NCBI GenBank assembly: GCA_023055355.1
Contig: JALJCS010000056.1
Coordinates: forward strand, 1-64,000
Origin: Agelaius tricolor
Taxonomy: Eukaryota > Chordata > Aves > Passeriformes > Icteridae
Reading direction: 5' to 3'
Length of the DNA stretch: 64,000 nucleotides
Part shown: piece after piece, positions 1 through 64,000 of the stretch
Layout of the letters: the number at the start of each line of letters is the position of its first letter
Position numbering within the stretch: the first letter of the stretch is position 1
Translations under genes and position numbers: made by a program
Notes under the pieces: model-generated
What the model was told of the DNA's origin: nothing
The model's input: only the letters and a program-made list of their open reading frames with translations
Databases searched by the model: none

Positions 1-38
1 GAGCTTCCCCCTGGGAGTGCTCTGCTTTTAACCCCCTG
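1..38 (-). repeat. Fragment of F1 LTR at window edge
   Basis: This is the mirror image of 14980-15015, the interior of an F1-family LTR that interrupts gag in the right arm. Only the junction with gag is inside the window. The rest of the LTR presumably lies upstream of base 1. Confidence 0.8.
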
Positions 39-766
39 AAGGTTGTGGACAAACATTCACAAGCAGCAGGGGGTGCTGGACCTAATATACCTACAGTGGA
101 TGATGCCATCCCACAGGCTGACCCCCAGTGGGACCCAAATAACCAGGCTAGTCTTGCTCGCCTCCACGTTTACTGTGCCTATTTGATTAGGGCAATTAAA
201 TCAGCTGCTCCCAGAACTAACAACATAGCTAAGGCTATGTCATTAAAACAGGAGAAACATGAAAGCCCTTCTCATTGGTTGGAAAGGATTAGGGATGCCC
301 TGCGAAAGCATGGGGGATGGATCCTGAGGGACCAGCCTTTAATACATTGCTGAACGTACAATTTGTTACTAAGGCTTCGCCTGATATAAGGAAAGGAGTA
401 CAGAAAGATGAAGAGTGGCAAAATAAGCCTCTAGAGGAATTGGTTAGAAAAACATAGCAGATATATGTAAGAAGAGATGAGGAAAAGGTTAAAGCTAAGG
501 CAAAGATGATGGCAGAATATTTGCAGCCCTGGAGAAATAAACCACAGGGTCTAATGGGTCCCCCGGGACAGAGGGGACGGGGTCGGCAACAACTAAGTGG
601 CAGAGGCATTCCCTCCTTGGCCAGGGAAAGCCAACCCAAACAGCAGTTAGGGAGAAACCAGTGCGCCGTCTGCCGGGTAGAAGGGCATTGGAAAAGGGAG
701 TGTCCTCAGAGACAGCTGGACCTTCAGGAGGAGGAAGTCCAAAAGATAATGGAAATGGATTATTAG
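39..766 (+). pseudogene. gag: gag C-terminal part (capsid to nucleocapsid), left arm
   Basis: Capsid C-terminal part and nucleocapsid of a gammaretrovirus-like Gag, which forms the virion core. The frame opens near 45 and runs to about 300, where a G run one base shorter than in the right arm shifts it. A TAG stop near 455 is present in both arms. The nucleocapsid piece (506-766) has a single zinc knuckle, C-x2-C-x4-H-x4-C (CAVCRVEGHWKREC), and an upstream basic Arg/Gly-rich stretch. A single CCHC box fits gammaretroviruses. The N-terminal half of gag is cut off by the F1 LTR at 1-38. It is non-functional. Confidence 0.85.
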
Positions 767-821
767 GGGTGTCATGGGCTCCTGTTATATCAAGGACCCA
801 CCACTCTGGAGCCCTTGATAA

Positions 822-1494
822 TGTAATATATGTTATGAAATAATTAATGCTTTAAGAGAGAATGTATTTTATACGATTGTAAAATCCAAACGAGTCTCTG
901 ACCACAAGCAGCCCAGAGGCAGATGTCTACTTCAGAATGTCAAAATTCCTGAAGGCGGCAGGAGAACAATACCCCCAGTTTACCTATGAATAGACATGGC
1001 CAGCGTGATGATCGTGATGATCGCTGCTCTCTAGAGTAATCAAAAGATGCCCAAGAACGATCAACGATCTTCGATCTTCGCCCATCTGATACCATCGATG
1101 GAGATAGCAGAAGTCACCAGAAAGATACATCTGAATACACGACTTCTGACACGATCAACACCGGCCACTGCTCAGGAAACAGCAATTGTCCAGCTCTGCA
1201 CAGTGAAAGAACTTTCATGCATATGCAGAGTAACAAAAGAAATCGGGACTCCTCTGCCTCAGGCATAAAAAACTGTATAAAATAGCCTTGCTGGAAGCTA
1301 CCCTCGTGAACAGAGGGAGATCTGATGTGATAGAGGTCAGATCTAGGTTCACCCAGTGCCGATCCCGGGCTCGACGATCCCGGGCTCGACGCTGTCTCTT
1401 GGGCTGTGGGTTTTGAGGACCGTATTTTGGTCGCAGAAAAATAAAATCTTTTCGCATTTTGATAATTTGGCTCTTCGATTGATCATTTATAACA
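822..1494 (+). repeat. Solo LTR, family F3, in the gag-pro junction (left arm)
   Basis: Starts TGTAATATATG and ends ATTTATAACA, flanked by the 4-bp direct repeat ATAA (818-821 and 1495-1498). A TATA-like TATAAAAT lies near 1274 and AATAAA near 1440. A GATCCCGGGCTCGAC unit is tandemly duplicated at about 1363-1392. It splits the nucleocapsid from the protease frame. Confidence 0.88.
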
Positions 1495-1945
1495 ATAACT
1501 TTTAAGGTGGGTCTGGATCGGAAGGAGGTGTGTTTTCTGGTAGACACAGGGGCCTCTCGATCCACCTTGAATTTTATACCTAAGGGAGGGAAATTGTCAA
1601 AAAGATCATTGGTTACTCAAGGAGTGAGTGGGAAGGATGAACGAGTGCATTTTATTCAACCCCTATAAATAGATGTGGGAGACATGTTTGAAATGCATCA
1701 ATTCCTGTTTGTTCCTAATTGTGATTGTAATTTACTGGGAAGGGATTTGATGGCTAAAGTGGGAATGCAAATTAGTATTGTAAAAAAATGACACAGAGTC
1801 CAACACTGTGATATCTTTGTGTAAAATGTCTGAGAAAGCTTATGCTGAAATAAATCTGGAAGTGTGGGGCAGCCCCAGGGAAATATGGAAAACTAGACAT
1901 AGACCCTCTCCAAATTACTTTGAAACAACCAGGATAAGTGGCGTC
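1495..1945 (+). pseudogene. pro: Retroviral protease (pro), left arm
   Basis: Aspartic protease that would cleave Gag and Gag-Pol. The active-site motif LVDTGAS is near 1540, and the second conserved patch, NLLGRDLM, near 1730. An in-frame TAA lies near 1668, and an A run near 1786 is one base longer than in the right arm. The gene is bounded on both sides by F3 LTR insertions, so it is isolated from gag and RT. Confidence 0.85.
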
Positions 1946-2585
1946 TGTTATAAATAAACAATCGAGAAGCCAAATTATCAAAAATGCAAAAAGATTTTAT
2001 CTTTTTCCGCGACCAAAATACGGTCCTCAAAACCACCACAGCCAAAGACACAGCGTCGAGCCCGGGTTCGGCACTGGGTGAACCCTGGATCTGACCTCTA
2101 TCGCATCGGACCCTTCCCTGTTCACGAGAGCCACTTCTTGCAGGGTTGTTTTATACAGTTTATTATGCCCGAGGCAGAGGAGTCCCAGTTTCTTTTCTAA
2201 CTCTGCCTATTCATAGCTGATTCTTTCCCTGTGCAGAGCTGGACAATCGCTGTTTCCTGGTCGAGCCGGTGTTAATCGAGTCTGGAGAAGTCGCGTATTC
2301 AGATGTATCTTTATGGCGACTTGGCTATCTTGATTGATGTTATCAACAGGGCGATGGTTGCTCTTAGGCGTCTTCTGATGACTCGGGATAGCGGTGATCA
2401 TCGCACTGGGCACGTCTTTTCATAAGCTAACTGCGGATTGTTCTCCTGCCGGCTCCAGGAATCTCGGAATTCAAGTAGACGTCTGCCCTTTTGGGCTGCT
2501 TGTGGTCAGAGACTCGTTTGGATTTCACAATCTTTATAAAATACATTCTCTCTATAGCATGAATTATTTCACAACATATATTACA
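1946..2585 (-). repeat. Solo LTR, family F3, between pro and RT (left arm)
   Basis: Opposite in orientation to the F3 copy at 822-1494. The plus-strand ends are TGTTATAAAT and ATATATTACA. A perfect 5-bp direct repeat, GCGTC, flanks it at 1941-1945 and 2586-2590. It lacks the 15-bp tandem duplication seen in the other F3 copy. Confidence 0.9.
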
Positions 2586-3540
2586 GCGTCTAAAAAGCAA
2601 TACCCTCTTTCAAGGGAGGGAAAGAAGAGGTTACAGCCTGTCATTGAGTCCCTGCTAAAGGCAGGTCTCTTGGAGCCATGTATGTCTCCCTATAAGACCC
2701 CTATCCTGCCGGTTAAGAAACCAGATGGAACCTACAGAATGGTGCAGGACTTAAGAATAATAAATGAAATTGTTAATCCAAGGCATCCCACAGTTCTGGA
2801 TCCCTATACAATCCTGAATCAGATCTCTTCTTTACATCAGTATTATTCAGTACTGGATTTGAAGGATGCTTTCTGGGGTGTCCGATTACAGAACATAGTA
2901 AACAGTGTTTTGCCTTTGAGTGGAAGAGGAGGAAGGAGGAAAAATGGTAAAGGAACAATTGACATGGACAGTTCCTCCACAGGGATATACAGAATCACCT
3001 GTTTTGTTTGGGCAAGCTTTACAGAAAATATTAAGACAGTTTACTCCACTCTCAGGAGTTAAGTTGTTGCAGTATGTGGATGATTTGCTTTTATCAGGGG
3101 AACATGAAAAGGTAGTTGAGAAGGCTACTGTAAAGCTGCTTAATTTTCTTGCTAAAAAAAGGGCTTAGAGTATCTTAAAAGAAGGCACAGTGGTAGAAAA
3201 AAAGGTCAAATATTTGGGACACATTCTGACTGGAGGTTACGGTGTATTGATCCAGACAGAATACAAGGGATTTTACAAGTACCATGACCCCAGACAAAAA
3301 AGGAGTTACGGCAGTTTCTTTGGGTTGGTGGGATACTGCCGAGCATGGATTGAGGATTTTTCTGTTGTGGCCAGACCTTTATATGACCTTTTTAACCCAA
3401 GATAGTCCTGGTGTCATGGTATGGACACCAGAAGGAGAGCAAAGCTTTAAAATTAAAAGACAGATTGGTTAAGGCCCCAGTCTTAGCTCTTCCAGACTCA
3501 GAAAAGGAATTTGAACTACATGTGGATGTTAAACAAGGTC
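2586..3540 (+). pseudogene. pol: Reverse transcriptase domain of pol, left arm
   Basis: Polymerase domain that copies viral RNA to DNA. Visible motifs are LPVKKPDGTYRMVQDLR, LDLKDAFW (first catalytic Asp) near 2860 and YVDDLLLSG (catalytic YVDD) near 3074. YVDD is the gammaretroviral form. The frame is broken near 2876, where a G run is one base shorter than in the right arm, and again near 3165 and 3230. The right arm keeps one open frame across the first break, so that lesion is private to this arm or is a consensus error. Confidence 0.88.
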
Positions 3541-4234
3541 ATGCTAAAGGAATTTTGGTGTTAGAGCATGGGGGAACATAAAGGCCTGTTGCTTATTACT
3601 ATGCTGTTAGAGCTGGTGGCTGGAGGCTGGCCCCATTGTCTGCAGAACTGTGCAGCCACAGCTCTGGTGGTGGCTGAGGCCCGAAAGCTGATAAGGGAAG
3701 GGTATGTGATTGTTAAAGTTTCACATCAGATGAAAGCTTTGATAAATGAAAGAGCCTCTCAGTGGATGACCAGTGCTCGGTTATTACAGTATGAATTTTG
3801 CTTAATGGAACAGGAGGATTTAGAATTTAAAAGTGGGGAGCGGTTTAACCCAGCCTCTGTTTGAAGGCCTGGGAGAGAGGGGGCAGGAAAAAACCCATGA
3901 CTGTATTCAGGTAACATCTCCAGACAAAATCTAGGGAGGATTTGCAGGATGCTCCCTGGCCTGAGGGAGAAAATGTGTTTATTGAAGGGTCTTCAAGGAT
4001 GATAGAAGGAAAACTATTTACAGGATACTCTATTGTGAATGCAAAGCAATTAAAGGAAGGGGGGAGGTTACCGCCCACCTGGTCAGCTCAGACAGTGGAA
4101 CTATGTGCACTTGTGAGAGCCTGTGAATTATACCGGGATGAGACAGTGAATGTTTTTACTGATTCGGTGATACATGCATTTGGGAAATTATGGGAAGAAA
4201 GAGGTTTATTAACCTGCAGGGGAAAGATGTTAGC
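3541..4234 (+). pseudogene. pol: RT connection and RNase H N-terminal part, left arm
   Basis: RNase H would degrade the RNA strand of the hybrid. The Glu region (near 4100) and the Asp in NVFTDS (near 4155) are visible. Directly after DS, five codons present in the right arm (KYVYG) are missing here, a 15-bp in-frame deletion. A one-base difference near 3860 also breaks the frame. An F2 LTR (4235-6211) interrupts the domain, which resumes at 6212. Confidence 0.82.
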
Positions 4235-5152
4235 TGTGAAAAACCACAATAACTTGTTTTTAAAATTTTAAAAGTTTATAGAGTAATAAAATGGTTATAA
4301 AAATAGTAATATAATTAGAGTTATAAAATTTTGGACAATTAGGATTTAGGACAATACGAGACAATATGAACAAAGAGTTATGGATGGTCCGGGTACCTTT
4401 TTCTGGGGCAAAATAAGCCTGAAAAAGGACAACACGTTAACAGAGGATTAACCCTTAAAAGCAATAGCCTGTTGCATATTCATACACCTCATACATGATG
4501 CATAAATTCCGTTCAAACAAAGGATTCTGTCTGGTCAGTGTCAACTTCTTTATTAATCCTGACAGCACCTTCAGGACTGAGCGAGGCGGGAAGAAGTTAG
4601 TTTCTTCTGATAAGAGAGCAATACATTCTTTTTCTCTGAAAGATTTAGGTGTCCTGTGGCTGCTATTTCGCGTGCAAGTTCTCTCTTTTAAAAAAAGTAT
4701 CTTACATAGCATAGTTTCTATTTTAACATTATGTTATAACCTAAAACTATATTTAACACACTACTTAAGAAAATTCATACAGCATAATTTTCTAATATTA
4801 CACTGTGGTGGTTTGACAGGAAATGTGTTTTTTGGGATGCTGTGTTTTGGGCCAATGGATATTCAGGCTTTAATAGTGGCATTTAACCTGGCCATTGGGA
4901 CATTAGACACGCCTCTGAGAACACGGGGTTAAAAGCAGAGCTCTCCCCTGGGAGGGTCCTTTTGGGTTTCCAGCGGGGAAAGAGTTCGGGTCTCTCCCCC
5001 GGCCCAGCTGCTGGCTGGGGCAGGGGGAGGGGAAAAGCCATGTGGCCGGGAGAGGTAGGCCTGAGCCCGGGGGTGGAAGGGTGGAGGAGAGAGAGAGACA
5101 ACCGGGAGCCATCGGGCAGCCCCCCCCCTGAGAGACACAGAGAGAGAGAGAG

Positions 5153-5189
<37 letters not shown>

Positions 5190-6211
5190 CACTGCCTGGG
5201 ACTGTAACCTTGAGACTTGATAAACATGGGGCCTGTGCCGGCAGCACGGCTGGGACGGAGAAGAAGGGGGGGTGCAGCCGGCCGCTTGTAGGAGCTTTTA
5301 ACCCCTTTTCGGAGAATGAGAACTTTACAGATCATTGACCTCTCCTAGAAGATAGAATGGAAGATGAGGAAGGAATGTGCAAGTGTGAGAGAGGTCTGGG
5401 CGAGTGAGAAGTAGTGGAAGAATAGAGAAGAATCCTAGTGGGAAGAGATGATGGAGTGGCTTTTGCTGGACTCTTTTTGTATAGCCATGGACAGAACCAT
5501 GTTCCTTGCTGACACAGGAGACTGCATTCTAGGGGGAGGCAATGGCCACAGAACCAAGAGGGTTCAGTGTTGGTGCCCCTCGGACCCAGGGGGTGAAAAA
5601 ATATGGGGGGGACAGGTGTCCCAAAGGAGAGACTGTGCCTTTTTTGGATTGGGACAGTGCATCCTTAAAAAAGACAACCCTAGAAGCAGCTCTGGTCCGT
5701 GTTCAGTGGTGAGAGCACTGGACATGAAAAGGAAGAGGTCACAACGGCAGATGTACTCCGGGCGGTGCCACGAGTGACACGGAAACACACGAGGCTTCAG
5801 CTGTGTTTCCAGGGGAAGCCCATGGTACAAGAAGGACTCCTCTCCTCTTGATGAACTGAGGATTGATTGTCTAAAAGGTGGTGCTGGACCGAGAGTTGGT
5901 GATTTAAGGAATAGATGTATTGTATTGGGAATTTGGTGGGGGGAGGAGAAAATGTATTTGTAAGGTTTTCATTTTTCCTATGTGTGTTCCTTTTATCTGT
6001 AGTTGTAGAGTAGTTAATAAAGTTCTGGTTCTTTTCTTTCCTAAGTAGGAGCCTGCTTTGCTTATTCCTGGTCACATCTCACAGCAGAAACCAGGGAGAA
6101 GGTATTTTCATGGGGGCACTGGCATTGTGCCAGTGTCAAACCATGACATACACATATAATATTAATTTTAATATTTGCAAAAAGCCAATTATAAAATACG
6201 CATTTTACACA
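4235..6211 (-). repeat. Solo LTR, family F2, in RNase H, itself interrupted by F1 (left arm)
   Basis: The plus-strand ends are TGTGAAAAACC and TTTTACACA. Flanks are TTAGC (4230-4234) and TTAGG (6212-6216), a probable 5-bp duplication with one mismatch. Removing the insertion brings the RNase H frame back together. It resembles the 5' LTR of the minus-strand provirus at 17766-18611, so it is a later insertion of the same or a sister family. It contains the F1 LTR at 4804-6148. Confidence 0.8.
4804..6148 (+). repeat. Solo LTR, family F1, nested inside F2 (left arm)
   Basis: A 1345-bp LTR starting TGTGGTGGTTTGAC and ending GTGTCAAACCATGACA. A perfect 5-bp target duplication, TACAC, flanks it at 4799-4803 and 6149-6153. 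It contains a long GA-rich tract (about 5118-5185) and an AATAAA near 6017. Several frames of 80-150 codons inside it are low-complexity or antisense shadows and are not taken as genes. Confidence 0.93.
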
Positions 6212-6970
6212 TTAGGTCATGAGAGCTTAATCTCTCGTCTATTGGAGGTGGTGAACTTACCGAAAAAGTTAGCAATAATGCACATCAAGGGGCACCAGGT
6301 AGGGTGCTCAGAGGAGGTAATAGGAAACCGACTGGCCGATGAAGAAGCTCGGAAAGCTGCATTGTTGCCAAAAATTTCTAAGATCCCCCCTTTGCTCCCA
6401 GTAACTGCACTGCTGCCAGAGAAACTGTCTTTTCCACCAGAGAAACTTGAGGTAAATAAAGAGTGGGGCAGAGGAAAGAGGGGGTAATTGGTTTACAAGG
6501 GATGGTAAGCAGTGGATACCAAAAGCTCTGGCCTTACAATTGTTAAAACAACTTCATGAAGGGAGTCATTGGGGCTCCCGAGGACTGGCAGAAGCCTTCC
6601 TCAAAATGTATGCTGCTGTGGGTCTTTTTATTCTGGCTAAGGGAGCTATTGAGGGTTGTTTGATTTGTGCTAAAACCAATAACAGAATTACAAAGAAACT
6701 TGCCAGGGGAGGGAGACCTTGGGCTGTACATCACTTCCAGAGATGCCAGGTGGATTTTACTGAAATGCCCCGAGTGGCAAGATTCAAATATCTTCTGGTA
6801 ATAGTATGTCAGTTAACAGGGTGGCCAGAACCATTTCCAGCCGTTTCAACAACTACAGGATCAGTTATTAAAGTATTTTTGGAACAAATAATTCCAAGAT
6901 ATGGGATTGTGGAAGCAATAGACTCAGATAGGTGAACTCATTTTACAGGAAAGATTCTTCAAGGAGTTAT
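6212..6970 (+). pseudogene. pol: RNase H C-terminal end and integrase N-terminal half, left arm
   Basis: RNase H ends with the IKGHQ and NRLADEEARKAA motifs (to about 6360). Integrase follows. Its zinc-binding HHCC region (HEGSHWG, then CLICAKT) spans about 6552-6675, and the first catalytic Asp (QVDFTEM) is near 6752. An in-frame TGA at 6933 falls just after the second Asp region (AIDSDR). The copy stops at 6970, the palindrome breakpoint, before the catalytic Glu. It joins env sequence of the opposite-strand copy. Confidence 0.87.
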
Positions 6971-7197
6971 CCTGTTCCATTATGGACCTCACTCAGGGTG
7001 CTGACCCACCATTTTGGCTCGAGTGGGCTGGCCACCCATGGCCAGCTTTCAGATCCCCTTGGCCCTCCGCAGACCCAACAATTGCTAAGGTTAAAGGTTT
7101 TTGCTTCTTCTCCCAAAGTTCAAAAAATTATTTTCCCACTTTTGGCCCCAACCTAACAGACAATATAAGGGCAAGTTTCTTAAGAGAAACATTCTAA
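6971..7197 (-). pseudogene. env: env N-terminal fragment
   Basis: The minus-strand ATG at 7197 opens a short hydrophobic leader (MFLLRNLPLYCLLG) that looks like an Env signal peptide. A frame slip follows, and downstream an alternate frame contains an NCWVCGG motif, the Cys-rich style seen near the start of gammaretroviral surface subunits. The gene is cut after about 75 codons by the palindrome junction at 6970/6971. No transmembrane subunit of this provirus is in the window. Confidence 0.65.
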
Positions 7198-8038
7198 TGG
7201 TGTAATCTAATCTAATCTCCTAACCTAATTTTCACTTTTACGTTGTTTTCCACACCACCTGTGGCGAGAGAAGGCACAGAAACAGCTTAACCTAAAGAAA
7301 ACAAGGACAGCGAGGATTGGCCCCCAATGACTGGAGATCTGAGAGGAGGGATGCCCACACAGACTATTTCAGCAGGCAGTCTGTGGGTAGGCACACAGGT
7401 CTTCCCCCGATGTCGACGCACGGGGTACTGCTTCAGTCCACCCCTGAGGAGTGTCAGTCACGGCTTCCCATCCTTCTCCTCCAGCTGAGATGCCCAAACT
7501 TCCGGGGCCTCAGAGACCTTGACACGAGTGTGATGGGTCCACCTGTGTTCAGCTGTCTTGACAGCTGTTTCTGTGGTCAGTAACACTTGGAAAGGTTCAC
7601 GCCACTTCGCCACCAGAGGTGCTTATTTCCACTCCTTAACTAGGACCCAGTCTCTTGGCTGGATGTTGTGAACAGCAAAGTCCAAAGGCAGGGTCTGTGT
7701 CAGCTGAGCCTCCTGTCAAAAAGATTTCACAAGAGACAGTATCCTGACTAGATATGGTTTCAAATATACATCACTTATCTCTACCCCCCACACTAGGCTG
7801 AGAATTAGAAGGGTAAGGAATTCCAAACATCAATTCAAAGGGAGATAATTGAATATCTCCCCTGGATCTGGCCCTTATTCTTGCCAAAGCCAGTGGCAAG
7901 AAGCCGTTCCCACGGCATCTTAGTTTCTATCACCAGCTTCAGGAGGTGTTTCTTAATTTCTCCATTCATCCTCTCAACCCAGCCTGAACTCTGGGGGTGC
8001 CGGGGGTATGGAGATTCCATTGTATCCCTAAAGCAGTC
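6971..8038. other. Asymmetric spacer of the palindrome
   Basis: The only part of the palindrome present once. It reads as a direct minus-strand continuation of the right arm: integrase C-terminal half (about 7300-8038) and then the start of env (6971-7197). The inverted duplication therefore has one breakpoint inside env and one inside integrase. I see no obvious long microhomology at 6970/6971. Confidence 0.88.
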
Positions 8039-8469
8039 ATAACTCCTTGAAGAATCTTTCCTGTAAAATGAGTTCACCTATCTGAGTCTATTGCTTCCAC
8101 AATCCCATATCTTGGAATTATTTGTTCCAAAAATACTTTAATAACTGATCCTGTAGTTGTTGAAACGGCTGGAAATGGTTCTGGCCACCCTGTTAACTGA
8201 CATACTATTACCAGAAGATATTTGAATCTTGCCACTCGGGGCATTTCAGTAAAATCCACCTGGCATCTCTGGAAGTGATGTACAGCCCAAGGTCTCCCTC
8301 CCCTGGCAAGTTTCTTTGTAATTCTGTTATTGGTTTTAGCACAAATCAAACAACCCTCAATAGCTCCCTTAGCCAGAATAAAAAGACCCACAGCAGCATA
8401 CATTTTGAGGAAGGCTTCTGCCAGTCCTCGGGAGCCCCAATGACTCCCTTCATGAAGTTGTTTTAACAA
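7300..8469 (-). pseudogene. pol: Integrase, right copy
   Basis: Reading from 8469 downward, the zinc-binding HHCC region comes first, then the catalytic Asp in QVDFTEM, the second Asp region with the same TGA as the left arm, and the third catalytic residue in PQSSGWVERMN (near 7965). The C-terminal part (about 7680-7500) has DWVLVKEW and TTETAVKTAEHRW, like the gammaretroviral integrase tail, with an internal stop. It is the only complete integrase outline of this element, because the left copy stops at the palindrome junction. Confidence 0.85.
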
Positions 8470-8521
8470 TTGTAAGGCCAGAGCTTTTGGTATCCACTGC
8501 TTACCATCCCTTGTAAACCAA

Positions 8522-8797
8522 TTACCCCCTCTTTCCTCTGCCCCACTCTTTATTTACCTCAAGTTTCTCTGGTGGAAAAGACAGTTTCTCTGGCAGCAGT
8601 GCAGTTACTGGGAGCAAAGGGGGGATCTTAGAAATTTTTGGCAACAATGCAGCTTTCCGAGCTTCTTCATCGGCCAGTCGGTTTCCTATTACCTCCTCTG
8701 AGCACCCTACCTGGTGCCCCTTGATGTGCATTATTGCTAACTTTTTCGGTAAGTTCACCACCTCCAATAGACGAGAGATTAAGCTCTCATGACCTAA
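8522..8797 (-). pseudogene. pol: RNase H C-terminal end, right arm
   Basis: Mirror of 6212-6486 and identical in translation over the RNase H tail (IKGHQVGCSEEV, NRLADEEARKAA). The F2 LTR at 8798-10759 separates it from the rest of RNase H. Confidence 0.85.
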
Positions 8798-10759
8798 TGT
8801 GTAAAATGCGTATTTTATAATTGGCTTTTTGCAAATATTAAAATTAATATTATATGTGTATGTCATGGTTTGACACTGGCACAATGCCAGTGCCCCCATG
8901 AAAATACCTTCTCCCTGGTTTCTGCTGTGAGATGTGACCAGGAATAAGCAAAGCAGGCTCCTACTTAGGAAAGAAAAGAACCAGAACTTTATTAACTACT
9001 CTACAACTACAGATAAAAGGAACACACATAGGAAAAATGAAAACCTTACAAATACATTTTCTCCTCCCCCCACCAAATTCCCAATACAATACATCTATTC
9101 CTTAAATCACCAACTCTCGGTCCAGCACCACCTTTTAGACAATCAATCCTCAGTTCATCAAGAGGAGAGGAGTCCTTCTTGTACCATGGGCTTCCCCTGG
9201 AAACACAGCTGAAGCCTCGTGTGTTTCCGTGTCACTCGTGGCACCGCCCGGAGTACATCTGCCGTTGTGACCTCTTCCTTTTCATGTCCAGTGCTCTCAC
9301 CACTGAACACGGACCAGAGCTGCTTCTAGGGTTGTCTTTTTTAAGGATGCACTGTCCCAATCCAAAAAAGGCACAGTCTCTCCTTTGGGACACCTGTCCC
9401 CCCCATATTTTTTCACCCCCTGGGTCCGAGGGGCACCAACACTGAACCCTCTTGGTTCTGTGGCCATTGCCTCCCCCTAGAATGCAGTCTCTGTGTCACA
9501 AGGAACATGGTTCTGTCCATGGCTATACAAAAAGAGTCCAGCAAAAGCCACTCCATCATCTCTTCCCACTAGGATTCTTCTCTATTCTTCCACTACTTCT
9601 CACTCGCCCAGACCTCTCTCACACTTGCACATTCCTTCCTCATCTTCCATTCTATCTTCTAGGAGAGGTCAATGATCTGTAAAGTTCTCATTCTCCGAAA
9701 AGGGGTTAAAAGCTCCTACAAGCGGCCGGCTGCACCCCCCCTTCTTCTCCGTCCCAGCCGTGCTGCCGGCACAGGCCCATGTTTATCAAGTCTCAAGGTT
9801 ACAGTCCCAGGCAGTGGCTCGCTCTCTCTCTCTCTCTCTCTCTCTTTCTTTCTCTCTCTCTCTCTGTGTCTCTCAGGGGGGGCTGCCCGATGGCTCCCGG
9901 TGTCTCTCTCTCTCCTCCACCCTTCCACCCCCGGGCTCAGGCCTACCTCTCCCGGCCACATGGCTTTTCCCCTCCCCCTGCCCAGCCAGCAGCTGGGCCG
10001 GGGGAGAGACCCGAACTCTTTCCCGCTGGAAACCCAAAAGGACCCTCCCAGGGGAGAGCTCTGCTTTTAACCCCGTGTTCTCAGAGGCGTGTCTAATGTC
10101 CCAATGGCCAGGTTAAATGCCAATATTAAAGCCTGAATATCCATTGGCCCAAAACACAGCATCCCAAAAAACACATTTCCTGTCAAACCACCACAGTGTA
10201 ATATTAGAAAATTATGCTGTATGAATTTTCTTAAGTAGTGTGTTAAATATAGTTTTAGGTTATAACATAATGTTAAAATAGAAACTATGCTATGTAAGAT
10301 ACTTTTTTAAAAGAGAGAACTTGCACCGAAATAGCAGCCACAGGACACCTAAATCTTTCAGAGAAAAAGAATGTATTGCTCTCTTATCAGAAGAAACTAA
10401 CTTCTTCCCGCCTCGCTCAGTCCTGAAGGTGCTGTCAGGATTAATAAAGAAGTTGACACTGACCAGACAGAATCCTTTGTTTGAACGGAATTTATGCATC
10501 ATGTATGAGGTGTATGAATATGCAACAGGCTATTGCTTTTAAGGGTTAATCCTCTGTTAACGTGTGTCCTTTTTCAGGCTTATTTTGCCCAGAAAAAGGT
10601 ACCCGGACCATCCATAACTCTTTGTTCTTATTGTCTCGTATTGTCCTAAATCCTAATTGTCCAAAATTTTATAACTCTAATTATATTACTATTTTTATAA
10701 CCATTTTATTACTATTAAACTTTTAAAATTTTAAAAACAAGTTATTGTGGTTTTTCACA
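8798..10759 (+). repeat. Solo LTR, family F2, interrupted by F1 (right arm)
   Basis: Mirror of 4235-6211. Starts TGTGTAAAATG and ends TTTTTCACA, flanked by CCTAA (8793-8797) and GCTAA (10760-10764). The F1 LTR at 8861-10195 sits inside it. Confidence 0.8.
8861..10195 (-). repeat. Solo LTR, family F1, nested in F2 (right arm)
   Basis: Mirror of 4804-6148, with flanking GTGTA at 8856-8860 and 10196-10200. It is slightly shorter, mainly in the CT-rich tract. Confidence 0.92.
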
Positions 10760-11443
10760 GCTAACATCTTTCCCCTGCAGGTTAATAAACCTCTTTCTTC
10801 CCATAATTTCCCAAATGCATGTATCACCCCATATACATACTTAGAATCAGTAAAAACATTCACTGTCTCATCCCGGTATAATTCACAGGCTCTCACAAGT
10901 GCACATAGTTCCACTGTCTGAGCTGACCAGGTGGGCGGTAACCTCCCCCCTTCCTTTAATTGCTTTGCATTCACAATAGAGTATCCTGTAAATAGTTTTC
11001 CTTCTATCATCCTTGAAGACCCTTCAATAAACACATTTTCTCCCTCAGGCCAGGGAGCATCCTGCAAATCCTCCCTAGATTTTGTCTGGAGATGTTACCT
11101 GAATACAGTCATGGGTTTTTTCCTGCCCCCTCTCTCCCAGGCCCTTCAAACAGGAGGCTGGGTTAAACCGCTCCCCACTTTTAAATTCTAAATCCTCCTG
11201 TTCCATTAAGCAAAATTCATACTGTAATAACCGAGCACTGGTCATCCACTGAGAGGCTCTTTCATTTATCAAAGCTTTCATCTGATGTGAAACTTTAACA
11301 ATCACATACCCTTCCCTTATCAGCTTTCGGGCCTCAGCCACCACCAGAGCTGTGGCTGCACAGTTCTGCAGACAATGGGGCCAGCCTCCAGCCACCAGCT
11401 CTAACAGCATAGTAATAAGCAACAGGCCTTTATGTTCCCCCAT
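10760..11443 (-). pseudogene. pol: RNase H N-terminal part and RT connection, right arm
   Basis: Mirror of 3541-4234 but less damaged. One frame (11443 down to about 11075) covers the connection, and another (11067-10723) covers RNase H with VFTDSKYVYG intact. The F2 LTR truncates the domain at 10759. Confidence 0.84.
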
Positions 11444-12430
11444 GCTCTAACACCAAAATTCCTTTAGCATGACCTTGTTTAACATCCACATGTAGTTCAA
11501 ATTCCTTTTCTGAGTCTGGAAGAGCTAAGACTGGGGCCTTAACCAATCTGTCTTTTAATTTTTAAAGCTTTGCTCTCCTTCTGGTGTCCATACCATGACA
11601 CCAGGACTATCTTGGGTTAAAAAGGTCATATAAAGGTCTGGCCACAACAGAAAAATCCTCAATCCATGCTCGGCAGTATCCCACCAACCCAAAGAAACTG
11701 CCGTAACTCCTTTTTTGTCTGGGGTCATGGTACTTGTAAAATCCCTTGTATTCTGTCTGGATCAATACACCGTAACCCTCCAGTCAGAATGTGTCCCAAA
11801 TATTTGACCTTTTTTTCTACCAACTGTGCCTTCTTTTAAGATACTCTAAGCCCTTTTTTTAGCAAGAAAATTAAGCAGCTTTACAGTAGCCTTCTCAACT
11901 ACCTTTTCATGTTCCCCTGATAAAAGCAAATCATCCACATACTGCAACAACTTAACTCCTGAGAGTGGAGTAAACTGTCTTAATATTTTCTGTAAAGCTT
12001 GCCCAAACAAAACAGGTGATTCTGTATATCCCTGTGGAGGAACTGTCCATGTCAATTGTTCCTTTACCATTTTTCCTCCTTCCTCCTCTTCCCACTCAAA
12101 GGCAAAACACTGTTTACTATGTTCTGTAATCGGACACCCCCAGAAAGCATCCTTCAAATCCAGTACTGAATAATACTGATGTAAAGAAGAGATCTGATTC
12201 AGGATTGTATAGGGATCCAGAACTGTGGGATGCCTTGGATTAACAATTTCATTTATTATTCTTAAGTCCTGCACCATTCTGTAGGTTCCATCTGGTTTCT
12301 TAACCGGCAGGATAGGGGTCTTATAGGGAGACATACATGGCTCCAAGAGACCTGCCTTTAGCAGGGACTCAATGACAGGCTGTAACCTCTTCTTTCCCTC
12401 CCTTGAAAGAGGGTATTGCTTTTTAGACGC
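11444..12430 (-). pseudogene. pol: Reverse transcriptase, right arm
   Basis: The longest RT frame of this element runs from 12577 (starting inside the adjacent LTR) to 11846. It includes VKKPDGTYRMVQDLR, LDLKDAFWG and YVDDLLLSG in a single frame. Below 11846 a TAA and further shifts break it. This arm shows that the left-arm frameshift near 2876 is not ancestral to both copies. Confidence 0.88.
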
Positions 12431-13069
12431 TGTAATATATGTTGTGAAATAATTCATGCTATAGAGAGAATGTATTTTATAAAGATTGTGAAATCCAAAC
12501 GAGTCTCTGACCACAAGCAGCCCAAAAGGCAGACGTCTACTTGAATTCCGAGATTCCTGGAGCCGGCAGGAGAACAATCCGCAGTTAGCTTATGAAAAGA
12601 CGTGCCCAGTGCGATGATCACCGCTATCCCGAGTCATCAGAAGACGCCTAAGAGCAACCATCGCCCTGTTGATAACATCAATCAAGATAGCCAAGTCGCC
12701 ATAAAGATACATCTGAATACGCGACTTCTCCAGACTCGATTAACACCGGCTCGACCAGGAAACAGCGATTGTCCAGCTCTGCACAGGGAAAGAATCAGCT
12801 ATGAATAGGCAGAGTTAGAAAAGAAACTGGGACTCCTCTGCCTCGGGCATAATAAACTGTATAAAACAACCCTGCAAGAAGTGGCTCTCGTGAACAGGGA
12901 AGGGTCCGATGCGATAGAGGTCAGATCCAGGGTTCACCCAGTGCCGAACCCGGGCTCGACACTGTGTCTTTGGCTGTGGTGGTTTTGAGGACCGTATTTT
13001 GGTCGCGGAAAAAGATAAAATCTTTTTGCATTTTTGATAATTTGGCTTCTCGATTGTTTATTTATAACA
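12431..13069 (+). repeat. Solo LTR, family F3, between pro and RT (right arm)
   Basis: Mirror of 1946-2585, flanked by GACGC at 12426-12430 and 13070-13074. Contains a TATAAAA-type box near 12854 and an AAAATAAA-type polyadenylation signal near 13010. Confidence 0.9.
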
Positions 13070-13518
13070 GACGCCACTTATCCTGGTTGTTTCAAAGTAA
13101 TTTGGAGAGGGTCTATGTCTAGTTTTCCATATTTCCCTGGGGCTGCCCACACTTCCAGATTTATTTCAGCATAAGCTTTCTCAGACATTTTACACAAAGA
13201 TATCACAGTGTTGGACTCTGTGTCATTTTTTACAATACTAATTTGCATTCCCACTTTAGCCATCAAATCCCTTCCCAGTAAATTACAATCACAATTAGGA
13301 ACAAACAGGAATTGATGCATTTCAAACATGTCTCCCACATCTATTTATAGGGGTTGAATAAAATGCACTCGTTCATCCTTCCCACTCACTCCTTGAGTAA
13401 CCAATGATCTTTTTGACAATTTCCCTCCCTTAGGTATAAAATTCAAGGTGGATCGAGAGGCCCCTGTGTCTACCAGAAAACACACCTCCTTCCGATCCAG
13501 ACCCACCTTAAAAGTTAT
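13070..13518 (-). pseudogene. pro: Retroviral protease, right arm
   Basis: Mirror of 1495-1945. The C-terminal piece (13338-13078) is open over 86 codons and contains NLLGRDLMAKVG. The upstream active site LVDTGAS lies near 13475, in front of the shared in-frame TAA. Confidence 0.84.
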
Positions 13519-14193
13519 TGTTATAAATGATCAATCGAAGAGCCAAATTATCAAAATGCGAAAAGATTTTATTTTTCTGCGACCAAAATACGGTCCTCAA
13601 AAACCCACAGCCCAAGAGACAGCGTCGAGCCCGGGATCGTCGAGCCCGGGATCGGCACTGGGTGAACCTAGATCTGACCTCTATCACATCAGATCTCCCT
13701 CTGTTCACGAGGGTAGCTTCCAGCAAGGCTATTTTATACAGTTTTTTATGCCTGAGGCAGAGGAGTCCCGATTTCTTTTGTTACTCTGCATATGCATGAA
13801 AGTTTCTTTCACTGTGCAGAGCTGGACAATTGCTGTTTCCTGAGCAGTGGCCGGTGTTGATCGTGTCAGAAGTCGTGTATTCAGATGTATCTTTCTGGTG
13901 ACTTCTGCTATCTCCATCGATGGTATCAGATGGGCGAAGATCGAAGATCGTTGATCGTTCTTGGGCATCTTTTGATTACTCTAGAGAGCAGCGATCATCA
14001 CGATCATCACGCTGGCCATGTCTATTCATAGGTAAACTGGGGGTATTGTTCTCCTGCCGCCTTCAGGAATTTTGACATTCTGAAGTAGACATCTGCCTCT
14101 GGGCTGCTTGTGGTCAGAGACTCGTTTGGATTTTACAATCGTATAAAATACATTCTCTCTTAAAGCATTAATTATTTCATAACATATATTACA
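13519..14193 (-). repeat. Solo LTR, family F3, at the gag-pro junction (right arm)
   Basis: Mirror of 822-1494, with 4-bp TTAT flanks at 13515-13518 and 14194-14197. Confidence 0.88.
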
Positions 14194-14981
14194 TTATCAA
14201 GGGCTCCAGAGTGGTGGGTCCTTGATATAACAGGAGCCCATGACACCCCTAATAATCCATTTCCATTATCTTTTGGACTTCCTCCTCCTGAAGGTCCAGC
14301 TGTCTCTGAGGACACTCCCTTTTCCAATGCCCTTCTACCCGGCAGATGGCGCACTGGTTTCTCCCTAACTGCTGTTTGGGTTGGCTTTCCCTGGCCAAGG
14401 AGGGAATGCCTCTGCCACTTAGTTGTTGCCGACCCCGTCCCCTCTGTCCCGGGGGACCCATTAGACCCTGTGGTTTATTTCTCCAGGGCTGCAAATATTC
14501 TGCCATCATCTTTGCCTTAGCTTTAACCTTTTCCTCATCTCTTCTTACATATATCTGCTATGTTTTTCTAACCAATTCCTCTAGAGGCTTATTTTGCCAC
14601 TCTTCATCTTTCTGTACTCCTTTCCTTATATCAGGCGAAGCCTTAGTAACAAATTGTACGTTCAGCAATGTATTAAAGGCTGGTCCCTCAGGATCCATCC
14701 CCCCATGCTTTCGCAGGGCATCCCTAATCCTTTCCAACCAATGAGAAGGGCTTTCATGTTTCTCCTGTTTTAATGACATAGCCTTAGCTATGTTGTTAGT
14801 TCTGGGAGCAGCTGATTTAATTGCCCTAATCAAATAGGCACAGTAAACGTGGAGGCGAGCAAGACTAGCCTGGTTATTTGGGTCCCACTGGGGGTCAGCC
14901 TGTGGGATGGCATCATCCACTGTAGGTATATTAGGTCCAGCACCCCCTGCTGCTTGTGAATGTTTGTCCACAACCTTCAGG
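14194..14981 (-). pseudogene. gag: gag C-terminal part (capsid to nucleocapsid), right arm
   Basis: Mirror of 39-766. Capsid sequence is open from 14981 to 14558 and is joined in frame at its 5' side to antisense F1 LTR sequence, giving one 287-codon frame from 15421. The nucleocapsid (14509-14249) has the zinc knuckle CAICRVEGHWKREC, with Ile where the left arm has Val. Non-functional: the N-terminal half is separated by the LTR. Confidence 0.85.
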
Positions 14982-16224
14982 GGGTTAAAAGCAGAGCACT
15001 CCCAGGGGGAAGCTCTCTTGGGTTCCAGTGGGGAAAGAGTTCGGACCTCTCCCAGCCCAGCTGCTGCTGCTGGGCGGGGGAGGGGAAGCCATGTGGCCGG
15101 GTGAGGTAGGCCGGGGCCTTGGACAGAGATGGGAGGTGAAGAGGCCCTTGAGGACGGAAGAGTGGAGAAGCGCCAAGAGGCATCGGGCAGCCCCCCCCGC
15201 CCCCCCCCCCCAGGAGAGAGAGAGAGAGAGAGCGCCTGTGCCTGTGACTGTGCTACCTTGAAACTTGATAACATGTGCCGGCAGCACGGCTGAGAAGGAT
15301 GGGGATGGGGGTGGGGCGGGGGGTTGTGCATCGAGAAGGTGTCCGGCCACTGTGGGAGTTCTGGGCGGGCGGAACCCAAGATTTTAACCCTTTTTTGGAC
15401 AATGAAAACTTTGCAGAACATTAGCCTTCCTAGAAGAGAGCTAGAGATGAAATGGAGGAGGAAATGGGCAAGTGTGATGAAAATCCGTGCAAGTGAAAGA
15501 TGTCAGAAGAGTGGAGAAGAATCTTAGGTGGGAAGAGATGATGGAGTGGCCTTAGCTGGACTTTTCTTGTATAGCCATGGACAGAACCATGTTTCCTGTG
15601 ACACAGAGACTGCATCCAGGGGGAGGCAATGGCTCAGAGCCAAGAGGGTTCAGTGTTGAGACCCCTCGGCCTCAGGGGGTGAAATTTGGGGGGGACAGGT
15701 GTCCCAAAGGTGAGAGACTGTGCTCTTTTTGGAACGGGACAAAGCATCCTGAAAAGGAAAACCCTAGAGGCAGCTCTGTTCCATGTGCAGTGGTGAGAGC
15801 ACTGGACATGGAAGGAAAAGGTCACAATGGCCAATGTTCTCCGGGCGGTGCCACGTGTGACATGGAAACACAAGAGGTTTCAACTGTGTTTCCTGGGCAA
15901 GCCTATGGCACAAGAAGGACTCCTCTCCTCTTGATGAACTGAGAATTGATTATCTAAAGGGTGGTGATGGACCGAGAGTTGGTGATCTGAGGGATGGATG
16001 TATTGGAAATTTGGTAGGGGGAAGAGGAAATGTTTTTGGAAGGTTTTCGTTTTTCCTGTGTGTTTCTTGTTACATATAGTTGTAGCTTAGTTAATAAAGT
16101 TTTCTTTTCTTTATTTCTAAGTGGGGGCCTGCTTTGCTTATTCCTGGTCACATCTCACAGCAGACACCAGGGAGAATGTATTTTCATGGGGGCACTGGCA
16201 TTGCGCCATTGTCAAACCATGACA
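14980..16224 (+). repeat. 5'-truncated F1 LTR inserted in gag
   Basis: Matches the F1 LTR at 4804-6148 from its GGGGTTAAAAGCAGAG position onward and ends TGTCAAACCATGACA at 16224. About the first 120 bp are missing, and the broken end joins gag at a short G-run microhomology near 14980. The 3' junction with gag at 16224/16225 is clean. AATAAA is near 16096. Confidence 0.87.
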
Positions 16225-17060
16225 ATGTTCATCCTCCCACAGCTGCCAAGCTTTCTGCAAAATCATTTGTTTCTCTGATGGCCCAAACAAAATCCCCAAA
16301 AGAAAATCCCAAGTCTTCCATGTATAATCTGCATTTCCCAAATATTCCTCTATCTTTTCCCCCACCCTTATGGGATCATTCAAATATGGGGGTAATTCTT
16401 TTTTCAACCCTCTTATATCCTGGGTAGTAAGTGGTACAATTACAAACCCAAACCCTCCCCCTTGACCCCCCAAAGGAACTTGGCAGAGTGGCATCTGGTG
16501 TACTGTCTCTTGGGGCCGGGGGGCTTCTGATGTCTTAAATTGAGTTCCTCTTCTAATTCTAGGAGGAGAAACTATATGCTGCTCCCCTCCCCCCCACACC
16601 ATCATTATTCTCAGGTGGGGCTGTAGGAACAGCATTTCCCTGATCCCCTTGCTCTGGGAGTTGAGGATACAGGGGACCTACAGCTGGCTCTGGGTCAGCT
16701 GGCAACACTGCGGGACAAGACAGGGGAAGGTGCTGAAAAATATCCCAATCCTCACTGTTTTCCTCTTCCTCCCCTTTTTCCTCTTCTCCCATTTTTCTTA
16801 ACACAGATTTCTCCTGTTGTTTGTCTAATCCATATAAATCCACATAAATCCACATTCCCTTTTAATCCATCCTTTCCAATTCTCCTCTAAATACCTCCAC
16901 AAAATTTGACACAAATGAATTCTATCTGTTCCATAAGGTGGCCATATCAGCCCCTTTGGCAACTCATACTCTGGCCACACAAAATAACAATATTTTACCA
17001 TGATCTCCATAGTGTTAGGAAAATTAATCCACAAACACCAGAGGTTTATGTCCAAAAATG
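16225..17060 (-). pseudogene. gag: gag N-terminal part (matrix, proline/acidic linker, capsid N-terminus)
   Basis: The minus-strand frame around 17055-16825 is matrix-like (WPEYELPKG). The frame 16855-16559 is an acidic then proline-rich linker, and 16635-16225 holds the capsid N-terminus (VPLTTQDIRGLKKELP, ILFGPSEKQ), in the style of gammaretroviral capsids. The three frames overlap, so at least two shifts are present. The F1 LTR interrupts it after the WEDEH codons, and gag continues at 14981. Confidence 0.78.
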
Positions 17061-17765
17061 AGACAGAGGAGTCCTTTGACTTTATTCAAATAAAGGGAGA
17101 GGCCATGGGGCATTCCCCTGGGATCTCAAACTTTTCGAGGACGCAGCCTCCGTTTTATCCTAATTTCCCAGCCGCATTTCCCTTCTCTCTTTCCCCATTG
17201 GCTGAGGTACTTGAAAGGTACAGACTTCCCGGAACGCTTGATACCGAAGATTTCCCTCTAATGTATAACTCTCCCTTTTAATTTTTAATTCTTATGGAAT
17301 TTAGGAGTTTTCCCCATTGTTTCTTTCATCTTTCAATGTCTAATTTCGTTTATCAGCAAACCTAAAGTTTGTTTGTAAAGGTAAATATCTTTTTCCATTC
17401 ATCAATCAGTGGAATCCTTCCCATTGTTTCTTTTATCTCCCAGTGCTAGTTTTATGAACCAGCAGACCCACAGCTTGTTTGTAAAGACAAATCTGCTATT
17501 CCTCTCATTTGTTTGACTTCTTCACACTCCAGCATGACATCCTGGGTGTCAGGCCAATATATTTTAATTCTTCTTGTGTCTCCATCCTTCTGTTTCACAT
17601 TCTCTGATAAGCTTTTAGTATGTGCTCCTTATTTTTAACGTGGTATTCTCTAATTGTCCACAGGTGCTCTGGTTTGTGTCATGGTTATCTTATCACTTGG
17701 ACAGGTTGGTCAGTGGATGGCCTTACACTGTTTTTAGTTACACAAAAGCCTTTTTCACATCTTAT
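17061..17765 (-). other. Leader between 5' LTR and gag
   Basis: About 700 bp with no reading frame of note. I could not recognise a primer binding site directly after the LTR. Confidence 0.5.
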
Positions 17766-18611
17766 TGTGAAAAACAAGTTCACTCTCCTGTGAAATTTTG
17801 AAGAGTTTAATAAAGGACAATAGGACACACGACCAGAGAGCAAAGGTTATTACAGCTGGGTGCATCTTGGCACTGAGCCAAGACCACCCTGTTACCTTCA
17901 AGGATACCCCTTAAATACTTTTTCCATTACATCAGCCTGTTGCACATTCATAGAACCTTATGCATATCCATAAACTGTTTTACATTTTCCAGGAACTATT
18001 TTACATGGCCCCTGCTTGTGATACACCTTTTTAGAGCATGCGTGTTTCTTGGCTGTGGTTTTGGCTCCTTCTCCTTATCACTTCCAGTCTTTGGGCCTTG
18101 GTCCATGCTTTCTTCAGACGGTGAGTGCTGATAGTTGGCATATCTGTAGCAGGTGTCCTCATCTTATGTTCATTGGATGTTATCCCATCCAAGCAGGCAT
18201 TTTAACACAAGCATAGCTATTTCACTACTATGTCTAAGCTTATTTAACAGTAGAAATACAAACTATATCTTTATAACAAAGTTACTTTAACATCATACAT
18301 ATAAAATCCATTTTAATATTTGCAAAAAGCCAATATTATAATATGTATCTATAACATTGTTTTGTTAAGGCCTATAACACAGTACATTCATCACACTATT
18401 ATTTCCATAAGTGATAAATAGATATTATATTCATTACACTACTATTTCTATGAGCAATACAGTGTATACTTAAGCTGATAGATTATATTATACTAACATG
18501 CAGCTAAAAGGAGTTATAATTGATACTATTTCTAAATAGTTATAATCACTAACAACATGCATAAGCTAATACGTAAATGCGAAAGCCAATATTATCTGGT
18601 CATTTTTCACA
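17766..18611 (-). repeat. 5' LTR of the class I provirus (family F2)
   Basis: Minus-strand ends are TGTGAAAAATGACC (18611) and TTTTTCACA (17766). An ATTAAA signal lies near 17805 on the minus strand. It shares blocks with the F2 LTR nested in RNase H. On its outer side the sequence changes at once to ERVL gag (18612). The matching 3' target duplication would lie outside the window, so it cannot be checked here. Confidence 0.72.
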
Positions 18612-19017
18612 ACTAGAAAGGACCCTCACCATCTACTCGGATGCCTCAGGGGAACCTCTGGGACCCGGAACCCCTCTCCACCTCCGAGGGAGCCTCTCCT
18701 GGCTGTGTTCGGGAGCCACGCTGCTGCTGTCCAGCCCCACTGCTTCTCTGCCACTGCTCTGGGTTCTTCAGTACACTGCAGTTAAACCAGTTAAACCACA
18801 ATGGCAGCCTAAGCCAATAGCAGTCACCCCTCAGCCAAGACCAAATCCATTCACCCAGTGAATGACAGTGGGGAGGCAGGACCCTCACAGCCAGCAGAGG
18901 AATCAGAACCAGAAATAAACACCACCAAATCTTTATCCTTAGAAAGTCTCCGCAATCTGAGGAAAGACCTTACTAAACAAACAGATGAGTCTATATTGAG
19001 TTAGTTGATCTGAGTCT
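18612..19017 (+). pseudogene. gag: ERVL gag fragment (provirus A)
   Basis: Contains a SLESLRNLRKDLTKQTDES-like stretch (near 18940-19000) that matches the corresponding part of copy B (SLKDLHGLRKDY, 62780-62820). Stops are frequent. It is bounded on the left by the class I 5' LTR and on the right by an LTR cluster. Confidence 0.65.
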
Positions 19018-21000
19018 GGGACTGTCTCAGTTTAGAGACAAGTTTAGGAGAACACGCTTTGTGTTAAGAATGGGACCAGACTCCCGGTACTAAAAGTGGT
19101 TTCAGCATTTATTATAATAAAAAGAAAAGGCCTAAAGCAAGGGGGCCCACAGGCCGAGCAGGAGTGTTCCTGTCAAGGATGCTGAAGCGCCGGCGCTGAG
19201 TCTTCTTCAGCAGCAATGTCCCCAATGTTCCAGGTGAAGCAGCACAGCTTCCCTGGGTCAGATGCCCCTTTTTATCCTGTTTTTTGTCCCTTTGGATTGG
19301 TTTCTTTTGGGATCCTTCATTTGCATGAAGGTTTCAGGGGCTTGATTGGCCCATTACAGTTCTGTCCAGGTTGGCTTGTTTTGCTTGGGGAGTGGTGCAC
19401 TTTACTAAGGTGTAATACAGTACATTGAGCACCGTATTTCTTATCACTACCCATTTAACCCCTTTTACAATATGACAACCAAACTAGTGAAATAGAGATT
19501 TTTGGAGTTCACTTAAGTTAGCAATATGAATTAAGCATTTAAAGTTTAGCCTGTAGAACTATGTATTGAATTTTAAGCTTTTTACTCAAGAAACCTCTGC
19601 CATGGTACAAAGGGCATAGGAAAATGCAAATTTCTGAAGCTTCTTGCATAAAGAACAATACCAGAGGAGACCAAGGGATGCGAAAAACTCAGATAAAGGG
19701 ACTCCTCCATCTCCAAGCTGATCAAGGCTGACAAACGTACTCCGATAAGCACCAAGAGACCAAAAGCGCACGTGCGAAGGAGAAAAGTTCAAAGTTCAGT
19801 CATGAGGAAGACCACAATCTTCAGCCTCAGAGACCACCGAGAGACCCTCATGCGACCACCACAGCAAACAACGCATGCCCAGAAGGTCATAGATCTAATT
19901 ACCATGTGAGGTGAGGACAGGCAGGGCCAGAGGTTGAATATGCATGGAAAGGTTGTGCAATGTATTGCATATGGAATACCTTTGTGAATAAAGATATGGG
20001 TCAGACTGAGGCTTGGGGCACAAGTTTTCATGAGAGCTATCTCGCTTGTGCTGGGTGCTGGCATACATACCCACGTCATAACTATATCTAGTTGTGGAGT
20101 CTATTTATTCCGCGTATTGCTTCACTAACAGTACATGCTTAACAATTATCAACTATTTTACAACAGTTTCTAACCTATTTTTAACACTCTGGAATGAGTG
20201 TTTCCTCTAAAAGAGGGTTCCAACAATCCCTTTCTGCCAATGAGAGATTAACACTAGTGGATGAAAGTGAAAAAAAAAAAACCCAACTGTTTATTGACAA
20301 AGAGGGCCAACATGGCACAGGAAAAAATGGTGAATAAATGCCAGATATTGAACTGTCAGGCCTTGGCCCCACCCACACACACACCCACACTGAAACAAGA
20401 AACCCCCAAAATTCCAGGGAAAGAGAAAAAAAAAACCCAACAGCCACACCGTGGTGGTGAGGAGAAAAAAAAAATGGTGCCAGCTTTTGTCTCAGGGAAA
20501 GAAAAAAAGGAGTTCACACAGAAGCTGGGGCAAAAACAGATGGGAACCTGGTGAATCTCTGATGTTGGTCTCCTCTTCACAGCAGATGAAGCTGGTCGAT
20601 TTGGGTGTCTTTCTCTTGTTGGCTTGGCTGTTCCAAGGTCTTGGGCTGGGATAGGGCAGCACCTTGGCTCCCTGCCCGTCCACAGCTGATGCCTCTCCTG
20701 CCGACTCTCTGATCTCGGACCAAACCCAAACTGAACAGTTCAGGAAAAAAGACTGCTGAAGGATTGCTGTCACAGTCTCCAAGGCCAGGGAAAGGGAAAA
20801 AAAAATCTTGCCAAAGCTAACAAAACCCAAGCTAGCCAGACAGCAAAGTAACGCTGTCCACACTGCACCACTGACGCCTGAGAGTGAGGCTTTGAAAATC
20901 CCCGTGCAACAGCCCAAAGGTTCCCCCCTCCCCTGGACCTACCTTAAAGCTACAGCAACCATTTCTGGCCATAGAGCAGATGATCAGAGAATAGGGTATC
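19018..21000. repeat. Cluster of LTRs interrupting ERVL gag
   Basis: At least three LTR-like blocks can be separated. A minus-strand LTR spans about 19020-19550, with reverse-complement AATAAA near 19120. A plus-strand LTR starts TGTAGAACTATG at 19552, with AATAAA near 19985, and probably ends near 20128. A minus-strand LTR spans about 20200-20982, with reverse-complement AATAAA near 20275. I found no clear target duplications, so the internal boundaries are approximate. Confidence 0.55.
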
Positions 21001-21614
21001 ATCATAAAATCACCCCAAGACAGGGATGTTGCATGTGATGGTACAGTTTTTGATGGTACTTAAGTGAGGCACTTGGGATCTTTGTCGCATTATTTGACTA
21101 TTGACCAGGGGATTGCAAGGAGGCCCAAACCTCTCAGCTTCTGGATGCGACTCTTAGCAAGTGAGAAGGAGAGACACCTTCGCCAAGATGATCTCCAGAT
21201 GCAGCAAGGCCCTTGGAAGACCATGGAGCAAAGAACCCAACACTTGCATGAATTTGCTGTAATAGAGATCCTTTTCTCAAATAATAACCAAACCACTAAG
21301 ACTCCAGACCTGGTAAAATGTACAACTCTGATGTGGCTCAAACTAGCATGACTCAGGACACGAGTATACTCCCACTTCCTGGAGATGCTGCAAAGGAATG
21401 AGGGAAATGAGACAGTGGGCACTATGACAAGAAGGCTCTGGACATACAAAGATACTGCCCACATCCTGACATGAGCCTGTCTTCACTGTGAAAACAGACT
21501 TGACAGAGTGGATGCGGAAATTGGAAGAGACAATTGAAGAAAGCACTCAGAAACTCAGGAAATAGATTCAAGAGGACCTTCTCCAAGTTTTGCCAGTACA
21601 GACCAGAGGCCCTG
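21001..21614 (+). pseudogene. gag: ERVL gag fragment, middle part (provirus A)
   Basis: Collinear with copy B at 62860-63440, for example the block around KTMEQRTQHLHEFAVIEILF. Contains stops and shifts. Interrupted at 21614 by a Z-family LTR and resumed at 22701. Confidence 0.7.
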
Positions 21615-22700
21615 TGTCATGGTTTGACACTGGCCCAACGCCAGGCACTCAGGAGAGCCACTCACTCACCCACCCCCCCACAACAGCTGGGCAGAAGAGA
21701 GGGAAAAAAAAAAATGAAAGCTTAATGAGTGAAATAAGGAATAGAAGAAAACACTTCCAGGTCAAAAAAAGCTCACCTTAAGGTTGAAAAGTGAAATTTA
21801 TTACTAACAGAATCAGAGGAGGATAATGAGAAGTAAAATAAGCCCTTAAAACACTATTTCTCCCCTAGCCCCTCCCCCCTTCGCACTGACAGCGCAGGAA
21901 GACAGGGCCTAGGGGTTTTGGTGAGTTTATCACTGAAATTTTCTTCCACTGCTCTGGGAGAGGAGTCTTTCCTCTGTGAGACTGTGGGGTCTCTCCCACA
22001 GGAGACAGTTCTCCATGAACTTCTCTGGCATAGGTCCACTCTCACAAGCAGCGGTCCTCCCAAACCACACCTGCTGCAACGTGAGCCCCTCCCACAGGCA
22101 GACAGTCTTCCCAAAACTGCTGCGACATGGGTCTCTCTTTCCATGGGCTGCAGTCCTCCAAGGACAGGCTGCTGCAGCCTGGAGGCAGGGGCCCCCTCTC
22201 TCCATGGGGTCTCCCACTGGATCACAGCCTCCTCCAGGCATCCACCCACTCTGGCATGGGCACCTCCCCCATGGGCTGCAGGTGGATCTCTGCATCCCCA
22301 GTGGACCCATGGGCTGAAGGGGGACAACCTGCTTCACCATGGACATCACCATGGCCTGCAGCAGAATCTGGGCTCTGGCACCTGGACCACCTCCTCCCCC
22401 TCCTTCTCCACTGACCTTGGTGTTGCCATGTTGTTTTCCCTCACATGTTCTCACCTCCTCCTCTTCTCTGACTAGAAGCAAAACCTGTGTGATTTTGTTT
22501 TGATTTTCTTCCTAAATATGTCATCACAGAGGCGTTACCAACCTCTCTCATTGGCCCAGTTTTGGCCAGCAGCATGTCCATCTTCAGGGCCATCAAGGAT
22601 TGGCTCTGCAGGACATGGTGGAAGCTTCCAGCAGCTTACCACAGGACCCATCTTTGTGGCCCCTCTGCTACCAAAAACCAGGCCATGCAAAACCAGTACA
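21615..22700 (-). repeat. Solo LTR, family Z, in ERVL gag
   Basis: The plus-strand ends are TGTCATGGTTTGACAC and AACCAGTACA. A perfect 5-bp target duplication, CCCTG, flanks it at 21610-21614 and 22701-22705. On the minus strand an AATAAA lies near 21800. The overlapping frames of 113-185 codons inside are repeated in the Z copy at 44198 and are low-complexity LTR sequence, not genes. Confidence 0.93.
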
Positions 22701-23216
22701 CCCTGTTATCAGAAGCAAACATTACCCAGCTAGGGTGAGGGCATACACCCCACAAGTTGACCTGTGGTTTGTCCTGTATGACCATGGGGAAGATATGAGA
22801 AGATGGGATGGAAAGCCCACTTCTTTCCTAGCAGCACAGGTGCATAAGATATAAGAAGAAACTACTAAGAGAGGGAACTGAAGGAATGAATGTAGCTTCA
22901 GTTTCCTGTGACCGAGCTCCTAGGCATAGCAGAAGGGAGTATGATATGTCTGATCCCCTCAAAGGGACCTCCATAATGTGTGCTCAGGGAGGGAACAATA
23001 GTCAGAACTAGAGGAGCCCTAGTCTATTGGACTGTGTGGATCCAATACCCTGGCACATCAGAACCTCAAAAATACAAGGCTTTGGTTGACACTGGCGCTC
23101 AATGCATTCTGATACCATCAGGATATGTGGGGGCAGAATCTGTTTCCCTTGCTGGGATGACAGGGAGGTCTCAGCAGTTGAGTCTTTTGGGAGCTGAGGT
23201 GAGCTAGACTGTTACA
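22701..23216 (+). pseudogene. pro: ERVL gag end and protease (provirus A)
   Basis: The gag tail (VDLWFVLYDHGEDMRRWDGK near 22760-22815) is followed by a protease with the active-site motif ALVDTGAQCILIPSG near 23080-23125, open from 22980 to 23207. It aligns with copy B, where the motif has become LVDTSAQ (63850-63890). Confidence 0.8.
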
Positions 23217-24516
23217 GTGACTGACTGGGGCCTCACCCAATCACACCTCTCCCAAGGCTGCAGCACATATATATTGTCCAACCCCTTCCCAAAAGCGTAC
23301 GTTTAAAGCAGTCCCTTTGGATATATTTAGTTCATGGGTCTTACACCACATGAGCAGAGTTTGCAGAGCCCATTCATTGTAATAAATCCCTCTTTTTTTA
23401 AGAAAGAACATCCATAGCTTCAGGATGAGGTATTCTGTTGAAATTCAGGCTCCCATGGTCTCAATAATGATTCTAGTCCACAAAAACAGAGTTTTAAGCC
23501 ACATAGCACTTTCCTTTGTCTGCCGAGGGGATTTTTTGCCACAGTTTTCCACTGCCTGCAGTAGATTCACCGCAATTCTGCTGTCTACCCAGCGAAGTCC
23601 CGGTTTTACATCGTGCTGGCTCTCCCACCGTTGTATTCCAGTTCCCACACCGATTCCAGCTCTCATGCTGCTTGTATTCTGGTTCCCACACCGATCCCAG
23701 CTCTAACTATGTAATAATCCCAGCTCTAACTACTGTACCGGCTCTTACACCGTCTGTCTCCTTTGCTCTCTGCCAGACTATGGCTGCTGAGTCCTCATCA
23801 CTTTGGAGGTCACCACATGTGAGTGTTATGACCACATGTGAGTGTTACGTGGTGGGGGAGCGGGCAGGAGACAATGACCACTCATCCCAAAGTTCATGTG
23901 GCAACAGAGAACGTTTATTCCCAAGCCCTTCCTTATAAAGGGCATTTGAAAAACCCGGTCTGGATACTTTCATTGGCTATAACTCTACTCTCCTTCAGGT
24001 TCTGGTCAGTGCAGCCTTGGGAGAGGTGTGATTGGGCGAGGCCCCTGTCAGTCATGGTAACACTTGACTGGGAAGGAGTGGAAGAACTGTGGCAGGATTT
24101 CTCTTCACAGAGAAAAGCAAGGCACAACTTCCCAAGGATATTTCTGGGAATCACAGCAAGGAACCTCAGACAAAGAAAAAACAATTCTTATCTCAATTGC
24201 TGCTCCTCCTGTTGTTCACAAGTGGAATGCATTGTGGAAGATTGTTTACCTGAAGGGAATTGGTAATTGGATTCTGGTGTGAGTGTTTTGATTCATTGAC
24301 CAATTGAATCCACGTGTGTGTGTCGGGACTGTTGGCTGATAGTCACAAGATTCTGGGCAGTTCAGTGGAGTTGAATGCTTGTGCAGATTCAGTTTAGATG
24401 TAAAGTAATATAGTATAGAATAATATAGTATAATAAAGTAATTAATTAGTCTTCTGATACCAATGGAGTCAGATGCATAATTTCTCCCCTTCGTCGGGGT
24501 TGCCCTGATTTACTAT
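23217..24516. repeat. LTR cluster between ERVL pro and RT
   Basis: A plus-strand LTR (family U) starts TGTTACAGTGACTGAC at 23217, with AATAAA near 23381. A minus-strand U copy spans 23843-24062 and shows reverse-complement AATAAA near 23910; its TGTTACCATGACTGAC start faces the first copy. A plus-strand X-family LTR lies at 24088-24516, with AATAAA near 24432 and imperfect flanks (AAGAAC against AGAAGA). ERVL pol resumes directly after it. Confidence 0.65.
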
Positions 24517-26132
24517 AGAAGAAACACTCAATTGTGACTGCTTCAGAAGCCCCATGTATTCCTGGCATAAATCACCTCAAGAGTGGGTCTTCCAAAGACC
24601 CAAAAGGACATCACTGGGCTTTTGGGATAGCTGATGTGGAGACAGGAGGCATTAGACAGTTGAACACCTAGACTGGTCTCTCAGAGGACCTTTCTGCAAT
24701 AGGACTCCTGAGGGCTGAAGAACAATGGGTACCTATCCCCACCACAACAGTGCATTGTTGTCAATACAGCATGAACCAAGACTCCGTTATCTCCATCCAT
24801 AAGATGATCCATGAACTGGAGACCCAGGGAGTGGTCAGCAAGATTCACTCAGCCTTCAATAGCCCCATATGGCCTGTGCGTAAATCTCATGGAGAGTGGA
24901 GACTGACAGTGGACTATTGTGGCCTGAATGAAGTCACACCATCACCGAGTGCTGCCCTGTTGGACATGCTTCCACTTCAGTATGAACTGGAATCCAAGGC
25001 AGCAAAGTGGTGCCACCATTGACATTTTTATTGCATTTTTCTCCATTCCTTTAGCAGCAGAGTGCAGGCCACAGATCGTGTTTTCTTGGAGGGGTGTGCA
25101 GTACATGTGAAACCAGATGCCCCAGGGGTGGAAGCACAGCCCCATCATTTGCCATGAACTAATTCAGGCTGCACTGGAAAAGGGTAAGGCTCCAGAACAC
25201 TTGCAGTACATTGATGACATCATCTTATGGGGGAACATGGCAGAGGAAGGTTTTGAAAAAGGGGAGAAAATCACACAGATTCTCCTGAAAGTGGGTTTTG
25301 CCATCAAACAAACTAACGTCAAGGGACTTGTCCAGGAAATTCAGTTCCTAGGAGTGAAGTGGCAAGATGGATGCTGACATATTCCAACAGAAGTCATCAA
25401 TAAGATAGCTGCTATGTCCCCACCAACCAGCAAGAAGAAAACACAGGCTTTCCTAGGTGCCATGGATTTTTGGGGAATGCACATCCCAAAGTACAACCAG
25501 ATTGTAAATCCTTTCTACCTTGTGACATGAAAGAAAAATTACTTCAAGTGGGGACCTGAAGAACAGCAAGCCTTTGAACAGATCAAACAGATTGATCATG
25601 CAGTAACCCTTGGACCAGTCAGGGCAGGACAGGATGTGAAGAATGTGCCCTACACCACAGCCAGGAAGAATGGTCCTTCCTGGAGCCTTTGGCAAAAGGT
25701 ATCTAGAGAGACTTGAGAATGACCTCTGGGGTTCTGGAGTTGGGCATACAGAGGATCTGAGGCCAGCTACAGCCCAAATGAAAAAGAGATTCTAGCAGGT
25801 TATGAAGGGGGGCGAGCTGCCTCAGAAGTGATCGGTACCTAAACACAGCTCCTTCTGGCACTCTGACTGCCAGTGCTAGGCTGGATGTTTAAAGGGAAAG
25901 TACCTGCAACACATAATGCCACTGATGCCACGTGGAATAAGTGGATTGTTCTCATCACACAGTGAGCTTGAATAGGAAATCCAAATCCAGGGATCTTGAA
26001 AATCATAATGAACTGGCCTGATAATGAAAATTTTGGACTGTCATCAGAAGAGGAATAAGAGCAGGTGGCACATGCTAGAAGTCCCCACTATATAACCAGC
26101 TACCATAAAGTGAGAGGTGATATATTAATTTC
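24517..26132 (+). pseudogene. pol: ERVL reverse transcriptase (provirus A)
   Basis: RT domain with an N-terminal block near 24740-24960 (IHKMIHELE, RLTVDYCGLNEV), a first Asp region TIDIFIAFFSIPL near 25015-25050, and the catalytic site as LQYIDDII near 25203. The thumb/connection continues to about 25800. The frame changes several times, with stops near 25020, 25110 and 25377. An LTR splits RNase H at 26133. Confidence 0.82.
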
Positions 26133-26817
26133 TGTGGCAGGATGTCTACCACCCCCCCCCCACCACCACAGACAGATGGTGCATGAAGAGCTAACCCGGG
26201 CTGATAGGGGTCATCTCTGGTGACAAAAGGGCTCAGGCCTCAGCTAAGAATCAACATCTTAGTCTGGAGAGCAGATGTGGGAAGAGATAGAAGAAATATT
26301 CTTGACTAAGAGACACTCTTTTACAAACTATAAAAGACACACGAATTATCACAGAGGCAGAAGCCTTCTACACACACACCCTGAAAGTGTGGAAGACTTC
26401 TCCCTGGAGTCTGGACGCAGGTTCCGTGGTTATTTTCCTGAGGATTGAGGGAAAGGATCTCGATGTGTGCCTCACCAACCATTGGATGGTAAGATACATT
26501 GAATCCTAAGTTATATTATTTCTTCACTAGCTGTAACATTAATAGGTACCTTTAACCTCACGCTGTACATACCTACTAGTAGCTTCTCTTTTTTGTCCTT
26601 ATTCCTGTGTAGTATTGGTTAAAGTCTTATGTCTGTTAGTTTTCTGTCTATTAAATAAATAATTCATTCTATAATAGACCGAATCAGCCATTACTAAAGA
26701 ACTTGTGAATGAGAGTGGGTTTTGGGGTGCTGACCACCTCAATAAAGCTACTGCCTGCTGCCAGAGGCCTGGACAAAAGGCAAGGACTTATCTAAACCCC
26801 CACATCCTTTCGTAACA
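26133..26817 (+). repeat. Solo LTR in ERVL RNase H
   Basis: Starts TGTGGCAGGATG and ends CCTTTCGTAACA, with ATTTC (26128-26132) and ACTTC (26818-26822) as a probable 5-bp duplication with one mismatch. TATAAAAG near 26330, AATAAAG near 26741. A C-rich run lies near 26150. Confidence 0.82.
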
Positions 26818-28130
26818 ACTTCTTGCAGTATCATAGAGACAAATAGAAAATAGAAAGCAGCTGTATGGAGCCATACACGGAGAGTTGCGGAAGCTACCGA
26901 GGGACAAGGTGGATCAAGTCAGACTGCAGAGCTGAAAGCTGTCTAGCTGGCTTTGGACATCGCTGAGCAAGAGAAGTGGCCAACACTCTACCTCTACACT
27001 TACTCATGGATGGTAGCAAATGCTCTCTGGGGGTGGCTGGAATGATAGAAAAAGATTGATTGCCAGTGCAGAGGAAGACCCATATGGGCTGCCAAAGTGT
27101 GGCAAGACATTGCTGCCTGAGTAAAGAGGATGACTGTGAAAGTCTGTCATATCCATGCACATGTGCCTAAGAGTTGAGCTAATGAGGAGCACTGTAACAA
27201 CTAACAGGTGTATCGGGCTGCCAAAATCGAAGTGTCACAGGTAGATCTGGACTGGCAACATAAGGTGAGATATTTATAGCTCAGTAGGCCCATGATGCCC
27301 CAGGTCATCAGGGAAGAGATGCAATATACAGATGGACTCGTCACTGAGGAGCGGACTTAACTACGGATACTATATCCCAGGCAATCCATGACTGTGAAAT
27401 GTGTGCTGCGATCAAACAAGCCAAGCAGGTAATGCCCTTGTGGTATGGGGGAAGTTGTCTAAATATTAGTATAGGGAGGCCTGGCAGGTCGATTACATCA
27501 CACTCCAAATCCACCAAGGCAAGTGCTATGTGCTTATAGTGGTAGAAGCAACCACTGGATGGCTGGAGACATAACCTGTGCCTCATGCCACTTCCCAGAA
27601 CACTGCCTTGGGCCTTGAAAAACAAATTCTGTGGTGACACATCACCCTTGAAAGAATTGAGTCAGATGATGGGACTAATTTCAAAAATAGCCTCATAACA
27701 TCTAGGCTCGAAAACACGGTATTTAGTGACTGTATCATATTCCCTATCATGCACTAGCCCCTGGGAAATTGGAACGGTGCAATGGACTATTAAAAGCCAC
27801 ACTGAAGGCAATGTGTAGTGGGACCTTGAAATAGTGGGATCTGCATTTAGCAAAAGCTACCTGGTTAGTCAACTCCAGAGGTTCTACCAACTGAGCTGGC
27901 CCTGCTCAATCCAAACCCCTGCATACAGCAAAGTCCCTGTGGTGCATATGAGAGGTATGTTAGGAAAGATGGTTTCAATTAATCCCACCTCAAGCAAAGG
28001 CAAACTCATCCATGGGATTGTTTTTGCACAAGGACCTGGTTACACTTGTACACTTGATGGGTAATGCAGAGGGAGGGGAAACATGTTGTGTACCATGGGG
28101 GGATTTAACTTTGGGTGAGAACAGCCTGTA
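26818..28130 (+). pseudogene. pol: ERVL RNase H C-terminus and integrase (provirus A)
   Basis: RNase H remnants run to about 27240. Integrase follows: the zinc-binding His pair is near 27290-27320 and CEMC near 27394, the first catalytic Asp is in WQVDYIT near 27485, the second in ESDDGTNF near 27662, and the Glu in GKLERCNG near 27765. The DDE triad can be read, but across several frames with many stops. The reading ends near 28130, just before an X LTR. Confidence 0.8.
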
Positions 28131-28146
28131 ATGGTGAATAACATAT

Positions 28147-28554
28147 ATAGTAATTCAAGGCGACTCCAACGTCTGGGAATGATTGGCATCTGACTCCAAG
28201 GCTTCAGAATGCTGAACACTCGCTTTATTAGAACTATACTATATTACATTACAACTATATTAAAGAGAGATACTATACTATACTAATCATACTTACTACT
28301 CACTAACTAACTAGCAAACCTGTGACTCTCTGCCTGAGAGTCTCGACACACACACGTGGATCCAATTGGTCAATGAATCCAAAACACCATCACCAGAATC
28401 CAATCAAACAATCACCTTGGGTAAACAATCTCCACAACACATTCCACATGGGCACAAACACAGGAGCAGCAAATGAGATAAGAATTATTTTAATCATTCT
28501 TTTCTGTGCTTCTCTCACAGCTTCTCTCTGTTCAGAGGGCATGTGAATACCACA
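28147..28554 (-). repeat. Solo LTR, family X
   Basis: Ends at GAATACCACA (28554). A perfect 6-bp target duplication, ACATAT, flanks it (28141-28146 and 28555-28560). Reverse-complement AATAAA near 28224. A 6-bp duplication fits class II (ERVK) integrases. Related copies: 24088-24516, 40212-40608, 61470-61854. Confidence 0.88.
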
Positions 28555-28574
28555 ACATATGTAACACTGGTTGC

Positions 28575-30110
28575 TGAATGGCACTTAGTTCTCCTAGGAC
28601 CCTCACCCAGGAGGCGAGAACTGCACTGGAGTCCAGGAGACAATGTCTGCCAGGCAGGCCCACAGGTGCCAGCAGGGCCTGCCCTTCAAGTTCATCATCT
28701 TGGGTAAGTTACCACACCTCCATAGAGTGATCTTCCAGTGGGAAACTGCCCAGGCAGGGAAAAGCGACCAGGACAAGAAGGACCCACTCTTAATCATAGA
28801 GTGGGTCTTCCTCAGTGACAACAGGGCCAAAAGGATGACAAGGCCACAGGAGCTGGTGGCAGAACTGATCCGGAAGGCAAGGATTTGGATCAGGGAATTG
28901 GCAGGGTGTGACTTTGACTGCATCCATATCTCCTTAAAATTGAAATCAGGCCAACTAACTAAAGTAATGTTAGAACAATTGCTTCAAGAGAATGAAGCCC
29001 TGCAATTTGCGCTGGACAGCTACACAGACCAAATTTCGATCCATCGACTGGCCCACAAAATTTTTAATTTGGACGTTCAATTTACTTTATCACTGACAAG
29101 TATTCAGAGCAGGATGCCTCTAAAGGCACTGACAGTTTTCAGTGATGCGTCTGGAGCATCCCACAAGTCAGTGGTGACTTGGAAAGATCCTCAAACTCAG
29201 CAGTGGGAGGCAGATATTGCCAAGGTGGAAGGATCACCTCAAATTGCTGAGTTGGCCGCCGTTGTCAGAGCCTTTGAGAGGTTCTCCGAGCCTTTTCATT
29301 TAGTTACTGATTCAGCTTATGTGGCAGGTGTAGTGTCTAGGGCAGAGAATGCTGTGTTGCAAGAAGTCTCCAACATTCCTTTGTATAAATTGCTCTCAAA
29401 ATTAGTAAAAATAATCTCCCACCGAGAACAACCCTTTTATGTGATGCATGTCAGGTCACACACAGACCTGCCGGGGTTCATTGCAGAAGGTAATCGTAGG
29501 GCTGATGCCCTTGTGGCACCAGTCAAGATGGCCCCACTCCCAGACATATTCCAACAAGCAAAGGTCAGTCACCAGCTTTTCCATCAAAATGCACCCGGCT
29601 TGGTTCGGCAATTCCACCTGACACGCGAACAAGCCCAGGCCATCATAGCCACGTGCCCTTCTTGTCAACACCATTCACTACCCTCCCTAAGTACAGGGCA
29701 AACCCTAGGGGTTTGCAGAGCTGTGAGGTGTGGCAGACAGATGTAACCCACATCTTGTCATTTGGCAAATTTAAATATGCCCATGTCTCTGTGGATACTT
29801 TCTCTGGTGCCATCTATGCTTCTGCCCACACAGGGGAGAAGGTCTCCGACATAAAAAAACATTTCATGCAAGCCTTCTCCACATTAGGAATCCCTAAAGT
29901 CATCAAAACAGACAATGGCGCAGCATACAAGTCCAAGGAGTTTCGGAGCTTCCTGCAGCAATGGGGAATAGAACATAAGACAGGTATCCCCTATTCCCCG
30001 ACAGGCCAAGCCGTGGTGGAGAGGGCCCACCAGAGCCTAAAAAAGGTCCTTCACCAACAACAGGAGGCTATTTAGGTGGAGTCCCCTCAAGTCCGGCTGT
30101 CCAAAGCATT
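28575..30110 (+). pseudogene. pol: ERVK pol 3' part: RT end, RNase H, integrase
   Basis: An open frame (28643-29746, 367 codons) carries the end of RT, RNase H (VFSDASGASHKS near 29135, AELAAVVRAFE, TDSAYVAG near 29310, HTDLPG) and the integrase zinc region (SHQLFHQN; CPSC near 29655). A shift near 29690 moves to a second frame (29653-30075) with the integrase core: WQTDVTH near 29733, TDNGAAYKS near 29910, VVERAHQSLKK near 30015. All three DDE residues are present. The frame ends at a TAG at 30073. The homologous region in provirus 2 runs only to RNase H. Confidence 0.88.
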
Positions 30111-30524
30111 GTTCATGCTGAATTTTTTAAATTGCACCTATGAGAACCTTAACCCACCCATCATGAGGCACTTTAAGACAACAGTCAGTACAACCTGAAA
30201 GCCCAGCCACCTGTCCTCATAAAAGACCCTGAGACTTGGAAAACAGAGGGGCCCTATGAGCTCATAACCTGGGGTAGGGGATATGCGTGCATATCTGCTC
30301 CCTCAGGCTAGAGATGGATCCCCTCAAAGTGGGTAAGACCATACATTCCGAAAGTGTCAAAAAATAAACCCACGGCACAGGTAGCCAATGTCTGCTGGAG
30401 GAGGAAGCGCCGTCAGACTCTTTAAAGTTAAGTTGCTATTACCTGAACCTTACTCCTAACATTTTTTATCTTCAGTTTTTTCAGTGTTTCCCCTTGATCT
30501 AAACTCAGCCCCTGTACCATCAGA

Positions 30525-31818
30525 ATGAGCCCCATCCTTCTGCTGCTCCTGTTGTCAGCCGTCCATCCAAGTCAGATGTGGATCGTTTCTCAGCCTCAGG
30601 CGAATGTATGGACCACTCTTGCCAGAGTCCTCAACCAAGATCACATTTGCCTGTCCGCCTCCTCCGTGTCTGACCTGATGTCTACCTGCCTTGTGGGGAT
30701 CCCATCTAAATCCAGTGAGTTTCCACCAACAATAGCAACCCCCTTTTTTCCAGTATATAATCCGTTAGCCCCTTGGGCAAAATTAGTTCACAGACAGACA
30801 ATAACAGAGAAGGAACCCCAAGAATTCAAGCTCCTCAGTTCTGCAAAAGCATTCTATTGTGTTCAGTTTATGTTTAAACCGAAAGACCAGGTAAATTTGT
30901 ATCAGGAAGTCAAACAGTTTAAAGAAAACTACACAGCAAAAAATTGGTGTAAGAAAATTTCCCATGTGGAGATGTCATCCACCCCTGATAATAAGCCCCG
31001 TGCCCTCCCTAAAGGGTTTTTCCTCATTTGTGGTGACAGGGCATGGGCAGGCATCCCCTCTCGTCTAATCGGAGGTCCATGCACCATTGGAAAGCTGAGC
31101 CTGTTTACACCCAACAAGACCCAAATCATGGATTGGCGAACCAAAACCAACGCCCACAATTCGGCCCACAAAAAGAGAGACTTAAGGAATTTAGACCCAA
31201 ATTGTGATTCTGAAATTGCACATTGGTCCTAAACCAAAAGGTGTTGCAATCACTGTGTTTTTGCCATGGGTGTCTGCAGCCAAGGCTCTAGGTGAATTAT
31301 CACAGCTAGAGTGTTGGGTTGCTAAACAGGCCAATATTACATCAGCTGCACTTTCTGACCTCCTGGCAGACTATGAAACAACAAGGCAAGCCACCCTACA
31401 AAATCGTGCCGCAATTGATTTTCTTCTCCTACTGCATAATCATCGGTGTGAGGACTTTGAGGGTCTCTGTTGCCTGAACCTGTCATCCAAGGTTGAGGAC
31501 ATCCACAAAATCATCAGAAAGATGCAACAGATGATCCAGGACATCAAACAGGAATCAACAGACTGGATGGACGGACTTTTCCAAGGATGGGGACTCTCGG
31601 GCTGGGTCAGATCCATACTAAAGTCTGTACTTTTAGTTTTGCTTGTTTTTTTTGTTATTTTGATCAGCTTTGGGATCATCAAGAGCATTGTGGCCAAATT
31701 AATATTGAAAGCTACTTCCCCCTTAGAGATCAATCAGGTGACTGTTCCCACCGCTCCCAAGGAAGAAACAGGAGCCCCTGCAGTGTTCATAAAACAGCCT
31801 TGGTTTGCCGATGCTTGA
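30525..31818 (+). pseudogene. env: ERVK-associated env (SU and TM), one frameshift
   Basis: Envelope glycoprotein. The surface part (30525-31232, 235 codons) starts with a hydrophobic signal (PILLLLLLSAVHPS) and carries a basic site (AHKKRDLR) near 31165. The transmembrane part is open in another frame (31204-31818). It shows a hydrophobic segment resembling a fusion peptide, the coiled-coil LQNRAAIDFLLLLH, a C-x6-CC motif (CEDFEGLCC) near 31447, a membrane span (SVLLVLLVFFVILISFG) near 31622-31680 and a cytoplasmic tail. The C-x6-CC form is typical of alpha- and gammaretroviral TM subunits. A shift near 31200-31235 separates SU from TM, so it is not intact as read. Confidence 0.88.
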
Positions 31819-31878
31819 GATCAGCCCAAGCTGTTTTAATTTTTTAGACTTAAGTGCCTCTCCCTTTTTATTTAAATG

Positions 31879-31890
31879 AAAAGAGGGAAA
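31879..31890 (+). promoter_or_regulatory. Polypurine tract (plus-strand primer site)
   Basis: AAAAGAGGGAAA directly abuts the TGTTGTAG start of the LTR at 31891. This is the expected env-PPT-U3 junction of a normal 3' LTR. Confidence 0.85.
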
Positions 31891-32544
31891 TGTTGTAGTG
31901 TGTTTTTATACTTTGTAATACTTTGTAATAGATTTTTGTATCCCCGTATTTTTCCCAAATGGTTTACCCCAGATTTTACCCCCTCCCTCTACCTGTGTAA
32001 TCCCTTTCCTTTGCTGAGATCATCCCCAAATCCCCACCCTGGCTCTCTGTCAATCACTCAGCATCCCATCCCCTCCATCTAGAACTTTCGGTCTAGGACG
32101 TCGAGTGATTAGCCAGAGGCTAGGAGTCAACCCCCCAAGTGTTTCTCCATATGCTGACCTAAATGTCCATTTCTCAGTATCCATACCTTAATTTTTCTTA
32201 TTGGTTAGTAAAATGTTATCTACTTTAGGTTTCCACCTCCCTTTAAATGTAACCTTGGCACCTCTCCCAGGGCTCTCAGCAGGAGGCCCCCTGAGGTTTA
32301 GGGGCTCCCCGGAGCTCCTGAATAAAACCTTGGATTAACCCCTGCTAAGAGTTGGCCCTTTTATCCTCTACCGATGTCTCTAGCGTCTCTTCTGCTGCAA
32401 ATGAGACTAGCCTAGCTGCCTTCAGTACCCTTGGGGCACAAGAGAGTGTGTCCCTGCTGTCGGCTGAGTCAGGGTTGCCCCCCTGCTGTCTGCTGAATCG
32501 GGGCTGCCCAGGGTTCCTGAGGGGCTTCCAGAGAGATGGAGACA
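31891..32544 (+). repeat. ERVK LTR (provirus 1, direct orientation)
   Basis: Starts TGTTGTAGTGTG and ends GGAGACA, with AATAAA near 32323 and TTTAAATG near 32243. It acts at once as the 3' LTR of the upstream pol-env piece (polypurine tract on its left) and the 5' LTR of the downstream gag-pol piece (primer binding site on its right). Confidence 0.9.
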
Positions 32545-32547
32545 GCT

Positions 32548-32565
32548 TGGCAAACACCGTGGGGG
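32548..32565 (+). promoter_or_regulatory. Degenerate primer binding site
   Basis: TGGCAAACACCGTGGGGG lies 3 bp after the LTR end. It corresponds to the better conserved TGGCGCCCAGCCGTGGGG at 46415 in provirus 2, which resembles a tRNA-Lys-type site. Confidence 0.6.
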
Positions 32566-32997
32566 CCTGAGAACACCCCCCCAGATCTCACAGATGGGGC
32601 TCAGACATTCTTTCAAACTGTTCACCAAAGCCCTTGGCTGGCAAGTTACCTCAGTGAGAACACACTCAGTTTTAATGAGTTGCTCTTCTGCGGATGAGAC
32701 TGGTAGCTCTTGATACACCCCAAGAGTCAGTTTCAGGTAGAGGACATCATACCAGGACCATCCTCTTTCCTCTTCTACAGCTGGATTGGTAAGTTTACCT
32801 TTTTCTTGTTTTTCTCCCCTCTTTGGGAGGAGGGATGTTTTCCTGCCTTTGTTTTTACGGCTCTCTGAGGAGTGCCAAGTTTTTTCCTATTTTTGGCAGG
32901 CTGCCAGCTGCAGGTGTTTGTCTCTTTTCTCTCCCCCCCCCTTCTACCTGGGTTGGTGAAAGTTATTTGAGATACAAAACTTTAAATCACAGCCACA

Positions 32998-34881
32998 ATG
33001 GGTGTTAGGCTTTCTGTATATCATAAAGGTGTCTATTATCATCTTTTAGATTTTGTTAAGAGTGAGGAAATCCGATTTTCAAAAAGAGATGTTAAACAAT
33101 TTGTTAGATGGCTGTTCCCTCATTTCCCCGATGTATCAGCTGAATATATTCATGTCTTGGCATTCTAGGACAAAACTGGCAATGAGTTATTGAGAGCAGG
33201 GAAGTCAGGTGATAAATCTCTGTCAAAATTTGCCTTTTTAGCTATGCAGATCAGAAATATTGTAAAATCCAAATCAGAAATGCAGGAACAGCCATCTGGA
33301 AGCAATTTGAACGCCTCTGCTTCCCAGAAACCCGATCCATCCCCCCCAAATTATGTTCTCCCTCTCCTAGCCCTTTTTCCTCACCCCCAGCCTTGAGACG
33401 GGGCAATCTGAAGAAAGCTACATTTCCTAGCTTCCCTCAGAAGCTCCCAGTCTCTAATTCAGAGAGTTCTGGCCAAACTCCCCGGGATTCTACCCTTCCC
33501 CATACTTCCCCAGTTCTCAATACCCCATCCCAAAAACCTTCAGCTCGTTTTGAGCCTCCCAATCCACCTCCGGAGCTTTCCCCAGAGGTCCAAGATGGCC
33601 GCGGCCACATGGTAGCTCCTGTGTCTTCTTCTTCTCCCCATAATCCCTTTCACTTGTCCAACCCATTCAAGTCAGAAAACCCCTCCCCTGAAACCCTCCC
33701 TCCCAGCACTCTTCCTCTTCCTCTTCCTCTTCCTCTTCCTCTTCCTCTTCCTCCTCCTCCTCCTCCTCCTCCTTCTCCAGCTCCACCCCCCTCCACCCCC
33801 TCAGGGGCATGCCCATCAGCTGTCCCCTCCCTTCGCCCATCCCACACCCCACCCTCCAGCTCCCACGTCAGAGAAACCAGAGATGATGAGCCTGGGAGCC
33901 AGAACCCAGAAACAACACCAGTCCTCTCTGCAGCTCCTGTATCATACATATCGGATTTGAGAGGTGGAATTCAGCCGTATTGGACTCCTTTTTCCTTTCA
34001 ATCTACCAAAGAACTAGTCAAAGCCCAAAAAGAATTTGATAGAAACAGTGAATATTTCAGAGGACTTCTTAAAGCTATGCTTTCTGCTAATGCCTTAACC
34101 CCTGCTGACATCAAACAGCTTTTTTCCTGCCTGTTATCCCAAACTGAATACCTCTTGTGGGAAGCAGCATGGAAAAAAGAAGTGAGAGCCAGTTTACCAG
34201 CCCTGTGGGCTGATGAGGTCACCACCACTGATGGTTATGGTAACATGAGTAGACCATCTCTGTGGACAAGGGGAGTGGGGGGATGGAGCAAGTCAGGCAG
34301 AGGGCATTCCTAGAAAGGCTCTCAAAGAAAGTGTTAAAGCAGCTGAGAGAGCTTTCTACGGGTTGCGTCCTGATGTTCCATTTGAGAACTATTTGAAAAT
34401 AACACAATCTTCATTTGAGTCCTTTTTGAGTTTTGTGGAAAGGTTGAGAAAAGCTGTGGACTTGCAAATTCAGAATGAAGGAGCCAGGATTGAAGTCCTC
34501 ACTGAGATTGCTAAGCAAAATGCCAATGAGAAGTGTAAAGCTGCCATCCTGAGCTTGCCCCTCGATCCAACACCAACACTACAAGCAATGCTAGAAGTGT
34601 GTGCGAGGAAAGTTACCATCACTCCTGCTGATCAGGATGAGAGACCGAAACCACTGAGGAGGATTGCAGCTGCGGACGCCCCTGATCCACCATCCACCAG
34701 CCAGCTTCAGCGCGTCACAATGCCACAGGAGAAAATCTCCAACTCTAACCGACCCTGCCACCTTTGTGGGAAATTAGGGCATTGGATGCCCAACTGCCCT
34801 CTGAAAAAACAGTTTTTAGATTTTAAATACAATAAGCTTAAAGATCAGAATTCCCCAAAAGAGAACCTTCCAAAAAACTAG
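32998..34881 (+). pseudogene. gag: ERVK gag, provirus 1 (broken)
   Basis: Full-length outline of a betaretrovirus-like Gag, collinear with the intact 629-codon gag at 46854. The ATG is at 32998, followed by a matrix domain. A TAG near 33165 and a shift near 33400 break it. The proline-rich linker contains a CTTCCT/CCT microsatellite (about 33712-33775) coding Pro-Leu and poly-Pro. A further shift near 34290 precedes the capsid major homology region (SFESFLSFVERLRKAVD near 34412) and a zinc knuckle, CHLCGKLGHWMPNC, near 34757. AAAAAAC at 34872-34878 directly precedes the TAG stop. Confidence 0.88.
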
Positions 34882-36110
34882 ATGAAGAGCACTCTTTTTC
34901 CCGGCGCTATGACAAAAATAGGGTCAGTCCAATTCCAGCACGGGGGGGGGGGGGGGGAACATAAAACCAAGTTTAAGAGACCTACCTGTGCCAAGTCAGA
35001 CACTTGCATTGGACAGGACAAAACATTCATTTAACTGCGACAATCCCAGACCAATTCTAACTACCAATTCTCCCCATAACCCTTTCAGATTGGCACTGAC
35101 AGAGCCTCTCCATCTCAAGGACACTAACTGGCATTTCATAACTGTTAACCCTGAACAGCCAGGTACTTGGACACAGCTTTGCCAGAAACGTCACAGAAAA
35201 TATGTCATCCTTGGGGACACAATACACACACCCCAGGAAATTAACATTCCTCCGGGTCTCATATCATGAGACCTGAAGCAGTTTGTCATTTGGCTACACT
35301 GTACTCACCCACACGTGTACCTGCCCAAAGGCCAAATAATAGCCCAAGCCATCCCAGTGCCTGAGCCTCCATGGAACCAGGAGCAGGCAGACACCCTCAG
35401 AAATAAATTCCATCCCAACGTCTGCTGGACTCAGGTATTAGGAAGAGAAAAAACCCAAGTTATCATGTGGGTTGCACCAGAATGGGGAGTACAAATCTAT
35501 GCAAGGACTTCTAGATACCAGAGCAGATGTTATGATCATTCCCTCCAGGGAGTGGCCGTCACATTGGGAATTGCAAAACGTGGCAGGACACGTGCAAGGT
35601 GTAGGGGGCATCCAATTAGCAAGACAATCAAAAAGCGTTGTCCAAATTGAGGGACCAAAGGGCAAAGTGGCTTCCATACGCCCATTTGTTTTAGACTACA
35701 CAGAACCCCTCTGGGGCAGAGATCTGATGGTCCAGTAGGGAACCACAATTGACATCCCAGAAACCCCACAGGTTTTTCGGGCGGCGGCCACTGAAGAGTG
35801 CTCTACCCAAAAGCTGATTTGGAAAACTGATTCTCCAGTATGGGTAGAACAGTGGCCGCTCAACAAAGAAAAATTAAAGGCGCTTGAACAGCTCGTAGAG
35901 GAGCAGCTACGAAAGGGTCACATCATGGAGACCACATCACCATGGAACTCCCCTGTCTTTGTCATTAAAAAACCCAACAAAGACAAGTGGCAACTCCTCC
36001 ATGACCTCCTTCAAATCAACAACGTTATTGAAGACATGGGCTCTCTCCAACCAGGGATGCCGTCAGTGACCATGCTCCCACAGAATTGGAATTTAGCTGT
36101 GATTGACATC
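34882..36110 (+). pseudogene. pro-pol: ERVK pro and RT N-terminus, provirus 1 (broken)
   Basis: Contains the dUTPase-like block (34988-35390), a protease region with the active site changed to [12 protein letters not shown] (near 35508; the related copy has LDTGAD), and the start of RT (NKDKWQLLHDL near 35975). There is a TGA at 35267, a TAG at 35736 and several shifts. A G run of about 17 lies near 34941-34957. A solo LTR interrupts RT at 36111. Confidence 0.85.
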
Positions 36111-37093
36111 TGTCACAATCCGTCCTTACAGATGTGTTTTGTGATGGTTTGTGGATTGATCTCAGGGTGCAAAAAACCAACATGGCACAGGGGATTTGCA
36201 GTAATAATCAAAACAAATGCACCTTTATTAAATGACCACAGCAAAATGTGATAGAGAGATTAAGGAAGAGAAAAATATAGAGAAAGAGAGAGAAAGGAGA
36301 GAAAGAGAGAGAAAAAGAGGGGGATATAGCTACCAAATGTAGAGACGAAGTCCTTTGGTCCAGTCCAGTCGAGGATCTGCCTGTTACATCGGGGAGATCT
36401 CAGAGGCGCAGTTCATCTGGACCCCAATTATACTCTTTTTCGATGGGGGAAGGGGGAATGGATTTTGCAACCGAATCAAAGGTAATTTATTGTATCTTCG
36501 GGGGGAAAGAATGGTGTTTGGAAAAGGGGTACACACAGTCCATGTTTGGCAGTGGGCGAGAGCCATTGTTTTCGTGGTCCACTGCCTGCACCTGAAACAT
36601 CCATCTTGCTTTGGGCAGCTTTCCTTCCCCGCCGCACACCTCCCCTGGGTTGGGGGTTTTAGTCCCAGCCCCTGGAAGAAGGTGAGAGGGAGCCTTCTCA
36701 CATAGGGATTTCATGTCTCAGTCTTGATGAAGAGGCTTCTTACATCTCAGTCTGTCTGTCACGATGGTTGTTAAGCAGGTGAGGGTCTTCTGTGGGAGAC
36801 CACCCGAAACTCAGGAGAAGTCCAGCCAGGCCAAGAGGTGGGACAGCTTCCAAGGCTACTGTTGCAAAAAGGGCACGGTGCCCCCTTCTTCTTCTCATTG
36901 GGCTCAATGTAGCATACAGCAAACAACACCTGTGAAAACAATAACTTAGCAATGCTCTCAGGTCGCGGGGCCTTGTTGGCATGTGACTTTCTCCTTCAGA
37001 GCTAGAGATTTTAGACAGGGGGGTTCTTCTCTTCAGTGGTCCCCAAATGACGATCGTGAGGCAGATGAGAGATATTTCGGACAGACTCTCACA
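36111..37093 (-). repeat. Solo LTR in the RT of provirus 1
   Basis: The plus-strand ends are TGTCACAATCCG and GACTCTCACA. A perfect 5-bp target duplication, ACATC, flanks it at 36106-36110 and 37094-37098. Reverse-complement AATAAA near 36225 gives the minus orientation. A GA-rich tract lies at about 36250-36320. Confidence 0.9.
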
Positions 37094-37617
37094 ACATCAG
37101 ACTGTTTTTCAAATTCCCCTGCATCCTGACGGTGCCCCTTGTTTTGCCTTCTTGGTTCCCACCATTAACCGAGAAGCCCCAATGAAGAGATACCACTGGA
37201 AAGTACTCCCACAAGGTCTCAAAGTCAGTCCTGTGATTTGCCAGCGGTACGTCTCTTCCTTGCTGTCCCCAGTCTGTGTAGCTACAGGAGATTCCATCAT
37301 CCTGCACTACATGGATGACATCCTGGTGTGTGCCCCAACAGATGACATGCTTACTCACACACTTGACCTGACAATCAATGCATTGGTTGCTGCAGGGTTC
37401 GAGCTCCAGGAAGAAAGATTTAAAAGATGCCACCTTGGAAGTACCTGGGTCTGGAAATTAGAAAGCGGACCATTGTGACGCAAAAATTAGCCATCAAGAA
37501 CAACATCAAAACCTTAGCAGATCTCCATCAATTGTGTGGGTCTTTAAACTGGGTAAGACTTTGGCTAGGCATTTCCACCGAGGACCTAGCCCCCCTATTC
37601 AATTTGTTAAAAGGGGG
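37094..37617 (+). pseudogene. pol: ERVK RT middle part, provirus 1
   Basis: Continues RT after the LTR. The catalytic site is LHYMDDILVCAP (near 37303) and the following thumb region (DLHQLCGSLNWVR near 37517) is readable with one shift near 37420. Pol stops abruptly at 37617 where the inverted LTR begins. Confidence 0.87.
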
Positions 37618-38259
37618 TCTGGAAGCCCCTCAGGAACCCTGGGCAGCCCTGATTCAGCAGACAGCAGGGGGGCAACCCTGACTCAGCCGACAGCAGGGAC
37701 ACACTCTCTTGTGCCCCAAGGGTACTGAAGGCAGCTAGGCTAGTCGCATTTGCAGCAGAAGAGACGCTAAAGACATCGGTAGAGGATAAAAGGGCCAACT
37801 CTTAGCAGGGGTTAATCCAAGGTTTTATTCAGGAGCTCCGGGGAGCCCCTAAACCTCAGGGAGCTTCCTGCTGAGAGCCCTGGGAGAGGTGCCAAGGTTA
37901 CATTTAAAGGGAGGTGGAAACCTAAAGTAGATAACATTTTACTAACCAATAAGAAAAATTAAGGTATGGATACTGAGAAATGGACATTTAGGTCAGCATA
38001 TGGAGAAACACTTGGGGGGTTGACTCCTAGCCTCTGGCTAATCACTCGACGTCCTAGACCGAAAGTTCTAGATGGAGGGGATGGGATGCTGAGTGATTGA
38101 CAGAGAGCCAGGGTGGGGATTTGGGGATGATCTCAGCAAAGGAAAGGGATTACACAGGTAGAGGGAGGGGGTAAAATCTGGGGTAAACCATTTGGGAAAA
38201 ATACGGGGATACAAAAATCTATTACAAAGTATTACAAAGTATAAAAACACACTACAACA
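37618..38259 (-). repeat. ERVK LTR in inverted orientation (right end of provirus 1)
   Basis: Reverse complement of 31891-32532, with only a handful of differences. It ends CACTACAACA, the mirror of the U3 start. The innermost 12 bp of U5 are missing at the pol junction. The sequence after it (CTGTGTGAGAC) does not repeat anything next to the left end of the element. Confidence 0.9.
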
Positions 38260-39162
38260 CTGTGTGAGACACTGGAAGGATTGCTGGCTCCAAACATTTC
38301 AGGTGCATGTGTAGGGGAAGGGGCAGGTCAGGTCTTGCTCTGGTGAGGCAATGCCCTGCTCCGCACACCCCATCCCCCCAGGGCTATATCCCAACCCCTG
38401 TCCTGGCTGCCAATCCCTGGCACACTGGAGGCAATGCTCCCCACTCCACCCCTGAAGCCGCAATCTAGCCCCAGAGTGGCCATATGACCAGAAGTCCTAC
38501 CTGGAGGAAGAGCCCAGGAAAGCCAAAAGGTACATAACCCAGAACATGAGGAGAGCAGTTCCTGACCCTACCTTTCCTTGGATTATAAATCAGCTGAGAC
38601 ACTACTGCAACCTAGGAGTGGTAGCTATATTCATTCTTTTCCATATCTTTTCTTTCTCTCTCTTTTCCTTCTTCTAATTCTCTACTCTCAGAGTTTTTAG
38701 TAACTTAAGATTGTATGGGCTTGGAGTTTGCTAAGTTGAATAGATTAACTTAGTGTTTTGTGAAATGTTTTATGTTGATTGAATGCTGCTCTAAACTTTT
38801 ACCAAAATTCTCTGATTTTCTGAAGTTGCCAGCAAAGATTTTTTTCTTGTTTTGTCCTCTTGAGAATATCTTGTTGGTATTTCTCCCATGCATCTAACTC
38901 AGGTCGCATAAAAAACTGTAAGCCCTTTTAAGAGGGTCATCAAGCCAGTTTTCAGGGCCTTATACACTGCATGTCGTAAATACCATGGACAATGAGAATG
39001 GACTGCTCTGGTTATACTGGTCATGAACCAAATTATCTCAAGCCATATCCTGGGGGATGGTCAGTGGCCACTGAAATAATAATTGCATTTGTATATAGCT
39101 ATATGTCTATAGCTGAAAGATAATAATTTGGGCATTAGGGAGATGATAAGGGGGGGGGATAA
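38260..39162. other. Unassigned sequence between provirus 1 and an LTR
   Basis: About 900 bp. The first 380 bp are moderately GC-rich, the rest AT-rich with a CT-rich stretch near 38640-38680. No convincing coding frame, LTR end or family match was recognised. Confidence 0.4.
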
Positions 39163-40205
39163 TGTCCTGGGTAACCCAAAATGCTATTGTATTACATATC
39201 TATCTGTTCCCAAAATTGTTACTGTCTTTTTAAGACTCAGTGGGCCAAAATGGAACTGCAGGGCCAGCAGGTGCAAGTCTTTTAAATATTGTGGTTGCTC
39301 AGGCATCAGGCTCTTGCTCTTTTCCTTTTGTTCTTGCAGAGAGAGAGAGAGAGCTGAGGCAGTACAGGCAGAGGCTCCCCTTGGTTTTCTTTTGGGTTTT
39401 TCCCAAGGGAGTTACTTCAGGCAGATTTTCCAAGAGGTTGTGTTTCACGGTCCTAGACTGCTCCAAGGTAAATGCCACAAACACCTGTCTACAGCCGTGA
39501 CATTGCACTGAAAAGAATTGAACAGTCTCGCTCCATACGGTTGTTTCAACCAGCCAGCAGTGCCAGGTCAAAGCAGGAAGGCACAGAGTCTGAGTCACCC
39601 TAGCCAGCTGCCTGCTGCTTCTGCCAAGGAGAAGACAAAGTCCCTCCATGAGTTCCAGCTGCTGACCGAGTTCCAACTGCTGGAGTGTTTCTGCTGCCTT
39701 TCTCATCAGAGCTGCTGCCACCAGAGAGATAACAGGGGCATTTCACTGGTTTTGGACTCCAGGTTTTCTTTTTGTTTTGTCCTTGTTTGCTGTTGGTTAT
39801 TGTTTGGGGGAAGAGGGAGATTTTTGTATTTGCAGATGTTCAGTATTCTGCATTGGGTTTTCTTTTTTCTCTCTTTGTTCTCTTTCTCCACATGTAGCTG
39901 GAAGAGCGGGGAGGGCTGCTGCCATCTTTTTTTTTTTTCTCTCCACACACAGTGTTCTGTGGAGGGTGCCATCTTGGGGCCCTCTCCTCTCTCCAGCTGA
40001 AGTTGCCAGGGTTTTTTTTCCCCCCTTCTTGAATATGTTGTCACAAAGGTGCACTGTCACTAACTGGCTCAGCCTTGGCCAGCAATGGGTCCATCTTGGA
40101 GCCAGCTGGCATTGACTTTATTGGATCCGGGGGAAGCTTCTAGCAACTTTTCATAGAAATCACTCCTGTAGCCCCCCTGAAACAGAGTGGAAATTTACCA
40201 GGGTG
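39163..40205 (-). repeat. Probable LTR related to family Z
   Basis: The right part (about 40030-40190) resembles the U3 part of the Z LTR at 22500-22690 in the same orientation, including GTCCATCTT and GGAAGCTTC blocks. The left limit at TGTCCTGGGTAACCC (39163) is a guess, and no target duplication was found. Confidence 0.5.
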
Positions 40206-40211
40206 GAAATC

Positions 40212-40608
40212 TATAGGTGATATTTTTGCCCGACGTCCGGGAGAAATGATGATGAGGACTCCATCTTATCAGAAGGCTAATTAATTACTTTATTATACTT
40301 TATTATTCTATACTATATTACACTATATTACATTACATCTAAACTGAATCTGCCAAGCACTCAACTGCCCTACATCTCGGGACTGTCAGCCGACAGTCCC
40401 GACACACACACGTGGATTCAATTGGTCAATGAATCAAAACACTCACACCAGAATCCAATTACCAATTCCCTTCAGGTAAACAATCTTCCACAATGCATTC
40501 CACTTGTGAACAACACAGGCGCAGCAAATGAGATAAGAATTGTTTTGATCATTCTTTTCTCTGCTTCTCTCACTGCTTCTCTCAGGTTCAGAGAATGTGA
40601 ATCCCACA
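40212..40608 (-). repeat. Solo LTR, family X
   Basis: A perfect 6-bp target duplication, GAAATC, flanks it at 40206-40211 and 40609-40614. Ends at GTGAATCCCACA. Confidence 0.9.
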
Positions 40609-40614
40609 GAAATC

Positions 40615-41030
40615 CATTTCAGATTTAGGTGAAATGTGCTGTTTAAAAAAAACTGCCTCAGCTGAAGGAAAAATGCAAGAGAGATAAGAGGGACCCCTTG
40701 AACTTAGACAAAAACCAAAGTTGAGGCTGGGGAGACAGGGCAAGATGACTCAGAAGTTCTTTCTGTACTTTGTAATAAAAAAAATTAGCTGCAAGTGTAA
40801 TGGGAAACCAGTAAAATGAATATGTATGAACCTATTGTGAAATTCTATGCATATGTATCAGTAAGGGGGATAAAAAAGGATCTGGAGTTCTCAGGGGTGC
40901 GCATGTCCTTTAAATGGACAACGATCCCCACATCCATCCAGCGAGCCCCACATGCATCCAGCACTGTAATAAACATACCGGCTTTACAACTTTTACAAAG
41001 TTGTGGAGTTTTTTTTCTTTCCACAAATCA
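40615..41030 (+). repeat. LTR-like sequence
   Basis: Contains a TTTAAA/ATAAAAAAGG promoter-like region near 40872-40915 and AATAAA near 40966, followed by a GT-rich run, a layout typical of an avian LTR. No defined ends or target duplication, hence low confidence. Confidence 0.4.
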
Positions 41031-41639
41031 CCCCCACCCCCAAAACCTTGCCACACAAATCCAATACACTCTCAGACTTTACTTACTGCACACTGAGTGG
41101 ACATATACATAAGTTGCTATAACTTACTGTCTTTCTGCTCAGCATCTGAGCCACTGCAAGTGAACAGACCCATGCATGTCATTTAGCAAATAATGTTTTT
41201 CAGTTCTGAATAAATAGCCAAGAAATCTCTGTGAATACTACTAGGGTCTAGGAAAGTATTTTAGTTCCAACCATTGTGAATTGACACATCTCCATAAGTT
41301 AAAGTCTCCTGAAAGGATTATGTGATTACACTGTGTACATTAATGTCCCTACTGCAGAAATTTCTGACATGTCATTTGTAAAGTTACTGCTTTTATACAC
41401 ACTTGACTTAGAACCTAAGAAATAGTCAAATATTTTCTCCCAGTCTTCTAAATTAATTTCTTAAACAAGGTTTTTTACAATAGCAGCTCAACACATTATC
41501 TTTCCTAATAAAAAAAAAAAGAACAAAAAAAAACCAAAAAACAAGCCAATAAAAAAAAACCCAACCCAACTGAGTTTTGATAAAAGCTTACCATGGAAAG
41601 CTTTATTAGGAGGGAATCACCACATTCTCTACAGCAAAA

Positions 41640-41760
41640 ATTGGAAAATTATATAACAGAGGTCTGGTGAAAGAGGTCTCCGCCCAGAGCAGTGGGGTTG
41701 AAACTTGATGATCTTTAAGGTCCCTTTCAACCCAAACCATTCTGTGCTATGATTCTATGA
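41640..41760 (+). mobile_element. CR1 LINE, 3' end
   Basis: The stretch GAGCAGTGGGGTTGAAACTT, then AAGGTCCCTTTCAACCCAAA and the terminal ATTCTGTGCTATGATTCTAT tail near 41740-41759, is the characteristic 3' end of avian CR1 elements. Only this short 5'-truncated piece is seen. Confidence 0.88.
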
Positions 41761-41837
41761 TTTACTAAGTGATTATGGGCTCTAAATGCATCTTTCATAA
41801 TCCTGAAGCCAATGATATTGATAACAGTATTGAATGT

Positions 41838-42463
41838 TGTCCTAGGGTGACATTATGATGCTTGTATCCCCAGTCGGGTGTTCTGTTTATGCTGGATATT
41901 ATATTCTGTGCCTTCAAGACTGGCTCTGAGAGTGAAGTCAGCATGAAGAAGCAGCATGGAGTTTTGTTATCAGCCTGCTCTCGCTCCTCCACTGTGTTGT
42001 CTGGGCACGGACAGGGCAGAACACAGTGCTCAGTTGTTTTTTAGTTAGTTCAGCTAGCTGAGGCAGAGAAGTTCCCTGGACTGTTTTTCTTTCCCTTTTT
42101 TTGGAACCGTTCGAACCTGCTCTGGACTGGGACCCGGGGAAACATCGAGAGCTTGCACTTTGCAGCCTGCCAAGGCCTACTCTGGGCAGCAGCCTTTCCC
42201 AGCGCCGGAGGGACTGATAACAGAGCAACCACCCCCAGGAGAGATTTTCTGAATTTGTCATCTCTTCAGAGCAACGAATGAGTTTTGTCATCTGGTATTG
42301 TTCATTTTGTGTGCTGGGGAGTGCTTTGCCTGTTAAATAAACAGGTTTTTTCCACTTGTCTCCAAGGAAATTCTTCCTGAACTGGTTGGGGGGAGGGGCT
42401 GTGTGAGTTTGCTTTCTTTCCCCTTTTGGAAGTTTTCTCCCAAATTTGCCCTAAACCAGGACA
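41838..42463 (+). repeat. Solo LTR, family Y
   Basis: Starts TGTCCTAGGGTGAC and ends CTAAACCAGGACA, with AATAAA near 42337. Flanks AATGT and AATAA share only three bases, so the target duplication is not clear. Other Y copies: 45435-52323 (split), 59800-60449, 60759-61426. Confidence 0.82.
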
Positions 42464-42782
42464 AATAAGGAGATGAAAACAGGTTATTGTAACCCTAATT
42501 GTACTTTTTAGTGCATCTCACGGGGAATACTTTCTTAGACTGCTCAGTATATTAAGTAACAGGTCATTGCTTAAATTCAGCAAAAGATTTATCAAAGTAA
42601 ATATGAATGCATGGAAAATAGTATTTTTCAATAAACACCTAAAAATTATAATGAAGTAATGCAACCATTTTAACATTTCCATAATGTTACTGAACAAAAG
42701 CATCTCATAAGATACATGACGGACATTAGACTGGAAAATAAAAAAGCCAATCAGCAAGCAAATTCTCAAAATTAAAGCTTAC
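42464..42782. other. HOMER1 intron 2 side, unique sequence
   Basis: AT-rich single-copy-looking sequence next to the exon. No repeat recognised. Confidence 0.5.
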
Positions 42783-42939
42783 CTTTGAGCCATCTAAACT
42801 GATTATCCTGTAGACATTTCTTGTGCTGTCATAGAAGTAGGATACAGTAACAGCATGCTTGCTGGTGGGAACCCAGTTCTTCTTAGTGTTTGGGTCAATC
42901 TGGAAGACATGAGCTCGGGTGCTGAAGATGGGTTTTTCC
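42783..42939 (-). CDS. HOMER1: HOMER1 exon 2 (start of EVH1 domain)
   Basis: A 157-nt exon on the minus strand, bounded by a pyrimidine-rich acceptor (CTATCCTTCAG, AG at 42941-42940) and a GTAAGC donor (42782-42777). It encodes 52 full codons, residues 3-54 of HOMER1, including [20 protein letters not shown] and [24 protein letters not shown]1 is a postsynaptic scaffold whose EVH1 domain binds proline-rich motifs in group I metabotropic glutamate receptors, IP3 receptors and Shank. The residues [15 protein letters not shown] separate it from HOMER2 and HOMER3. One oddity is Lys at residue 4, where I know vertebrate HOMER1 to have Gln. Exon 1 should lie to the right and exon 3 to the left; neither was found, so the window falls in large repeat-filled introns. 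A retrocopy is excluded by the intact splice sites and intron flanks. Confidence 0.95.
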
Positions 42940-43371
42940 CTGAAGGATAGAGAGTAAAAGTAATTAATCTGATTTGTATGTAATACTGTTGCACACAACT
43001 TATCTGTCAGTTGTTCCCACTGAAATGTACACATTTCACTTTACATGATAATTTTTTCCTAAGGACTTATGTATGTGTTCCTGCACAGGGCAGGCCAGTG
43101 CATTAATATACATTTAAAGCAAAATGCAAACCTTCTAAAGCAAAAATCAGCACCCAGCTGTAGAGTCATATAAAGACAGCTACCTCTTAATATTGATTCA
43201 GCCCTGTCCCACAACCTACCCAGTCCTCACCCTCCATCTATCCCTTTAAACTGCTGGGCATCAATACATGGTTAGCTTCATCTTGTTACACTGCATGTTG
43301 CAGGATGTGTACTACTTCAAACACCCATCTTCTCAAAAATCTTTTAATACCCTGATTATTCTAAATTAATG
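42940..43371. other. HOMER1 intron 1 side, unique sequence
   Basis: Single-copy-looking intron sequence between the exon acceptor and an LTR. No coding signal. Confidence 0.5.
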
Positions 43372-43938
43372 TGTCATGGTTTAACCCCAATTGGCAATTA
43401 AGTACCACACAGTTGCTTGTTTACATTCCCCACACAGCCTGGTGGAATGGGGAAGAGAATCAGAAAAAAAGAAAGTAAAACTCATGAGTTGAGATAAGAA
43501 CAATTTAATAATTGAAAAAAAGTAAAATATAATATTAACAATAAAGACAGAGAGAGAGAGAAAACCCAAGAAAAACAAGCGATGCACAATACAATTGCTC
43601 AGCATCCTCTGACTGATACCAAACCCACAAACCCATCCCCGAACCACGATCACCTTCTGGGTAACTCCCTCAGTTTATACACTGGGCATGATGTTTTATG
43701 GTAAGGAATATCCCTTTGGCCAGCTTGGATCAGCTGTCCTGGCTATGGTCCCTCCCAGCTTCTTGTGTAGCCCCTCACTGATGGAGCATGAGACACTGAA
43801 AAGCCCTTGACTCAGCGTAAGCAGTGCTCAGCAACAACCATATGTATTATCAACATTATTCTCAAACTAAATCCAAAACATAGCACTGTACCAGCTACTG
43901 AGAAGAATATGAGCTCTATCCCAGCTGAAACCAGGACA
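43372..43938 (-). repeat. Solo LTR (ERVL-like, TGTCATGGTTTAACCCC end)
   Basis: The plus-strand ends are TGTCATGGTTTAACCCC and GAAACCAGGACA. Related to the plus-oriented copy at 53757-54817. No target duplication is evident. Confidence 0.75.
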
Positions 43939-45745
43939 CAACCTTAACTCATAACCTCAAACTGAACTGGCTGATCCAATCCAATTATTCTAAAACTAAC
44001 AATAATTAGTTAGGAACATGTGGTGTGAAACTCTCACTCTTTGGAGCTTCACATCTAAACATTTTCCTAGCAACAGTAAATATGTATAACATGCATGGTT
44101 CAAAATTAACTGCTTAGCAAATAAAATCACTTAAGGTAAAAAAAAATTACTGTACTTTGGAATTTACAACTTATTTTTCCACATGATCTGTACCAAGTGT
44201 ATTGGTTTGTCATGGCCTGGTTTCTGGTAGCAGGGGGGCAACAAAGATGGCTCCTTTGGGAAGCTAGTGGAAGCTTCCCACCATGACTGGCAGAGCCAAT
44301 GGCTGATGTCTCTGAAGATGGACATGGTGCTGCTGGCCAAAACTAGGCCAATGAGAGAGGTTGGTGACGCCTCTGTGATGACATATTTAGGAAGAAAATC
44401 AAAACAAAATCACACAGGTTTTGCTTCTAGTCAGAGAAGAGGAGGAGGTGAGAACATGTGAGGGAAAACAACATGGCAACATCAAGACCAGTAGAGAAGG
44501 AGGGGGAGGAGGTGGTCCAGGCATTAGAGCCAAGATTCCTCTTCAGGCCATGGTGATTACCATGGCAAAGCAGTCTGTTCCCCTTCAGCCCATGGGTCCA
44601 CGGGGAATGCAGTGCATTCCCCCCACAGCCCATGGGGGGGTGCTCAGCCAGAGTGGGTGGATGCCTGGAGGAGGCTGTGATCCAGTGGGAGACCCCATGG
44701 AGAGAGGGGGCCCCTGCTTCCAGGCTGCAGCAGCCTGTCCTTGGAGGACTGCAGCCCATGGAAAGAGAGACCCATGTCGCAGCAGTTTTGGGAAGACTGT
44801 CTGCCTGTGGGAGGGGCTCACGTTGCAGCAGGTGTGGTTTGGGAGGACCGCTGCTTGTGAGAGTGGACCTATGCCAGAGAAGTTCATGGAGAACTGTCTC
44901 CTGTGGGAGGGACCCCACAGTCTCACAGAGGAAGGACTCCTCTCCCAGAGCAGTGGAAGAAAATTTCAGTGATAAACTCACCAAAACCCCTAGGCCCTGT
45001 CTTCCTGCGCTGTCAGTGCGAAGGGGGGAGGGGCTAGGGGAGAAATAGTGTTTTAAGGGCTTATTTTACTTCTCATTATCCTCCTCTGATTCTGTTAGTA
45101 ATAAATTCACTTTTCAACCTTAAGTTGAGCCTTTTTTGCCCTGGAAGTATTTTCTCCCGGTCCTTATTTCACTCATTAGGCCTTTGTTATTTTTTTTCCC
45201 TTTATCCCTCTGTGGAAACGTGATTGGCTGGGATAAATGGTGGTTTAGCCTCAGGAGCATATACCAAAGGCATTAACCTGAGACCATGGGAAACAGGATA
45301 CTGTAAAAGCCAGGTCATGGCGAGTAGAATGTGGTCATGGGAATTAGTAGTATGCGAATAGAACTATCCTATATTTGGTCAGGTTTCTGGTTCTTGTTCT
45401 CAGATGGTTCAGACCCTGTTACAAATAAGGTCAATGTCCTAGGGTGACGTTATGATGCTTGTATCCCCATTCATGTGTTCTGTTCATGCTGGATATTATG
45501 TTCTGTGCCTTCAAGACTGGCTTGGAAGAGTGAAAGTTTTGTTTTGGTTTCTTATCAGCCGCTCCCCCACAGCTGGTGGGACACAGAGATGGGGCAGTAC
45601 ATAGTGCTGCTTTTGCTTTTTTGCTTTTGCTTTTCGCTTTGCTCTTGCTTCTTGCTTCTGCTCATTAGCTAGTTTAGCTAAACAGTCCAAATTTCTTCCT
45701 GGACTGTTTCTCCTTTCCTTTTTTTGGACCTACTCGAACCTGCTC

Positions 45746-46411
45746 TGTTGTAGTGCGTTCTTATATTTTGTAATACCTTGAAGTAGTTTGTTTTGTATTC
45801 CCATGTTTTTCCCAAATGGTTTATCCCAGACTGTACCCCCCCCCCTCCTTTTCCCTCTACTTGTGTTATCCCTTTCCCGGGATAAGATCTCCAAAACCCC
45901 CACCCTGGCTCTCTGTCAGTCACCTCGACATCCCAGACCCTTATCCAGAAGTTTCGGTCCAAGTTGTCGAGTGATTAGCCAGAGGCCAGAGGTCAGCCCC
46001 CCAAGTCCTGCCCCATACGCTGTTTTGTATGTCTATCCCCCCAGCACCCATCCCCCAGAGATACCTATTGGTTAGTAGGATTTTATCTATGTTAGTTTCC
46101 TCCCCCCTTTAAATGTGAGCTCCGGACATCCCCCAGGGCTCTCGGCAGGAGGCCCCTGAGGTACAGGAGCTCCTTCCGGACTCCTTAATAAAACCTTGGA
46201 ATATCCCCTGCTGGGAGACGGCCCCTTTCCTCTTCCACCGACGTCTCGGTCGTCTCTGCTGCAACGAAGGCAACCAGCCTGAATGCCCTCAGCACCCTCG
46301 GGGCACAGAGAGTGTCTCCCCGCAGTCGGCCGTGGTGGGGTCACCCCCCCACTCTCTGCCGACCCGGGTAAGGCCCAGGGACATTGAGAGGCCTGCAGAG
46401 AGACTGAGACA
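45746..46411 (+). repeat. ERVK LTR, left end of provirus 2
   Basis: Starts TGTTGTAGTGCG and ends GACTGAGACA, 666 bp. TTTAAATGTGAG near 46108 and AATAAAACCTT near 46185 mark the promoter and polyadenylation regions. Confidence 0.93.
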
Positions 46412-46414
46412 GCT

Positions 46415-46432
46415 TGGCGCCCAGCCGTGGGG
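46415..46432 (+). promoter_or_regulatory. Primer binding site
   Basis: TGGCGCCCAGCCGTGGGG, 3 bp downstream of the LTR end. It resembles the TGGCGCCCAACGTGGGGC site that pairs with tRNA-Lys in betaretroviruses, with a few differences. Confidence 0.75.
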
Positions 46433-46853
46433 CTCTGAGACCATTCCAGGAGCCCACGGAAAGGGGCTCGGACATTCTTTCAGTCTGTTCGATAAGCCTT
46501 TGGCCGGCAAGCTACCTCGGAAGAACACACTCCGTTTTAGTGAGTTGCTCTCCTGTGGACGAAACTGGGAACTTCAAAGTACCCTAAGAAGTCAGTTTCA
46601 GGTGGAAATCAACATCCCAGGCTTTTTTGTTCCCCTGTCCTGCAGCTGGATTGGTAAGTTTTACCCTTCTCTTGTTTCTCCCCTCTTTGGGAGGGGGTGT
46701 TTCCCTGCCCTTTGTTCTCAGGCCCGCCGCGGAGGGCCGCAGTTTTTTTGCCTCTCTATTGTGGGCAGGCTGCCAGCTGCAGGCTTTTTTTCTCCCCCCC
46801 CCCCCACCTGGGTTGCTGAAATTTGAGATACAAATTTAAAATCATAGCCAAAA
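46433..46853 (+). other. 5' leader of provirus 2
   Basis: Untranslated leader between primer binding site and gag, expected to hold packaging and splice-donor signals. None can be pinned down by eye. A C run of about 13 lies near 46795-46807. Confidence 0.6.
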
Positions 46854-48743
46854 ATGGGTGCTAGGCTTTCTGTATCTCACAAGGGTGTCTATTATCATCT
46901 TTTAAACATTCTTAAGAGTGAAAAAATCCGATTTTCAAAAACAGATGTTAAACAGTTCGTCAGATGGCTTTTTGTTCACGTTCCTGACGTGTCCACTGAA
47001 AATCTCAGTGATTTGGCTTTTTGGGACAAAATTGGTAGTGAATTATTGAAGGCAGGGAAATCAGGAGACACCTCTCTGTCAAAATTTGCTTTTTTAGCCC
47101 TGCAGATAAGAAATGTTGTAAAATTTAATTTAAAGATGCAAGAACAGCCATCTGGCAACAGTTTCAATACCTCTGTTTCCCAAAAACCCGATCCACCCCC
47201 CTCCAAGTTCGGTTCTCCCTCCCCCACCCACCTTTCCCCAACCCCAGCCCCGGCACAAACCCCTGCCCCCCCCCAGAGGCTCCCTGTCTCCAACCCGGAC
47301 ACTTCTGCCCTGAATTCCCGAGATCCCACCCTCCCCCCTGCTTCCACAAGTTATAATACCGTGTCTCACAACCTTAGTGCCCGCCTTTGTACCCCCAAGC
47401 CGCGTCCGGTAATCCCCTCTGACCATAATGGTGGACACCACGTGGCAATGCTGGTTTCCTCTCCTTCCCATAATCCCTTTCGCTCTTCCAACAACCCATT
47501 CTGCTCGGAGCACCCCGCCCCCGAAACCCGCCCTCCCTGTGTCCTTCCCCCGGCCCCTCCTCCGGCCCCTCCCGCCCTTCCCCCGGCCCCTCCTCCGGTC
47601 CCTCCCGCTCCGGCCCCGGCCGCCCCTCCTGCTCCGGCTCGGGCCGCCCCTGCCCCCTCAGAGCTCTGCCCGCCCGCCGCGGGCTCCCTCCGCCCCCCCC
47701 ACGGCCCGCCCTCCGGCTCTCAGAGCAGTGTAACAAGAGACGCTGTCGCCGGCAGACAGAACCCGGAAACAGCACAGTCCTTTTCTGTTGCCCCTGTCTC
47801 ATATATTCCAGATGTCACCGGGGCATTCCAGCCAAATTATAGCCCCCTTTCTGTTGATTCTGTTAAAGAACTAGCCAAAGCCCAAAAAGATTTTGGGAGA
47901 TCAAGTGAATATTTTAGAGGGCTCCTTAAAGCTACATTATTCGCTCACATTCTAACCCCTGCTGATATAAAACACCTTTTTTCCTGCCTGTTATCCTCTT
48001 CTGAATATCTCTTGTGGGATGTTGCATGGCAAAAAGGATTGAGAGCAATTTTACCAGCTCTGTGGGCGGATGAAGCTACTGCTCGTGATGTTTATGGTAA
48101 CATGTTATCTCTCGACCATCTCTGTGGACAGGGGGGTTGGGAAGATAGCTTGACCCAGGCAGAAAGCATTCCCACAAGGGCTTTCAGAGAATGTGCTAGA
48201 GCAGCTGAGAAAGCTTTCTTTGGGCTCCGTCCTGGTATTCCAATTGAGAATTATTTGAAAATAACACAATCTCCATCTGAGTCCTTTTTGAGTTTTGTGG
48301 AAAGGTTGAGAAAAGCTGTTGAATTGCAAGTTCAGAATGAAGGAGCCAGGATGGAAATCCTCACCGAGATTGCTAAAGAAAATGCCAATGAGAAGTGCAA
48401 AGCTGCTATTCTCAGCCTGCCTCTTGACCCAACGCCTACGCTGCAGGCCATGCTTGAAGTGTGTGAGAAGAAAGTTACCATTACCCTCGCTGACCACGAT
48501 GAGAGACCAAAACCACAGAGAAGGATTGCTGCAGTGGAAGGCCCTGAGCCATCATTCACCAGCCAGCTCCAGCATGTCACGATGCCACAAGAGAGAATCT
48601 CCAGCTCTAATAGACCTTGCCATCTTTGTGGGAAGTTAGGGCATTGGATGCCTGACTGCCCTCTGAAAAAGCAGTTTTTAGATTTTAAATACAATACGCT
48701 TAAAAACCAGAATTCCCCAAAGGACCACCTCTCAAAAAACTGA
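46854..48743 (+). CDS. gag: Gag polyprotein, intact frame (provirus 2)
   Basis: A 629-codon open frame from ATG 46854 to TGA 48741-48743. In order: a matrix domain (about residues 1-95; starts MGARLSVSHKGVYYH, probably myristoylated at Gly2), a long Pro/Ala-rich linker (about 100-290, built of PAPP repeats), a capsid with the major homology region SPSESFLSFVERLRKAVE (about 475-495), and a nucleocapsid with one zinc knuckle, CHLCGKLGHWMPDC (about 588-601). The matrix and overall layout fit class II/betaretrovirus-like ERVs, although those often have two knuckles. Gag alone could in principle still form particles. That is inference. Confidence 0.93.
   Translation: MGARLSVSHKGVYYHLLNILKSEKIRFSKTDVKQFVRWLFVHVPDVSTENLSDLAFWDKIGSELLKAGKSGDTSLSKFAFLALQIRNVVKFNLKMQEQPSGNSFNTSVSQKPDPPPSKFGSPSPTHLSPTPAPAQTPAPPQRLPVSNPDTSALNSRDPTLPPASTSYNTVSHNLSARLCTPKPRPVIPSDHNGGHHVAMLVSSPSHNPFRSSNNPFCSEHPAPETRPPCVLPPAPPPAPPALPPAPPPVPPAPAPAAPPAPARAAPAPSELCPPAAGSLRPPHGPPSGSQSSVTRDAVAGRQNPETAQSFSVAPVSYIPDVTGAFQPNYSPLSVDSVKELAKAQKDFGRSSEYFRGLLKATLFAHILTPADIKHLFSCLLSSSEYLLWDVAWQKGLRAILPALWADEATARDVYGNMLSLDHLCGQGGWEDSLTQAESIPTRAFRECARAAEKAFFGLRPGIPIENYLKITQSPSESFLSFVERLRKAVELQVQNEGARMEILTEIAKENANEKCKAAILSLPLDPTPTLQAMLEVCEKKVTITLADHDERPKPQRRIAAVEGPEPSFTSQLQHVTMPQERISSSNRPCHLCGKLGHWMPDCPLKKQFLDFKYNTLKNQNSPKDHLSKN
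48734..48740 (+). promoter_or_regulatory. Ribosomal -1 frameshift site (A AAA AAC) at the end of gag
   Basis: The heptamer A AAA AAC sits in the gag frame immediately before the TGA stop. Reading from it in the -1 frame gives an uninterrupted passage into the pro-pol frame at 48785. The same heptamer is conserved before the gag stop of provirus 1 (34872-34878). Confidence 0.85.
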
Positions 48744-51319
48744 GTAAAGAGCGCTCCTTTCCCAAGCGCTATGACAAAAATAGTGTGGGCTCAATTCAAG
48801 TACGGGGGAGGGAAAAGAAATCTAGTGTAAAAGATGTATCGGTGCCAAACGAGGCACTGGCTTTGAACAAAACAGAACATTCATTTCATTGGAATAATCC
48901 CAGACCAATTTTAACCACTGACTCTTCCCATAACCCTTACAGGCTGGCGTTGACAGAGCCTCTCCATCTCAGAGACACTAACTGGCATTTCATATCTGTT
49001 AACCCTGAACAACCAGGTACTTGGACACAGCTTTGCCAGAAACGTCACAGTAAGTATGTCGTCCTTGGGGACACAAAACACACACCCCAAGAAATTAATA
49101 TTCCCCCGGGTCTCATATCATCAGACCCGAAACAATTTGTCATATGGCTTCACTGTACTCATCCACCCGTGTACTTGCCCAAAGGCCAAATCATAGCCCA
49201 AGCAATCCCAGTGCCTGAGCCTCCATGGGACCAGGAGCAAGCAGACACCCTCAGAGGTAAACTCCATCCCAATGTCTGCTGGACTCAGGTATTGGGAAAA
49301 GAAAAACCCAAGCTATCATGTGGGTTACACCGTGGTGGCGAGTACAAATCCATACAAGGACTTTTAGATACCGGAGCAGATGTCACGATCATTCCATCTA
49401 AAGAGTGGCCATCACACTGGGAATTGCAAAACGTAGCAGGACACGTGCAAGGTGTAGGGGGAATTCAATTGGCAAGACAGTCAAAAAACGTTGTTCAAAT
49501 TGAGGGATCCAATGGCAAAATAGCTTCCATTCGCCCGTTTGTTTTAGACTACACAGAGCCCCTCTGGGGCAGAGATTTAATGGTTCAATGGGGAACCACA
49601 ATTGACATCCCAGAAAACCCGCAGGTTTTTCGGGGAGCGGTCGCTGAGGTGCGCCATGCCCAAAAATTGACTTGGAAAACTGATACTCCAATAAGGGTAG
49701 TTCAGTGGCCGCTCAATAAAACCAAATTAAAGGCGCTTGAAGAACTTGTACAAGAGCAGTTAGAAAAAGGTCACATTGTGGAGACCACGTCGCCATGGAA
49801 TTCGCCTGTCTTTGTCATTAAAAAACCAAACAAAGACAAGTGGAGACTACTCCATGACCTCCGTCAAATCAACAACGTTATTGAGGACATGGGCTCCCTA
49901 CAACCAGGGATGCCCTCACCAAGCATGCTTCCACAAAATTGGTCTTTAGCTGTAATTGACATCAAAGATTGTTTTTTTCACATTCCCCTACATCCTGACG
50001 ATGCTCCGCGTTTTGCCTTTTCGGTTCCCACCATTAACCTGGAGGCCCCAATGAAGAGATACCATTGGACGGTCCTCCCTCAGGGACTTAAAGTCAGTCC
50101 TATGATTTGCCAGAGGTATGTTTCTTCCTTGTTGTCTCCAGTCCGTGAAGCTGCAGGAGATTCCATCATCCTGCACTACATGGATGACATCCTGGTGTGT
50201 GCCCCAAGTGATGACATGCTTACTCACACACTTGACCTGACAATCAATGCATTGGTTGCTGCAGGGTTCGAGCTCCAAGAAGAAAAGATTCAAAAGATGC
50301 CACCTTGGAAGTACCTGGGCCTTGAGATTGGAAAGCGGACCATTGTGCCGCAAAAATTGACTATCAAACATGATATCAAAACCTTAGCGGATCTCCATCA
50401 ACTTTGTGGATCCTTAAATTGGGTGAGACCTTGGCTAGGCATTTCCACCGAAGACCTAGCCCCCCTTTTCAATTTGTTAAAAGGGGGAGATGACCTTAGT
50501 GCTCCTAGGACCCTCACCCAGGAAGCGAAAACCGCACTGGAGAAAGTTCAGGAAATCATGTCTACTAGACAGGCCCACAGGTGCCAGCAGGGTCTCCCCT
50601 TCAAATTTATCATCTTAGGCAAATTGCCACACCTCCATGGTATGATTTTTCAGTGGGAAACTGTCCAGGCAAAGAAAAAGGACCAGGTCAAGAAAGATCC
50701 CCTCTTAATTATAGAGTGGGTCTTTCTCAGTCACAACAGGTCAAAAAGGATGACAATGCCACAAGAGCTGATGGCAGAATTGATCCGGAAAGCAAGGATA
50801 CGGATCAGAGAATTGGCAGGGTGTGACTTTGACTGCATTTACATTTCCTTAAACCTGAAATCAGGCCATTTGTCTCAAGCAATGCTAGAGCAATTTTATC
50901 AAGAGAATGAAGCCTTGCAATTAGCCCTAGATAGCTACACAGGCCAAATTTCGATTCACAGACCGGCCCACAAAATTTTCAACTCAGATGTTCAGTTTTC
51001 ACTATCACTGACAAGTATTCAGAGCAGGACACCTCTAAAAGCACTGACAGTTTTTACTGATGCGTCTGGTGCGTCTCACAAGTCAGTGGTAACTTGGAAA
51101 GATCCCCAAACTCAACAGTGGGAAGCAGATATTGCCAAGGTGGAAGGATCACCCCAAATTGCTGAGTTGGCCGCTGTAGTCAGAGCTTTTGAGAAGTTTC
51201 CTGAGCCTTTAAATGTAGTTACTGATTCAGCTTATGTTGCAGGTGTAGTGTCTAGGGCAGAGAATGCTGTGTTGCAAGAAGTTTCCAACATTCCTTTATA
51301 TGAATTACTTTCTAAGTAA
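48744..51319 (+). CDS. pro-pol: dUTPase-like/protease/RT/RNase H frame, 3'-truncated (provirus 2)
   Basis: One open frame, at least 844 codons from 48785 and open back to the frameshift site. In order: a dUTPase-like block (about residues 55-150; LPKGQIIAQAIPVPEP near its end), an aspartic protease with LLDTGADVTIIPS (near 195), RT with RLLHDLRQINN, VIDIKDCFFHIPL and the catalytic LHYMDDILVCAP, a connection, and RNase H with VFTDASGASHKS, AELAAVVRAFE and VTDSAYVAG. YMDD fits class II. The frame ends at TAA 51317-51319, at the junction with the inverted LTR, before the last RNase H motif. There is no integrase. Protease and polymerase share one frame, so one frameshift instead of two would make Gag-Pro-Pol. 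Confidence 0.92.
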
Positions 51320-51321
51320 GC

Positions 51322-51989
51322 TGTCTCAGTCTCTCTGCAGGCCTCTCAATGTCCCTGGGCCTTACCCGGGTCGGCAGAGAGTGGGGGGGTGACCCCACCA
51401 CGGCCGACTGCGGGGAGACACTCTCTGTGCCCCGAGGGTGCTGAGGGCATTCAGGCTGGTTGCCTTCGCTGCAGCAGAGACGACCGAGACGTCGGTGGAA
51501 GAGGAAAGGGGCCGTCTCCCAGCAGGGGATATTCCAAGGTTTTATTAAGGAGTCCGGAAGGAGCTCCTGTACCTCAGGGGCCTCCTGCCGAGAGCCCTGG
51601 GGGATGTCCGGAGCTCACATTTAAAGGGGGGAGGAAACTAACATAGATAAAATCCTACTAACCAATAGGTATCTCTGGGGGATGGGTGCTGGGGGGATAG
51701 ACATACAAAACAGCGTATGGGGCAGGACTTGAGGGGCTGACCCTTGGCCCCTGGCTAATCACTCGACAACTTGGACCGAAACTTCTGGATAAGGGTCTGG
51801 GATGTCGAGGTGACTGACAGAGAGCCAGGGTGGGGGTTTTGGAGATCTTATCCCGGGAAAGGGATAACACAAGTAGAGGGAAAAGGAGGGGGGGGGGGGT
51901 ACAGTCTGGGATAAACCATTTGGGAAAAACATGGGAATACAAAACAAACTACTTCAAGGTATTACAAAATATAAGAACGCACTACAACA
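51322..51989 (-). repeat. ERVK LTR in inverted orientation, right end of provirus 2
   Basis: Reverse complement of 45746-46411 with about four substitutions noticed and a longer G run. It begins TGTCTCAG, preceded by AAGC, which mirrors the GCTT that follows the direct LTR before the primer binding site. It ends CGCACTACAACA at the 6-bp target duplication. Confidence 0.94.
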
Positions 51990-52594
51990 CTGCTCCAGAC
52001 TGGGACCTGGGAACACCTAGAATTTGCACCCTGTGGCCTGCAGCAGCTATCCCCAGCGCCGGAGGGATTGATAACAGAGCGACCACCCCCAAGAGAGACT
52101 TTCTGAATTTGTCATCTTTTTCAGAGCGGTAAAAGAGTGGTGTCATCTGGTATTGTTCATTTTGTGTGCTGGGGGGTGCTGTGCCTGATAAATAAACAGG
52201 TTCTTTCCACTTCTCTCCAAGGAATTCTTCCCGAACCGGTTGGGGGGAGGGGCTGTGTGGGTTTGCTTTCTGGAGGGGCCCCCTTTTGGAGATTGTCTTC
52301 CAAATTTGCTCTAAACCAGGACAGTCATGTTCTGAGTTTGCATCTATGATTGGACTCTTGACCTCAGAAGACTCCTATACCTTGTTGCGTTTGCCATGCC
52401 CCCCATTAAAGTCTTTATGTTTTGGACAAGGCCACCATCATACCTGTTCCTTATTTTGCCAGTTCCCCCTGACTAAGCTGAACTATGGGTCACAGCAAGC
52501 AAAGCAAAGACTGCGATGGTGGGGGGGGAGGAGAATGAGTGAGTGACTCTCGTGGGTGCCTGGCATTGGGCCAGCGTCAAACCACAACACCAAG

Positions 52595-53756
52595 ACATAC
52601 AGGATTGCATAGAAATCTAAAAATATTTACGTGTCACTAAGATGGCTGTAATTTTAAATTTAGCTGCATTTTACTGACAAATAGATTGCTGTATTCTTCA
52701 GGGAATGCTGCCATCATCAAATCCCAAAGATATTAAGTACCAGAATTTGAAGTTGAGTTTATCTTTGAAGGTTTTTGAACTCTTTTGTTTTCTCCCATTT
52801 CCAGATGTGAAGAAACATATCCTTTGTCCCTGCCTTCATCTCCCTTTAAGTAAGAAGTAAATTCTTAATACATTTTTCTTCCTAAAATAAAAGCAAAGAA
52901 AAAAAATAGGATTTGGGGTACTCATAGTCAAAGGGTTTCAATCTGGCCTCATTACAAAGGGGTACATGTGAACTCTCAGAAACATGTTTGGCAGCAAGAG
53001 CAGCCGCAACCAGTTGATTTCAGTAGCAGAATCATATTATTCAGCTAGCAGTTAAGGCTTCTTGAAGCCCATATATCAGAAGATGTGATGTTCTCCTGTG
53101 TTGGATATTAGATGCAATACAGATCAGACTAATGAGAGCACTGTTTCAGTGAAAGCTAAAGGCAGAGGAAGGTAGGCCAGGGGAATCAGTGCACGTTAGT
53201 CCTCCATACAAATGTCACTGTACCCTTAGCATCAACACATCTTCTCCCTCTAAATCACCAAGCTATAGGAGGTTGGGTAGCTGTTTTCCTGATTCCAATC
53301 CCTTGCACAAACACAAAGGTTATGCAAAGGTGACTTTTATAGCCCTTTTGTTTAACATAACATTTACACTAATTCTTATCACTCTTCTGAGTCTCGACAA
53401 TCACTTCTTCAGTCACACCTAAACTTTAGTTCTTGTCTTCAATATTAGATACATTTTCCATTTACCTCCCAATTAAGCATACCCAAATGTAATTTGAGGC
53501 ATATTAGCACAACAGAACCAGTTCATTAAGTCTGGAAAGGTAAAGAGCCCATCAAAACAAAAGTCATAGAAGCCTGACTATTATTTGAATGAATATCGAT
53601 ATTGGAAGAAGAAAATAAAGGCTCTGAACACATTAACTAAAAAGACAAGAACTGAATCACAGATGTGTGGTTAATGAATACACGTTTGACCAAAATTACC
53701 ATTCAGCTGTCACAGCACAGTATGTCATATAACTGAGGCTTTCAACATGTCAGAGG
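52595..53756. other. Intron-like sequence
   Basis: AT-rich sequence continuous with 43939-44192 once the Z nest is removed. No repeat family or coding signal recognised. Confidence 0.5.
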
Positions 53757-54817
53757 TGTGATGCGTTTTGTCTAGTATAGAGTTAATTTTCTTCACAGTA
53801 GCTAGTATGGGACTATGCTTTGGATTTTCCCTGAAAACAGTACTGATGATGATGCCTAAAGATTTTTAGGTTTTTTAATATTTTTGTAACTTTGTAGATT
53901 TTTAATACATAGTTTTATGGCTTTTAGAACTTTCTTACCCTTTTTCACACTTTAGAACAAACAGTAGCTATGTCATATTATTGAAATTCTGTTTAGTCTT
54001 ATTTTCAAGAAAATAATTTCTAACAAGGACACTGTTTTGCACCAGAACTTAGGAGACATAACAAGAAATAGGGCAAAGAAGCCCCTGGAGAGTCTCCAAG
54101 GGGCAGACCCAGGGGTGGGTTACAAGGGCAAGTGTTCTATTGGATGCATCTGCTAGATATACTAATTATTTAATCTTATAGAAATTGTAGAAATCCTGTA
54201 CCATGTGTGTGCATAGCTATATTTTGTACACCTGAAAGCCTTCATTAAAGAACTGATTTTTATATTGCTACTTTAATATTGTTTGGAAAAGTTTTTCTTC
54301 TGATTCTGGGCAACAGGGATACAAGAATGTTTTCATTATTGCTGAGCAGCGCTCATACAGAGTCAAGGCCTTTTCTGCTTCTCACACCACCAGTGAGTAG
54401 ACTGGGGGTGCACAAGAAGTTGGGAGGAGACACATCCAGGACAGTTGACCCCAAAGAGATATTCCATACCATATGACATCATAATCAGCATATAAAGCTA
54501 GGGGAAGAAGGAGAAAGGGGGGGAACATTCGGAGTAATGGTGTTTGTCTTCCCAAATAACTGTTAAAACATGATAGAGCCCTGCTGAACACAAGATGGAG
54601 ATGGCTGAACATTTGCCTGTCAATGGGAAGTATTGAATATATTCCTTGTTTTGCTTTGCTTGCATGTACTGCATTGCTTTACCTCTTGAACTGTCTTTAT
54701 CTCAACTCATGCGTTTTTTCACTTGAACTCTTTGGATTCTCTCCCCCATTGGACTCAAGGGGGAGTGAACAAGCAGTTGTGTGATGCTTAGTTGCCAGCT
54801 GGGGCTAAACCAAAACA
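53757..54817 (+). repeat. Solo LTR (relative of 43372-43938) with a ~475-bp internal insertion
   Basis: Starts TGTGATGCGTTTTGTC and ends GGGCTAAACCAAAACA; flanks AGAGG and ATAGG are a probable 5-bp duplication with one mismatch. Compared with the other copy, about 53859-54335 is extra AT-rich sequence of unknown origin. ATATAAAG near 54492. Confidence 0.7.
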
Positions 54818-54879
54818 ATAGGTTACGATTTTCATACATAAAAGGTAGACAAAAACTATACAACTAAAGCAAGCATGAG

Positions 54880-56294
54880 TGTCCTGGTTTGAAAAGGAAG
54901 TGAGTTTTTTGGAATGCTGTGGTCAAACCAATAGGTGCTCAGATTTGAATATTGGCACCTGGTGTGGCCACTGAGGACATGTATACGCCTCCGAGAACAC
55001 AGGGGGTTAAAACCAGAGAACTCCCAGGGGGAAGCTCTCTTGGGTTCCGGTGGTCCGTGAAGGAAGTAAGACCTCCCCTGCCCAACTGTAGGCTGGGTGG
55101 GGGAGGGGAAGCCATGCGGCCGGGTGAGGTAGGCCGGAGCCTTGGACAGAGAAGGGAGGTGAAGGCCTTTGCAGGATGGAAGGGTGGAGGAGCACCGAGA
55201 AATATTGGGCAGCCACCTCCTCCCTGCCGCCCCCCCCGCCCCGCCGAGAGAGAGAGCTGGTGCCTGTGCCACCTTGAAATTGGATAGCATGGCCGGCCGA
55301 GATGGAGAAGGGGGGAGGGTGTGGCGAGAAGGTGCCTGGCAGGGCCGTTTTTAGAGTTCTCGACAGGCAGAGCCTGAGATTTTTACCCCTTTCCTTGGAT
55401 GATGGAAACCTTACAAATGCTGATCCTCCTGGAGTTGAATGAGAAGAGAGATAGAGATGAGAAAAGAGGAAATGGGCCATGAGAGAAGTTGAGAAGAATC
55501 TTGGGTGGGAGGAGATGATGGAGTGGCCTTTGGCTGGACTTTTCTTGTATAGCCATGGACAGAACCATTTTTCCTGTGACACAGAGACTGCATTTAGGGG
55601 GAGGCAATGGCTTGGAGCCAAGAGAGTGCAGTGATGTTATTTGAAAGAGTGCGTGAACAGAGACGACAGGTGAGGAGGGTGGTGGTGTCCTCCATCTTCA
55701 GCGAAGAAGAAGATCTCTGTTCTCGAGACCCCTCGGCCCCAGGGGGTGAATTTGGGGGGAACAGGTATCCCAAAAGTGAGAGACTGTGCTTTTTTTTGGA
55801 ACTGGGCAAAACATCCTTAAAAGGGGAACCCTAGAAGCAGCTCTGGTCCATTCACAGTGGTGAGAGCACTGTACATGGAAGGAAGATGTCACGATGGCAA
55901 ATTATCTCCAGGTGGTGCCACGTGTGACATGGAAACACAAGAGGTCTCAACTGTGTTTCCAGGGGAAGCCTATGGTACAAGAAGGACTCCTCTCCTCTTG
56001 ATGAACTGAGAATTGATTATCTAAAGGGTGGTGATAGAGTGAGAGTTGGTGATCTGAGGGGTGGATGTATTGGAAATTTGGTGGGGGGAGGAGGAATGTT
56101 TTTTGGAAGGTTTTCATTTTGAGTTCTGTGTGTGTTTCTCTTTATATAGAGTTGTAGGTTAATAAAGTTTTTTCTTCTTTATTCCTAAGTTGGAGCCTGC
56201 TTTGCTCTATTCCTGGTCCCATCTCACAGCAGACACCAGGAAGCATATATTTTCATGGGGGGCACTGGCATTGTGCCAGCGTCAAACCGTGACA
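54880..56294 (+). repeat. Solo LTR, family F1
   Basis: Starts TGTCCTGGTTTGAAAAG and ends GCGTCAAACCGTGACA. AATAAAG near 56161. No target duplication was found. It is clearly diverged from the F1 copies in the palindrome. Confidence 0.85.
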
Positions 56295-56499
56295 CAGTAG
56301 AAGTCCGATTGTTCAGCCTTGAGTTGCTACTCTCCTTTACTGTCAATACAACAATCTAATATTGCCCCACCTAAAATAGCCTCAATTTGTTTGAGGAGAT
56401 GGCTTGCATATTTCTGCTGATTGCTCAGCAGTGTTTCACAAAGATTTTTGCAGGGTATATATGTGTATCTGGCATAGACATTACAGTTAGGTACAGAAC

Positions 56500-56889
56500 T
56501 GTCACAGATATATTTTATGAAAAATCCTTTCATTAGGATTTTTTCTCCTGAGAAGCTGAGAGGCCTCAGAAACGAAATGTAAACAGTAATTATCTGCTGC
56601 TGTGGAATGCAACAGGTGCATGTTTGATTGGTCTCATGTAGTTGTTTTTAATTAATGGACAATCACAGTCCAGCTGTCTCGGACTGTCTGGTCAGTCACA
56701 AGATTTTATTATAATTTCATTTCTTTTCTTTCCTTTCCTTGCTAGCCTTCTGATGAAATCCTTTCTTCTATTCTTTTAGTATAGTTTTAATATAATATTT
56801 ATCATAAAATAATAAATCAGCCTTCTGAAACACGGAGTCAAGATTCTCGTCTCTTCCCTTGTCCTGGGACCCCTGTGAACACCACCACA
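56500..56889 (+). repeat. Solo LTR (ERVK-type, distant relative of X)
   Basis: Starts TGTCACAGATA and ends GAACACCACCACA. A perfect 6-bp target duplication, CAGAAC, flanks it at 56494-56499 and 56890-56895. AATAAATCAGCC near 56810. Confidence 0.93.
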
Positions 56890-57166
56890 CAGAACAGCAT
56901 TAATAAAGCTTACCTGCACTTTTTTATCACTTCTAATAAAGCAGTTAGTCTTTTCTTGACATGTTTTAACTGAAACTACAGCTTTGCTGAATAACAAGTT
57001 GTCTATACTCTGTGGCAAAAAAACAACATAGCCGCCTTCACTGAACTAGTTGGAGAAATCATAATTTTGCCTAATTGCTGGGGTAATTAGAAGTTTTTTC
57101 CAATAACTATTCTAAACTTCAGATGGCTATTGAATTAAACCAACTAGAATACATTTTGACACTTGA

Positions 57167-58668
57167 TGATGAACGTTTGACGCTGGCACAATGCTAGTGC
57201 CCCCCTGAAAGTATATTCTTTCTGGTGTCTACTGTGAGATGTGATCAGAAATAGGGCAAAGCAGGTTCCAGCTTAGGAATAAAATGAAAACCAAAACTTT
57301 ATTAACCTACAACTATATGTAAAGAGAAAACACACAGAATGAAAACCTTCCAAAACATTCCTCCTCCCCCTACCAAATTTCTTATACATCACCGTAGGAC
57401 AAAACCTTGGATTCAATTCAGTTACCACCCCTCAGATCATCAACTCTCAATCCATCACTACCCTTCAGATAATCAACTCTCACTTCATCAAGAAGAGAGG
57501 AGTCCCTCTCATACTATAGGCTTCCCCAGGAAACACAGTTGAAACCTCTTGTGTTTCCATGTCACATGTGGCACTGCCTGGAGAACATTTGCTATCCTGA
57601 CATCTTCTTTCCATGTACAGTGCTCTCACTACTGCACATGGACCAGAGCTGCTTCTAGGGTTCCTCTTTTAAGGATGCTTTGCCCAGTTCTAAAGAAAGC
57701 ACAGTCTCTCACTTTCGGGACACATGTCCCTCCCAAATTCACCTCCTGGGGCTGAGGGGTCTCAAGAACAGAGATCTTCTTCGCTGAAGATCGAGGGCAA
57801 CCACTACCCTCCTCACCTGTAGTCTCTGTTCACACCACTCCTTCAAATAACATCACTGCACTCTCTTGGCTAAGTCATTGCCTCTCCTTAAATGAAGTCT
57901 CTGTGTCACAGGGAAAAAATGGTTCTGTCTATGGCTATACAAGAAAAGTCCTGCCAAAGGCCACTCCATCATCTCCTCCCACCCAAGATTCTTCTCAACT
58001 CTTCTGACATCTTAACTTGCACAGATTTTCATCACACTTGCCCATTTCCTCCTATTTCATCTCTATCTCTCTTCTCATTCAGATCCAGGAGGATCAGTAT
58101 TTGTAAGGTTTCCATCATTCAAGAAAAGGGTTAAAAATCTCAGGCTCTGCCTGCCCAGAACTCTCACGATTGCCCTGCCAGGCACCTTCTCACTGCACCC
58201 TCGGTGCACCCCCCCCCCCCCCCCCCTCGTCCTTCTCAGCCGGCAGTGCTGCCAGCACATGATATCAAATTTCAAGGTGGCACAAGGACAGGCACAGGCT
58301 CTTTCTCTCTCTCTCCCGGGGGGGGGTGGGGGGCGGAGGTGGGGGGATGCCTGATGCCTCTCAGTGTTCCTCCATCCTGCAAAGGCCTTCACCTCCCTTC
58401 TCTGTCCAAGGCTCCGGCCTACCTCACCCGGCCGCATGGCTTCCCCTCCCCTGCCCAGCCTGCAGTTGGGCAGGGGAAATCTGACCTCTTTCACCCACCA
58501 GAACCAAGAGAGCTTCCCCCTGAGAGTTCTCTACTTTTAACCCTCTGTGTTCTCAGAGGCATATCTCTGTCCTCAGTGGCCACACCAGGTGCTAATATTC
58601 AAATCTCAGCACCTATTGGTTTGACCACCAGACTCCCAAAAAACTCACTTCCTTTTCAATCCAAGACA
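57167..58668 (-). repeat. Solo LTR, family F1, opposite orientation
   Basis: The plus-strand ends are TGATGAACGTTTGACGC and CCTTTTCAATCCAAGACA, both slightly eroded F1 ends. Faces the F1 copy at 54880-56294 across about 870 bp. A run of more than 15 C lies near 58208-58226. Confidence 0.83.
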
Positions 58669-59799
58669 CTACTGTTTTTTTTTAAATGGAAGTTACACAC
58701 CTTATGTCTACAGGATGAAATGTGTTATAGAATCAGTCACTGATTCACTACTAAAGCCCTTCAAAGTTGCTGTACAAATAACTCATCTGTACTTTTCTGT
58801 GGCAACACATTATAGAGCTACATAAATTTTAGATTTACTAAAACATTCATAAACAAGCAAAAGTTATTATAAAAATATCTACAAGATTTACAACTTCAGC
58901 TAAACAACCTTTATGAGCTTTTTTTTTTCCTTATTCACCCAGAACATGATGCCCTCCCAGTCTGGAAGTTTTGGTTAACTCAGCTGAAAAGGTATTAATT
59001 ATATTAAATAAGAGACATTTCTTTTTTCCCTTGCTGAGTGCTCAGACATATATATATATAGACCTAAGAATATAAATGCACTTATGCCTATATAGAGCTG
59101 AGAGAGAAAGAAGAAAAGAACAACTTTAAATAAGAAAAAACAATCCTGTAAAAACAGCTATCAGTTCCTTACTCTTCCTTCTCTTCCTCTTTCAGCTTTC
59201 TGTTACCATTCCTTCACTACCATAAAGTATTTAGTGTTCATTAAAAACAATAGGATAGGAACTGACAAGAACTTGTCACTTATTACAAGAAGTAATTCCT
59301 TTTTCCAGACATATCCTGATGCTGAACAAAAAGAGAAAAAAAATAACAATGCCATAGTAGTAACACAGTCTGACTATTAGAAATGTCTGCTCAAGCATGG
59401 CAGAAACAATAAAGCTAATATGCTGTTGTTCTTAATTCACCTTGACCATTGTAATGTTGCAGTCTAATGTAGACTATAAAGATTTAAGTGCTAAGTCCGC
59501 CTTGACTTAAGTGGGAATGCGAGTACTAAAGAAGGATAAGAAGTACCAGTTAGGGAGGTAGTCACACCAGTTTTTGTTATTGATACAGAAATCCATTCAT
59601 TGATACATAATCAGTCCTAGGTTAGGCTTAGGAGAAATGCCTGCATACTAACAGCTAAATGAAAAGTGTTTTCAACTCCTCTTTCCGCTTCGACATTTTA
59701 ACACATTCTTTTCAAGAAAATGTAGACTACCTAAGGGTTTCTTTCTCTACATGTGAGATTAAAGATTTCATAAAAACAGCTTACATTAGTAGAGGTTAG
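58669..59799. other. Intron-like sequence
   Basis: AT-rich, with a short TA repeat near 59050. No coding frame or repeat family recognised. Confidence 0.5.
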
Positions 59800-60449
59800 T
59801 GTCCTAGGTTGACTATATGATGCTTTTATCCCAAATCATCTTGTTCTGTTTATGCTGAATAATAAGTTTTGCACCTTTAAGACTTGTTCCAGAGAGTGAA
59901 GGGGAGAGAGAAAAAGCGTGCAGTTTGTTTTCACACACTGCACTCACTCCTCCACATTCCTGCTCCTGGACTGTGTTGTCTGCAGATGGACAGACAGCGG
60001 GACAGAGCTCTCCTTTGTTTTTAGTTAGTTTTAGCTAGCTGAAGCAAAAAAGTTCCCTAAACTGTGGGGTTTTTTCCCCCTTTTCTTTAGACCTGTTTAA
60101 ACCTGCTCTAGACTAAACACCCAAAAGAACACCGGCAACTCAAACCTGTAACCTACCGGGCTGGGCCTAGGCCACAACATTTCCAGCACCGGAGGAACTG
60201 AAAAGAGACTAAGTGAGCCAAACTACAACCGAGAGAAGGGACTTTTCTGAGTTTGTAATCTCTTTTAGAGCAGCAAGAAGTTTTATTGTTTAATATTGTT
60301 TAGGTTTTATTGCTTAATAAACAGTTTTTTCCACTTTTCTCCAAAGAAGTATTTTCTCCCGAACCAGTTGGGAGAGGGGTTAATTCAATCTGCTTTTCTA
60401 GAGGGACCCCTTTGGGGGTTCTCTCATAAATTTACCCTAAACCAAAACA
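59800..60449 (+). repeat. LTR, family Y, with an adjacent primer-binding-like site
   Basis: Starts TGTCCTAGGTTGAC and ends CTAAACCAAAACA; AATAAACAG near 60316. It is followed 11 bp later by TGGTGCCCAACGTGTGGC (60461-60478), so this is probably the 5' LTR of a truncated provirus. Older than the other Y copies by its divergence. Confidence 0.78.
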
Positions 60450-60460
60450 AATACACCTAG

Positions 60461-60478
60461 TGGTGCCCAACGTGTGGC
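60461..60478 (+). promoter_or_regulatory. Probable primer binding site of the Y-family ERV
   Basis: TGGTGCCCAACGTGTGGC resembles tRNA-primer sites of the TGGCGCCCAACGTGGGGC type. It is the only Y copy here with internal viral sequence. About 280 bp of unassigned internal sequence follows, up to 60758. Confidence 0.6.
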
Positions 60479-60758
60479 CTGAGAAAGTAGAAAAAACTTT
60501 ATTGATTACATGTTGATTGTGCTTGCTCTGTAGTGGTTTAAAGCAGTCAGTAGCCATGTTGCTTGAACTCGTAATGTCTCTCGGGGTGGAGGTCTTCATG
60601 TGGTTCTGGTCTCTAGACCTTTTTGAGGTTTCAATACCTTTCTGGTCACTAGGATTATTGTCCCTAACACGTAGTTTTTACAATAGAGGGGCACGGATTA
60701 GAATAGCTATTGTGCTGGGCTTGGTGATAAGGATTTATAGAGTGTTTACAAAGATATG

Positions 60759-61426
60759 TGTCCTGGTTTAGGGCAAATTTGGGAGAAAACCTCCAAAAGG
60801 GGGCCCCTCCAGAAAGCAAACCCACACGGCCCCTCCCCCCAACTGGTTCCGTAAAGATTCCTCAGAGAGAAGTGGAAAGAACCTGTTTATTTAACAGGCG
60901 CAGTACCCCCCAGCACACAAAATGAACAATACCAGATGACAACACTCTTTCACCGCTCTGAAAAGGATGACAAATTCAGAAAGTCTCTCTTGGGGGTGAT
61001 CGCTCTGTTATCAGTCCCACTGGCGTTGGGGATAGCTGCTGCAGGCCACCAGGTGCAAACTCTCGGTGTTTCCCAGGTCCCAGTCTGAAGCAGGTTCGAG
61101 TAGGTCCAAAAAAGGGAAAGGAAAAACAGGCAAGGAAAAATTCGGACTGCTTAGCTAAACTAATGAGCAGAAGCAGAAAGCAAGAGCAAAGCAGGGGCAA
61201 AGCAGAAGCAAAAAGCAAGAGCAAAGTGAAAGGCCAAGCAAAAAGCAAAAGCAGCACTATGTACTGCCCCATCTCTGTGTCCCCCCAGCCGTGGGGGAGC
61301 AGGCTGATAAGAAACCAAAACAAAACTTTCACTCTTCCAAGCCAGTCTTGAAGGCACAGAACATAATATCCAGAATAAACAGAACAACGAATGGGGATAC
61401 AAGCATCATAACGTCACCCTAGGACA
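60759..61426 (-). repeat. Solo LTR, family Y, inverted relative to the previous one
   Basis: The plus-strand ends are TGTCCTGGTTTAGGGC and CACCCTAGGACA. Much closer to the Y copy at 45435 than to its neighbour at 59800, so a separate, later insertion. No target duplication was seen. Confidence 0.85.
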
Positions 61427-61469
61427 TTCCACCCCTTATCCCCATATCGTCAACATACTACCACACATT

Positions 61470-61854
61470 TGTGGTATTCACATGCCCTATGAACAGAGAG
61501 AAGCTGTGAAACAAGCAGAGAAGAAGGAAAACACAGTTCTTATCTCCCTTGCTGTGCCTGTGTTGTGCTAAAGTAGAATTTAATATGGAGATTGTTTACC
61601 CAAAGTGAGGATGTTTTGTTCACTTGGCCTATCAGGGTCAAGAAGTGTGTGTGTGTCAGACTGTCATGGGACATGCACGAGAGAATCAGAGATGAGTGCA
61701 GTTCTGTGCAGTTGTGAGCAAGAGTGAGTGCATGGCAGATTCCGTTTAGATACAATGTATATAGTATAGTATAATAAAGTAATTCATTAGCCTTCTGATG
61801 ATGGAGTCAGATGCATCATTCTCTCTCCCCTTCATCAGTCGCCTTTCATTTACA
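61470..61854 (+). repeat. LTR, family X
   Basis: Starts TGTGGTATTCACATGCC and ends near TTTCATTTACA; AATAAAG near 61771. No perfect target duplication was found. Confidence 0.78.
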
Positions 61855-62229
61855 ATACACAGTATGCATTTTATTCATGTAAAACTTCCATCTCTTTCCC
61901 CCCAAAATTACAAGCAATACCCATCATGCCCTCATCGCATCCCCACACCAGGAGTCTGTTTACAATATGTATAGTTTATGGTTTCTTTGTCCTACCCTGC
62001 ATCCCAGTTCCAGAAGTATGTTTTGGAGATTTATTAGTAATTGGACCTGGTTTGTTAGAGGAAGAGCAGGGAATGAAGCTTTCCAGCCTTTCCTTTACTT
62101 CTTCTCCTTTGAATCTGTTATGTCACTTTTTGAGAATGTTGAGTTCCCCCTGAATGTTAAAGAGACCATCTTTCTAGTATGTAATCTGGTAAGCTTCCTT
62201 TATATAGTCTGCAACTTCTCTAGAATGAG

Positions 62230-63654
62230 GGCTAAGATGTCCAGAAGAGCTGATGAAACCCCTGACCCAGAAATAGACCCAGGCATGGGAAATCCTGAGA
62301 GGTGTAGAGAATGAGAAGATATGAGCCAAACCCTGAAGCAATTTTCTGACCCTGTAACCTGAGATTTTCCACGTGAACAAATTCAGAACCCAGCTGAGGT
62401 GGGGAAATACTGGAAAAAGAAGTGCCATGATGACTCTAAGGAAGAAACGCTCATTGCAATAAGCTGAGCGCTGGCCTATGCTTATCACACACTGCTAGAT
62501 ACTGTAAGGCAGCAAATAAAAGCAAGGGGGCAGGGAGATAAATCAGCAACTACCCCAATCACTCAGGCTGCAGCCAACACCCCAGCTACTCAAGTTGTAG
62601 CTAAACCAGACAGTAACCCTAAACCACTGGCAGTCGCCATGGGAAAGAAGTGCACATGCAAAACCAATCAGCCAGTGACCAACGATAATGATCCGGGAGA
62701 AGGACCCTCAACACCAATTACTGATAAAAAAGCCAAAGTTAAAGCAACTGACACAAGATCAAAAGCCACTATTGAGTCCTATTCCCTGAAAGACCTTCAT
62801 GGCCTAAGAAAGGATTATACTTGAAGACCTAATGAATCTATATTAATTGGTTAGTCCCTCTTTAAAATGTTGCAGACGAGGCTACGATTTTAGACAGTAG
62901 TGAAACGAAGCATTTGGGATCCCTGTCACATGGTCCCGTCATTAACCAAAGAATGATGAGGGGGGCTAATCCTCACAACCTCTGGGCATGGGTCCTGGAA
63001 AGTGTAGCACAAAAATATATGTGTGCTCACGATCTCTATATACAGCAAACTCAGTGAAAGACCATAGAACAAAGAATTCAGCACTTGAAGGAAATGGCAG
63101 TGGCAGAAATTGTCTTCTCAGATGACGTAAACACTGTAAATTCAGATTTAGTACCATGTACATCCATGATGTAGCGAAAACTTGTACGACTTGGGCCACA
63201 AGAATATGCTTCTGCTTTAGGAATAATGAAGTGGGATAACAGTGAGGAGACTGTGTTTGATATAGCAAAGAAGCTCCAAACATATGCAGATGCTGTACAT
63301 GGTCCAACACATGCCAGAATCGCAGTGGTGGAAACACGTCTGCAGAAATTGGAAGACAAGATAGAAGAGAATCACAAGAAACTCAAAGAAGAGATTAAAG
63401 AGGGCTTTCTCCAAATCTTGGCAGTACAGATCAGAAGTTCTAGTACCAAACGCAGACATTCCCCAGATTGAGAGAGAAGGTACACCCCACAAGCTGAACT
63501 GTGGTTCTTCCTGCGTGATTGCAAAAAAAACATGAGAAGATGGGATGGAAAATCTACTGCTGGTCTGTCACAACAGGTGCGTGAACTGAAAGAAAGCAAG
63601 ACTCAGAGAGGAAGTTCCACCAAAAAGAAAGCAGCTCCAGTGGCCCGTAACTGA
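62230..63654 (+). pseudogene. gag: ERVL gag, provirus B
   Basis: Begins around MSRRADETPDPEIDPGMGNP (near 62238). Later parts include a Lys/Thr-rich linker, then a coiled-coil-like stretch of alternating charged residues (QTYADAVHGPTHARIAVVET, then a KLEDKIEENHKKLKEEIKEG segment, 63275-63410) that could form an oligomerising helix. It ends with a basic tail (KKKAAPVARN). Several stops split it. No zinc knuckle was seen, which is usual for ERVL. Confidence 0.72.
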
Positions 63655-63834
63655 ACTGCCATATATAATGATAATGACAATATTTTCAATCCCCTTGAAA
63701 GAACCTCCAAAACATATGCCCAAAGAAAAAATAATAACCAAGCGTAGAGGAACCCTGCCTCTACCCATGTAGAATCTAGGGAAAACTGTGGTTTTTAGAC
63801 TCCGTGTATTCATTAGCCTGGCACATCTAAACCA

Positions 63835-64000
63835 CAAGATTATAAAGCTTTAGTCGACACTAGTGCGCAGTGCACATTAATCCTATCAAAACGTGTGGAG
63901 GCAGAATCTCTTTCTATTACTATTGTGACAAAGAAATCACAAGATTTTACTTTAGTAGAAGCTGAGGTAAACGTGACTGAAAATGAGTAGAAGAAACACC
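63835..64000 (+). pseudogene. pro: ERVL protease fragment, provirus B
   Basis: ALVDTSAQCTLILSKRVEAE near 63850-63905, aligned with ALVDTGAQCILIPSGYVGAE of provirus A. The Gly of the DTG active site is Ser here. Cut by the end of the window. Confidence 0.75.

What the first reader, a model, noticed from the sequence alone, without database searches (positions are those of the whole stretch)
45740..51995. A provirus that integrated with its two LTRs in inverted orientation
Seen directly: LTR (+) at 45746-46411, gag and pro-pol, then the same LTR reversed at 51322-51989, all enclosed by a perfect 6-bp duplication CTGCTC inside a Y LTR that rejoins cleanly. A normal provirus has LTRs in direct orientation. 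The duplication implies that a linear DNA with two U3 ends was used by integrase as a unit, so the inversion arose before or during integration and not by later recombination. LTR similarity and open gag and pro-pol frames make it recent. I am not aware of a described ERV group with this form; it may be a tolerated by-product of reverse transcription, or a non-autonomous form that spreads with help from full-length relatives.
Basis: partly seen in the sequence, partly recalled or inferred. Interest (0 to 1): 0.88.

Follow-up and report, generated by a model that had tools for sequence, protein, structure and literature searches.

The report
Provirus with two inverted end repeats
This stretch, likely from a songbird genome, holds a virus-derived insert whose two end repeats face each other instead of pointing the same way, with a second, differently joined case 7.5 kb away, and both likely arose when a short DNA intermediate of viral copying was joined at the wrong place.

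Summary
Element E2 (45746-51989) is a class II (ERV-K-like, bird) provirus with LTRs of 666 and 668 nt in opposite orientation, U3 ends outermost, between a 6-bp CTGCTC duplication; its joined flanks run without a break through two paralogous host LTRs. The junctions differ (E2: pol at 51317, U5 end plus 4 nt; E1: pol at 37617 = E2 50487, U5 minus 12 nt), so they look like two separate births. E1 is also circularly permuted: RNaseH-IN-env-PPT-LTR-PBS-gag-RT-inverted LTR, with pol cut at one point. Both junctions speak against autointegration. Best reading (inferred): plus-strand strong-stop DNA (U3-R-U5) was joined by its 3' end inside pol instead of transferring at the PBS; in E2 this gave DNA with two U3 ends that integrase inserted. 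A spreading inverted-LTR family is not supported; a recurrent by-product is. No genome-wide search could be run. New variant of a known kind; interest 0.62.

The parts
45740..45745 (.). E2 target-site duplication, left copy (CTGCTC)
   Evidence: empty site against two paralogs
45746..46411 (+). E2 left LTR, U3 outermost, TG...CA; TTTAAA at offset 362 and AATAAA at offset 441
46412..46432 (+). E2 spacer GCT plus primer-binding-site-like TGGCGCCCAGCCGTGGGG (Lys-type label recalled)
   Evidence: sequence
46848..48743 (+). E2 gag, open stop to stop (631 aa)
   Evidence: 73% identical to a Molothrus aeneus Gag-like protein
48704..51319 (+). E2 pro-RT-partial RNase H, open stop to stop (871 aa); its stop TAA is formed at the junction
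51318..51321 (-). E2 junction: AAGC, i.e. GCTT read on the minus strand, the 4 nt that follow the LTR in the left copy (spacer GCT plus first base of the PBS)
51322..51989 (-). E2 right LTR, inverted, U3 outermost
51990..51995 (.). E2 target-site duplication, right copy (CTGCTC)
28577..31890 (+). E1 segment B: RNase H, integrase, env (Avian_gp85), ending in a PPT; first base uncertain by a few nt
31878..31890 (+). E1 polypurine tract GAAAAGAGGGAAA directly before the LTR
   Evidence: sequence
31891..32544 (+). E1 left LTR (654 nt)
32545..37617 (+). E1 segment A: PBS, gag, pro, RT, ending at the position of E2 50487; broken by stops, frame changes and a nested insertion
36111..37093 (+). 983-bp LTR-like insertion (TGTCAC...CTCACA) inside E1 RT, flanked by ACATC
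37618..38259 (-). E1 right LTR, inverted, lacking the last 12 nt of U5; 637 of 642 nt identical to the left LTR
45433..52323 (+). Host LTR ('Y') split by E2

Best explanation
E2 is a provirus with inverted LTRs and a 6-bp target-site duplication, and it likely arose because plus-strand strong-stop DNA (U3-R-U5) was joined by its 3' end to the interior of pol instead of transferring at the primer-binding site. Shown: LTR orientation, precise U3 ends, the duplication, the junction just past U5, the cut in RNase H, and a second case (E1) with another junction. [quoted passage not shown] Joined at pol, by priming on a second packaged RNA or by an end-to-end template jump, it was extended through gag to the PBS. 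In E2 a second strong-stop DNA then made the normal left LTR, giving linear DNA with two blunt U3 ends that integrase inserted with a 6-bp stagger. In E1 copying likely went on round the genome (R to R, U3, PPT, env, IN) until the RNA template ended at the same point of pol, which would explain why A and B are complementary parts cut at one point, and why only the U3 end of E1 is clean. Both U3 promoters point inward, so the loci are predicted to transcribe convergently and make double-stranded RNA; neither should reproduce its own form.
For: E2 ends, duplication and empty site. Inverted homology extends to GCTT, past the CA. E1 is permuted around one LTR, with A ending at E2 50487 and B starting within a few nt of it, no 6-nt overlap, PPT in place. 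The two junctions differ. Four LTR copies in the window, 2 of 2 pairs inverted. Four of the five E2 LTR substitutions lie within 19 nt (shuffle share 0.0005, a post hoc test), as if the two LTRs came from two slightly different RNAs. Precedent for the step: minus-strand strong-stop cDNA moving to random positions of HIV-1 RNA without homology in vitro (PMC10986323, abstract and passages); strong-stop DNA of one packaged genome used on the other proposed for asymmetric HIV-1 LTRs (PMC9278108, passages).
Against: Neither junction shows shared bases, while RT template switches often leave a few (recalled); a plain end ligation would look the same. E1 has no target-site duplication and its left end is explained only by assuming one-ended insertion or repair; a weak likeness of its two flanks (ACACTGG..TTGCTG, shuffle share 0.0185) is unexplained. 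E1 carries 4 in-frame stops and at least 5 frame changes against E2 although its LTRs differ at only 5 of 642 nt, so its LTR pair may have been homogenised or its parent was already broken. Strong-stop mispriming is documented in what I read only for minus-strand DNA in vitro. No reads or other genomes were seen.
Confidence: 0.5

Rival explanations
1. Two cDNAs in trans: integrase inserted the U3 ends of two different viral DNAs at one site, and host end joining then united the broken pol end of one with the U5 end of an LTR-only piece of the other.
For: Gives the same 6-bp duplication and a blunt junction with an unprocessed U5 end (GCTT kept).
Against: Needs an LTR-only double-stranded DNA with a clean U3 end and an unprocessed U5 end; does not by itself explain the permuted E1 with A and B cut at one point.
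Confidence: 0.2
2. Rearrangement after integration: a normal provirus was inverted in part by chromosomal breakage, template switching or recombination between repeats.
For: The window is rich in inverted repeats, including a 15-kb palindrome at 99.3%; E1 could be read as an inversion at pol and LTR followed by an LTR-LTR flip.
Against: For E2 it would need a break exactly at the LTR/CTGCTC border; the U3 end and duplication are intact. For E1 the predicted leftover 12 nt of U5 plus a duplication left of B is not seen (sequence).
Confidence: 0.1
3. Autointegration: integrase joined the viral ends to an internal site, giving an inversion circle in which the LTRs are inverted, later inserted in the chromosome.
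For: Inverted LTRs around the PBS-gag-pol part are the anatomy of inversion circles described for retroviruses and Ty1 (PMC4751563 and PMC5314604, passages).
Against: Integrase joins CA directly to the target: E2 keeps GCTT after CA and E1 lacks 12 nt of U5. No 6-nt duplication between the A end and the B start of E1. A circle does not offer two free U3 ends.
Confidence: 0.06
4. Assembly or fold-back artefact.
For: A 15-kb palindrome lies in the same window and no reads could be seen.
Against: E2 arms differ by 5 substitutions and a 2-nt length change, flanks and duplication match paralogs, and E1 and E2 are about 75-89% alike, not copies.
Confidence: 0.07

Closest known systems
Class II bird endogenous retroviruses (ERV-K-like) of songbirds
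   Same: Gag, protease and RT domains; Pol relatives in Hirundo, Taeniopygia, Zosterops, Lonchura; E1 env matches Avian_gp85; TG...CA LTRs and a 6-bp duplication.
   Different: LTRs inverted; E2 lacks the end of RNase H, integrase, env and PPT. Of the 120 relatives listed (912 found), 108 reach E2 residue 860 and 89 of them go on for 150 aa or more.
Autointegration inversion circles (Moloney MLV, Ty1)
   Same: Two LTRs in inverted orientation around the gag-pol side of the genome (PMC4751563, PMC5314604, passages; original 1980-81 papers seen only as citations).
   Different: Those are unintegrated circles joined at CA; E2 is a chromosomal insert with two U3 ends and a junction 4 nt past CA.
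HIV-1 proviruses with inversions or asymmetric LTRs
   Same: Structural defects attributed to template switching between two packaged genomes (PMC9278108, passages).
   Different: In the passages seen, LTR asymmetry is deletion; a whole inverted LTR at the end is not mentioned there.
DIRS-1 retrotransposons
   Same: Genes enclosed by inverted LTRs (PMC5633606, passages).
   Different: DIRS uses a tyrosine recombinase; here the relatives encode a retroviral integrase and the insert has a 6-bp duplication.

Membership tests
Class II endogenous retrovirus (provirus) | gag-pro-pol with class II domains | tested here: met
Class II endogenous retrovirus (provirus) | 6-bp target-site duplication at TG...CA ends | tested here: met
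   E2. E1: not found at its ends
Class II endogenous retrovirus (provirus) | LTRs in direct orientation | tested here: not met
   both pairs inverted
Class II endogenous retrovirus (provirus) | Primer-binding site for a Lys tRNA | tested here: inconclusive
   TGGCGCCC... follows the LTR spacer; tRNA identity is recalled, not searched
Autointegration inversion product | U5 end joined at CA to the internal site | tested here: not met
   E2 keeps GCTT, E1 lacks 12 nt
Autointegration inversion product | Short duplication of the internal target site | tested here: not met
   E1 A end and B start do not overlap; E2 has no B segment to compare
DIRS-type (tyrosine recombinase) element | Tyrosine recombinase gene | tested here: not met
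   none in the three E2 ORFs scanned; E1 has a retroviral integrase core
Mobile non-autonomous inverted-LTR family | Shared junctions between copies | tested here: not met
   E1 and E2 junctions differ; only two copies, in one window
Mobile non-autonomous inverted-LTR family | Multiple copies in the genome | not testable with these tools
   The genome search did not complete in eight tries

The most novel reading that the evidence does not exclude
Proviruses with two U3 ends are a regular product class of this songbird retrovirus lineage: strong-stop DNA is captured inside pol often enough that inverted-LTR inserts accumulate, they cannot collapse to solo LTRs, and their two inward promoters make them standing sources of double-stranded RNA against the intact relatives.
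Probability: 0.25. Interest if true: 0.8.

Novelty: new variant of a known kind. Interest (0 to 1): 0.62.

Why it matters
If right, it shows that integrase in nature accepts a pair of U3 ends and that plus-strand strong-stop DNA can be captured at a wrong place, and fossil proviruses record it base by base. An inverted pair cannot be removed by LTR-LTR recombination (it only flips), so such inserts would keep their genes longer than normal ones, and two inward promoters would make double-stranded RNA; both points are inferences that a genome-wide count and small-RNA data could test at once.

Tried and rejected
Rejected: autointegration (junction not at CA, no internal duplication); a simple later inversion for E2 (needs a break exactly at the duplication); a spreading family (different junctions).

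Ten paper searches: 'inverted LTRs' with provirus and endogenous retrovirus gave 0 papers; six phrasings of inverted-LTR proviruses gave 3 papers, on BLV antisense RNA, Dictyostelium and yeast by their titles; 'inverted LTR' gave 6, none on a vertebrate ERV by title. The library lacks most subscription journals, so absence there is weak. A 1985 J Virol paper by Olsen and Swanstrom on defective retrovirus DNA is recalled as possibly relevant and was not seen; its title phrase was in no paper listed. The chicken repeat Hitchcock was recalled as a possible precedent; the passages seen class it as 'undefined' and say nothing on inverted LTRs. Five of 120 Pol relatives end 7 aa after E2's end (one search list); their tails continue the normal Pol sequence (SKLV..VSH or ISH), so they do not show E2's junction.

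Full report
What is there. Its LTRs, 45746-46411(+) and 51322-51989(-), differ by 5 substitutions and a 2-nt change in a C run, have their U3 ends outermost, and lie between two copies of CTGCTC. The 6-mer alone occurs 27 times in the window, but the joined flanks align without a break at the join to two paralogous copies of the host LTR, so the duplication is genuine. Gag and pro-RT are open. Pol stops inside RNase H at a TAA made by the junction; integrase, env and PPT are absent. Of 120 listed Pol relatives (of 912 found), 108 reach E2 residue 860, 89 of those go on for at least 150 aa, and none ends within 5 aa of E2's end. The host is a songbird by inference: Gag relative in Molothrus aeneus, 73%, Pol relatives in several songbirds.

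A second case. The repeat search of the whole window showed another inverted pair, 31891-32532 and 37618-38259. The window holds four LTR copies of this group at E up to 1e-3; they make two inverted pairs and no direct pair. E1 and E2 are not copies of one another: LTRs about 75% alike, internal stretches 78-89%. In E1 the left LTR is preceded by a PPT (31878-31890), and before it lie RNase H, integrase and env (the TLV_coat match of the env C-part is just below its cut-off). The RT part that follows the LTR ends at 37617, the position of E2 50487, and the segment before the LTR begins within a few nt of the same position. So E1 is one viral genome in circular order, cut at a single point of pol, with an inverted LTR on the cut end. 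That LTR lacks the last 12 nt of U5 and ends cleanly at U3.

What the junctions say. In E2 the inverted copy includes GCTT, the 4 bases that follow the LTR in the left copy: the spacer GCT and the first base of the PBS. By established knowledge of reverse transcription the unprocessed U5 end of linear DNA ends in that spacer, and one more base can come from the tRNA. Integrase would have removed the bases after CA. In E1 the junction is 12 nt short of CA and there is no 6-nt overlap of the two pol ends. Autointegration predicts the opposite in both. No shared bases were seen at either junction.

Mechanism. The only intermediate that begins exactly at U3 and ends near the U5/PBS border is plus-strand strong-stop DNA. 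If its 3' end is extended on pol RNA of the second packaged genome, or captured by an end-to-end jump, the product is U3-R-U5-pol'-gag'-PBS'. Normal second transfer then completes E2, with two U3 ends; going on round the RNA gives E1. This is inferred. The nearest support read is homology-independent transfer of minus-strand strong-stop cDNA to random positions of HIV-1 RNA in vitro (PMC10986323, abstract and passages). The four E2 LTR differences within 19 nt (post hoc) and the E1 differences that all lie after position 393 of 642 would fit two templates, but mutation or conversion can also give them.

Against. E1 has no duplication at its ends; its flanks share only a weak gapped match (share 0.0185 of shuffles). 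E1 has 4 in-frame stops, at least 5 frame changes and a 983-bp nested insertion with ACATC on both sides, more decay than 5 differences in 642 nt of LTR suggest. Joining in trans after integration fits E2 about as well on sequence alone. No read, allele or other genome could be checked.

Consequences (predicted). Both LTRs of E2 and both of E1 keep TTTAAA and AATAAA motifs, with promoters facing inward. E2 RNA would lack a sense R at its 3' end, so the form should not copy itself. Inverted LTRs cannot delete to a solo LTR.

Novelty. Inversion circles, proviral inversions and DIRS-type inverted LTRs are known (passages). An integrated provirus with two U3 ends and a clean duplication was not found in the searches made, in a library that lacks most subscription journals. 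I rate it a new variant of a known kind.

Noticed in passing
1-15015: Large palindrome, arms 1-6970 and 8039-15015 at 99.3% around a 1,068-nt spacer, holding a class I ERV (Gag_p30, RT, weak integrase match) on both arms with the same nested repeat in each; it runs off the window's left edge, so it is likely a chromosomal inverted duplication or an assembly fold-back.
   Followed up: partly
36111-37093: 983-bp LTR-like insertion TGTCAC...CTCACA with a 5-bp ACATC duplication inside RT of E1.
   Followed up: partly
28146-28555: LTR-like repeat, relatives at 24178-24517 and 40229-40608, sitting just left of E1 segment B; it lies between ATATATA- and TATGTA-like flanks.
   Followed up: no
21700-22701 and 44197-45201: 1-kb repeat in two inverted copies at 92.8%, 22 kb apart, no Pfam match in the ORFs scanned.
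   Followed up: no
54878-56294 and 57175-58670: Two inverted copies (81%) of a repeat of about 1.3-1.5 kb that also occurs in the palindrome arms and at 14978-16224.
   Followed up: no
45836-45850 and 51888-51900: C run of different length in the two E2 LTRs (10 and 12), the only length difference between them.
   Followed up: no
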